Of a stretch of DNA of 39,623 nucleotides, positions 1 to 39,623 are shown piece by piece; positions within the stretch are counted from its first letter, which is position 1; each line of letters starts with the position of its first letter. Below the pieces are notes generated by a model. That model did no database searches, was not told the origin of the DNA, and saw only the letters and a list, made by a program, of their open reading frames with translations. Source of the stretch: Sphingobium amiense (GTDB taxonomy: Bacteria > Pseudomonadota > Alphaproteobacteria > Sphingomonadales > Sphingomonadaceae). Made by a program: the position numbers and the translations under genes. Location: assembly GCF_003967075.1 (NCBI RefSeq), contig NZ_AP018668.1, positions 1-39,623 on the forward strand. Direction: 5' to 3'.

Positions 1-642
1 ATGATATTGGCAGTCGGAAACACCAAGGGCGGCGTCGGCAAGACCACGCTCGCCGTCAATCTCGCGGTCGCGCTGGCGCTCGCCGGCCGCGACCTGTTGC
101 TGGTCGATGGCGACGAGCAGGGCACCGCCCTCACCTTCACCCAGCTCCGCACCGAGCGATTGGGCGAGGCCGGCTATACCGCCGTCGCGCTCACCGGCGC
201 GGCGCTGCGCAGCCAGGTTCGCCAGCTCGCCGGCAAATATGACGACATCATCATCGACGTGGGCGGTCGCGACACCGGCTCGCTGCGCGCCGCGCTCACC
301 GTCGCCGATACGCTCTTGGTCCCGGTGCAGCCGCGCAGCTTCGACGTGTGGGCCTTGGATCAAGTCGCCGCGCTGGTCGCCGAGGCGCGCGAAATCAACG
401 ACGGGCTGCGCGCCGTCGCCATACTCAACGGCGCCGACGCGCAAGGGGCCGACAATGAGGCCGCCTTGGAGATGATCGGCGATATCGAGGGGATCGAGGT
501 GCTGCCTACGTCGATCGTGCGGCGCAAGGCGTTCCCGAACGCGGCGGCCGAGGGCAGGGCGATCCTTGAGCAGAGCCCGCGCGATCCCAAGGCGATCGAC
601 GAGCTGACGGCGCTAATCGCGGCCGTTTGTATATCACGATAA
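1..642 (+). CDS. parA: ParA-type plasmid partition ATPase
   Basis: Small Walker-type ParA (213 aa) that would drive plasmid segregation with the ribbon-helix-helix protein encoded just downstream. Visible motifs are the deviant Walker A KGGVGKTT (residues 9-16), the Walker A' aspartate in [10 protein letters not shown] (D36) and the Walker B-like [10 protein letters not shown] (about 82-91). There is no N-terminal helix-turn-helix extension, so it fits the short class Ib (ParF/ParA) group that works with a small RHH partner. The ATG is the first base of the window; if the molecule is circular, the last bases (gagtgaggg, then cgct) give it a good Shine-Dalgarno. Its 3' end carries one copy of an 11-bp repeat that also lies upstream of the gene. 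Confidence 0.93.
626..636 (+). repeat. 11-bp repeat TTTGTATATCA, copy 1 (par operator candidate)
   Basis: TTTGTATATCA lies at the 3' end of parA, 24 bp before the RHH start. An identical 11-mer is at 39556-39566, upstream of parA when the ends are joined. Two identical AT-rich 11-mers flanking parA in such a GC-rich sequence suggest an operator or parS element for the RHH protein (inference). Confidence 0.4.
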
Positions 643-659
643 TAGCGGAGTGCATGTCG

Positions 660-938
660 ATGGCTATCGCCCGTAAACCGAACAGCAAGCCCAGGGCACC
701 GGCGGCCGACGCGGCGGCCGACGCCTTCATCGCCGGCGCGGCGAAGCTGGCGGCCGTGCCGATCGCGGCGGCCGAGGAAGCGGGGGAGGGGGGCGAGCCG
801 CGCAAGTTGCCGGTGATGCTGCGCTTCGATCGCGCGCTTCTCGCCAAGGTCGATGCGGCCGCCAAGCGGCGCGGGATCAGCCGCAGCGCCTGGATACAGT
901 TCACCGTCAGCCGCGCGCTCGACGCCGGCGAGGGATAG
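660..938 (+). CDS. ribbon-helix-helix partition partner (ParB/ParG-like)
   Basis: Small basic protein of 92 aa with an Ala/Pro-rich flexible N-terminus and a C-terminal ribbon-helix-helix-like stretch (LPVMLRFDRALLAKVDAAAK, then RGISRSAWIQFTVSRAL). It lies 17 bp after parA, as expected for the centromere-binding partner and autorepressor of a class Ib partition cassette. The ATG at 660 is preferred because ggag at 647-650 sits 9 bases upstream; an ATG at 654 and a TTG at 627 inside parA are the alternatives. The family match is by motif only, so ParG/ParB-like is an inference. Confidence 0.75.
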   Translation: MAIARKPNSKPRAPAADAAADAFIAGAAKLAAVPIAAAEEAGEGGEPRKLPVMLRFDRALLAKVDAAAKRRGISRSAWIQFTVSRALDAGEG

Positions 939-954
939 GGCACGCCCGATCGGC

Positions 955-1377
955 TCAGCGCCGCAGCACCGGCTCTCCCGTTCGCGGGTTTGTCAAAGTG
1001 ACGTTTTCGAGCGCCTGGATTCGCCAAGCGCCGTCGCGACATGCAAGCACGGCCAGGATCAGCGTATCCACGTCGTGCGCGCCCGCCGGATGAGCTGGCC
1101 CGGTGCGGAGGCGGCTCCAAAAGTGAACGATCGCGACAGGCGGGCCGATGGGGGTCGCGTCGATCAGTTCGTTCTCAAGCGTCGAATCCCGGTAGATCGT
1201 CTCATGGATGGGTTGGTGGAGATCGATGATTTCGTCGACGCCGCGCACGTAGTGCCCGAAACGATTCACGAAGGCCGCGTCATCGTGAAACAAGCGCCCG
1301 AAGGCGGCCATGTCGTGCGCGTTCCAGGCGGACTGGAACGCTTCCGGCGCATCCTCTGGCTCGGCTAAATGTGTCAC
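955..1377 (-). CDS. SnoaL/DUF4440-like (SgcJ/EcaC-type) protein
   Basis: A 140-aa alpha+beta-barrel type protein of the NTF2/SnoaL group. The segments AFQSAWNAHDMAAFGRLFHD, FVNRFGHYVRGVDEI and the C-terminal VLACRDGAWRIQALENVT are typical of DUF4440/SgcJ-EcaC proteins. The function is unknown; such folds bind small molecules or catalyse simple isomerisations, and nothing here defines a substrate. The GTG at 1377 is chosen because GAGGA lies 5 bp upstream and family similarity starts just after it; the open frame runs further upstream into the rep 3' end without similarity. It is wedged between the partition genes and rep, facing the RHH gene tail to tail with a 16-bp gap. Confidence 0.72.
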   Translation of the reverse strand: MTHLAEPEDAPEAFQSAWNAHDMAAFGRLFHDDAAFVNRFGHYVRGVDEIIDLHQPIHETIYRDSTLENELIDATPIGPPVAIVHFWSRLRTGPAHPAGAHDVDTLILAVLACRDGAWRIQALENVTLTNPRTGEPVLRR

Positions 1378-1405
1378 GAGGTTCCTCGCTGTTGCGGTTG
1401 GCCGT

Positions 1406-1422
1406 CGGTGAGTTTTGGGGTA
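1406..1422 (-). repeat. outlying iteron copy near the rep stop codon
   Basis: The reverse complement of the origin iteron (TACCCCAAAACTCACCG) is present as an exact 17-bp copy between the rep stop and the SnoaL-like gene start. A shorter half copy (GGCTCACCG) follows and overlaps the rep stop. It lies about 1 kb from the main iteron array, so it could titrate Rep or let Rep control the neighbouring gene. Confidence 0.8.
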
Positions 1423-1427
1423 GGGGC

Positions 1428-2303
1428 TCACCGTTCGGCGGCGGGCAGGCTGAAATCCACCAGCACCGGCATTTCGGGGATGCCGCCGCGCAGCTTGGCG
1501 CGGCGGACGATGCTGTGCTGGTCTATCAGGTTTTGCGCGTCGCGCCGGCCGCTCGACGTTTTGGGCAGCCACATCATCGACACGCGCTCGACCTTGCGGC
1601 CCTTCTTGATCGGCGTGAACTCAACATAGAAGGGGCAGAGCTTGTTGATTTCCTCCTGCGCGACCTTGAGGCAGTATTTGTTGAGATCGGCGAAGCGTTC
1701 GAGCTTACCATCGGGGACGTTGAGCAGGCCGCGCAGCTCGGCGATCGTGAACTCTTCGGATTGCTTGTATTCGAGGCCGATACGGCGCTCGATCATTTCA
1801 TAGAGACACAGGGCATATTTCGACTCGAAGCAATACATCACCTGCGTCTTTAGCCGAGCATAAACCTCGCTGTTGCGCAGTATCTCGATCAGCTCCTCGG
1901 GGATGCGGTAATGCAGGAAGCCGTCCTTTTCGAGGCTTTCGTCGCTGGGGCCGAGGAGCTGGACGCGGCGCTTGAAGCTCTTGTTGCCCTTGCGGATGGT
2001 GACGATCGCGATCGTGCCCATCAGGCGCAGCAGCGAGCTTTCGATGCGCTCATTGCCCTGGTGCGTGCCCTTAAGCGCCGATTTGGCGATGCGATGAATC
2101 ACCGGCTCGCCGATCCGATCCCAGGCATTGGCGATCAGCAGGTTGTAGATGCGCCGATCGGCGAGGGTGAGGGGGGATAGCTCGACGATATCGACCAGCT
2201 CGCCAGGCTTGACGATTTCGCCGTAATTGGCGGGATCGAACGGGTTGCCGCGACCGCGCTGCGTCAATGTTCGAGCAGTTTCGGCCAAGGCAGCTTGCGT
2301 CAT
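1428..2303 (-). CDS. repA: Rep_3-family plasmid replication initiator
   Basis: A 291-aa initiator expected to bind the iterons immediately upstream and open the origin. The sequence has the two-winged-helix organisation of Rep_3/RepA proteins. The first domain includes LADRRIYNLLIANAWD and RIESSLLRLMGTIA. The second includes VYARLKTQVMYCFESKYALCL followed by YEMIERRIGLEY, FTIAELRGLLNVPDGKLERF and LNKYCLKVAQEEINKL. The ATG at 2303 has ggaag 7-8 bp upstream. It is transcribed away from the iterons, and its promoter region carries partial iteron half-sites, a layout typical of autoregulated iteron plasmids. The symbol is generic. Confidence 0.9.
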   Translation of the reverse strand: MTQAALAETARTLTQRGRGNPFDPANYGEIVKPGELVDIVELSPLTLADRRIYNLLIANAWDRIGEPVIHRIAKSALKGTHQGNERIESSLLRLMGTIAIVTIRKGNKSFKRRVQLLGPSDESLEKDGFLHYRIPEELIEILRNSEVYARLKTQVMYCFESKYALCLYEMIERRIGLEYKQSEEFTIAELRGLLNVPDGKLERFADLNKYCLKVAQEEINKLCPFYVEFTPIKKGRKVERVSMMWLPKTSSGRRDAQNLIDQHSIVRRAKLRGGIPEMPVLVDFSLPAAER

Positions 2304-2315
2304 GCGATCACTTCC

Positions 2316-2367
2316 AACGGTGAGGAGACTCTTTCCATCGGCTCACCCTAGTGACGAACGGTGAGTT
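2316..2367. promoter_or_regulatory. rep operator region with iteron half-sites
   Basis: Three short copies of the iteron core flank the rep start. AACGGTGAG lies at 2316-2324. GGCTCACC at 2340-2347 and AACGGTGAGTT at 2357-2367 form an inverted pair. In iteron plasmids the initiator dimer represses its own gene at inverted half-iterons, so this is the expected operator; the assignment is by analogy. Confidence 0.6.
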
Positions 2368-2407
2368 ATGCAAATCGTCCAGCTCGCCGGTCGCCAGTTG
2401 AGGGGGC

Positions 2408-2661
2408 TACCCCAAAACTCACCGTCTCGATCGGGCATACCCCAAAGCTCACCCGACTCTGCCCCAACACTCACCGTAACCGACCCCAAAGCTCACTTTT
2501 GGCTACCCCAAATCTCACGCGACTCGACCCCAACACTCACTTTTAGAGGTCATTTTCCTTGGTTTTCTGCGGGTTTGCCCACCCCTGAATCTTGAATCTA
2601 AGAAGAATCTTTGAATCAGAATGCGAACAGTGAGTTTTGGGGTAACCCTGCCTGTGGATAA
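2408..2661. other. origin of replication (oriV): iterons, AT-rich repeats, DnaA box
   Basis: Six direct iterons with consensus near TACCCCAAAACTCACCG have their CCCC cores at 2410, 2440, 2462, 2484, 2506 and 2528. The last five are spaced exactly 22 bp, about two helical turns, so Rep would load on one face of the DNA. An AT-rich stretch at 2587-2622 with two related repeats (gaatcttgaatcta, gaatctttgaatca) could be the unwinding element. An inverted iteron copy lies at 2629-2644 and a perfect DnaA box (TGTGGATAA, the complement of TTATCCACA) at 2653-2661. All parts of a theta iteron origin are present next to rep. Confidence 0.9.
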
Positions 2662-2713
2662 CTCCGCGCTTGCGGCCAGGCCGACCCGAAGAACAAGAAA
2701 AGCACCGCCTCTT

Positions 2714-2815
2714 GGGGCTTCGCCCCGCCGGCTCGCGGCCTTCGGCCGCCCCGGATCGCTAAAGCGATCCTCCCACCCGGCATCCCCATGATGAGCCGGC
2801 TTCGCCGGCACGCTT
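2714..2815. repeat. row of four perfect hairpins beside oriV
   Basis: Four perfect inverted repeats follow each other: GGGGC-TTC-GCCCC (2714-2726), GCGGCC-TTC-GGCCGC (2735-2749), GGATCGCT-AA-AGCGATCC (2753-2770) and GCCGGC-TTC-GCCGGC (2795-2809). Three share a TTC loop. The last is followed by cgcttttt, which resembles a rightward terminator. A role in single-strand initiation, in insulating the origin or in termination is possible; none is shown. Confidence 0.7.
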
Positions 2816-3480
2816 TTTGATAGAGTAAGATGATTTAAACACTACACTTCTATCGCAACCACAACGCCACCGGCACCGTCGCAATTGGCTTTCCAGAAAA
2901 GCCAGGCGGATAGGGCGGCGATCCATCCGAGAGGCAGGGCAGGCGGAAACGTCGCCACAGGCGCGATTTCCGGGCCGCTGAACTGCATTTCGATCATTTG
3001 GCATGGTTGAGAGGGTCGAGCCGCCTATACCGCTCTACGGGCTTCCCAGGCGGCCTGTTTTCTGAATGCTAGATCCTCGCCAATCACCCGTCGCGCGGAC
3101 AATCGAGACCGGCTATTATGGATCGGCCCAACGGCACGATCGCGGCCGGACCCGCCGTGGCTGCTAACGCGGCGGGTCCAACCGGCCGCTACCGCACGGA
3201 TCAGCGCCGCCGCGCACGCATTGGCCGCCTTTGCCTTGTCCGCTCGATAACAGATCGTCGAGGTATGCCCACCGCTCTGAGAGCGAACGGTGAGTCCATA
3301 CCCCAAAACTCACCGGTGGCCCGCAGCGGCGCGCCAATGCGCGCCATAATATGAAGATGGGCGGACGATGCTTCACGAATGTAAGCGAAACGCTATACAG
3401 ATGCTATCCGTAAGATAGCGGCTGTTGCAACGGGTCCGACATTCCCACTTTAAGATCGCGGTGTGTGACTTCGTGCTTTG
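2816..3480. other. no confident gene between oriV and traG
   Basis: The stretch holds only short open frames without recognisable domains. The longest leftward one (3025-3306) begins with TTG on top of an iteron and has low-complexity Arg/Ala content. Visible elements are an iteron pair at 3287-3315 and a small inverted repeat GCTATC-cgtaa-GATAGC at 3403-3419 downstream of traG, possibly a weak terminator. The base composition is less GC-rich in 2815-2860 and 3360-3430. Confidence 0.5.
3287..3315. repeat. inverted iteron pair outside the origin
   Basis: A half iteron AACGGTGAG (3287-3295) faces a full copy of TACCCCAAAACTCACCG (3299-3315). The pair is about 750 bp from the main array. The geometry repeats that of the rep operator, so it may mark a second Rep binding site, a handcuffing site or the relic of a promoter. 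Confidence 0.7.
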
Positions 3481-3489
3481 GGGGACCGT

Positions 3490-5148
3490 TCAGGCGGGAT
3501 CGAATTTCCCGGCGAACTCTCGATCGGCATAGTAGCGCAGCTTGCTCGCGATGATCGGCCGCTGTCCGGCGAGGAACAGCAATTCGAGGTTCGCCGGCAT
3601 GGCGCGGACTTCATCGGGGGTGAGCAGGGCGCGCCCCACATGCTGGGTTCCGAACGACAGGCCGGTTTCCTCCGCATCGAGCGCGCGGCTCATCGTCTCG
3701 AACACGACCGTCTCCTGGCCGAGCAGATCGGAGACGAGCCTCGCGCTGTCGTGATCGTTCACCCCGAACACCTGAAGGACGCCGGCGTTGGAGAGGAAGG
3801 TGCCGGCGCGGCGTTCATAGGTGGCGCGGAGCTGATGCACGTCCTGCAGGATCGGCCAGAGTTGGACGCCGTAGCCCGCCATCAGGCCCATCGCGCGCTC
3901 GACCGGATCGAGACGCCCGAGCGCGGCGAACTCATCGAGCAGGAACAGCACCGGACGGGCAGGGGCCACGCCGGCGCGGGCCAGATCGGTCAATCCTTGT
4001 GCGATCATCAGGCGCAGCCAGCGGGCATAGGTGGCGAGGCGATCGGGCGGCAGGACGAGGTAGATGCTCGCCGGCGAGGCTTTCAGATCGGCGAAGGCAA
4101 AATCCGAGCGGTCCAGCACCGCTGTCATGCGCGGGGAATCGAGAAAATGGGTGTGGCGCTGCGCGGCCGACAGCACGCCGGCGGCTTCGCGATCGGACTT
4201 GCCCAGGTGGCGGTTGGCGGCGCGCGCGGCGAGGCCGCCTTGCGCCTGCATCGTTTCGAGCATAGCCGCGAAGGCGGCCGGGGCCAGGGTGAGCCGATCG
4301 CGCAGCGTGGCGAGGGTGCGCGTCGCGGGCGGCTCGGTCGTGGCGATCGACAGGATGATGCCTGCGATCAGCGCCTTGGCTTCCTCGTTCCAATGCGCCT
4401 CGCCGGCCTCGCCGGGGGCGTCATAGACCAGCGCGTCGGCGAGCGTCATGGCGTCGTCGGCGAGATCGAGGCCGGCAGGGTCGAGGCGATCGAGCGGGTT
4501 GAACGCGGCTGAGGGCAGCTCGGTGACGCCGAACGGGTCGAGGACGTGGACCGGGCCGAACCTGGCGCGCTGGCGGGCGGTGACGCGGGCGTTCTCGCCC
4601 TTGGGGTCGATGCAGACGACCGGGCCGGGATAGTCGATGAGGTTGGGAATGATGGTGCCGACGCCCTTGCCGGTGCGCGTCGGCGCGATCGTCAGCAGAT
4701 GGGCGGGGCCGGCGTAGCGCAGCAGCTTGCCCGATTTGCGGTCGCGGCCGATCAGCAGGCCCTCGCTTTGGGCCAGGGGCCGGGCTTCCGCGTCGGTGGC
4801 GAAGCGGGCCGAGCCGTGGGTGGCGTCGCCTTCCGGGCCGCCATATTTGAGGATCAGCGGTTGGAAGAGGGCGCGCAGGCCCGCGAGGATGATGACCAGG
4901 AAGGTGAGCATCATCACGATTTGGTAGAGGTTGGAATCGCGGGGCAAGCCGAGCAGCGCGTGCAGCATGAATTGCATGCCGCCGGCGAGCACGATGCCGA
5001 CGATCAGGAACAGGATCGCGACCCGGAACAGATGGCGGATGAGCGCGATCGGGCTGAGGGTCAGCGCCGTGATCGCCCAAATCGGATTCTGGCGCGATAT
5101 GCGGGCGAGGTTGCGGATCGCGCGGCCGAGCTGGCGCAGCCACTCCAT
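3490..5148 (-). CDS. traG: VirD4/TraG-type conjugative coupling protein
   Basis: A 552-aa membrane ATPase that would deliver the relaxase-DNA complex to a type IV secretion channel. Two N-terminal membrane segments are visible (about residues 39-63 and 74-95). They are followed by the NTPase domain with Walker A APTRTGKG (155-162), VVCIDPKGEN (about 177-186) and Walker B LFLLDEFAALG (401-411). Length and order fit TraG/VirD4, though it is shorter than Ti TraG. The ATG at 5148 is 2 bp past the stop of the preceding small gene, so it ends a tightly coupled traC-traD-orf-traG operon. Because no mating channel genes occur here, it must rely on a channel supplied elsewhere, if it is active. Confidence 0.93.
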   Translation of the reverse strand: MEWLRQLGRAIRNLARISRQNPIWAITALTLSPIALIRHLFRVAILFLIVGIVLAGGMQFMLHALLGLPRDSNLYQIVMMLTFLVIILAGLRALFQPLILKYGGPEGDATHGSARFATDAEARPLAQSEGLLIGRDRKSGKLLRYAGPAHLLTIAPTRTGKGVGTIIPNLIDYPGPVVCIDPKGENARVTARQRARFGPVHVLDPFGVTELPSAAFNPLDRLDPAGLDLADDAMTLADALVYDAPGEAGEAHWNEEAKALIAGIILSIATTEPPATRTLATLRDRLTLAPAAFAAMLETMQAQGGLAARAANRHLGKSDREAAGVLSAAQRHTHFLDSPRMTAVLDRSDFAFADLKASPASIYLVLPPDRLATYARWLRLMIAQGLTDLARAGVAPARPVLFLLDEFAALGRLDPVERAMGLMAGYGVQLWPILQDVHQLRATYERRAGTFLSNAGVLQVFGVNDHDSARLVSDLLGQETVVFETMSRALDAEETGLSFGTQHVGRALLTPDEVRAMPANLELLFLAGQRPIIASKLRYYADREFAGKFDPA

Positions 5149-5150
5149 CG

Positions 5151-5432
5151 TCAGGCCCTCCCGATCGGCGAGATGGCCAGCGCCGGATCGGCGTCGGGAT
5201 GGTCGAGCAGCTTGAGAACGATCGCGGTGGCGAGGGGAGGGGGCACGGCCTCATCGCGCAGCATGTCGAACAGGGCTTCCTCATCGGGCGTCAGCGCCAT
5301 GCCCTCGATCGCGAGATTGGCGCGCGCGTCGGCATCGTCCTCGCGCCATAGGGCGACTTCGACCAGGCTCCCGCGCCTGAACTTGAGCGCGCGGACCTGG
5401 CGGCGGATCGACTCGACATCGAGCGTGGTCAT
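5151..5432 (-). CDS. small tra-operon protein of unknown function
   Basis: A 93-aa acidic protein (starting MTTLDVESIRRQV) without a domain I recognise; it is rich in Leu/Ala and likely helical. It lies between traD and traG. Its ATG overlaps the traD stop in an ATGA, and its stop is 2 bp before traG, so it is translated with the transfer genes. In Ti plasmids traD is followed directly by traG, so this is an extra member. A role as a coupling-protein accessory is only a guess. Confidence 0.75.
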   Translation of the reverse strand: MTTLDVESIRRQVRALKFRRGSLVEVALWREDDADARANLAIEGMALTPDEEALFDMLRDEAVPPPLATAIVLKLLDHPDADPALAISPIGRA

Positions 5433-5647
5433 GGTGCGTCCTTCCCTTCCGCTTCCGCGTCGAACGCGCGACGGCCGCGCCGCTTCCAGAGTGCGAGCGC
5501 GTTGCCATCCTCGCGCGCCTTCGCCGCCGCTTCGAGCAGCGCGCCGTAGAGGGTGGCGCGATCGTCGTCGGCGAGATCGACGAGGCCCGCCTTTTGCACC
5601 AGGCCGCCCAGCTCGATCAAATGGCGGGTGCGTTCGCGTCGGGCCAC
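5429..5647 (-). CDS. traD: TraD-type conjugal transfer protein
   Basis: A 72-aa basic protein matching the small Ti-type TraD in size and in the motif RTRHLIELGGLVQKAGLVDL. The GTG at 5647 is chosen because AGAGGA lies 6 bp upstream and the family similarity begins right there; an open frame continues upstream without any ATG until 5872. It sits 37 bp after traC and its TGA overlaps the next ATG. In Ti plasmids TraD is an accessory of DNA processing, of uncertain molecular role. Confidence 0.82.
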   Translation of the reverse strand: MARRERTRHLIELGGLVQKAGLVDLADDDRATLYGALLEAAAKAREDGNALALWKRRGRRAFDAEAEGKDAP

Positions 5648-5684
5648 GACCCATCCTCTCGTATCGGTGCGGCGCTGCCCGGCC

Positions 5685-5987
5685 TCAGCCCTGCGAACCG
5701 CCTGCGCCAGCTTCGCTTGGCTCCCTGTCGTCGCTCGCAGCGCCGCGCCCACCTTTGCGCCCACGCCTTTGAAAGAAGGCGACGCCCTTTGCGCGCCATA
5801 CCTCCTTTGCTTCGACGTTGGCTTCGACAGCGGCGATGAGCGCACCCGCCAGCGTCTCGATATCGAGCGCATCGGCCCCGGTCGCGGTCACCAGCTCGCC
5901 GAGCTGCTGGACCTTGCGCGCCTTGAGCGCCTTGGCCTTGTCAACCAGCGCCCGCAGCTCCGCGTCATAGTCGCGCGTCTTTCGCAT
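5685..5987 (-). CDS. traC: TraC-type relaxosome accessory protein
   Basis: A 100-aa highly charged protein starting MRKTRDYDAELR, with a Lys/Arg-rich helix (LVDKAKALKARKVQQLGELV) and a basic C-terminus (RRGRKGGRGAASDDREPSEA). Position, size and helix pattern fit the Ti-type TraC, a relaxosome accessory encoded next to oriT. The ATG at 5987 has a strong GGGAGAG upstream; an in-frame ATG at 6029 has no such site. It is the first gene of the leftward tra operon and is transcribed away from oriT. Confidence 0.75.
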   Translation of the reverse strand: MRKTRDYDAELRALVDKAKALKARKVQQLGELVTATGADALDIETLAGALIAAVEANVEAKEVWRAKGVAFFQRRGRKGGRGAASDDREPSEAGAGGSQG

Positions 5988-6099
5988 ATTCTCTCCCTCG
6001 CGCCCGAAATGAAAGCCGCAGCCTAGCACGATCGCACGCGCGAGGAACGCCCCGAAGCAAGAAATGCGGCGAAGTCAATCACGCGAACGGATGAGAGTG

Positions 6100-6136
6100 T
6101 GAGTGCGCGCTTATACGTCGTTGCCGACGTGCGCTT
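6100..6136. other. origin of transfer (oriT), Ti/MOBQ-like
   Basis: Between the divergent traC and traA starts lies an inverted repeat ACGTCG-TTGC-CGACGT (6115-6130) preceded by GTGCGCGCTTAT and followed by GCGC. The block GCGCTTATACGTCG closely resembles the Ti-plasmid oriT block GCGCAATTATACGTCG as I recall it, and the position between traC and traA is the same. The nick probably lies in or beside the GTGCGCGC part; the exact base is not shown. Confidence 0.8.
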
Positions 6137-6159
6137 GAGAAGGCAGTATAGCGGCCGTC

Positions 6160-9100
6160 ATGGCGATCTACCATTTCTCGGCCAAGGTCATCAGCCGCGC
6201 CAACGGATCGAGCGCGGTTGCGAGCGCGGCCTATCGTTCGGCGTCCGAGCTGCACGATGACCGGCTGGGGCGCGACCATGATTTCTCGAACAAGGCCGGT
6301 GTCGTCCATTCGGAGATCATGCTGCCCGAAGGCGCGCCGGAGCGTTTAAACGATCGCGCGACGTTGTGGAACGAGGTCGAGGCGGGAGAGAAGCGCAAGG
6401 ACGCGCAGTTGGCGCGCGAGGTCGAGTTCTCGATTCCGCGCGAGCTGAACCAGCAGCAGGGGGTGCAGCTCGCCCGCGAGTTTGTCGAAAAGCAGTTCGT
6501 CGAACGCGGCATGGTCGCGGACCTCAATGTGCATTGGGACATGGGCAAGGACGGGCAACCGAAGCCGCACGCGCATGTCATGCTGGCGATGCGCGAAGTG
6601 AGGCCCGAGGGCTTCGGGGCGAAGGTGCGCGAGTGGAACAGCACGCAGCTCTTGCAGGGGTGGCGCGAGGCGTGGGCCGATCATGTCAACGAGCGGCTTG
6701 CCGAGCTGGATATTGATGCCCGCATAGATCATCGCACGTTGCAGGCGCAGGGCATCGAGCTTGAGCCGCAGCACAAGATCGGGCCGGCGGCGTCGCGGAT
6801 GCCCGAACAGGGGCTTGAGGCCGAGCGGGTCGAGGACCATGCCCGGATCGCGCGGGAGAATGGCGAGAAGATCATCGCCAATCCGCAAATCGCGCTCGAC
6901 GCGATCACCCGGCAGCAGGCCACGTTCACGCGGCGCAACCTCGCGCAGTTCGCCTTTCGGCACAGCGACGGCAAGGACCAGTTCGACCAGGTGATGGGCG
7001 CGGTGCGGGCCTCGCCCGAGCTGGTGGCGCTGGGGAAGGACGGGCGCGGCGAGGATCGCTTTACCTCGCGCGACATGATCGAGACGGAGCAGCGGTTGGA
7101 GCGTGCCGGTGATCGGCTTGGCGAGCGGACGGGGCATGGTCTCCCGGCAGCGTCGCTGCAAAGGGGGCTGGACGCTGCCGGGAGTGGGGGCCTGGTGCTG
7201 GGGGACCAGCAGCAGGACGCGCTGGCGCATATCACCGGGCAGAACGACCTTGCAATCGTCGTCGGCTATGCCGGCACCGGCAAATCGGCCATGTTGGGAG
7301 TCGCGCGCGACGAATGGGAGCGGGCGGGCTATCAGGTGCGCGGCGCGGCGCTGTCGGGGATCGCGGCCGAGGGGCTTGAGGGCGGATCGGGCATCGCCTC
7401 GCGCACGATCGCCAGCATGGAATATCAGTGGAACCAAGGCCGCGAGCTGCTGGGGCCGCGCGACGTGCTGGTGATCGACGAGGCCGGCATGATCGGCACG
7501 CGCCAGATGGAGCGGGTGCTATCGGAAGCCGAGCGGGCAGGGGCCAAGGTGGTCCTTGTCGGCGACGCCGAGCAGTTGCAGGCGATCGAGGCCGGCGCGG
7601 CGTTCCGCGCGCTTGCTGAGCGCCACGGCGCGGCCGAGATCAACGAGGTTCGCCGGCAGCATGAGGACTGGCAGAAGGAGGCGACCAGGGCGCTCGCTAC
7701 CGGCAGGACCGGCGAGGCGGTCCATGCCTATGAGCGGCATGGCATGGTCCACGCGGCCGAGACGCGCGAGCAGGCCCGCAGCGACCTTGTGGACCGCTGG
7801 GACGCGCAGCGCGTCGCCGATCCGGATCAGACCCGGATCATCCTCACCCATACCAATGCCGAGGTGCGCGATTTGAACCTGGCCGCGCGCGATCGGCTGC
7901 GCGACGCCGGCGAGCTGGGGGCCGACGTGCGGGTGTCGGCCGAGCGGGGCGCGCGGGAGTTCGCCCAGGGCGACCGCATCATGTTCCTCAAGAACGAGCG
8001 CGGGCTTGGGGTGAAGAACGGCACGCTGGGGCGGATCGAGCGCGTGTCGCCCGATAGCATGGCCGTTCGCCTTGACGATGGCCGATCGGTCGCGTTCGAC
8101 CTCAAGGACTATGCCCATGTCGATCATGGCTATGCCGCCACCATCCACAAATCGCAGGGCGTGACGGTCGATCAGGCGCATGTGCTGGCAACACCGGGGA
8201 TGGACCGCCATTCGGCCTATGTGGCGCTGTCGCGGCACCGCGACGGGGTGCAGCTCCATTACGGCCGCGACGACTTCGCCGATTTGGCATCGCTCACCCG
8301 CACGCTGGGGCGCGAGCGGGCCAAGGATATGGCGTCGGATTATGACCATGCTCCTGATAGCCGTGATCGCGACGCGGAGATTCGCGCTTTTGGCGACCGG
8401 CGCGGCCTGTCGGGCGAGATCCGCGTTGCGGATGCGCCCGAGCGCAAGGGCGTGGAGCTTCTTGGCCCGCGCGCGGGCACCATGCGCCAGATGGGCGAAG
8501 ATCCACGCACGCGCGAGATCGGCGAGGGCCGCGGCGCTGGCGAGACGAAGGCCGCGGCCGAGCGACAGCCGCGGCGCGGTATGTTCGATGGCTTGAAGCT
8601 GTCGGCCGAGCCGGCGAAGGCGGCCGAACCCGCGCCGGACACGAAGGACGCCGCGAAGGAGAAGGCGGCTCCCAAGCGGGGCATGTTCGACGGGCTGAAA
8701 CTGCCCCAGCGCACGCCGGCGCCGACGAAGGATGTTCCCGCGCGGGCCGAGCAGGGCCATACCCATGATTTCCGGCGTGCGGTCGAGCGCGCTTCGCGTT
8801 CGGCCGAGGCGGTGTTGCAGGCGCGCGCCTCGGGCGGGCCTGTTCTCGAGCATCAGAAGGTTGCGCTCGAGCGCGCGACCGAGGCGCTGGACCAGATCAG
8901 GCCGGGAGCCTCGCGCGATATGGCGTCGGCGATGCAGCGCGATCCCGGCTTGCTGCGCGAGGCGGCGGCGGGGCGCAGCGGCCCGATGGTCGCGGCGATG
9001 GCGCAGGAGGCGCGCGTGCGGGCCGATCCTAACCTGCGCGCCGATCGGTTCGTGGAGCGCTGGCAGGGGCTGAAACAGGAGCGCGACCGCCTTTATCGCG

Positions 9101-9321
9101 CCGGCGACATGGCGGGGCGCGAGAAGGCGGGCAAGGAAATGGCGGGCATGGCGAAAAGCCTTGAGCGCGACCCCCAGGTGGAATCGATCCTGCGCGACCG
9201 CACCCGCGAGCTGGGGCTTGAAATGGGCATGAATCGCAGCCGTGACATGGGCCGGGGCGATTTGGGCCGCCAGTTGACGCAGGATTTGGGGATTGGCCGT
9301 GATCGCGGCCTTAGTCGATAG
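6160..9321 (+). CDS. traA: TraA-type relaxase-helicase (MOBQ)
   Basis: A 1053-aa bifunctional relaxase that would nick oriT, stay attached to the transferred strand and unwind the plasmid. The N-terminal MobA/MobL domain carries a candidate catalytic tyrosine (Y25 in SAVASAAYRSA) and the metal-binding HAH (H137/H139 in PKPHAHVML). The central RecD-like helicase has Walker A GYAGTGKS (369-376), Walker B VIDEAGMIG (438-446), LVGDAEQLQ and the late motif YAATIHKSQG. The C-terminal third is charged and helical and has the motif RGMFDGLKL twice, about 34 residues apart. oriT is immediately upstream. The ATG at 6160 keeps the family N-terminus MAIYHFSAKVISR. Confidence 0.95.
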   Translation: MAIYHFSAKVISRANGSSAVASAAYRSASELHDDRLGRDHDFSNKAGVVHSEIMLPEGAPERLNDRATLWNEVEAGEKRKDAQLAREVEFSIPRELNQQQGVQLAREFVEKQFVERGMVADLNVHWDMGKDGQPKPHAHVMLAMREVRPEGFGAKVREWNSTQLLQGWREAWADHVNERLAELDIDARIDHRTLQAQGIELEPQHKIGPAASRMPEQGLEAERVEDHARIARENGEKIIANPQIALDAITRQQATFTRRNLAQFAFRHSDGKDQFDQVMGAVRASPELVALGKDGRGEDRFTSRDMIETEQRLERAGDRLGERTGHGLPAASLQRGLDAAGSGGLVLGDQQQDALAHITGQNDLAIVVGYAGTGKSAMLGVARDEWERAGYQVRGAALSGIAAEGLEGGSGIASRTIASMEYQWNQGRELLGPRDVLVIDEAGMIGTRQMERVLSEAERAGAKVVLVGDAEQLQAIEAGAAFRALAERHGAAEINEVRRQHEDWQKEATRALATGRTGEAVHAYERHGMVHAAETREQARSDLVDRWDAQRVADPDQTRIILTHTNAEVRDLNLAARDRLRDAGELGADVRVSAERGAREFAQGDRIMFLKNERGLGVKNGTLGRIERVSPDSMAVRLDDGRSVAFDLKDYAHVDHGYAATIHKSQGVTVDQAHVLATPGMDRHSAYVALSRHRDGVQLHYGRDDFADLASLTRTLGRERAKDMASDYDHAPDSRDRDAEIRAFGDRRGLSGEIRVADAPERKGVELLGPRAGTMRQMGEDPRTREIGEGRGAGETKAAAERQPRRGMFDGLKLSAEPAKAAEPAPDTKDAAKEKAAPKRGMFDGLKLPQRTPAPTKDVPARAEQGHTHDFRRAVERASRSAEAVLQARASGGPVLEHQKVALERATEALDQIRPGASRDMASAMQRDPGLLREAAAGRSGPMVAAMAQEARVRADPNLRADRFVERWQGLKQERDRLYRAGDMAGREKAGKEMAGMAKSLERDPQVESILRDRTRELGLEMGMNRSRDMGRGDLGRQLTQDLGIGRDRGLSR

Positions 9322-9347
9322 GACGGGCCGGTAAGGAGAAAAGAACG

Positions 9348-10046
9348 ATGGATGAGGATAGCCAGGAGCGCAACGACCCGGCGCTGGCGTTCGAGCGATT
9401 GCGTGGCGAGGTGTCGTTGCTACGCCATGCGGTCGAGGCGCTGACCAGGGCGCGCGAGTCCATCGACATTCCCGATTACGAGCCGACGCTTGAGCGCACC
9501 GAAAAGGTGCTGGGTATCCTGGCGCAGCAGATCGACGGTGTGCGGAAAAGCCCCGCCATGACGCTCACCCCGGAGAATATGGGAGGCCGTTTAAACGCCT
9601 CCGTCGCAGAGGCCACCCGCGAACTGCGGGATCAGGTCCAATCCGCGAAATCGGCCTTGTCGTCCGCGACCTTCGACCTGCAAAACATGGTCGCGTCCGC
9701 GCGGCGCGGCGACGAACAAAATCGCTGGCTGTATATCGCCGGTGGCGGCGGCCTGGCGCTGGGGCTGTTGCTCTATGCGGTCCTCGCCGACCCCATCGCC
9801 CGCGTGACCCCGGATAGTTGGCGCTGGCCCGAGCGCATGGCGACGCGGACGCTTGGCGAGCCGTCGCTATGGGATGCGGGGCAACGGTTGATGCAGACGG
9901 CCGCGCCCGAGAGCTGGGGGTTGATCGTCGCGGCCTCGCCGCTCGCCGATGGCAACCGCGAGGCGGTGCAAGCGTGCCGCGAGCAGGCCGAGAAGGCGAA
10001 AAAGCCGGTGCGCTGCACGATCGAGGTGAAACCACAGAAGTTCTAA
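9348..10046 (+). CDS. DUF6118-like membrane protein of the tra region
   Basis: A 232-aa protein with an N-terminal coiled-coil-like region (ERLRGEVSLLRHAVEALTRA and a second helix near residues 90-120), one membrane segment (about 128-147, YIAGGGGLALGLLLYAVLAD) and a C-terminal domain ending in the basic ACREQAEKAKKPVRCTIEVK. I recognise it as the type of protein named DUF6118, common after traA on alphaproteobacterial plasmids; its function is unknown. A good Shine-Dalgarno (aaggaga) precedes the ATG and only 26 bp separate it from traA. A 3' fragment of a second copy lies near 14005. Confidence 0.78.
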   Translation: MDEDSQERNDPALAFERLRGEVSLLRHAVEALTRARESIDIPDYEPTLERTEKVLGILAQQIDGVRKSPAMTLTPENMGGRLNASVAEATRELRDQVQSAKSALSSATFDLQNMVASARRGDEQNRWLYIAGGGGLALGLLLYAVLADPIARVTPDSWRWPERMATRTLGEPSLWDAGQRLMQTAAPESWGLIVAASPLADGNREAVQACREQAEKAKKPVRCTIEVKPQKF

Positions 10047-10050
10047 TTCT

Positions 10051-10073
10051 ATTAAGAATGACTTGCAATAGCT
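10051..10073. promoter_or_regulatory. possible iron-responsive (Fur-type) operator
   Basis: An AT-rich stretch (ATTAAGAATGACTTGCAATAGC) lies about 60 bp before the start of the truncated TonB receptor. Such genes are normally Fur-controlled, and the AATGA...TTGCAAT layout loosely fits a Fur box. This is a weak match by eye. Confidence 0.25.
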
Positions 10074-10132
10074 AGAACATTCTGGTCCCAACTCCGGGGA
10101 GCCCGGGGATCGTGTGTCTTCGGGGTTGAATA

Positions 10133-10900
10133 ATGAAATTTGCTACTGGCGCGGCGCTCTTGCCGCTCATGATTGTTTCTACTCCGGTGCTGGCGCAGGA
10201 AGGGCGATCGTCGCAGCGTCTGACCGAGGTTGACACGATCATCGTGACCGGCAAGCGCGAGCAGCCTTACGCGGTGGATAGCGCCGTGAGTGCCACCAAA
10301 ACCGACGCGCCAATCATGAAGGTGCCGCAAATCGTGAACGTGGTTCCGGCACAGGTGCTGCTGGACCAGCAAGTGCAATCGCTGACCGAGGTACTCCGCA
10401 ATGTCAGCGGTATCACCCAGACCAACGGCGCTTTCTTTGGCGACACCCTGAAGATTCGGGGATTTGGCACCGACGGCGCATTCTTGCGTGACGGGTATCC
10501 TCGCCAGAACGAATTGGCGCTTGCCCTTCGGGAAGTCGGCCGTGTCGAACGAACCTTGTTCATGATCGACTGGATTCTCGACGCCGGTTTGCAGCGCCAG
10601 GCCCAGATCGGCCTCAACAAAGGCGAAGCCCATCATGCCCTGAAGCGCGCCATCAGCTTCCATCGGCGCGGTGAAATCCGGGATCGCTCGGGCGAAGGCC
10701 AGCATTGTCGCATCGCTGGCATGAATCTGCTGGCGGCCATCATCATCTTCTGGAACACGATGAAGCTCGGTGATGTCGTCAGCAGTCGAGCCGCTGATGG
10801 AGCTGCCGTCCCGCGTCATCTCCTTGCCCATGTCTCGCCGCTGGGATGGGAGCACATCAATCTCACCGGCGAGTATCGATGGCCAAAATCCTTAGCGTAG
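10133..10900 (+). pseudogene. TonB-dependent receptor 5' end fused in frame to Tn3 transposase 3' end
   Basis: One intact 255-aa frame joins two unrelated proteins. Residues 1-120 are a signal peptide (cleavage near VLAQ-EG) plus a TonB-box-like region (VDTIIVTGKRE) and most of a plug domain (DAPIMKVPQIVNVV, LTEVLRNVSGI, IRGFGTDGAFLRDG). Residues from about 121 (YPRQNELALALREVGRVERT) to the end are the C-terminal part of a Tn3-family TnpA, with the last catalytic glutamate in NKGEAHH (E165) and the final SPLGWEHINLTGEY. The join is near 10492-10495. The receptor barrel and the first two DDE aspartates are absent, so neither parent function remains; a secreted fusion could still be made. It looks like the product of a deletion between a transposon and its target. 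Confidence 0.88.
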
Positions 10901-10925
10901 GATTTCGCCCCCTCCCGCACACCCC
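10888..10925 (-). repeat. terminal inverted repeat of the deleted Tn3-type element
   Basis: Read leftward from 10925 the sequence starts GGGGTGTGCGGGAGGGGGCG and ends CTACGCTAAGG, the usual outer GGGG and inner ACGCTAAG of 38-bp Tn3-family ends. It overlaps the 3' end of the fused transposase, as in intact Tn3 relatives. It resembles the Tn5393 end as I remember it. No matching left end was found nearby. Confidence 0.65.
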
Positions 10926-10930
10926 CTAAT

Positions 10931-10957
10931 GGAAACAGGCCAAAGTGGCCCGTTTTC
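10931..10957 (+). terminator. hairpin after the transposase remnant
   Basis: ggaaacaggcc and ggcccgttttcc form a stem with a short aaagt loop and one bulge. There is no T-run, so a terminator role is uncertain. Confidence 0.3.
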
Positions 10958-11131
10958 CGCGTGCATCGCCCCCCCCCCGATCATGATGGCATAGCGTGGA
11001 AGGTACGCCAGACAACGCTAAGGGAGAACAAGAAGGGAGCATCTACTTGCCCTTCGCTGCTTGTTGGCCATTTCAAAAAACAGGCAAGATCGAGGGGCCT
11101 GCCGGAGCGTCAGCAGCAATTGAGGCCTCAC

Positions 11132-11686
11132 TTAAATCGTAACGATAGCGCTGGTTCCACGGGTTCGGCACAATTCCCGAGACGCCAATTCTTTCCGCCG
11201 GCGCATCGAGGATTTAAACAGACTCACCAAGTTCGAGGACAATGAGACAATATCGGTCCCTAGCGCAAAGGTGGCGCCGACTATCAGGTTATGAGCGAGC
11301 CAAAACGGTGCTCCGACAAGAAAAAAGCCTTTCATGCGCGCCGTCGATTTCTGAAGCCGCGCTACGCTTCCCAACAAGCTGCCTACGAACGCGAATACAG
11401 AAGGCGGACCGTGCCATGTTATTATGGCCAGAAAAGCGAGAAGAATAAGGCTCGCGCCATAAAGCCTGACGATGATATAGCGATCAGGAATCGATGCCGA
11501 GATAATGAGCTGCGTGCATGAAATCAGGCAGGCAATGGCGGCCGTTGGCGAGCCAAGCATCAGGAAATAGAGCGCGAAAGCGGCGGCGCCTACGCTCTGG
11601 ATTTTCACCACGGTGCGATAATCTGTAAAGAAGGGCCAGCCTAAGACACACAGTAGAGCAACGCCCCCGACGGCGCCGGCGATCAT
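11132..11686 (-). CDS. YgjV-like inner membrane protein
   Basis: A 184-aa polytopic membrane protein with about five hydrophobic helices (for example VGGVALLCVLGWPFF, AAFALYFLMLGSPTAAIACL, LYGASLILLAFLAIITWHGP). The order WPFFTDYRTVVKIQS...FALYFLMLG and the late GAPFWLAHNLIVGA are typical of YgjV proteins, whose function is unknown. The C-terminus is a basic tail. The ATG at 11686 is preceded by a G-rich stretch. A perfect TTAA-N7-TTAA box lies 86 bp upstream. It follows the transposon remnant tail to tail. Confidence 0.75.
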   Translation of the reverse strand: MIAGAVGGVALLCVLGWPFFTDYRTVVKIQSVGAAAFALYFLMLGSPTAAIACLISCTQLIISASIPDRYIIVRLYGASLILLAFLAIITWHGPPSVFAFVGSLLGSVARLQKSTARMKGFFLVGAPFWLAHNLIVGATFALGTDIVSLSSNLVSLFKSSMRRRKELASRELCRTRGTSAIVTI

Positions 11687-12001
11687 GACCGCCCCCTGTT
11701 GCCAGCCTTACTCTTGTCGGTAATAACTCTGGCGCTTGGATTTTCCATGCGCCAAGATTGAACGAACAGGGTTAATATGAATTTAATATATGAGACCAAA
11801 ATATACTAAAGTCGGCGTTCTTCTTAAATCCAACCCTGTTCCACAGTCTGTCATTGACCAAATGGGGCTATCTCTCAGACGCACCTTCGAAACTCACAAT
11901 GAACAAGAGCAGATTCGTGGATCGGAGCGTCGCAGCGGTCGGACATATAGAAAATGAAAAATGTTCAAGCACAAATTATCCGGTCAACATATTGTGGGAT
12001 A
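11687..12001. other. AT-rich intergenic stretch
   Basis: No gene is visible in these 315 bp. The region is much more AT-rich than its surroundings. It carries the TTAA-N7-TTAA box and an inverted pair GAACAGGGTT (11766-11775) / AACCCTGTTC about 40 bp apart, which could be a regulator site or transcript hairpin. Confidence 0.5.
11772..11786. promoter_or_regulatory. CtrA-type box TTAA-N7-TTAA upstream of the YgjV-like gene
   Basis: TTAA-tatgaat-TTAA matches the alphaproteobacterial CtrA consensus exactly and lies 86 bp before the start at 11686. The surrounding region is AT-rich, which raises the chance of a random match. Confidence 0.4.
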
Positions 12002-12355
12002 TTAAATTTGCATGTTCATAATATCGTTGTAGGCAGTTAGCAGCTTGTTACGAACCTGAAGTGTCGCTTCAAAATTCACGCTAGATCGAGCTTGTAGGAG
12101 AGCCACGGTAGCGATGTCGGTCGTTTCACCACGTTCATAGGCTTCGGTTGCAACGTCTTCCTGCTCGAGCGTGGTATTGACGTTCTGAATAGCAGTTTGA
12201 AGGGTAGAGGCGAAGCCGCTAAGTGGCTTTGCACCGATCTCGCTGTCCGTGGGGCTCGAACGGGACGTTGCAGGAAGCAGGCCCCGCAGCGATGCGTTGC
12301 GGTCAAGCATAGTGGCGCGCATCGCCATTATATTCGCAACCGATAAATCGCTCAT
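12002..12355 (-). CDS. fliE: FliE-like flagellar basal-body protein, orphan copy 1
   Basis: A 117-aa protein with the FliE layout: N-terminal helix (ANIMAMRATMLDRNASLRGL), a variable middle, FASTLQTAIQNVNTTLEQE, then the conserved C-terminus (TTDIATVALLQARSSVNFEA followed by TLQVRNKLLTAYNDIMNMQI). FliE is the exported adaptor between the MS ring and the rod of the flagellum. No other flagellar gene occurs in this window. It is strongly similar to the copy at 25202 (shared DVATEAYERGET and FEATLQVRNKLL). The ATG at 12355 has no strong Shine-Dalgarno. A perfect CtrA-type box starts 52 bp upstream. Confidence 0.88.
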   Translation of the reverse strand: MSDLSVANIMAMRATMLDRNASLRGLLPATSRSSPTDSEIGAKPLSGFASTLQTAIQNVNTTLEQEDVATEAYERGETTDIATVALLQARSSVNFEATLQVRNKLLTAYNDIMNMQI

Positions 12356-12406
12356 TGCTCGTGGTCCACGTAAACGATCGCTCGCATCCGGCTTAACCCT
12401 GCTACT

Positions 12407-12421
12407 TTAAATATTGGTTAA
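12407..12421. promoter_or_regulatory. CtrA-type box TTAA-N7-TTAA before fliE copy 1
   Basis: TTAA-atattgg-TTAA is an exact CtrA full site starting 52 bp upstream of the fliE ATG, a position where a CtrA dimer would overlap the -35 region. The two other FliE-like genes have near-identical arrangements. Confidence 0.6.
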
Positions 12422-12521
12422 CCATATCAATATCAGGGCCAGTGCGTGCTGAAGTGAGAAGCGCAGTGCGAGGTGTTGGGCCCACGCTGGTCGATGTACA
12501 TAACCAATTGCGTCCGCGGGC

Positions 12522-12980
12522 TTAAAACCCCGTGGCGCTGTTCTTGTCGCAGGAAGCTCTCAGAAATTCCAAGGCTTCTCCGACCCGGCGCACCGAGGCA
12601 TTGTCCCCTACGTAGATATCCACCCCCCGGAAAGCGGTCATCCCGCCTGTGATCTCAACATAGGATTGAGGGCCGTTCGTTGAGAACGAGGGCCGGATGG
12701 ACAGAGCGCGGCTGAGATCGACAAGGTGACTGCTTTTGTCATTGAGTGCGAGCACCATCTGGCACGACTGCTTGAAGCTGACGGCAGTCACGGCCGACAG
12801 CCGGACAAAGCCGGGCCAGGGTTTTACTTCGGCAGGGCCGCGTGCAAGCATGTCGGAGATGAAGGTGGTGGCGCTCTTCGCCGTTTTCGCAGGCGCGGCA
12901 CTGACTGATTGAGCTTGCGCGGTATATCCCGGCGCAACGGCAAGAAGGACTGGCACTGTTGCGAGTACGACTCTAAGCAT
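12522..12980 (-). CDS. exported protein of unknown function
   Basis: A 152-aa protein with a clear signal peptide (MLRVVLATVPVLLAVAPGYTAQAQ, cleavage near AQAQ-SV), so it is periplasmic or secreted. The mature part has two cysteines (FKQSCQMVL and FLRASCDKN) that could form a disulfide. I do not recognise the family. The ATG at 12980 is chosen because the signal peptide starts there; the open frame extends 30 codons upstream into the GNAT gene. The start overlaps the GNAT stop by 8 bp, so both are probably cotranslated. Confidence 0.65.
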   Translation of the reverse strand: MLRVVLATVPVLLAVAPGYTAQAQSVSAAPAKTAKSATTFISDMLARGPAEVKPWPGFVRLSAVTAVSFKQSCQMVLALNDKSSHLVDLSRALSIRPSFSTNGPQSYVEITGGMTAFRGVDIYVGDNASVRRVGEALEFLRASCDKNSATGF

Positions 12981-13551
12981 GTCGATAGCGTGATTTCGTT
13001 GGCGAGGCAGGATACAGCGTCTTAACGAGGACGTGCATCGATCCGGCGCTTTGATTCCTATTCCGCTCATACCAGGTCAGGCGGTAAGCCAACCGCCGGT
13101 AAAGCGCCAAGGCGGCGGCGTTGTCCGGCTGAACACTGATCATCATGCCGCTGAACCCTGACGACGCAGCCCACGCCTCGGCACGAGAAACGAGGCGGGT
13201 ACCCCAGCCCTGATTTCGCCACTCCTCGTGTACGGCAAGCTCGAAGGAGGCGAAGGTGCAGCCTGGGTCATCGACGATCTCCCCGACATAGATCGCGCCG
13301 AATTTGCAGAAACCGCTGACGGCGGCGAACATGCTGCCGCGCCGATCTGGATAGGCTTCAAACGAGGGAATGGCCTCAGGTAGCTCGACAACAACCGGCT
13401 CCTCTGACCAGACTCTTTCCAGCATTGTCAAAGGGCCAAGCCCATGATGTTTTTGTGGGCACATATATCCGGATTTGGCATGGGACACTGCGAATGCGGC
13501 CTGCCCGCCATTTGGAGCGGAACCCGTAGTTCTAACGAGTGCCTCTATCAT
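12973..13551 (-). CDS. GNAT-family N-acetyltransferase
   Basis: The conserved GNAT core is visible: FELAVHEEWRNQGWGTRLV with the acetyl-CoA-binding Q/RxxGxG/A-type loop (RNQGWGTRL), then SGMMISVQPDNAAALALYRR and LAYRLTWYERN, the usual beta5 region. The substrate is unknown. The start is uncertain: ATG 13551 overlaps the stop of a FliE-like fragment (ATGA), while ATG 13464 and ATG 13425 are closer to where family similarity begins. It appears to form a unit with the fragment upstream and the exported protein downstream, behind a CtrA-type box. Confidence 0.75.
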   Translation of the reverse strand: MIEALVRTTGSAPNGGQAAFAVSHAKSGYMCPQKHHGLGPLTMLERVWSEEPVVVELPEAIPSFEAYPDRRGSMFAAVSGFCKFGAIYVGEIVDDPGCTFASFELAVHEEWRNQGWGTRLVSRAEAWAASSGFSGMMISVQPDNAAALALYRRLAYRLTWYERNRNQSAGSMHVLVKTLYPASPTKSRYRHA

Positions 13552-13682
13552 CGCAACAGCGAAGCGGGCCCCGGCTTCGCCTCGTTGCTAATAGCGGCCA
13601 GACCCACGCTAGCAACATTCTGGAGCGCGTTGCTCCGCGCCAGGATGGTGCTCCTGATGGCCGTAACTTCGTAAAGCGACAT
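13548..13682 (-). pseudogene. truncated FliE-like N-terminus (third copy)
   Basis: A 44-codon frame starting MSLYEVTAIRSTILARSNAL and then QNVAS. It parallels the start of the 25202 copy (MGMRSAILERNAALRNVA): shared RS, IL, R, AL, NVA in register. The frame stops after 44 residues where FliE would continue for about 70 more, and no continuation is seen in other frames. Its TGA overlaps the ATG of the GNAT frame. A CtrA-like box lies 50 bp upstream, like the full copies. It may be a decayed gene or a short leader peptide. Confidence 0.65.
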
Positions 13683-13731
13683 GGGAATTTCCCGAATTAG
13701 ACGACGCTCTGGCGACAATAACACCAAGCCT

Positions 13732-13746
13732 TTAGAGGATGGTTAA
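13732..13746. promoter_or_regulatory. CtrA-like box before the truncated FliE copy
   Basis: Read leftward it is TTAA-ccatcct-CTAA, one base off the TTAA-N7-TTAA consensus, 50 bp upstream of the ATG at 13682. Confidence 0.45.
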
Positions 13747-13752
13747 CGACAT

Positions 13753-14004
13753 TCAAGAAAGATTGAGCGCTGATGCACGGTGCCATCTGGGGCAGGGTGC
13801 CTGATGGAAGCCGGTCTGGCCGACCTTCAGCTCCCATGACCTCGAAAACCCTTGATGGTGGCGTAAGCGGTCGGCGTCGACTTGACCCAGGAGCGGCAGG
13901 ATCAGCCGTTTAAGCCGCTCGTTGTCCGTCTCGATCCGGTTGTTTGAGATACTTGGCGCGGCGGTGGTCAACGTGGACGGGGCAGACGCCCTCCCGCTCC
14001 AACT
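13753..14004 (-). pseudogene. remnant of an IS6-type transposase with a frameshift
   Basis: Leftward reading gives EREGVCPVHVDHRRAKYL in one frame and NNRIETDNERLKRLILPLLG in the next. Together they match the C-terminal part of IS6-family (IS26/IS6100-like) transposases, where the sequence runs ...H-x-KYLNNRIE-D.... An extra A in the run tctcaaacaacc breaks the frame. The N-terminal part is missing, and no terminal inverted repeats were found. Confidence 0.55.
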
Positions 14005-14087
14005 CGGCAATCGCAAGGCGGTAAAGGCGTGCCGCGAGCAGGCGGAAAGGCGAAGAAGTCGGCGCTACACGATCGAATCAAATTGAT
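14005..14087 (+). pseudogene. 3' fragment of a second DUF6118 gene
   Basis: The stretch ggcaatcgcaaggcggt and aaggcgtgccgcgagcaggc, then the bases to about 14075, follow the 3' end of the DUF6118 gene (9950-10026) with scattered substitutions and a small indel; the KACREQAE codons are recognisable. It abuts the IS6-type remnant, so a rearrangement brought a plasmid-backbone fragment here. Confidence 0.6.
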
Positions 14088-14187
14088 GGCGGCGCGACAG
14101 CTTTTTGCCTGTGGACTTTCGTCTGGAACGGAAAGCCGATCGATCGCTTCGCCGATGGTGACCGCATGCGGCGCAACAATTACAGGC

Positions 14188-14931
14188 TCACTGGCGGTCC
14201 TTTAGTTCAAACGGTATGCGGACGAGGCCTCGTACCTGGCTAGGTCGCCCGTCGATCATCGTCGGCGACCATCGCCAGCGGCGAACAGCATTGAGCGCAG
14301 CTTTGTCGAGGCGATCGGCGCCGCTGCTTGCCGCGACCGATATGGCGCTCACCCTCCCTTCCTCATCGACAACGACCATGAGGATGACAGTCCCGGTCTC
14401 GCGTCGGCGCCGGGATTCTATTGGATAGCGAGGCGGCTCGGCTGACAGCAGCCGCGTGTTGAGGTTGACCAGGGTGTTCGTTGCTCGTGACGGTGGCGAC
14501 TTTGTCTCCTCTGTCTTGACCGGCGCGGGCGGTTCCGGTTCGGTTTTCGGGGTCATCTGGATCGTCGTGGGCGCCGTCGGCGTCGCGACGAGTGGAGGCG
14601 GAGCGACAACCTGCTGGGGCTTGGGAGCCTTTTCGACCATTTTCTGCGTCGGCAGCGCGATCGGCTCGGGCGGCGGCGGATCGAGCGGAAGAAGATTGAC
14701 CACCAGCGGCGGCGCCGGAAGCCGTTTGGCAATATCTATGTTCAAATGCTGCAAGGCATAAAATCCGGCGACATGGATCACAGCGATCAGGCTAAGCGAA
14801 ATCCAGCGGAGCTGACTGCTCGGCTGATAACGGCCAGGCGCCTCGCCTCCCCAGGGCTTTTGCGCCTCATACGCGATGTCCCGATGAGTCTCGCCTGGTC
14901 CATAGTCGACGACTTTCACGTCCTCACCCAC
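14188..14931 (-). CDS. tonB: TonB energy transducer
   Basis: A 247-aa TonB: cytoplasmic N-terminus, one membrane anchor (about residues 43-61, WISLSLIAVIHVAGFYAL), a Pro-rich periplasmic spacer (about 72-150, with LDPPPPEPIALP) and the C-terminal TonB fold (PPRYPIESRRRRETGTVILM, then VVVDEEGRV and LNAVRRWRWSPTMIDG). It would pass proton-motive energy from ExbB/ExbD to outer-membrane receptors. The start is a GTG at 14931 (or GTG 14919). It overlaps the stop of the preceding gene by 8 bp and closes an operon with the receptor at 15547-17745, its most likely client. No exbB/exbD is present here. Confidence 0.9.
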   Translation of the reverse strand: MGEDVKVVDYGPGETHRDIAYEAQKPWGGEAPGRYQPSSQLRWISLSLIAVIHVAGFYALQHLNIDIAKRLPAPPLVVNLLPLDPPPPEPIALPTQKMVEKAPKPQQVVAPPPLVATPTAPTTIQMTPKTEPEPPAPVKTEETKSPPSRATNTLVNLNTRLLSAEPPRYPIESRRRRETGTVILMVVVDEEGRVSAISVAASSGADRLDKAALNAVRRWRWSPTMIDGRPSQVRGLVRIPFELKDRQ

Positions 14932-15538
14932 GCTTTAAATCGGAAGCGGCGCGATAGACACCTGTGCGCACGCGCACGAGCAGTCCCTGCTTGAACATCA
15001 GGCTGACGACCTGCCGTGATACGCCGAGTGCGGCCAGATCGCGCGACGAGGCGATACCGCGTGAGCAAACGAAGGCGAGCGCCTTTTCCTGTAGGCTTTC
15101 CGGCATCGGCGGCAAGGGCCGCCGCTGCGATCGAGGGCGGACTTGCAAGAGCGGCGCGGTCGAAACAGACAGTTCCTTGCAGGCGTCGATCATGCCCGAG
15201 AGGCGGGAGATCGACGCGTGATTGAGGTGCACGCCCTCAAATGCCAAGCGGCGTGCGCAGGCAAGCGTGGGCGTACGGATTGCCCCACTGATCTTCAGGA
15301 GCACGCCGGGATTCTCGCGTTGCATCGCGGCGATGCAGCCAAGCAGGCATAGCTCCTGCCGGCTTGCATAGGCGCCTGTAAGCGGTCCCGGCCGAAACCC
15401 AAGCTCGCCGGCGGTCGTGCGAAGCCGATCAAAGAGAGCAAGTAGTCCGCCGGACGCCGACCCAGGATCGGCCCCCCGCAGGAGGCCGATCACATAGCGT
15501 TCGCGCGAGGTGAGCCGGGCAAGGCTGAACACGCGCAT
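14924..15538 (-). CDS. hypothetical protein with a C-terminal winged-helix-like segment
   Basis: A 204-aa protein encoded between a TonB receptor and TonB, overlapping both closely. The N-terminal half (LTSRERYVIGLLRGADPGSA, LGCIAAMQREN) is not recognised. The last 50 residues read LQEKALAFVCSRGIASSRDL, then GVSRQVVSLMFKQGLLVRV and GVYR. This matches the winged helix at the start of AbiEi-like and related proteins, where GVYR closes the wing. It could be a DNA-binding regulator of the uptake operon; this is inference. A similar gene linked to TonB is common in sphingomonads as far as I recall. Confidence 0.6.
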   Translation of the reverse strand: MRVFSLARLTSRERYVIGLLRGADPGSASGGLLALFDRLRTTAGELGFRPGPLTGAYASRQELCLLGCIAAMQRENPGVLLKISGAIRTPTLACARRLAFEGVHLNHASISRLSGMIDACKELSVSTAPLLQVRPRSQRRPLPPMPESLQEKALAFVCSRGIASSRDLAALGVSRQVVSLMFKQGLLVRVRTGVYRAASDLKRG

Positions 15539-15546
15539 GACCAGTG

Positions 15547-17745
15547 TCAGAACCGGGCGTTAAGGCTGATCCTGAACGCTCTCGGCGATCCAGGCGTGAT
15601 GTTGTTGTTGCTGTTCGCGTAAAGGAAGTAGCGTTCGTTGAGCAGGTTCTCGATATTGACTTGCACGCTGAGGTTCTCGCTGACGTCGTAGAAGGCGGCT
15701 GCATCGACGCGGGTGTAGCCGGGCATCGCGACGATGTTGTCGGTGCCTGCAAACCGGCGGCCTTGGCGGATAACGCCGATCGCACCGCTCAGTCCGCCGC
15801 CAGGATTGAAGCGCGTCCAGATCGATCCGCTGTGCTTGGGCACATTGGCGAGCTGGTTACCGGCGCGCACGGTGCCCGACACGGTGTCCAGGAACCTGGC
15901 GTCGGAATAGGTGTAGGCGCCGACAACGCTCAACTGGTCGGTGATTGTCCCCTGCGCGCTCAACTCGACGCCTTCGCTGCGCTGGCGGCCGACCGGGATG
16001 GTCGGCGAGGCCGCATTGTTCGGATCACTCAGCGCAAGTACATTGCTGCGATCAAGCCGGAACACGGCGGCCGTGACGTTGAAGCCGGGATTGATGTCCC
16101 ACTTCGCGCCGATTTCGTAATTTTGATACCTCTCGGGTGCCAGGTTCTGGTTGGAAACCGACAGACTGGTGAACTGATCGCCGCCGCGGGGCAGATAGGT
16201 CCGCGAATAGGCAGCATAGATCGATGCATTCTCGGCCGGCTTGAAAATCAGCGCCGCACGCGGCGACCACAGATTGTCGGTCACATCGAATTCGCGCTGC
16301 TGGGTCGCCGGCACGAATGCTGCGGGCCGGCGGTCGGTCACCTTGGTGTTGAGATACTCGTATCGGACCCCGAGGATGACCTGGAACATCGGCGACAGTT
16401 CGATCTGGTCCTGAACATAGCCGGCAGCGACCTTCAGCACGCCGGCGTTGTTGCCGCTGGTGGCGGCGGGGCGGTAGATCACGTCGGGTCGGCGAATGTT
16501 GGAGGCGGCGATCGGAACGGTAATGGATGACGTTCCAACCAAATCCGTCGGACTCGCGGGGAAGAAGCCCTCCCGACGGAAATTCTCGGTCTCCTGGCGA
16601 CCCAGTTCAGCGCCGACGAGCAGGGTATGCTTGATCGACCCAGTCGAGAATTCAGCATTGAGGTCGGTCTGGTTGATCAGGTTTCGCCGCTGCATCGCAT
16701 TGTCGTAAGCCGATATGGAGACGCTGGTGCCGGCAGCGTTCACGGCGCCGGGAAAAACATTGCGGTATAGCTTGGCATAATCCGCGTAGCGGGTGCGGTT
16801 TCGCAGCGTCACGGCCTCGCTGAAGCGGTGCTCGATGTAGAGGGTCCCGGCATCGGTATTGGTGTAGGTCGGGCTGCCGGCCGGATCACCAAAGAACTGC
16901 CCGCGCGGCGTGTCGAGGGGCCCGCCGATACTGGTCGTGGATGCGCCGGGGCGCGCCGGGACGCCACGGTCGGCGATGCGATCGTCCTTGAAATGCTCGT
17001 AGCCAGCGGTGATCGTCGTTGCCTCGCCGAGTTTGAACGTGACGGTCGGATTGAAGCCCCAGCGGTTGTAGTTGACGCCATCGCGGTAGCTGCCGCTATC
17101 CTGATAGACGCCGGTCAGGCGCACGGCGATCGCATCGCTGAGCGGCGTCCCGAGATCGAACTGCGCACGCTTATGCTCGAAGCTGCCGCCTTCGAGCCGG
17201 AAGGCGCGATGCGGTGTCCAGTCCGCGACCTTGGTGACGCGGTTGATGAGACCGCCGACGCCGCCGCGGCCGAAGACCATCGCATTTGGTCCCTTGAAGA
17301 CCTCCAACCGCTCGATGTTATAGAGATCGCGATAAGTCTGCACATCGTCGCGGATGCCATCGACGAAGAAATCGCCGGTAGTGGAGTTACCGCGGAACAC
17401 CAGCGTTTCGCGGTTGCCTTCACCTTGCGCCGAAAAGACGCCTGGGACATAGCGGATCGCGTCGCCGATGCTGTTCGCCGCCTGATCGTTGATTTGCTTG
17501 GCCGACACGACTGTCACGCTCTGCGGCACATCGATAAGCGGCGTGTCGGTGCGCATTGCGCCGATGCTGCGCGACACCTTGTAGGAGGTTTCGGCTTCCT
17601 GATCGTCGATGACCGTATCGGTCACGGTCACGCCCCCCAGCTCGGTCGGTTTGTCCTGCGTTTGTGCCAGCGCCGGCGAAGCCGCAGCAATCAGTGCGAC
17701 CGAAAGCGAGCCCAGCGAAACGCGTGTGAGGATACCGGATTTCAT
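15547..17745 (-). CDS. TonB-dependent siderophore receptor (Fiu/FhuE-like)
   Basis: A complete 732-aa outer-membrane receptor. It has a signal peptide (cleavage near PALA-QT), a TonB-box-like GGVTVTD, a plug domain (IDVPQSVTVVSAKQINDQAA, IGDAIRYVPGV, LVFRGNSTTGDFFVDGIRDD, NIERLEVFKGPNAMVFGRGG) and a 22-strand barrel ending in the aromatic C-terminus RISLNARF. The plug pattern is that of catecholate/hydroxamate siderophore receptors; the ligand is not determinable. The ATG at 17745 has AGGGGGG upstream. It starts the receptor-orf-tonB operon. It is distinct from the receptor fragment at 10133. Confidence 0.92.
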   Translation of the reverse strand: MKSGILTRVSLGSLSVALIAAASPALAQTQDKPTELGGVTVTDTVIDDQEAETSYKVSRSIGAMRTDTPLIDVPQSVTVVSAKQINDQAANSIGDAIRYVPGVFSAQGEGNRETLVFRGNSTTGDFFVDGIRDDVQTYRDLYNIERLEVFKGPNAMVFGRGGVGGLINRVTKVADWTPHRAFRLEGGSFEHKRAQFDLGTPLSDAIAVRLTGVYQDSGSYRDGVNYNRWGFNPTVTFKLGEATTITAGYEHFKDDRIADRGVPARPGASTTSIGGPLDTPRGQFFGDPAGSPTYTNTDAGTLYIEHRFSEAVTLRNRTRYADYAKLYRNVFPGAVNAAGTSVSISAYDNAMQRRNLINQTDLNAEFSTGSIKHTLLVGAELGRQETENFRREGFFPASPTDLVGTSSITVPIAASNIRRPDVIYRPAATSGNNAGVLKVAAGYVQDQIELSPMFQVILGVRYEYLNTKVTDRRPAAFVPATQQREFDVTDNLWSPRAALIFKPAENASIYAAYSRTYLPRGGDQFTSLSVSNQNLAPERYQNYEIGAKWDINPGFNVTAAVFRLDRSNVLALSDPNNAASPTIPVGRQRSEGVELSAQGTITDQLSVVGAYTYSDARFLDTVSGTVRAGNQLANVPKHSGSIWTRFNPGGGLSGAIGVIRQGRRFAGTDNIVAMPGYTRVDAAAFYDVSENLSVQVNIENLLNERYFLYANSNNNITPGSPRAFRISLNARF

Positions 17746-17771
17746 TAATTCCCCCCTGGCAGGTAATAGCT

Positions 17772-17799
17772 AATGCGAACCAATTGCATATTTGCGATT
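17772..17799. promoter_or_regulatory. possible Fur-type operator before the receptor operon
   Basis: AATGCGAACCAATT and GCATATTTGCGATT form an imperfect dyad (AATGCGAA / TTGCGATT) 27 bp upstream of the receptor ATG, where an iron-responsive repressor would act. Match by eye only. Confidence 0.3.
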
Positions 17800-18043
17800 G
17801 GCGCTATGGACGGCCAGGGGCCGCCCGTCAAGTTGGTGTAGCGCTCGTCGGCCGCCGGTGAGCAGCGTCTGGGCGCTCTTGCGTTGGTGTTTTTCCCTGT
17901 TCACTCGCGACAGGCGCCGAGCAGCCTCACCGCCATTCCGCTGTGGCTGCTCGGCGGCGGCTTGGTGCGGCTATAGCCGGATGGGACGATCAACGTCGTG
18001 GTGGCTCTGTTGCAAACGCGCTATCCGGAACCGAACCGAATGG
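17800..18043. other. intergenic region, possible gene remnant
   Basis: No convincing gene. A rightward reading near 17840-17978 (ALALVFFPVHSRQAPSS, then PLWLLGGGLVRL and a stop) looks like the hydrophobic end of a membrane protein, but it has no start and no family I can name. Confidence 0.3.
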
Positions 18044-18772
18044 TTATGGACGGTCGAAATTGGCAGCAGAACCATATACCATATCCGAAGCCGCAAGCTT
18101 ACGGCTCACTGACCAAGTCCTGGTCACGAATAAGAATACCATAATTCCTGCACAAAATACTACAAAGACATCAAAATATATTCGAGCCGAGGGAGGACTG
18201 GCCATATTCTTTGTGAGAAGCATAGAAAGAGATAATATAATTAATATTATCCTTAGTTCTGTCGGGCCAATGTTGAAGTGCGAAAGAGGAAATTCGTGGA
18301 TGACGTGAGCGATCAGAAATGTATGGATCGCCAGCAGCAGGTATCCAGCAAGGGCGAACAGGGCGATCGACATCGTGACGTACGGGCTGGCGCCCATGCC
18401 GACCATGATGAAGAGAATGGTCAGGCCATCGCAACTATGATCGACGAAATAGCCATATGATGGCCGCTCGATGCTGCGGAACCTCGCTAGGCTCCCGTCC
18501 ATCGAGTCACCGAACCACTGCACCACAAAGCCGGCGATCGCGAGGATGAGCCAGAACGGGTTGCTGTTGCTGGCCGCGTAACCGATGCCAGTCAGGGCCG
18601 CGCCGGCCAGGCCTGTGGCGGTAAGGATATCAGGTGTCATCCAGCGCGGCATGCGGGCGCATAGCCAGGTCAGCAGCCGCCGTTCGGGACCGGCAAGCAG
18701 GTTTTCTTGAATTCGTTTCGGCCGGTTGGTCATGTCATTCCTGCTGTGGGTCGTTGGTGCTTTCTCGTCCAT
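18044..18772 (-). CDS. CDP-alcohol phosphatidyltransferase family protein
   Basis: A 242-aa integral membrane enzyme with the family signature DSMDGSLAR at about residues 89-97, followed by G-x3-D-x3-D (GYFVDHSCD), i.e. D-x2-DG-x2-AR-x9-G-x3-D-x3-D. Such enzymes transfer a phosphatidyl group from CDP-diacylglycerol to an alcohol such as glycerol phosphate, serine or inositol; the acceptor cannot be read from the sequence. Several membrane helices follow. Its ATG shares one base with the stop of the MlaA-like gene, so the two are translationally coupled, pointing to a shared role in envelope lipids. Confidence 0.88.
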   Translation of the reverse strand: MDEKAPTTHSRNDMTNRPKRIQENLLAGPERRLLTWLCARMPRWMTPDILTATGLAGAALTGIGYAASNSNPFWLILAIAGFVVQWFGDSMDGSLARFRSIERPSYGYFVDHSCDGLTILFIMVGMGASPYVTMSIALFALAGYLLLAIHTFLIAHVIHEFPLSHFNIGPTELRIILIILSLSMLLTKNMASPPSARIYFDVFVVFCAGIMVFLFVTRTWSVSRKLAASDMVYGSAANFDRP

Positions 18773-19764
18773 CAGGGCAACACAGGTAGGGTTCGCCGAT
18801 CGATCGGCTGCGAAGGGACACGTCCGCGCAGAGCGTCGATCTCAGCCTGACGACCCGCAAGATAATGAGCCCGGGAAGCTGCATAGGGATCAGGCGAGTC
18901 TTTGAAGGCTTGCAGTTGCGTATCGAATTCAGCTCGGTAATCGAGCGAGCCGACGATAGTGGCCGGGGCCGTGTAGGTGGGTTGGTTGAATGGCGCGCCG
19001 ATCGTTGATGGGAGCACCATGCGATCGATACTCAACCCCACCAGATCACGGACAGTCGTGGGGCCGATCAGCGGCAGGAAGAGAAACGGCCCGGGCTTCA
19101 CACCATAAAAGCCTAATGTGTTGGCAAAGCCGTTCGGCCGTCGCGGAAGCCTGAACGGCTTTCGTCGGGCAACATCGATGACGCCACCCACACCGACCGT
19201 CGTATTTACCGCGAAGCGGGCGACGGTTTCTGCCGCCCTGCCCGGTTTGATCTGCAGCATGAAATTCAGGAAGCTGACGGGCTCGGACAGATTGTTGAAG
19301 AAGTTGCGGATACCCGCCCGGAGCGGATCCGGCAGCACTTTCTGGTAAGTCAAGGCCACGGGTGCCACGACCGCTTTGTCGACAGCCTGGGTAGCGGCAT
19401 AAGTTTGCACGTTGACCGCTTGGAGCGGATCACCGGGGGCGGAGCGAGGTCGCGCTTTGACAACAATATCGCTTTGGTCGCCAGGGAGAGGATCGATCTC
19501 CTGCGGCACCTCGCCTGTTGGAAGATCAAGAGGTGATTCGATTGCGGATGGAAGAGCTGCGACCGTCAAACCGCTAATCATGACTGCGTTGGGCGCCAGT
19601 AGCGGCCTTGCGTCTTTTCGGTCCGCCGCCTGCGGAGAAGAAGCCGCTTCCACGGGAAAATCTACCACCGGCAAAGGCTGGCCGTCTTGCGCAACGGCAG
19701 CGGAACCGACGACCAATGCGAACGGGCTCAAAACGATCGTTGTCGTCCGGTTTGCAAATCGCAT
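18772..19764 (-). CDS. MlaA (VacJ)-family outer-membrane lipid protein
   Basis: A 330-aa exported protein. The C-terminal two thirds match MlaA: YQKVLPDPLRAGIRNFFNNL, SEPVSFLNFMLQIKPG, ARFAVNTTVGVGGVIDVA, then FANTLGFYGVKPGPFLFLPL and IGPTTVRDLVG. MlaA removes mislocalised phospholipids from the outer leaflet of the outer membrane. Two oddities: the signal peptide (ending near SAAVA-QD) has no lipobox cysteine, so it is probably not a lipoprotein, and about 100 residues of Pro/Asp-rich sequence precede the domain. It leads a two-gene operon with the phosphatidyltransferase. No mlaBCDEF is present here. Confidence 0.88.
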   Translation of the reverse strand: MRFANRTTTIVLSPFALVVGSAAVAQDGQPLPVVDFPVEAASSPQAADRKDARPLLAPNAVMISGLTVAALPSAIESPLDLPTGEVPQEIDPLPGDQSDIVVKARPRSAPGDPLQAVNVQTYAATQAVDKAVVAPVALTYQKVLPDPLRAGIRNFFNNLSEPVSFLNFMLQIKPGRAAETVARFAVNTTVGVGGVIDVARRKPFRLPRRPNGFANTLGFYGVKPGPFLFLPLIGPTTVRDLVGLSIDRMVLPSTIGAPFNQPTYTAPATIVGSLDYRAEFDTQLQAFKDSPDPYAASRAHYLAGRQAEIDALRGRVPSQPIDRRTLPVLP

Positions 19765-20120
19765 CGTGGAACCTCTCCGCTCTACCTAGTTTACGCAGCA
19801 GGACAGTGTTGCCCTTGGGTTGCGTGTTTTTTTTGAGAGGCGACAGGAGATCGAGCAATCAGCTCCGCCCAAAACCGAGGGATTCCGGACGGGGTCGCGC
19901 GGCGTGTCTAAAAGACAGCTGGACGCGGTATGGACAGGCATCTCGATACGGACACTTTGTAAACGGATCAGGCCCTTTTCGCCCACCTGCGCTTAAGCCC
20001 GCGTATCCATTCGCTCGACGGCGTGAGGGCAAACGGTGTTCGCTGCGTATCTCTATTAGAGGGTCGCTGAGCAGCAAGCGCGGGTTGTGGCAGGTGCCAC
20101 GTCGATCAGGAGGGAGCGCA
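19765..20120. other. divergent promoter region, no gene
   Basis: This is the 356-bp gap between the leftward mlaA-like operon and the rightward cytochrome c gene. No coding frame with recognisable content was seen. A run of eight T's at about 19829-19837 is the only striking feature. The end carries the Shine-Dalgarno caggaggg for the cytochrome. Confidence 0.5.
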
Positions 20121-20723
20121 ATGGCAGGCTTGAATATTGATACCCGTCGGCATCTGCCCAGCGCGACGTTCGTGGGCATTGCCGCCGCGCTGCTAGCGGT
20201 CTTCACCGGCATTTTCATCTATGCGGGAATATACAATATCGCAGGCGACGACCCGCATAGCAAACCCGTCTATTGGGTGCTCGAAAAGCTCCGTAACCAG
20301 TCGATCGCCGCGCGGGCGCGCGGTATCGCGGTCCCGGCCGACCTGGGCAGCGCGACACGGATCTCGACCGGCGCGGGCCTCTACACCGAGATGTGCTCAG
20401 GGTGCCATCTCGGGCCGGGAGTCGAGCGCAGCGAGATGAGCCAGGGACTCTACCCGCAAGCGCCCGAACTTGCCCGTGACGGGCAGCGCCTGAGCCCGGC
20501 CGAACAATTCTGGATCATCAAGCACGGTGTGAAGTTGAGCGCGATGCCGGCCTGGGGTCGCACCCATCCCGATCCGCTGATCTGGGACATGGTCGCGTTT
20601 GTCAGGAAGCTCCCTGGAATGCCGGCGGAAGAATATAAGCGTATCATCGCGACCGCGCCTGCCGACCACGATGAGATGATGAAAGATATGCCCGGCATGG
20701 CGGCCAAGCCCGGCGCGAAGTGA
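20121..20723 (+). CDS. membrane-anchored cytochrome c
   Basis: A 200-aa protein with an N-terminal membrane anchor (about residues 14-42, FVGIAAALLAVFTGIFIYAG) and one heme-binding motif CSGCH (C92-H96). A likely axial methionine is in KLSAMPAWG, followed by DMVAFVRKLPGM, the typical end of class I cytochrome c domains. It would shuttle electrons in the periplasm. The tail DHDEMMKDMPGMAAKPG is Met/Asp rich and may bind metal. The ATG at 20121 has aggaggg at the right distance. The next two genes follow closely on the same strand. Confidence 0.88.
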   Translation: MAGLNIDTRRHLPSATFVGIAAALLAVFTGIFIYAGIYNIAGDDPHSKPVYWVLEKLRNQSIAARARGIAVPADLGSATRISTGAGLYTEMCSGCHLGPGVERSEMSQGLYPQAPELARDGQRLSPAEQFWIIKHGVKLSAMPAWGRTHPDPLIWDMVAFVRKLPGMPAEEYKRIIATAPADHDEMMKDMPGMAAKPGAK

Positions 20724-20733
20724 AGACGACAAC

Positions 20734-20994
20734 ATGCGACCCGAGGCAACGGCCATGACGGAGCAGTCGCCACGCATCGCCTGTGCCGACGGCGATCATC
20801 GTCCCCACCGAATTGAGGATGACGAGAGCGGCGTGCAGCGGGCGGTCTGTCGTGCTTGCGGCTGCACGCTGGTGCGGACCCTGGCGACGCGGCGTTGGTA
20901 TTACTCCGGCGTGCTCGGCGACTCGCCAGCGCAGGCAGGCCTAGCCCAAGCCGTTACTGGCCGAGCGCGCGCACTTCCCCGCCATGGACAATGA
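20734..20994 (+). CDS. small protein with a CxxC pair, unknown function
   Basis: An 86-aa hypothetical protein with two cysteines in CRACGC and others nearby (RIACADGDH, RAVCRACGCTL), which could form a small zinc-binding knuckle. I do not recognise the family. ATG 20734 is given, but ATG 20755 (MTEQSPRIA) is as likely. It lies 10 bp after the cytochrome gene and overlaps the start of the PAP2 gene by 11 bp, so it is part of the same transcript. Confidence 0.5.
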   Translation: MRPEATAMTEQSPRIACADGDHRPHRIEDDESGVQRAVCRACGCTLVRTLATRRWYYSGVLGDSPAQAGLAQAVTGRARALPRHGQ

Positions 20995-22006
20995 ACGCGC
21001 TCGCTTGCCCGATGGAAGCTGCCACAGCGGTCGCAACTGGCACCTCGCGCCCAAGACGATCCCGCTTAGCTGGCTTCTCGGCGCCGTAGGCTTCAGTCTT
21101 GTCGCAGTCGTCGTGATGATGGTGCGATTGAGAATCGCCGTGCAGGTCGATGCGAGGCTCGGTATCTTCATCGTGCTCGCATTCTCCGGAACCGTTACGA
21201 TCCGTTTCCGATTCCGGCAACCGCTATCGAGACAGCAGCGGGTATGGCGGGACGCCGCCGAATATTATGGGCTCTTCATAAGCATCTGCGTGATCGGCGC
21301 CCTGGCGGCCTATCCTGTGGCGGCGATCAGTACGGGCTTCGCCGACTCAGCGCTTGAGCGCGTGGACCATTTTCTGCGTTTCGACTGGCTGGCATGGTAT
21401 CGCTTCGTGGTGGAGCACCCGGCTATCCAGTGGCCTGAGCGAGCGGCTTATCAAAGCATATTTTTTACCCCCGCAGTGTTGTTCGCTTACTACGCCTGGA
21501 GCGCTCGCAGGGCTGAGGCGCGCCAGTTCATCCTATCTTTCTGGCTGGCTGCGTTTCTTACGCTGCTGTTGTTCTTCCACGTTCCCGCGAAGGGGCCGCT
21601 CGCTTTCCTCTGGCATGGACCGCTGCCCTATGTGCCAGAGAGCGCGCTGTACCAGGCCGATCTCATCCCCGCGCTCAGAAGCCATGCGGCAAAGCCCATC
21701 GACTTGGGGGCGCTACGTGGGCTGGTCGCCGCTCCCAGCTTCCATGCGGCGAGCGCTCTGCTCTACATCGCAGCGGCGTGGCCGCTGAGGCCTCTGCGGT
21801 GGCCGGTCACCATTCTCAACGCGGCGATGCTGCTTGCGACGCCGGTCGAAGGAACGCACTATCTTGTTGACCTGATCGCTGGGGCTGCGGTCGCGCTCGC
21901 TGCTCTTGCGATCACGCAACTGGCCGCTCGCCGTTTTAGCCCCCGTCTGGCTAGCCGTCCGCAGCGATGGAAAACAGCGCAATCGACAATCAGCAGCGCT
22001 GAATAG
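20984..22006 (+). CDS. PAP2-superfamily membrane phosphatase (Aur1/Ipt1-like type)
   Basis: A 340-aa polytopic membrane protein. The C-terminal half carries the late PAP2 motifs: the first histidine in AAPSFHAASALLYIAAAWPL and the second in GTHYLVDLIAG. The typical KxxxxxxRP motif is not obvious, as in the inositolphosphotransferase (Aur1/Ipt1) branch. It may dephosphorylate or transfer a phospho-head group on a lipid. With the CDP-alcohol phosphatidyltransferase and the MlaA-like protein across the divergent gap, it suggests an envelope-lipid cluster (inference). Confidence 0.82.
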   Translation: MDNERARLPDGSCHSGRNWHLAPKTIPLSWLLGAVGFSLVAVVVMMVRLRIAVQVDARLGIFIVLAFSGTVTIRFRFRQPLSRQQRVWRDAAEYYGLFISICVIGALAAYPVAAISTGFADSALERVDHFLRFDWLAWYRFVVEHPAIQWPERAAYQSIFFTPAVLFAYYAWSARRAEARQFILSFWLAAFLTLLLFFHVPAKGPLAFLWHGPLPYVPESALYQADLIPALRSHAAKPIDLGALRGLVAAPSFHAASALLYIAAAWPLRPLRWPVTILNAAMLLATPVEGTHYLVDLIAGAAVALAALAITQLAARRFSPRLASRPQRWKTAQSTISSAE

Positions 22007-22093
22007 AATCCAGATTCTCCGCACCCTATGGCGGAAATGTTAGGGAAGAAGCTTGATTGGCCGGCTGAATGGGCCATCGCCGACTCCGCTGTA

Positions 22094-22570
22094 TCATTCC
22101 GAGATATCCTTCTGGATTGTGCTTTGTTGGGCGTGTTGGCGCGAGCGGTGCGATAGTCGCGTCCAGCCTGGCATGCGATGGAGTTCGAGGATCAGCAGGA
22201 GCAGAACCGCTGTCATGACGGCGATATGGTAGATGCCGTAGGCGGTACTGAGGCCGACCGCAGCGGATGCCCAGAGTGTAGCGGCGGTTGTAAGACCGGT
22301 CACGCGTCCGGAATCACGTAAGATGATCCCCGCGCCTATGAATCCGATCCCTGTGACGATGCCGGCGGATATCCGGCCGCCATCGCCGATGGCGCCGGAA
22401 ATCAGCCCGAATGCGCATGCACCCAACGAGGTGGCCATATAGGTGCGGATGCCGGCCTCGCGGCCGCGATGTTCGCGCTGCCATCCTATAATGGCCCCGA
22501 GCAGGGCAGCCAGACTTATACGGCCGATGTCGACCCACCATGGTGCATCGCCTGTTGCGAATTCCGTCAT
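22094..22570 (-). CDS. MgtC/SapB-family membrane protein
   Basis: A 158-aa protein with four or five membrane helices and the MgtC signature: LAALLGAIIGWQREHRGREA, GIRTYMATSLGACAFGLIS, IVTGIGFIGAGIILRDSG and RVTGLTTAATLWASAAVGLS. MgtC proteins affect growth at low magnesium and modulate the ATP synthase in pathogens; the role of short forms like this is unclear. ATG 22570 is chosen over the TTG one codon upstream. The broken NRAMP gene lies just upstream in the same orientation, as if both once formed a metal-linked pair. Confidence 0.9.
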   Translation of the reverse strand: MTEFATGDAPWWVDIGRISLAALLGAIIGWQREHRGREAGIRTYMATSLGACAFGLISGAIGDGGRISAGIVTGIGFIGAGIILRDSGRVTGLTTAATLWASAAVGLSTAYGIYHIAVMTAVLLLLILELHRMPGWTRLSHRSRQHAQQSTIQKDISE

Positions 22571-22636
22571 CAACGCCCCGATCTCTCACCACTTATAGAA
22601 ATTGAATAACGATCAACGCACCTGCGGTGGCCGCTA

Positions 22637-22950
22637 TGACGGCCGTTGTAGCTTATCCGAGAAAAAGAAGCTTTTGGGCGCGGTGAACTGTCCCATGCCG
22701 CTGCGGCGGGACACCACGACCATCGGCGCGACCATGATCGGCATGGAGACGATGCCGTTGATGACCGCGCTCCAGAACAACACCTTGATCGGATGAGTGA
22801 CGAGCAGTGGATTGCGGCGTTGAGCGGGGCGGCAAGGGTGATAATGCCATAGAAACCGGCGCCTCCCCAGGGCGCTGGTCGAGGCCACACTTCGACCATG
22901 CGCAATCGATCGTCGGCGCAATCCAAGCTTCAATTTCCTCTCCCGTTGAC
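22637..22950 (-). pseudogene. broken NRAMP (MntH-like) metal transporter, C-terminal part
   Basis: Three leftward frames together give the end of an NRAMP Mn/Fe transporter: WSKCGLDQRPGEAP up to about 22857, then FYGIITLAAPLNAAIH (22854-22800), then HPIKVLFWSAVINGIVSMPI and GMGQFTAP (22801-22690). At least two frameshifts and the loss of the N-terminal two thirds make it inactive. The NPIKALFWSAVINGV-like motif is characteristic of the family. Confidence 0.75.
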
Positions 22951-23002
22951 GTAACTGAGCTCATCGAGGCTATATACGCGTGGGGAATGAAGCGCGAATG
23001 GT

Positions 23003-23737
23003 TTAAGGCCTTGTCGCATAGTTGTTCTTATGAGGCTGAGTTACTCGCTCGCTTATGCCGGACAACTGCGTCACCAGATAGAAGGGCCGCCTATATTCCG
23101 AATCTAAAGTGAAGTCAGACGACCAGATAAACGCATCATGAATGCGTCGCGAGCGACGTGATTCACTATCGAATGCAAAGAAGTAGTGGTTGACCAGCAT
23201 GCAGATGCCGCCGGGCGACAGAAGCTGTGCTATGCGCCTCGACAATGTTTTCAGGGCCGCATCGTCCAGCGGAAATAGATAGTAAAGGACATCCGCGATC
23301 ATGATAAGATCAAAGCGGCCGTCGAGAGATGACGGTAACGCCATGATATTGTGGGTTTCGAAGGCCAGGTTCGGCACGTCGGCATGCTGTACACGGGCAC
23401 GCGCGATGGCGGTAGGCGCAACGTCTACGCCCAGCACCGAATCCGCATGAGCTGCAAGATGCCGCGATAGCAAGCCCAGACCGCAGCCAAGGTCGAGCGC
23501 GTGATGGAAACGTCGGGGTGGCAATCGTGAGGCAAGAACCTCATATTTCCGACGCTGATAGCGATAGTGCGGTGAGCCTGCGGCCCAAGGGTCGGGGTTG
23601 GCGGCATAGACGGCCTCAAGCGCAGCGGCCGCACCCTGCGTTGAGCGCAGCTGATTGAGGCGAGCATCGGTGCGGGCGCTGCGAACGAATAGACCAACGT
23701 CGCGCAAGCCCATGAAGAATGGCATTGCTTCATTCAT
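23003..23737 (-). CDS. SAM-dependent methyltransferase (NodS-like)
   Basis: A 244-aa class I methyltransferase. The SAM-binding glycine motif HALDLGCGLGLLSRHLA is at about residues 79-95, followed by the acidic VLGVDVAPTAIARAR and the motif FDLIMIADVLYYLFPLDD. The preceding NPDPWAAGSPHYRYQRRKYE is typical of NodS-type enzymes, which methylate small amino-group substrates; the substrate here is unknown. The start may be ATG 23737 or 23725. The gene stands alone, with the NRAMP remnant behind it. Confidence 0.82.
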   Translation of the reverse strand: MNEAMPFFMGLRDVGLFVRSARTDARLNQLRSTQGAAAALEAVYAANPDPWAAGSPHYRYQRRKYEVLASRLPPRRFHHALDLGCGLGLLSRHLAAHADSVLGVDVAPTAIARARVQHADVPNLAFETHNIMALPSSLDGRFDLIMIADVLYYLFPLDDAALKTLSRRIAQLLSPGGICMLVNHYFFAFDSESRRSRRIHDAFIWSSDFTLDSEYRRPFYLVTQLSGISERVTQPHKNNYATRP

Positions 23738-23820
23738 TCCTGTTGCGCGCGGCCTTGCCGCGAGGGCGGGCCAGGCAAAGCGCAGCCGGGCGGCTCTGTG
23801 GGCCGTCCGGCTGCGGCACT

Positions 23821-24057
23821 TTACTTGCTGGTCTTGGCTGCCTGGGAATGACGTTTGCCAGGATGGTGTTTCTTGGCTTTATGTCCCTTGCCCGTCATTC
23901 CTGTGGAGGCACTGGCTCCTCCGGACCTATGCGCAGACTGACTGCTCATCGAGCTGTTGGACATGCCCGGCATCGACTTGTTCATCTGTGCGGTAGCTGG
24001 TGCGGTGATGACTAGCGCAGCGGCAGCGATAACAGGGATCGATTTAATGTTAGTCAT
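23821..24057 (-). CDS. small exported Met/Lys/His-rich protein
   Basis: A 78-aa protein with a signal peptide (cleavage near ATA-QM). The mature 54 residues are low-complexity: a Met/Ser-rich part (MNKSMPGMSNSSMSS) and a basic His/Lys tail (GKGHKAKKHHPGKRHS). Such composition can bind copper or other soft metals, but no fold or family is evident. It is the first of four short exported proteins with unusual composition in the next 2 kb. Confidence 0.65.
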   Translation of the reverse strand: MTNIKSIPVIAAAALVITAPATAQMNKSMPGMSNSSMSSQSAHRSGGASASTGMTGKGHKAKKHHPGKRHSQAAKTSK

Positions 24058-24130
24058 GACGCTCTCTCCTCAAAACTAACTAAAATAATTCATTTAATCG
24101 AATAGCTTTCAAAAAAAGCAGTACAGGGCG

Positions 24131-24448
24131 TTAGTGGCGTTCGCCCCTGCGGTAATAGTCCGGATGGTCGAAGGTGTGCCAACTGGGATGGTTCTGATAC
24201 CAGGACTGTGGGTGGCCATAGTTCCGCCAGTCCGGCGGATAGGTATATTGTTGACGCTGATTGTGTGCGTCCTGATAATAGCCCGTCTGATATGGGATGC
24301 GCGAATTATTTGGGCCGGGATAATAGCCACTGGGAGCGCCTCTATGCTGATCATGGCCATGCCCCGGGTCGGCGAACGCCGGACCACTGAGTGACGCAGC
24401 GCAGGCCAGCGCGACGCAGGCCAGAATTCCGTAGCTTCTGCTTGTCAT
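24131..24448 (-). CDS. small exported Tyr/His/Pro-rich protein
   Basis: A 105-aa protein starting MTSRSYGILACVALACAASL with signal cleavage near AFA-DP. The mature part is rich in His, Tyr, Gln and Asn (DPGHGHDQHRG, GYYPGPNNSRIPYQTGYYQD) and ends in HPDYYRRGERH. Family unknown. ATG 24448 is chosen at the start of the signal peptide, with gaga upstream; the open frame begins at 24484. It resembles the protein at 24781 in composition and in the PxxWxxYGxxQxW-like pattern, so the two may be diverged relatives. Confidence 0.65.
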   Translation of the reverse strand: MTSRSYGILACVALACAASLSGPAFADPGHGHDQHRGAPSGYYPGPNNSRIPYQTGYYQDAHNQRQQYTYPPDWRNYGHPQSWYQNHPSWHTFDHPDYYRRGERH

Positions 24449-24780
24449 GCGCCTTCTCCTTAAAGCCTGCCGCAGGAGCGGCACGCATATTCTCTCTTAT
24501 GGAATACGCACGGATGCGGAAAACCCCTCAAGGTTCGTTGCGGCTAAGCCGGAGGGCACCCCGCCCGGTGAACGGCAACCTCTATCCGTGGCCATTATGA
24601 TGTTCACCGGCGAGCGCGCAAACCCGGCGCTACCACACCAGCGGGGCACAGCCTTTCAGTCCAGACTGCCGAGCGCGATCGGTGAATGCCGGCTGTCGAT
24701 TGTATTCAGCATCGGGCAACAGCGAACCGCTTAGATCATCAGCACGGTCGATTTGACGATCGCGCCTGAAAGGAAGTGTG
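24449..24780. other. intergenic region, divergent promoters
   Basis: A 332-bp gap between two divergent genes for small exported proteins. No coding frame with recognisable content and no strong repeat were seen. The Shine-Dalgarno aaggaag for the rightward gene is at its end. Confidence 0.45.
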
Positions 24781-25098
24781 ATGAAACGCATGGTGCTTGC
24801 AGCTGCGGCTCTGGCCGCGACGGCTTTTACTGCGGCGGCGCCCAGCGCGGCGTTTGCCCAGGATCACTATCGCGGCGGCCATCACGCCCGCTATGATCAT
24901 GGCGGCGACAATCAGGATTATCATTCGCAGCCCCGCTGGGCCGGTGATCCCTATGGGACATGGAGCTATAATCAGCAGTGGCAGAATAACGGCCATGCCC
25001 GCGGCCACGATCGGCGCGGCTACACCGGCCACGGATATGATGGTCGCCAGTATGACGTCCATGGCTACGATCAGCGCCACGGTGGTGGGCACTATTGA
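24781..25098 (+). CDS. small exported His/Gly/Tyr-rich protein
   Basis: A 105-aa protein with a signal peptide (MKRMVLAAAALAATAFTAAA, cleavage near AFA-QD). The mature part is rich in His, Gly, Asp and Tyr (DHYRGGHHARYDHGGDNQDY) and ends in a loose repeat of GYDxxxY/GYDQRHGGGHY. It may bind metals through histidines, or be a surface or matrix protein; no family is recognised. The ATG at 24781 follows AAGGAAG; a GTG one codon earlier is less likely. Confidence 0.65.
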   Translation: MKRMVLAAAALAATAFTAAAPSAAFAQDHYRGGHHARYDHGGDNQDYHSQPRWAGDPYGTWSYNQQWQNNGHARGHDRRGYTGHGYDGRQYDVHGYDQRHGGGHY

Positions 25099-25141
25099 TC
25101 GTATGGCAGTTGGGGAGCGGACTGGCCGAGGCGCGGCGTAG

Positions 25142-25156
25142 TTAACCAAATTTGAA
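25142..25156. promoter_or_regulatory. CtrA-like box before fliE copy 2
   Basis: TTAA-ccaaatt-TGAA, one base off the consensus, starts about 46 bp before the GTG start of fliE copy 2. A further TTAA half site follows at 25167. Confidence 0.5.
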
Positions 25157-25201
25157 GGCGCTTTCCTTAAACCGGTAGAGGCTGGCTAAGGAGTTTGATC
25201 G

Positions 25202-25555
25202 GTGAGCGACATATCGGTCGCGAATGTCATGGGGATGCGCTCGGCGATCCTTGAACGCAACGCGGCGCTGCGAAACGTCGCCCCGTCTCTTCCCAGAGCG
25301 ACCGCGGGGGTCGGCAGCGTCGCAGGCGTGGGGTCGGTCAGCTTCGCGTCCACGCTGGATAGCGCCGTCGAGAAGGTCAACGCCACTCTCGAAGCGGAGG
25401 ACGTGGCGACCGAAGCCTATGAGCGCGGTGAGACGAACGACATCGCTACCGTCGCCCTGATGCAGGCCCGGACATCGGTGAGTTTCGAGGCGACGCTCCA
25501 GGTCCGCAACAAGTTGCTCTCAGCCTACAAGGACATCATGAGCATGCCGGTCTAA
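25202..25555 (+). CDS. fliE: FliE-like flagellar basal-body protein, orphan copy 2
   Basis: A 117-aa FliE, the same length as copy 1. It has an N-terminal MGMRSAILERNAALRNVAPS, then SFASTLDSAVEKVNATLEAE, DVATEAYERGETNDIATVAL and the conserved end FEATLQVRNKLLSAYKDIMS. The GTG at 25202 is the start: AAGGAG lies 8-9 bp upstream and the N-terminus lines up with copy 1 (MSD.SVAN.M.MR). FliE joins the MS ring to the proximal rod. It stands without other flagellar genes, between genes for small exported proteins. Regulation by CtrA is suggested by the box upstream. Confidence 0.9.
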   Translation: MSDISVANVMGMRSAILERNAALRNVAPSLPRATAGVGSVAGVGSVSFASTLDSAVEKVNATLEAEDVATEAYERGETNDIATVALMQARTSVSFEATLQVRNKLLSAYKDIMSMPV

Positions 25556-25580
25556 CGGAGAAAGCCACCGGCCGCTCCGA

Positions 25581-25961
25581 TTAGTGGTCGTGATGATCCC
25601 CGTGCCCACCGTCGAAGCCGTGCCCGGCATAGCCATGGTCGCCCCACCCGTGACCACCGTCATGCCAGCCGTGTTCGTAGCCATGGTAGCCGTAGCCGCC
25701 GTGCCCATGGCCGCCCGTTATGATAGCGACCGAATACCCATGCGAATGGCCGGGATATCCAGCATAGGGGTAATAGCCGCCGTATGACGTATAGGGCCCA
25801 TAACCATAAGGGCCGTAGCCGCCGTAATAAGCGCCCGAGTAATGGCCGTGACCACGATAATGATGACTATGATGATCATGATGGCCGTGCGCTACCGCGA
25901 CCGAGGGAATAACGCTCAAGGCCGCGCCAGCAGCCAAGGCCAGTAGTTTATTTCGCAACAT
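25581..25961 (-). CDS. exported His/Gly/Tyr-repeat protein
   Basis: A 126-aa protein with a signal peptide (MLRNKLLALAAGAALSVIPS, cleavage near VA-HG). The mature chain is almost only His, Gly, Tyr, Asp and Pro: HGHHDHHSHHYRGHGHY, then GGYGPYGYGPYTSYGGYYPY, then HGHGGYGYHGYEHGWHDGGH. It is suited to binding Ni, Zn or Cu by histidine clusters, or to forming a disordered, sticky layer; neither is shown. ATG 25961 is chosen at the signal peptide. It ends 25 bp from the fliE stop, tail to tail. Confidence 0.7.
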   Translation of the reverse strand: MLRNKLLALAAGAALSVIPSVAVAHGHHDHHSHHYRGHGHYSGAYYGGYGPYGYGPYTSYGGYYPYAGYPGHSHGYSVAIITGGHGHGGYGYHGYEHGWHDGGHGWGDHGYAGHGFDGGHGDHHDH

Positions 25962-26329
25962 CACGCTTCTCCGGGGCTCCTGGACCGATCGAGTTTCTAA
26001 CGACTCCAACGCTTGACAAGTCAGGATGATACAGACGCTCATATGAGTCTGGCCTGAACGCCGCCGATTCGTAGCCTTCGGCCCAAAGTGCGGAATCCGA
26101 ATTGATGCCGCCCATGATTCCTAGCTGATCGTGCCCAAGCTTGCTCAACGCCGCATCAGGCCTGGCTTCGTCATCGCGTAGTCCTGCTGGCGCAGAACAC
26201 ATCAAGCTGCCGCTCGGCGCGTCCACCGCAAATTAAAAATGCAACTGCAATGGTGGAATTCCCGCCCCGCCCTATATATGATAATGTCCTTTATCACACA
26301 CTCAAACACCAACAGACCAAGGACGGAAA
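25962..26329. other. intergenic region between island and recombinase operon
   Basis: No confident gene. A leftward frame at 25948-26226 lacks recognisable content and overlaps the upstream region of the His-rich gene. The right end has an AT-rich stretch with tatatatgataat (26271-26285), a plausible promoter for the following operon, and aaggacgga as its ribosome site. Confidence 0.4.
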
Positions 26330-26653
26330 ATGCGTGCGGTGCATGAGAGTATCGAAGGCCCCTTTGCGATCGGGGAGGACCTGGCCGTCTATGGTCACAT
26401 CACCCAGGGCGCGACCTTGCGCGAGGGGGTCAAGCTGATCCTGCACGGCACGATCGCCGGCGACCTCATCATCGAGCCGGGATCGCGTGCGATCATCCAC
26501 GGCACCGTCGCGGGGCGCATCTACAATCATGGCGGCCGGGTCGAAATGTTCGGCATGGCCGATTCCGTCGAGAACCTGTCCCCCGAAGCCGCGACCATTA
26601 TCGATGCGGCGGCGCATATCCTGCGCGGCCGGCGAGTGGAGCATGTGCGATGA
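26330..26653 (+). CDS. short beta-solenoid (bactofilin-like) protein
   Basis: A 107-aa protein. Residues 10-78 look like stacked beta-solenoid turns of the polymer-forming (bactofilin/CcmE-like) type: IGEDLAVYGHI, GVKLILHGTIAGDLIIEPGS, AIIHGTVAGRIYNHGGRVEM, each turn about 17 residues with G at the corners. Bactofilins polymerise at the membrane; this one is shorter than usual. A short helical tail follows. It starts a three-gene operon and overlaps the next gene by ATGA. The family link is by pattern only. Confidence 0.6.
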   Translation: MRAVHESIEGPFAIGEDLAVYGHITQGATLREGVKLILHGTIAGDLIIEPGSRAIIHGTVAGRIYNHGGRVEMFGMADSVENLSPEAATIIDAAAHILRGRRVEHVR

Positions 26654-27036
26654 GCGAGGAACAGGACGACGGGGCGTTTGCCGACAATTACGCCGAGCGC
26701 AGCCAGGCCAAGGCGCTGCGCGAGCAGGCGCGCGCAGGCGGCCTGCGCTTCGAGGCGTATCTACCCCCGGATATGGCCGACTGGCTGTTGGAGCGGGTCG
26801 AGCGGGGTGGTTTTGTCGATCCGTCTGAGGCGGTGTTCGCGATCGTCCAGAACTACATTGAAATGGAGCCGCACCGCGATTTGCGCGACGAGCTACTGTG
26901 CCGAATGTTGGAGAGCAGCTTTGAGGACGTGAAGGCTGGCCGCGTCCATGATGCCGAGGAGGTGTTTGACGAGATACTCCGCAAAATCGCCGAGCCGCGC
27001 CCCGAGGCGGCGCGGTGGGAGAAGATCCAACGGTGA
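26650..27036 (+). CDS. RHH/ParD-type DNA-binding or antitoxin-like protein
   Basis: A 128-aa acidic protein whose middle (FEAYLPPDMADWLLERVERG, then GFVDPSEAVFAIVQNYIEME) fits the ribbon-helix-helix pattern of ParD/CopG-type antitoxins. The rest (LRDELLCRMLESSFEDVKAG and DAEEVFDEILRKIAE) resembles the antitoxin tail that wraps the toxin. No toxin gene follows; the next gene is a recombinase, overlapping by GTGA. It may regulate the operon. Confidence 0.65.
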   Translation: MSEEQDDGAFADNYAERSQAKALREQARAGGLRFEAYLPPDMADWLLERVERGGFVDPSEAVFAIVQNYIEMEPHRDLRDELLCRMLESSFEDVKAGRVHDAEEVFDEILRKIAEPRPEAARWEKIQR

Positions 27037-27989
27037 ACCAGCTCGCCCCCCTGCCCTCGCTGGCGTTGCCGGCCCTGGTCGCGGCGGCCGACGAGCGCGC
27101 GCGGCTTCGCTTCCTTGAGTTCTTCGCCGTCACCATTCGCAACCCGCATACCCGTCGCGCCTATATGCGCGCGGCGGGCGACTTCCTGGCGTGGGTAGCG
27201 CCGCGCGGCGTCGTATCGCTCGCCGGCGTGCAGCCGCTGCACGTCGCGGCCTGGATCGAGGCGCTGGGGGGCGAGCTGGCCCCGCCCAGCGTCAAGCAGC
27301 AGCTCGCGGCCGTGCGGAGCCTGTTCGACTGGCTGGTGACGGGCCAGGTGGTGCCGGTGAACCCCGCCGCGTCGGTGCGCGGGCCGGCGCACAGCCAGCG
27401 GCGCGGCAAGACGCCGGTGTTGGCCCCCGACGAGGCGCGGGCGCTGCTCGATCGCATCGACGTTGCCACCCATGCCGGCCTGCGCGATCGGGCGTTGATT
27501 GGCCTCATGGTCTATAGCTTCGCGCGGGTCGGCGCGGCGCTGGCGATGAAGGTGGAGGACGTGTTCATGCAGAACCGCCGTCTGTGGGTGCGGCTGCACG
27601 AAAAGGGCGGCAAGCGCCATGAGATGCCGTGCCACCATAATCTTGAGGAATATCTGTTGGCCTATATCGACGGGTGCGGCTTGCGCGAGGATCGCAAGGG
27701 GCCGCTGTTCCGCACGATCGGGCGACGGACCAAGCGACTAAGCGATAGGCCCCTCCCCCAGGCCAATGCGTTCGCGATGGTGCGGCGGCGCGCGGCGGCG
27801 GCCGGGATCGGGACCGCGATCGGCAACCATTCGTTCCGCGCGACCGGGATTACCACCTATTTGAAGAACGGCGGTACGTTGGAGACGGCCGCGACGATGG
27901 CGAATCACAGCTCGACGCGCACCACCCAGCTCTACGACCGGCGGCCCGATGACGTGACGCTGGACGAGGTGGAGCGGGTGTTGATCTAG
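27033..27989 (+). CDS. tyrosine recombinase/integrase (XerC/XerD-like)
   Basis: A 318-aa phage-type integrase. It has an N-terminal SAM-like core-binding domain (NPHTRRAYMRAAGDFLAWV) and a catalytic domain with the Arg in YSFARVGAALAMKVEDV, the Lys in EKGGKRHEMP, HSFRATGIT (H-x-x-R), ANHSSTRTTQLYDRR (second His and the nucleophilic Tyr). All six catalytic positions appear present. GTG 27033 overlaps the preceding stop (GTGA). Probable roles are resolution of plasmid dimers or integration of an element; no attachment sites were seen. It converges on the histidine phosphatase gene with a 3-bp stop overlap (27986-27988, ctag). Confidence 0.85.
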   Translation: MNQLAPLPSLALPALVAAADERARLRFLEFFAVTIRNPHTRRAYMRAAGDFLAWVAPRGVVSLAGVQPLHVAAWIEALGGELAPPSVKQQLAAVRSLFDWLVTGQVVPVNPAASVRGPAHSQRRGKTPVLAPDEARALLDRIDVATHAGLRDRALIGLMVYSFARVGAALAMKVEDVFMQNRRLWVRLHEKGGKRHEMPCHHNLEEYLLAYIDGCGLREDRKGPLFRTIGRRTKRLSDRPLPQANAFAMVRRRAAAAGIGTAIGNHSFRATGITTYLKNGGTLETAATMANHSSTRTTQLYDRRPDDVTLDEVERVLI

Positions 27990-28606
27990 GCGGCGAGCGG
28001 GGGCGCACAGGCCCAGCGGCCCGCTTCCCAATGGAACCCTATCCGCTGCGCGTTGCCGATCGCGGGCGGCTCGCCCTTGCGCCAGAACCCGAGCATCTTG
28101 GCGCGGGCATCCAGATCGACGTCGGCGACGATCGCGCGCGCGGCCTGGATGAACTGCCCATGCCCGAACACATAGACCAGCGATAGCGGCGGCATGGCGG
28201 CAAGCCGCGTCAAGGCCGCCTCGCAGCGCCGTAGCAAGGTGCCGAAGCTCTCCGCCCCTTCCCCGTCGCAATAATCAGGATCGGCCTCGCGCCAATAGCG
28301 TTCGAGGTGCGGCATCCGCTCGGCGCTGCGCGTGCCGTTCCAGCGCGCCGGTTGCAGATAGGTGAACTCCTCGATCGGCCAGACTTCCACCGGCACGCCG
28401 GGAAAGCGCGCGATCGTCGGCGCGGCCGTCTGCCGGGTGCGGGTATAGGGCGAGGTGACGATGAGCGCGGGCGCTTCCGTCCAACTCGCCGCGACCGCGC
28501 GCGCCTGTTCGTGACCGCGCTCCGTCAGCTCGATCGTCGCCAGATCGGTGCAGGGCACGCCGGCGTTGCCGGTGCTTTCGCCGTGACGGATGAAAATCGC
28601 CCTCAC
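27986..28606 (-). CDS. histidine phosphatase family (phosphoglycerate-mutase-like) protein
   Basis: A 206-aa phosphatase of the branch with the N-terminal RHGES motif (IFIRHGESTGNAG, catalytic His at residue 8), a Glu-Arg pair in ELTERGHEQARA, VTSPYTRTRQTA and the second histidine in YVFGHGQFIQA. These enzymes remove phosphate from small molecules or proteins; the substrate is unknown. GTG 28606 is chosen because GAGGG lies 5-6 bp upstream. It begins 11 bp after the stop of the parE fragment, so it was the third gene of a parD-parE-phosphatase operon. The transposon now separates it from the parD promoter by 4.1 kb. Confidence 0.85.
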   Translation of the reverse strand: MRAIFIRHGESTGNAGVPCTDLATIELTERGHEQARAVAASWTEAPALIVTSPYTRTRQTAAPTIARFPGVPVEVWPIEEFTYLQPARWNGTRSAERMPHLERYWREADPDYCDGEGAESFGTLLRRCEAALTRLAAMPPLSLVYVFGHGQFIQAARAIVADVDLDARAKMLGFWRKGEPPAIGNAQRIGFHWEAGRWACAPPLAA

Positions 28607-28617
28607 CCGAACCCTCT

Positions 28618-28680
28618 TCAATTCAGCCGCAAGGCGCGGTCGTGATCCTGACCGGGGCCGATGATGCGATGCACGAACAC
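28618..28680 (-). pseudogene. parE: parE toxin, C-terminal fragment split off by the transposon
   Basis: Leftward reading gives the last 20 residues of a ParE toxin, VFVHRIIGPGQDHDRALRLN, then stop. Joined to the fragment at 32785-33023, and counting the shared 5 bp once, the frame runs through ...PDR-VFVHRIIG... for a normal length of about 98 aa. The 5 bases at 28676-28680 (AACAC) are the left target duplication. Confidence 0.9.
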
Positions 28681-28725
28681 GGCCCAGTCGGCCCGAAGCT
28701 GCGATTTTGGTCATCTTGGAGAACA
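28681..28725 (+). repeat. left inverted repeat of transposon 1
   Basis: The first 30 bp are identical to the right end; mismatches are at positions 31, 35 and 39 of 45. The outer bases are GGCC rather than the more usual GGGG. Confidence 0.93.
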
Positions 28726-28802
28726 CGTCGGGAACGGGCTGGTTGTTGTTGACGATCGCCCATGCGAGGAACGACGTTCCGCTCCGATAAGGGAGCGGCG
28801 TT

Positions 28803-31712
28803 ATGAGCCTTGGCGTTTCGAGTGGGGATCTGATCGGCTCCTGGAGCCTGAGTTTTTCGGACATCGCGTTCGTGACCGGCAAAGCGGAGACGGCACGACT
28901 GGGATTGGCGGTTCAGCTTAGATTTTTCGCCGGGCATGGCTTCTTTGTGCCGGATCATGCGTCGATACCCTCCGACGGTGTCTTGTATCTGGCGGAGCAA
29001 CTTGGTCTCGATGCCAAATCCGTGAACCACTATGATTTTTCCGGGCGCACCGCCCGCCGGCATTGCGCGGAGATTTTGCGGCATCTCGGGTTCCGCCGTA
29101 TGACGCAGACGGATCGCAGGGCGTTGTCGAGGTGGATTTCCGACGATCTTTGTGCGGGCGGGCAGCCGATCAATGCCATGCTCGAGCATGTTTTCCTGTG
29201 GTGCCGCGACCGCCGTATCTATGGGCCGTCGCGCAAGGAGCTGGAACGCCTCGTCCGTTCGCAACGACACCTCTATCTGGAGGCCCTGTTGGCCCGAGTC
29301 CGCGATCGGCTTGCGCCGGATGCGGTCGCCTTGCTGGAAGCCTCGCTCGCCGATCCCGATGGCCCGACCGGCTTCAACACGATGAAGGGGGATGCAGGTC
29401 AGGCGACGCTCGAAAACATTCTTGGCGTGACCGCCAAACTCGCCTTTATCCAACGGCTTGCTCTTCCCCGAGATTTCCTATCGGTCACGGGCAAGGCATG
29501 GGTCGATCAGATCGTTCGCCGGGTTGCCGGCGAGAAAGCCTCGGAGATGCGCCGGCATGTACCGGCGCGCCAGCTCGGGCTCTATGCCGTTTATCTGATG
29601 GCGCGGGAAGCTCAGCTTACGGATGCGATGGTCGACCTGCTGATCGAGACGGTCCATAAGATCGGATCGCGCTCGAAACGCAAGGTGGTGGGCGATATCG
29701 CGAAAGACATCGAGCGGGTCTATGGCAAGGAGCGACTCCTGGTCGAGATTGCCAGCGCTTCGATCGACGATCCATCCGGGCGCATCTGCGATGTCATTTT
29801 CCCAATCGCCGGCAAGGACAAACTGGCGGCGATCATCAAGGAAAGCCAGGCAAAGGGCGCCTTGGATCGGCGGATCTACAAGGTGATGCGGAGGTCATGG
29901 GCCAATCATTATCGCCGTATGCTGCCAAGCCTGCTTTCGGCACTGGAGTTCCGGTCGAACAACGCCGTGTGGCGTCCGGTGCTGGCGGCCCTGGACTGGA
30001 TCAGAAGCAAAGTGGATGATGGATGCCGCTACGTGCCGCCGCACGCAGTGCCGGTCGACGAGGTCATTCCGGCGAGATGGCGCAGTTCCGTCATTGATGA
30101 AGAGGGGCGCGTAAACCGGATCAGTTATGAGCTTTGTGTCCTCGCGCAACTGCGCGATCGCATCCGTTCTAAGGAAATCTGGGTTGTCGGGGCGGACCGA
30201 TACCGCAATCCCGATGACGATCTTCCCAAGGACTTCGATGCGCGGCGAGAAGCATATTACACAGGATTGAACCTGACGGCGGATGCGCGTGCATTTTCAA
30301 GCGCCATCCGGGAAGAGCTTGCTCAGGAACTGTTGCTCCTCAATGCCAATATTCCCCGGAACGACAAGGTTCGGCTGCTGTGGCGCGGCGAGAACCGTAT
30401 ATCTCTCACCCCGTTCAAACCCTTGCCCGAACCCAGGGGTCTCGCCTCGATCAAGACCGAGATCGGCCAACGCTGGCCGATGACCGGGCTGCTCGACGTA
30501 CTGAAGGAGGCTGCCCTTGATACGGGACTTCTCGAAGCGTTCGAAACATCGGCCTCGCGTGTTGCACTGCCGAAAACCGCGCTGGATCAACGTCTCCTGC
30601 TATGCCTCTACGGCCTGGGAACGAATGCCGGGCTCAAGCGGATCGCCGGCGCCACCCCCGATGTCAGCTATGAAGAGCTGCTGCATGTCCATCGCCGCTT
30701 CGTTCATGCCGCGGCGCTCAAGGAGGCGTGTGCCAGGGTTGCGAATGCGACCCTGGCAATCCGCAATGCTGCAGTCTGGGGGGACGCCGGCACGGCCTGT
30801 GCGTCAGATTCCACAAAGTTCGGAGCCTGGGATCGCAACCTGATGACGGAATGGCATGCGCGTTATGGTGGACGGGGCGTCATGATCTACTGGCATGTCG
30901 AACGACGCGCGACATGCGTCTATTCCCAGCTCAAGCGCTGCTCTTCCTCCGAGGTCGCCTCCATGATCGAGGGCGTGCTGCGCCATTGCACCGACATGGA
31001 AATCCAGCGACAATATGTTGATAGTCATGGCCAAAGCGCGGTTGGCTTTGCATTTTGCCGGCTTCTCGGATTTGAGCTTGCACCCCGCCTGAAAGCGATC
31101 GCTCGCCAGAAGCTGGCTCTTCCCGATGTCGGCATGCGAACGCGGCTTCCCCACTTGCAGCCGATCCTCTCCAGTCCGATCAACTGGGATGAGATCGAGC
31201 AGCAATATGACGAGATGGTCAAATATGCAGCCGCGATGCAGACAAAAACCGCCGACCCGGAGGCGATCCTGCGCCGGTTTAGCCGCTCCGAGGTGATGCA
31301 CCCGACCTACAAGGCGTTGAGTGAGCTGGGCCGCGCGGTCAAGACGATCTTCCTGTGCCGGTATCTGCGCGAGGAGTCCTTCCGCCGCGAAATTCATGAA
31401 GGCCTGAATGTCGTTGAAAACTGGAACAGTGCCAATGGGTTCGTTTTCTTCGGCAAGGGCGGCGAGATCGCCACTAACCGCATCGATGAGCAGCAGCTCT
31501 CGGTCCTGGCGCTACATTTGCTGCAAGCGTCGCTTGTCTATGTGAACACCCGAATGCTTCAGAGCGTGCTGGTGGAACCGAAATGGACGGGCCGGATGAC
31601 GCCGGATGATTATCGCGGCCTCACACCGCTGATTTACAGCCACGTCAATCCTTATGGCCGCTTCGACCTCGATCTGAATAGCCGGATCGATTTTGGGCGG
31701 CTTGCTGCCTGA
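28803..31712 (+). CDS. tnpA: Tn3-family transposase
   Basis: A 969-aa transposase that would cut both element ends and join them to target DNA, giving a cointegrate. Likely catalytic residues are D669 ([12 protein letters not shown]), D740 (QYVDSHGQS) and E872 ([13 protein letters not shown]). The N-terminal DNA-binding domain starts at [10 protein letters not shown]. The C-terminal end ([20 protein letters not shown]) is that of the ISXc5/Tn4430-like branch, different from transposon 2. The ATG at 28803 has AAGGGAG at good distance. It reads rightward, opposite to the interrupted parE. Confidence 0.95.
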
Positions 31713-31740
31713 CCGGGGCCTTTCCGCTCGCACCATTTGG

Positions 31741-31850
31741 GTGCACCCGAACGTGACGATCGGAAGTGACATATACGACATGTCACAAAAGGGTGGTTCC
31801 GTCACCAATGTTACTGTACGAGGGCAAAGCCACCCTAATGTGACGGATTT
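31741..31850. promoter_or_regulatory. res site of transposon 1
   Basis: The gap between tnpA and tnpR holds several GTGAC-type half sites in both directions: ACGTGACG (31751), GTGACAT/ATGTCAC dyad (31766-31786), CCGTCACC (31799-31806) and TGTGACGG (31839-31846), plus GGGTGG/CCACCC. This fits resolvase subsites that also control tnpR. Confidence 0.65.
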
Positions 31851-31854
31851 GCCC

Positions 31855-32721
31855 ATGACCCGCGTCGGCTACGCCCGCGTCAGCACCATCGACCAGGATC
31901 TCGACATCCAGGTTGCCCGGTTGAAGGCAGCGGGCTGTGAAATCCTCCGCTCCGAAACAGGCTCGGGCGCATCGCGCACTGGACGCACGGAGCTTGAGAC
32001 GATCATGCAGTTCCTGCGCGCCGATGACGAACTCGTCGTCCTGCGTCTCGATCGGCTCGGTCGCTCCACACGCGATGTTCTCAATCTGGTTCATGAACTC
32101 GACCAGAAGGGAGCCTCATTGCGGGTGCTTGAGCCGGAGGTGACGACGGCCGGAAGCATGGGGCGGATGGTGATCACCATTCTGGGCATGGTCGCGGACA
32201 TGGAACTGACGTTCATCAAGGACCGGCAGCGCGCCGGGATCGAGGCGGCGCGCGCCGAAGGCGTCTACAAAGGCCGGAAGAAAAACATCGATGACGATGA
32301 AATCCGACGCCGGATCACCGCCGGCGCGAGCAAGGCCAGCGTCGCGCGCGACCTCAAGATCTCAAGAATGACCGTCTATCGGGCGCTTGACGTCATTCCT
32401 TCAAGGATCGGGCTGCCGGAAAAGCCGCCTTCTGTCACCATCGCCCTGCATCTGACCATCGAGAACTTCAACAAGCATGGTCGTGGCAGAAAGCCCGCTC
32501 GCGAGCGCATTGAGGCGATGCTGGAGCGGGATTACCAGATGCAAAAGACCGGGAACTGCGATTACACGCTGACCGTCGCCTATGATCAGGGTGCCGATGG
32601 CGTCAGCCTCGATGATGAGATCGCATCTCTCCAGACAGAGATGTTCAACATCGCAGAGAGCTACAGGTGCTCGATCGAGACCGATGTTTACGAGATTGGA
32701 GGACAAGAGCGAGCCTGGTAG
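31855..32721 (+). CDS. tnpR: long serine resolvase with C-terminal extension
   Basis: A 288-aa serine recombinase that would resolve cointegrates at res. The catalytic domain starts MTRVGYARVSTIDQDLDIQV (Ser10), with RLDRLGRSTRD and a Hin-like helix-turn-helix near 158-182 (ASKASVARDLKISRMTVYRA). About 105 further residues (from PPSVTIALHL) go beyond the usual length of about 190; long resolvases of this kind are known from ISXc5/Tn5044-type transposons. ATG 31855 is chosen because the family N-terminus begins there; the frame is open to 31693. Confidence 0.92.
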   Translation: MTRVGYARVSTIDQDLDIQVARLKAAGCEILRSETGSGASRTGRTELETIMQFLRADDELVVLRLDRLGRSTRDVLNLVHELDQKGASLRVLEPEVTTAGSMGRMVITILGMVADMELTFIKDRQRAGIEAARAEGVYKGRKKNIDDDEIRRRITAGASKASVARDLKISRMTVYRALDVIPSRIGLPEKPPSVTIALHLTIENFNKHGRGRKPARERIEAMLERDYQMQKTGNCDYTLTVAYDQGADGVSLDDEIASLQTEMFNIAESYRCSIETDVYEIGGQERAW

Positions 32722-32739
32722 ATCGCCATGTTCAATCTT

Positions 32740-32784
32740 TGTTCTTCAACATGGCCAAAATCGCAGCTTCGGGCCGACTGGGCC
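32740..32784 (-). repeat. right inverted repeat of transposon 1
   Basis: Reverse complement of the left end over 45 bp with three mismatches; the target duplication AACAC follows directly at 32785. Confidence 0.93.
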
Positions 32785-33023
32785 AACACGCGATCGGGCT
32801 GCACCGAATAGAGGATGCCATAGCCGTTGTAGGAGCGCCGCCTGATTCCATGCTGCTCATAGCGCGGGACCAGCGGAAAGGCGCGTGACATGTCGCCTAT
32901 GCGCCTTGCGGCATCGCGCAGTTCGTCAACGAACGAGATTGCGCGAGTGGGATTGTCCTTCTCGATATATAATCGGATGCCTTCGAGGTCGCGCCTGGCC
33001 CGCGTGGACAGCGTGACCTTCAT
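32785..33023 (-). pseudogene. parE: parE toxin, N-terminal fragment
   Basis: The first 78 codons of a ParE-family toxin: MKVTLSTRARRDLEGIRLYI, then NPTRAISFVDELRDAARRIG and RRRSYNGYGILYSVQPDR. ParE proteins poison DNA gyrase. The frame enters the transposon end after VL and adds about 32 unrelated residues before a stop at 32688, so the C-terminal strand and helix are lost and activity is unlikely. ATG 33023 overlaps the parD stop (ATGA). The remaining 20 codons are at 28618-28680. Confidence 0.93.
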
Positions 33024-33301
33024 TGACGCGCTTCACCGCTCGCGGTTTTCTGAATGTCGGCGATGATCGCGTCGCAAACTTCATCGAGATCATGGCCGCC
33101 ACCGGCCTGCATCTCCTGAAGGCTTTCGTCGATCGAGGCATCGAGTTCCTTCAGCCAGCGCTCTTCATCGACGATCGCGCTTTGATCGCGTCGGATCAGA
33201 TCGCGCACATAATCGCTGACGCTGGCATATTGGCCGCTGTCGATACGGTTCTGCACATAGTCTCGCAGGGGATCGGGCAGGGAAACATTCATGGTAGCCA
33301 T
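33020..33301 (-). CDS. parD: ParD-family antitoxin
   Basis: A 93-aa ribbon-helix-helix antitoxin: MATMNVSLPDPLRDYVQNRI, SGQYASVSDYVRDLIRRDQS, then the acidic toxin-binding tail ELDASIDESLQEMQAGGGHD. It would bind its operator and neutralise ParE. ATG 33301 has GGAGG 9 bp upstream (33311-33315); the open frame starts at 33349. It is intact, but its cognate toxin gene is interrupted, so the system probably no longer enforces plasmid retention. Confidence 0.93.
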   Translation of the reverse strand: MATMNVSLPDPLRDYVQNRIDSGQYASVSDYVRDLIRRDQSAIVDEERWLKELDASIDESLQEMQAGGGHDLDEVCDAIIADIQKTASGEARQ

Positions 33302-33328
33302 CGGCTGATACCTCCAATCGTCCCTATA

Positions 33329-33343
33329 TGGCAAAAATTGCCA
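33329..33343. promoter_or_regulatory. parD operator: perfect TGGCAA-N3-TTGCCA dyad
   Basis: A perfect 15-bp inverted repeat (TGGCAA-aaa-TTGCCA) lies 27 bp upstream of the parD ATG, between a possible -35 (TTGAAT) and -10 (CATATA). It is the natural autoregulatory site for the ParD dimer. Confidence 0.6.
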
Positions 33344-33349
33344 CGACAT

Positions 33350-33494
33350 TCAACCGCGCCGCTTCCTTCATTTGAATACTATCATATGTATATCATGGCG
33401 GTATCGTTATACAGTCATTCCGACACTAAAGAGAAATAGCGGGCGCGTCCCTTCGGGCACGGCTCTATCTCCGCGTTACCGCTCCGACCAAGCC
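33350..33494. other. short gap between parD and transposon 2
   Basis: Contains an AT-rich stretch with ATCATATGTATATCATG (33381-33396) and a small hairpin near 33449 (cccttcggg). No gene. It continues, after removal of transposon 2, into the sequence at 38635. Confidence 0.5.
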
Positions 33495-33499
33495 CGCAA

Positions 33500-33536
33500 G
33501 GCCTCTGTGCATTGTAGGGACACGGATTCACGGTAG
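33500..33536 (+). repeat. left inverted repeat of transposon 2
   Basis: Pairs with 38593-38629. The inner 19 bp (GGACACGGATTCACGGTAG) are identical; the differences are at positions 5, 15, 17 and 18. Confidence 0.92.
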
Positions 33537-33559
33537 GCATCGACGTCAGGGGTAGCGAA

Positions 33560-34918
33560 CTATTTGCGCAGGTTCTCGATGCCAAGTTCGCGCCATATCC
33601 AAGTGAAGTCGTAGGTGGCCATCGGGTCGTTCGCGTCGAGTTGGCTGCTGCTGCGGTTTTCGAGATGCTTGAGCCACCCGGCTACTCGGTGCCGGCCTGC
33701 GGCAGTTTGAACGGCTGCGCGCGGGGTGATGTCGCCGAGCATGCCGACGGGTTCATCGAGCGTCGCGCGGTACTGACGGTCGAGCATGGCATGGATGAGC
33801 GGGGTTGCAACCTCTGGCGCAATGGCGGGTGCCGGTTCGGATGATGTCAGCCCCTCGGCCCGCGCCGCCATGGCCTGTTCGACCGTCTCAATCGTGGTCA
33901 GCGGCGAGCCGACCAACCCGGCGAGCGCATCGTTGATAAGCGCGGTGCCGCGTTTCGCTCGCTCGGCCGAGGTGACGGCGAGCATCAGGGCGCGGCCTTT
34001 CAATTCGACATTGCCGAGCACCGGGGTGCCGTCCGCCATCGTCACACCCCACGCCATGCGCCCGGTGCTTTTCGCTTTTCCGTTCGGTTTCTCGCCCAGC
34101 CAGTTCCAAAAGTGCGTGGTTTCCCGCTGAAGCGCAGGGACAGTATCAAGCCGCTCGCCGACCAGCGCCTGGGTCACGCCGCGTGCGAAGGGAAAGCGCA
34201 CGCGGTGGAACATCACCTCCTCGCCATCAATGTTGTGCAGCGTGGGGATGGGCGCCGGTCCCATGGTCTTGGGAACGACATCGAACAGCCATGCCGTGCT
34301 GATGAGGGCCGGAAGTGCAGCCAGATCGTCGGCGTCTAGGTTCAACGCGGTGCGCGGGCTGCGCTTGCCCTTCGAGCGCCGTAGATCGGCGACGAGCGCC
34401 TCGGCCGCCTCCATCGTGAACGACAGCACGCCGCCCGACAGGAGGTGCTTGCCTCCGACCTGCACGACGCGGGCACCGATCCTGTCCCATTGCTTCAGCG
34501 TCTGCGAGGCGCTGCGCTCGGATACTCGAAGCGGCTCGCCGCCCCGGATCAGGTCGCGCACGAGGAAGCCGCTGCCGGGCTCGACCTCGCTGACCTCGTG
34601 GAGGCTCATCACTGACGATCGAAGGGCACGCAGGTAGATTTTGGTCGGGCCGCTCTCATTCCAGCCCCGGCGCCGAATATAGTCATCGACGATGTTCCGG
34701 TCGGGTTGGATGGTGCGCGTCAGCAGATCCTCGAACGCGCATCCCCACAACACGCCGGCCCAATGATCGCCGACGATGTCCGCCAGCTCGTCCGCTTCGA
34801 AGTCGAACTCCTCCATCGCCAGCCCGAGATGATCGCCGAGCGCCTCGCCCAGATGCTCGCCCCAGGCCGGCGAGGTGGCGAACTTCATGACGCCGGACAG
34901 ATCGTGACCACGCTTCAT
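33560..34918 (-). CDS. transposon passenger protein of unknown function
   Basis: A 452-aa protein lying between resolvase and left end. Its start overlaps the resolvase stop (ATGA), so it belongs to the resolvase transcript. The C-terminal 80 residues (MLDRQYRATLDEPVGMLGDI, TPRAAVQTAAGRHRVAGWLK) match the GdiTPreA-x-T-x-x-GR-x-x-V pattern found in DUF2384/SEC-C-linked domains, some of which are toxin-binding parts of Xre/MbcA-type antitoxins. The N-terminal 350 residues are not recognised (WNESGPTKIYLRALRSSVMS and SGFLVRDLIRGGEPLRVSER are visible). It could regulate transposition or protect the host; no function is shown. Confidence 0.75.
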   Translation of the reverse strand: MKRGHDLSGVMKFATSPAWGEHLGEALGDHLGLAMEEFDFEADELADIVGDHWAGVLWGCAFEDLLTRTIQPDRNIVDDYIRRRGWNESGPTKIYLRALRSSVMSLHEVSEVEPGSGFLVRDLIRGGEPLRVSERSASQTLKQWDRIGARVVQVGGKHLLSGGVLSFTMEAAEALVADLRRSKGKRSPRTALNLDADDLAALPALISTAWLFDVVPKTMGPAPIPTLHNIDGEEVMFHRVRFPFARGVTQALVGERLDTVPALQRETTHFWNWLGEKPNGKAKSTGRMAWGVTMADGTPVLGNVELKGRALMLAVTSAERAKRGTALINDALAGLVGSPLTTIETVEQAMAARAEGLTSSEPAPAIAPEVATPLIHAMLDRQYRATLDEPVGMLGDITPRAAVQTAAGRHRVAGWLKHLENRSSSQLDANDPMATYDFTWIWRELGIENLRK

Positions 34919-35520
34919 GCCTGTTCCCTCTGCTGCTGACTGAATTGCTGGCGGTGCGCGGCGACGATGCGCGAGACGGTGGGTTCACTGACGCCGTAGA
35001 GCCGCGCCATCTCGGCACCGGACTTGCGGCCGGACGTGACGGACTCGGCGATTTCGCGGCGCTGCTTGTCGCCGAGCTTGGGCCGACGCCCGCCGATCCG
35101 TCCTTCTGCGCGAGCCTGGGCAAGGCCGGCGCTGGTACGCTCGCGGATCATGGCCCGCTCGAACTCGGCGAAGCTTCCCACCATCTGCATCATCATCCGC
35201 CCTGCCGCGGTGGTGGTGTCGATCGCCTCGGTCAGTGAGCGGAAGCCCGCGCCTGCCAGCTCGATCCGCTCCATGATGTGCAGCATATCCTTTAGGCTGC
35301 GCGACAGCCGGTCAAGCTTCCAGACGACGACGACGTCTCCGTCGCGCAACTGGCCGATCATCTCCAGAAGCTTGGGTCGGTCCCACCGCCCACCGCTGGC
35401 GGTCTCCTCGAACACCCGCTTGCAGCCGGCCGCATCGAGCGCGCGCCGCTGCGCGGCGTTCGACTGGTCGTCGCCCTTCGACACGCGGGCATAACCGATC
35501 AGATAGGGTTCGCGCGTCAT
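34915..35520 (-). CDS. tnpR: serine resolvase/invertase of transposon 2
   Basis: A 201-aa serine recombinase of normal length. The catalytic domain begins MTREPYLIGYARVSKGDDQS (Ser14), with VVWKLDRLSRSLKDML and FAEFERAMIRERTSAGLAQA. It ends in a helix-turn-helix (SGAEMARLYGVSEPTVSRIV). It would resolve cointegrates at the res site in the 129-bp gap to tnpA. ATG 35520 fits the family start; the frame is open far upstream into tnpA. Confidence 0.92.
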   Translation of the reverse strand: MTREPYLIGYARVSKGDDQSNAAQRRALDAAGCKRVFEETASGGRWDRPKLLEMIGQLRDGDVVVVWKLDRLSRSLKDMLHIMERIELAGAGFRSLTEAIDTTTAAGRMMMQMVGSFAEFERAMIRERTSAGLAQARAEGRIGGRRPKLGDKQRREIAESVTSGRKSGAEMARLYGVSEPTVSRIVAAHRQQFSQQQREQA

Positions 35521-35526
35521 CTGCGT

Positions 35527-35610
35527 CTCTTTCACAAACGGCCGTATCTGGAGGCGGAAACAGCATGCACCAATTTCCGCAGCCTTGGGTCTTTCACAAT
35601 CCTCTTTCAC
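35527..35610. promoter_or_regulatory. res site of transposon 2
   Basis: The divergent gap has three direct TCTTTCAC motifs (ending at 35535, 35597 and 35610) and a 7-bp inverted repeat GCGGAAA/TTTCCGC (35554-35580), suited to resolvase dimer binding and crossover. It must also hold both promoters. Confidence 0.6.
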
Positions 35611-35649
35611 TAAGCCAACAAAAGGCAAGAGGTTTTTGGAGGATGAAAC

Positions 35650-38601
35650 ATGCCCGCACGTATTCCGATGACCCAGCGGCAGCGCGCCGCGTTGCTTGCT
35701 TTGCCCGACAGCGAGGCGGCGGTGGTGCGACATCATGGCCTCGATGCCGAGGACCTTGCTGCGATCGGCTTCGCACGCACTCCGGCGACCCGCTTGAGCT
35801 ATGCCCTGCAACTCTGCTGCCTGCGCTATCCGGGGCGACATCTGCGCACAGGCGAGCTGTTGCCTGCAATCATGCTCGACCACATCGCCGAACAGGTCGG
35901 AGTGGATGCAGGCGTCGTCGCCGACTTCGCGCGGCGAGCGCCGACCCGCTACGATCAGCTTGCCGCCATCAAGGCGCGCTTCGGATTCACCGATCTGAGC
36001 CGGCCAGCGCGCGGCATCATGATGACTTGGCTGGAAACCGAAGCCATGGCTATCGTGGACGGGCGCATTTTGCTTGATCGATTGCTGGACGAGCTGCGCA
36101 CGCGACGCATCGTCATCCCTGGCATCAGCGTCGTTGAGCGGATGGCGGCCGAGGCGATGCTTCGGACGGAAACCGATCTGGTCGCCGCGGTCGATGCTAA
36201 ACTCGATGCGGATATGCGTCAGCGTCTCGATATGCTGATCGATGAGAAGGTACATGACCGGCAGAGCCGCTTGTCCTGGCTGCGCGAACCAGAGCCCCGC
36301 GTCGCGTCAGCCTCGCTTGCCGAAATCCTCGAGAAGGTCGCGATAATCCATAGGACCGGTATTTCCAGCATTCCGGTCGATCCCCTGCACGAGCCCCGCC
36401 TGACGCAGTTCGCCCGCGAAGGCGTGCGATATACAGCCCAGGCTTTCCAACAGATGCGCGTCTCCCGCAGGCGGGTCATCCTGCTTGCAACGCTGCGCGA
36501 GATGGAGGCCACGCTTACCGACGCGGCGATCGCCATGTTCAGCGCCTTGATGGGACGCGCTCACCTTCGTGCTCGCAAACGCCTGGAGCAGAGGGTCGCG
36601 ATTTCGGGACGCGAAGGCCGCGATCGGCTGATGCGGATCGCCACTGTGCTGGAAACAGTTAGCCAGGCAGCACGCGCCGGCGGAGATATCGGTGCGGCCC
36701 TCAGGGATATCGTGCCTCTCGACATGCTCGATGCTGATGCCGCAATCATCCGTCGTACCGCGGCACCTCACAGGGACGATGTGCTGAGCGAGATCGCAGC
36801 CGAATACCGGACCTTCAAGCGAACAGGGCCTCTATTCCTGCAAGCGCTCGATTTCCACGGTCGGGCCGGCACCGCGGCATTGCGCGACGCGATGGCGATC
36901 CTGTCGAATCTTGATGGCGACTGGCGCAAGCCCCTCCCTGCCGACGTTCCGCTCGGTCATGTCGAGCGGCGCTGGCACCGCCATGTCGTGGTCGCCGGCA
37001 AGATCGACCGGACGCACTGGGAGATGGCGACTTACGGCGCGCTCACCAATGCACTGGCCTCGGGTGATATCTGGGTGCCGAGGTCAAGGCTGCACAGGTC
37101 GCTGGACGTGCTGCTCGCGCCGTTATCCGGCGCAGCGCTGCAACCGCCGTTCTCGCTCGGTAATCCACACGCATGGCTCGATCAGCGCGCCGCGCAGCTC
37201 GACAGCGCCTTGCGCGACGTCGCCCACAATCTGGCCGGACGCGATGCTGCCCTGTTCGCTGGCGAGCGATTGCGATTTCCCAAGGAACTGAAGGACGATG
37301 ATGCCAGGCACGACGAAGGACGGCGCCTGACGCTTGCCTGCTACGACATGCTGCCTGCCACGCGTATCACCGACGTGTTGTCGCAAGTCGAACGCTGGAC
37401 CGGCTTCACCCGGCACTTCGGGCACGTCTCGACCGGGTTGCCGCCTGGCGATGAGCAGGCCTTCCTCGCCACTCTGATTGCCGAAGCGACCAATCTTGGG
37501 CTGTCGCGCATGGCCGAGGTATGCGGCGCAGGGTCACGCCGCGCGCTGCTGCGCATGCAGACATGGCACATGCGCGAGGAAACCTTTCGGGCGGCGCTCG
37601 CCTGTCTGACCGACGCCATCCACGCCGAGCCGATCGCCGCCTGGTTTGGGCAAGGACACCGGGCTTCCGCGGATGGCCAGGCCTTCTACCTGGGCGGGCC
37701 GGGCGAAGCCGGCGGAGCGGTCAACGCCCATTATGGTCGCGACCCAGTGGTCAAGATCTACACCACCATCACCGACCGCTACGCGCCGCTGCACCAGACG
37801 GTGATCGCCGGCACGGCAGGAGAAGCCATCCATGCGCTCGATGGGCTCCTCGGCCATGACAGCAACGCCGATCTGACCGCGCTGCACGTCGATGGAGGCG
37901 GCGTTTCCGACATCGTATTCGCGACGATGCATCTCCTCGGGCTCGATTTCGAGCCGCGCATTCCTCGCCTGTCCGACCGGCGCCTCTACGCTTTCGAACC
38001 CTCGAAGCGCTATGGCAGGCTTGCGCCACTGTTCGGTCACAGGCTCAACCGGGACCTGATCGTCAGCCACTGGCCCGATATTGAACGTGTCATTGGCGCG
38101 ATCCGTCACCGCACCGTCACGCCATCGTTGATCCTGAAGAAGCTGTCCGCCTACCGCCAGCAGAACAGCCTCGCTGCGGCGCTGCGGGAGATCGGGCGGA
38201 TCGAGCGCACGCTGTTCACGCTCCGCTGGTTCGAGGATCCGGCTCTGCGCCGTACCGTCACTGCCGAGTTGAACAAGGGCGAGGCCCGCAACAGCCTTGC
38301 CCGGGCGGTCGCCTTCCATCGGCTCGGCCGTTTTCGCGACCGTGGCCTGGAGAACCAGCAGACCCGAGCGGCCGCGCTCAACCTCGTCACCGCAGCGATT
38401 ATCCTGTTCAACTGTCGCTATCTGGGGCGCGCCGTCGACGAAATGCGTCGTCGAGGAAGCCCCATCGATCCAGCTATGCTGTCCCGGCTCTCGCCGTTGG
38501 GTTGGGATCGCATCAATCTCACCGGCGATTATGTCTGGTCCGATCACCTCGATCTCGACGCCAACGGCCTCATGCCGCTGCTCATCAAACCGCTACCGTG
38601 A
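35650..38601 (+). CDS. tnpA: Tn3-family transposase
   Basis: A 983-aa transposase. The N-terminal domain MTQRQRAALLALPDSEAAVV, then RLSYALQLCCLRYPGRHL, is typical of Tn3/Tn21-like TnpA. Likely catalytic residues are D675 (RASADGQAF), D748 (LHVDGGGVSD) and E878 (ELNKGEARNS). The C-terminus ends SPLGWDRINLTGDYVW. The ATG at 35650 has GGAGG 8 bp upstream. The stop lies inside the right inverted repeat. The transposase tail fused to the receptor at 10133 belongs to this broad branch but differs at many residues, so it came from another element. Confidence 0.95.
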   Translation: MPARIPMTQRQRAALLALPDSEAAVVRHHGLDAEDLAAIGFARTPATRLSYALQLCCLRYPGRHLRTGELLPAIMLDHIAEQVGVDAGVVADFARRAPTRYDQLAAIKARFGFTDLSRPARGIMMTWLETEAMAIVDGRILLDRLLDELRTRRIVIPGISVVERMAAEAMLRTETDLVAAVDAKLDADMRQRLDMLIDEKVHDRQSRLSWLREPEPRVASASLAEILEKVAIIHRTGISSIPVDPLHEPRLTQFAREGVRYTAQAFQQMRVSRRRVILLATLREMEATLTDAAIAMFSALMGRAHLRARKRLEQRVAISGREGRDRLMRIATVLETVSQAARAGGDIGAALRDIVPLDMLDADAAIIRRTAAPHRDDVLSEIAAEYRTFKRTGPLFLQALDFHGRAGTAALRDAMAILSNLDGDWRKPLPADVPLGHVERRWHRHVVVAGKIDRTHWEMATYGALTNALASGDIWVPRSRLHRSLDVLLAPLSGAALQPPFSLGNPHAWLDQRAAQLDSALRDVAHNLAGRDAALFAGERLRFPKELKDDDARHDEGRRLTLACYDMLPATRITDVLSQVERWTGFTRHFGHVSTGLPPGDEQAFLATLIAEATNLGLSRMAEVCGAGSRRALLRMQTWHMREETFRAALACLTDAIHAEPIAAWFGQGHRASADGQAFYLGGPGEAGGAVNAHYGRDPVVKIYTTITDRYAPLHQTVIAGTAGEAIHALDGLLGHDSNADLTALHVDGGGVSDIVFATMHLLGLDFEPRIPRLSDRRLYAFEPSKRYGRLAPLFGHRLNRDLIVSHWPDIERVIGAIRHRTVTPSLILKKLSAYRQQNSLAAALREIGRIERTLFTLRWFEDPALRRTVTAELNKGEARNSLARAVAFHRLGRFRDRGLENQQTRAAALNLVTAAIILFNCRYLGRAVDEMRRRGSPIDPAMLSRLSPLGWDRINLTGDYVWSDHLDLDANGLMPLLIKPLP

Positions 38602-38629
38602 ATCCGTGTCCTGATAATGCACAGGGGCC
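38593..38629 (-). repeat. right inverted repeat of transposon 2
   Basis: A 37-bp partner of 33500-33536, overlapping the tnpA stop, followed by the target duplication CGCAA at 38630. Confidence 0.92.
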
Positions 38630-38634
38630 CGCAA

Positions 38635-38916
38635 GCGGTCTTGGCGCATAAGCGTGACGATCCCCGCGCGAGCCAGGGGCAAGGCCCCCTGCCTGTCGTG
38701 CCGGCGTGCGCCGGCGTGGATCTTCGCTCAGTGGGGAGAGAGCGTTCCGCCCCCTCTCCCCAGCAACGGCAATAGACGGGCCGTGCCTCGCTGCGCTGCG
38801 GCCGCACCACCCCGTCGATTCCCGCTGCCCCCCTCTCCTGCCGGCGTTCTTGGGCGTCCGTGTCCGGCCGATGGCCTGGCCATCGCCGGTCAGGCGATTT
38901 GAAGGGAGTAAGAACG
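38635..38916. other. non-coding stretch with strong hairpins before the SprT-like gene
   Basis: No gene is visible. Perfect stems include GCCGGC-GTGC-GCCGGC (about 38700-38715) and GGGGAGAG / CTCTCCCC (38733-38761). A GGGGC..GCCCC-like pair occurs near 38679. Similar short GC hairpins lie beside oriV. The right end provides GAAGGGA as ribosome site for the next gene. Confidence 0.5.
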
Positions 38917-39549
38917 ATGACGCAGGACAACCGAGAAAGCTGGCTCAATCGCGTGGCGGCGGGCATGGCCCCCTTGTTCGAGGTGCTGGACGCCCCCCTG
39001 CCCGCCCGCGTGCGCGTGGCGATCGGCTTCACCAGCGCGGGCCGCAAGGGCAAGGCGATCGGCGAGTGCTGGGATAACCGGCTAAGCGCGGACGGCCATT
39101 TTGAAATCTTCATCCGGCCTGATCTCGCCCACGCGCCCGACGCCATGCCAGCGCAGATCGCGGCCATCCTCGCGCATGAGCTGATCCATGCCGCTGTCGG
39201 CATCCCGGCAGGGCATGGGAAGGCGTTTAAACGGATCGCGCTTGGGCTTGGCCTTGTCGGGCCGATGCGCGCCACCACCCCCGGCGAGGCGTTCCTATCG
39301 GCCATCGCGCCGATCTTGGACGCGGTTGGCCCCCTCCCCCATGCCCGTCTCGACACGGACGGGGAGTCGACCGCGCCGAAGAAGCAGAAAACCCGGATGC
39401 TCAAATGCGAGTGCGCGACGTGCGGCTATACGGTGCGGACCGCGCGCAAATGGCTGGAGCTGGCCGGCGCGCCGCTCTGCCCGATCGAGGATCATGGCCG
39501 GATGGAGCATGAGCCGCTGGACGATGACGATTCCGAGCCGGAGGAGTAG
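38917..39549 (+). CDS. SprT-like zinc metalloprotein
   Basis: A 210-aa protein with the metal-binding HELIH (ILAHELIHAAVGIP, about residues 86-99) of SprT/Spartan-like peptidases and a C-terminal zinc ribbon (CECATCGYTVRTARKWLELA followed by APLCP). SprT-like proteins are thought to act on DNA-bound proteins; plasmid versions are common in alphaproteobacteria but uncharacterised. The end is acidic (DDDDSEPEE). ATG 38917 has GAAGGGA upstream. It lies 74 bp before the probable circular junction with parA. Confidence 0.85.
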   Translation: MTQDNRESWLNRVAAGMAPLFEVLDAPLPARVRVAIGFTSAGRKGKAIGECWDNRLSADGHFEIFIRPDLAHAPDAMPAQIAAILAHELIHAAVGIPAGHGKAFKRIALGLGLVGPMRATTPGEAFLSAIAPILDAVGPLPHARLDTDGESTAPKKQKTRMLKCECATCGYTVRTARKWLELAGAPLCPIEDHGRMEHEPLDDDDSEPEE

Positions 39550-39623
39550 GCGTCATTTGTATATCAGAGTGATGGACACAGGATGCCGAAGCGATTAACG
39601 ATAGCTCGCAGAGTGAGGGCGCT
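39550..39623 (+). promoter_or_regulatory. probable parA promoter/centromere region at the circular junction
   Basis: Seventy-four bp between the SprT-like stop and the window end. It holds the second copy of TTTGTATATCA (39556-39566) and ends with gagtgaggg-cgct, a Shine-Dalgarno at normal distance from the ATG at base 1 if the molecule is circular. Promoter and RHH-binding site are inferred from position. Confidence 0.55.

Follow-up and report, generated by a model that had tools for sequence, protein, structure and literature searches.

Stand-alone FliE paralogues preceded by CtrA-type boxes among plasmid genes of Sphingobium amiense

A 39,623-base contig (C5) of the 4.77-Mb Sphingobium amiense genome, analysed at its full length and called the window below, encodes two full-length paralogues of FliE, W1 and W2. 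Judged from their sequences, they belong to a clade of stand-alone sphingomonad FliE paralogues that are often found on plasmids, and each is preceded by a CtrA-type box that is shared with the host's own flbD-fliE-fliF operon. We favor the view, with a probability of roughly 0.6, that W1 and W2 come from a mobile FliE lineage and serve as accessory FliE proteins, made together with the host basal body and built into it, and that the plasmid tunes flagellation in this way.

Results

Plasmid genes of the window include ParA-like and VirD4-like open reading frames (identified by eye), a Rep3 initiator, and the TraA relaxase; other features are listed in Table 1. A sequence-only reading had described two full-length FliE proteins unaccompanied by any other flagellar gene. 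This was confirmed: W1 and W2 matched both the Pfam FliE model PF02049 (80.7 and 79.6 bits, respectively, cut-off 22.4) and the NCBIfam fliE equivalog TIGR00205 (73.2 and 72.2 bits, cut-off 30), and no flagellar gene was found in a Pfam scan of 26 other window proteins, a subset of the window ORFs. The FliE model had three matches in the host genome, i.e., W1, W2, and a chromosomal copy (C1:2820323-2820553), and FliF was confined to contig C1; W1 and W2 thus lie outside any flagellar gene cluster. W1 shares 61% identity with W2 and 48% with chromosomal FliE. In a structural model of W1 (mean pLDDT 67.7, pTM 0.35), helices are predicted at residues 6-26, 48-74, and 81-113, as expected of a three-helix FliE in which helices 2 and 3 form domain D0, and the part from residue 43 to 117 can be superposed on flagellar rod entries with an rmsd of 1.4-1.7.

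Table 1. Features of the window. Distances to the start codon are counted from the first T of TTAACC.
Feature	Position	Strand	Remarks
W1, FliE paralogue, clade A, full length, 117 aa	12002..12355	-	Pfam, NCBIfam, tree, model
W2, FliE paralogue, clade A, full length, 117 aa, GTG start	25202..25555	+	
W3, 44-codon FliE-like N-terminal stump, helix 1 only	13548..13682	-	
W1 CtrA-type box TTAACCAATATTTAA, exact TTAA-N7-TTAA	12407..12421	-	66 bp before start codon
W3 CtrA-type box TTAACCATCCTCTAA	13732..13746	-	64 bp before start codon
W2 CtrA-type box TTAACCAAATTTGAA, one mismatch	25142..25156	+	60 bp before start codon
Ti-type TraA relaxase	6160..9321	+	named traA in annotation of related plasmids
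DUF6118 gene	9348..10046	+	PF19613, E 2.7e-27
GNAT acetyltransferase gene, overlaps W3	12973..13551	-	PF00583, E 2.3e-12
182-aa protein, 3' of GNAT gene	12522..13070	-	no Pfam match

The boxes upstream of W1, W2, and W3 lie at the positions originally claimed. At one mismatch or fewer, they account for three of the four TTAA-N7-TTAA sites in the window, compared to a mean of 1.7 in 30 base shuffles. In the host genome, exact TTAA-N7-TTAA occurs eight times against 20 for the reversed control pattern, and GTTAAC-N7-TAA six times against 10. These six sites include the boxes of W1 and W3 as well as one site directly before the chromosomal flbD-like-fliE-fliF operon. The same box was found 92-98 bp before flbD in 14/14 flbD-fliE-fliF operons of the genus, the host's included (a chosen set, out of the 91 genomes of the genus in which FliE was matched); in 11/14 it has the TTAACC form. 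TTAA-N7-TTAA and TTAACCAT are published CtrA motifs that are positioned near −35 where CtrA activates (PMC6180460), and CtrA has been called a master regulator of motility in Sphingomonas melonis (cited in PMC8921679). A CtrA-like protein, 79% identical to Caulobacter CtrA, is encoded by the host.

A tblastn search with W1 of 72,556 plasmid records returned 26 with a match: 22 from Sphingomonas, Sphingobium, Sphingopyxis, or Novosphingobium, one from Qipengyuania, and three others. Aeromonas and Octadecabacter are among the sources of these matches. A Pseudomonas aeruginosa megaplasmid match was rejected as an orphan, since it sits in a fle/fli cluster. Among the 11 plasmid loci inspected first, two (L013 and L017) are in flagellar clusters and nine are outside. 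Beyond the window, copies were considered orphan when FliF was absent from the fetched stretch, some stretches being short. Extra FliE copies, one to three per genome, are present in 18/94 genomes of the genus (one copy is a truncated piece), and G215 and G223 additionally have weak second matches. Orphan copies are not all plasmid-borne: L048 (G202) and L073 (G407) are on contigs of 5.1 and 3.0 Mb. A phage origin received no support from the viral-contig collection, in which 91 stretches matched a search pattern for orphan FliE and none encoded a relative.

For the FliE tree, 137 rows were collapsed at 93% identity, since several places had been fetched twice, to 69 representatives (24 orphan, 45 flagellar); the 5'-truncated L051, the weak second matches of G215 and G223 (L053 and L054, which the FliE motif failed to match), and W3 were kept outside. 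Clade A unites 20 orphans, including W1 and W2, with support of 94/87, slightly below the tool's starred level; within it, W1 and W2 group with a Sphingomonas metalli copy (100/85, starred). Clade B consists of three orphans (100/96), with L117 loosely beside it (85/83). Neither clade is nested within the flagellar FliE of the genus. The deep fork joining the two is not resolved, so one origin is not distinguishable from two. Clade A proteins share an altered middle patch, partly over a segment whose deletion impairs Salmonella motility (PMC8546590), and their C-terminal end is almost unchanged (substitution table without L117, L017, and L156). With dN/dS values of 0.02-0.35, the paralogue family is, as far as coding sequences can tell, under purifying selection.

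Boxes of this type recur upstream of orphan homologues. At 50-75 bp from the start codon, a range fixed after the first boxes had been seen, an N7 box with at most one mismatch is present in 12/25 orphan representatives (W3 included), while dinucleotide shuffles expect 0.15. None was found in this range for 45 flagellar-cluster copies (the genus's own box stands before flbD) or for 415 neighboring ORFs (120 aa or longer) from these 23 loci, a set that includes non-gene ORFs. Other patterns and spacings reached at most 3/25, except for the N6 form of the TTAA motif (11/25, nine of which also have an N7 box, whereas L070 and L104 have the N6 form only). Rhodobacter and Magnetospirillum are reported to use a 6-bp spacing (PMC6180460). 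Eleven of the 25 representatives have no box in the range, which counts against the CtrA reading; L031 has a one-mismatch box at 119-120 bp. Overall, the proposed placement of the plasmid genes under the host CtrA network has good support at the sequence level from the promoter-region motif, its similar distance from the three start codons, its conservation before the native flbD operons, its recurrence in several orphan lineages, and the CtrA-like protein of the host.

The neighborhoods of boxed and box-less copies differ. A metal P-type ATPase gene lies near 10/11 box-less representatives (all except L031) and near 1/11 boxed representatives outside the window, for some of which the stretches are short. 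Orphan fliE genes therefore appear in two settings, either behind a CtrA-type box of their own or box-less in a metal-resistance locus. Metal genes are abundant on sphingomonad plasmids, a background against which these counts must be read. Many clade A copies are co-directional with CusA, P-type ATPase, bestrophin, or SRPBCC genes. Of 17 clade B rows, in which some places are represented twice, all 17 have an NTF2-like gene nearby, nine have DUF6118, and eight have traA, and wherever both traA and DUF6118 are present the order is traA-DUF6118-fliE in one direction; the related plasmid WTD-1 unnamed3 combines this arrangement with a copper-resistance block. The SnoaL/DUF4440 protein of the window (955-1572) showed no significant similarity to the NTF2-like gene (E 0.25). 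TraA relatives were found near L015, L016, L037, L069, and other orphan fliE genes. W1 is located ~2 kb downstream of, and convergent to, the DUF6118 gene, and the clade A cluster L037/L069/L105 is likewise downstream of and convergent to traA-DUF6118 (~1.4 kb for L037/L069).

The initial description counted three FliE-like genes, and W3 does not qualify as one. Neither the Pfam nor the NCBIfam FliE model matches its 44 aa. Its best alignment to a FliE N-terminus scored 67, which was reached by 0/1000 shuffles (maximum 54), and W3 is probably what is left of a truncated fliE, namely its promoter and helix 1. Its parent was perhaps a clade B fliE: the W3 box is identical in sequence to some clade B boxes (L014, L015, and others) and is similarly placed (64 versus 65 bp). 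The parentage is uncertain, since the stump aligns equally well or better with flagellar copies (67 with L057 versus 61 with clade B L014). The W3 frame ends inside the start of the GNAT gene, overlapping its start codon by ATGA, and the W3 promoter may now drive the GNAT gene. The pairing looks local, since no GNAT relatives were found on plasmids (E 1e-5) or in the remaining 93 genomes of the genus (E 1e-10), the host's own being the only one of 94. Partial relatives of the 182-aa protein (62-71% of its length) occur near YgjV and GNAT genes on three sphingomonad plasmids, with no box beside them in the scanned stretches (parts of L159, L160, L161, and L162). A sigma-70 scan of 11700-13900 gave one site versus 1.8 expected.

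FliF is present in 44/45 non-redundant orphan hosts checked (22/23 in a first set and 24 more in a second, minus two genomes counted twice); the check took 23 loci of the later orphan set, and the hosts of annotated plasmid records are outside the count. The exception, G166, lacks FliF in a genome that is 99% complete. Outside the genus, FliF was found in 26/27 orphan hosts versus FliE in 136/199 family genomes (p ~0.001), a comparison that sets FliF against FliE and is confounded by kinship.

Discussion

Each rod contains about six copies of FliE (PMC11673145), which is also the first substrate to pass through the export gate (PMC9114704), so a mobile spare FliE on the host's developmental timer would be a simple plasmid handle on swimming. 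From FliE homology, purifying selection, and the box common to the host flbD-fliE-fliF operon, we infer the following course of events. Phosphorylated CtrA would switch on W1 and W2 as the cell begins a flagellar basal body, in time with the flbD-fliE-fliF operon. The flagellar export gate would release the proteins, which would then bind to FliP/FliR and the FliF ring. There they would join the few chromosomal FliE subunits or take their place. The ease of gate opening, the firmness with which the rod is held, or the number of flagella would change as a result, and the plasmid would thereby tune host flagellation. Replacement or modulation of chromosomal FliE, as the sequence-only reading had suggested, is plausible because W1 and W2 retain the ends known to be important in Salmonella. 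It is a considerably more speculative, and rather unlikely, extension that sphingomonad plasmids rewrite the base of the host flagellum. In this scheme, mobile FliE variants timed by CtrA, and perhaps recruited repeatedly (clades A and B), would supply new basal bodies with a plasmid-coded export-gate adaptor and so link conjugation and metal stress to motility or flagellar secretion; W3 could even compete for the MS ring with helix 1 alone.

A defective or competing plasmid FliE might instead jam or delay basal-body assembly and favor surface life, mating contact, or metal tolerance. The altered middle patch of clade A, the proximity of traA-DUF6118 to W1, to one cluster of clade A, and to roughly half of the loci in clade B, and timing through a box shared with the native operon would all suit such a role. 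We nevertheless consider it unlikely, and rank it second to substitution or tuning, because the nearly unchanged C-terminal end and purifying selection favor a working substitute over a poison.

Still less probable is a flagellum-independent function in the envelope or in metal stress, with the FliE-like protein forming part of a metal-resistance module. The metal genes beside box-less and many clade A copies, and the FliF-less host G166, agree with it, but nearly all orphan hosts checked have FliF, the flagellar interaction end is conserved, and the boxed copies carry the box of the flagellar operon. That the boxes bind a different regulator sharing TTAA half-sites appears very improbable: although their assignment to CtrA comes from sequence and only 5/12 have the TTAACC form, the N7 spacing, the likeness to the flbD-operon box, and the match to published CtrA motifs all point to CtrA. 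Finally, chance carriage of neutral fliE copies whose boxes are left from their origin, as the decayed W3, the truncated L051, and the loss of the box with retention of the protein in L034/L045 might suggest, is hardly credible given dN/dS far below 1, recurrent carriage in the genus, and the narrow range of box distances.

If the accessory-FliE reading is true, plasmids, like some phages, would read the alphaproteobacterial CtrA cycle. Both FliE and CtrA promoters have long been familiar; a search of titles and abstracts, with the subscription literature mostly outside its scope, returned no description of orphan plasmid FliE or of a mobile FliE family under a flagellar-type box.

W1 and W2 resemble FliE proteins (PF02049, TIGR00205) in their full-length match, conserved C-terminal end, and, in the W1 model, three helices; unlike them, the orphans stand alone, behind their own CtrA-type box or in a metal-resistance locus, and have a clade-specific middle patch. 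As in CtrA-controlled flagellar promoters of Alphaproteobacteria (Caulobacter, Rhodobacter fla2 (PMC6180460), and the Sphingomonas melonis phosphorelay), TTAA-N7-TTAA/TTAACC precedes a flagellar gene, but in the window that gene is plasmid-borne and lies outside the chromosomal flagellar cluster. Plasmids Qipengyuania citrea plas1 and Sphingomonas paeninsulae unnamed1 also carry fliE, though beside fliF, fliG-type, and FliI-type ATPase genes, whereas in the window it is alone. Phages that use host CtrA sites (PMC9437464) likewise are mobile elements reading the CtrA state of the host; their sites are proposed to time the lytic cycle, whereas those described here would control the expression of a protein paralogous to a component of the host flagellum.

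CtrA-type sites at orphan fliE loci and elsewhere in the window

When the window was scanned for TTAA-N7-TTAA with at most one mismatch, a single site was recovered besides the boxes of the full-length FliE paralogues W1 and W2 and the FliE-like stump W3. This fourth site, upstream of the YgjV-like gene, is exact and is possibly an additional CtrA target; alternatively, it may possibly be a chance occurrence in AT-rich DNA.

Box arrangement varied among orphan fliE loci of other sphingomonads. At L034 and L045 (clade B FliE), the upstream region is replaced and the box is gone, and the coding sequence is ordinary. In a clade A group (L031, L032, L033, L036, L096, L097, and L103), the start codon is GTG and a one-mismatch box lies at 119-120 bp rather than about 60, which may reflect a different start or leader.

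Neighboring genes

Partial relatives of the 182-aa protein, encoded next after the GNAT gene, were found in three sphingomonad plasmids, close to YgjV and GNAT genes. The His-rich proteins flanking W2 gave nothing above cut-off in a Pfam search; their sequences look secreted, and they are perhaps metal-binding. The TonB-dependent receptor–transposase chimera is a scar left by transposition.

Features of the window outside the fliE-like genes
Feature	Coordinates	Strand	Remark
TonB-dependent receptor–transposase chimera	10133-10900		receptor start (Plug domain) fused directly to Tn3 transposase domain end
YgjV-like gene	11132-11686	-	
Fourth site	11772-11786		about 86-100 bp upstream of YgjV-like gene
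182-aa protein	12522-13070		no known family
AbiEi-type antitoxin-like regulator	14924-15538		between tonB and TonB-dependent receptor gene
MgtC gene	22094-22573		near His-rich proteins
Small His-rich protein	24131-24484		
Small His-rich protein	24778-25098		
Small His-rich protein	25581-26042
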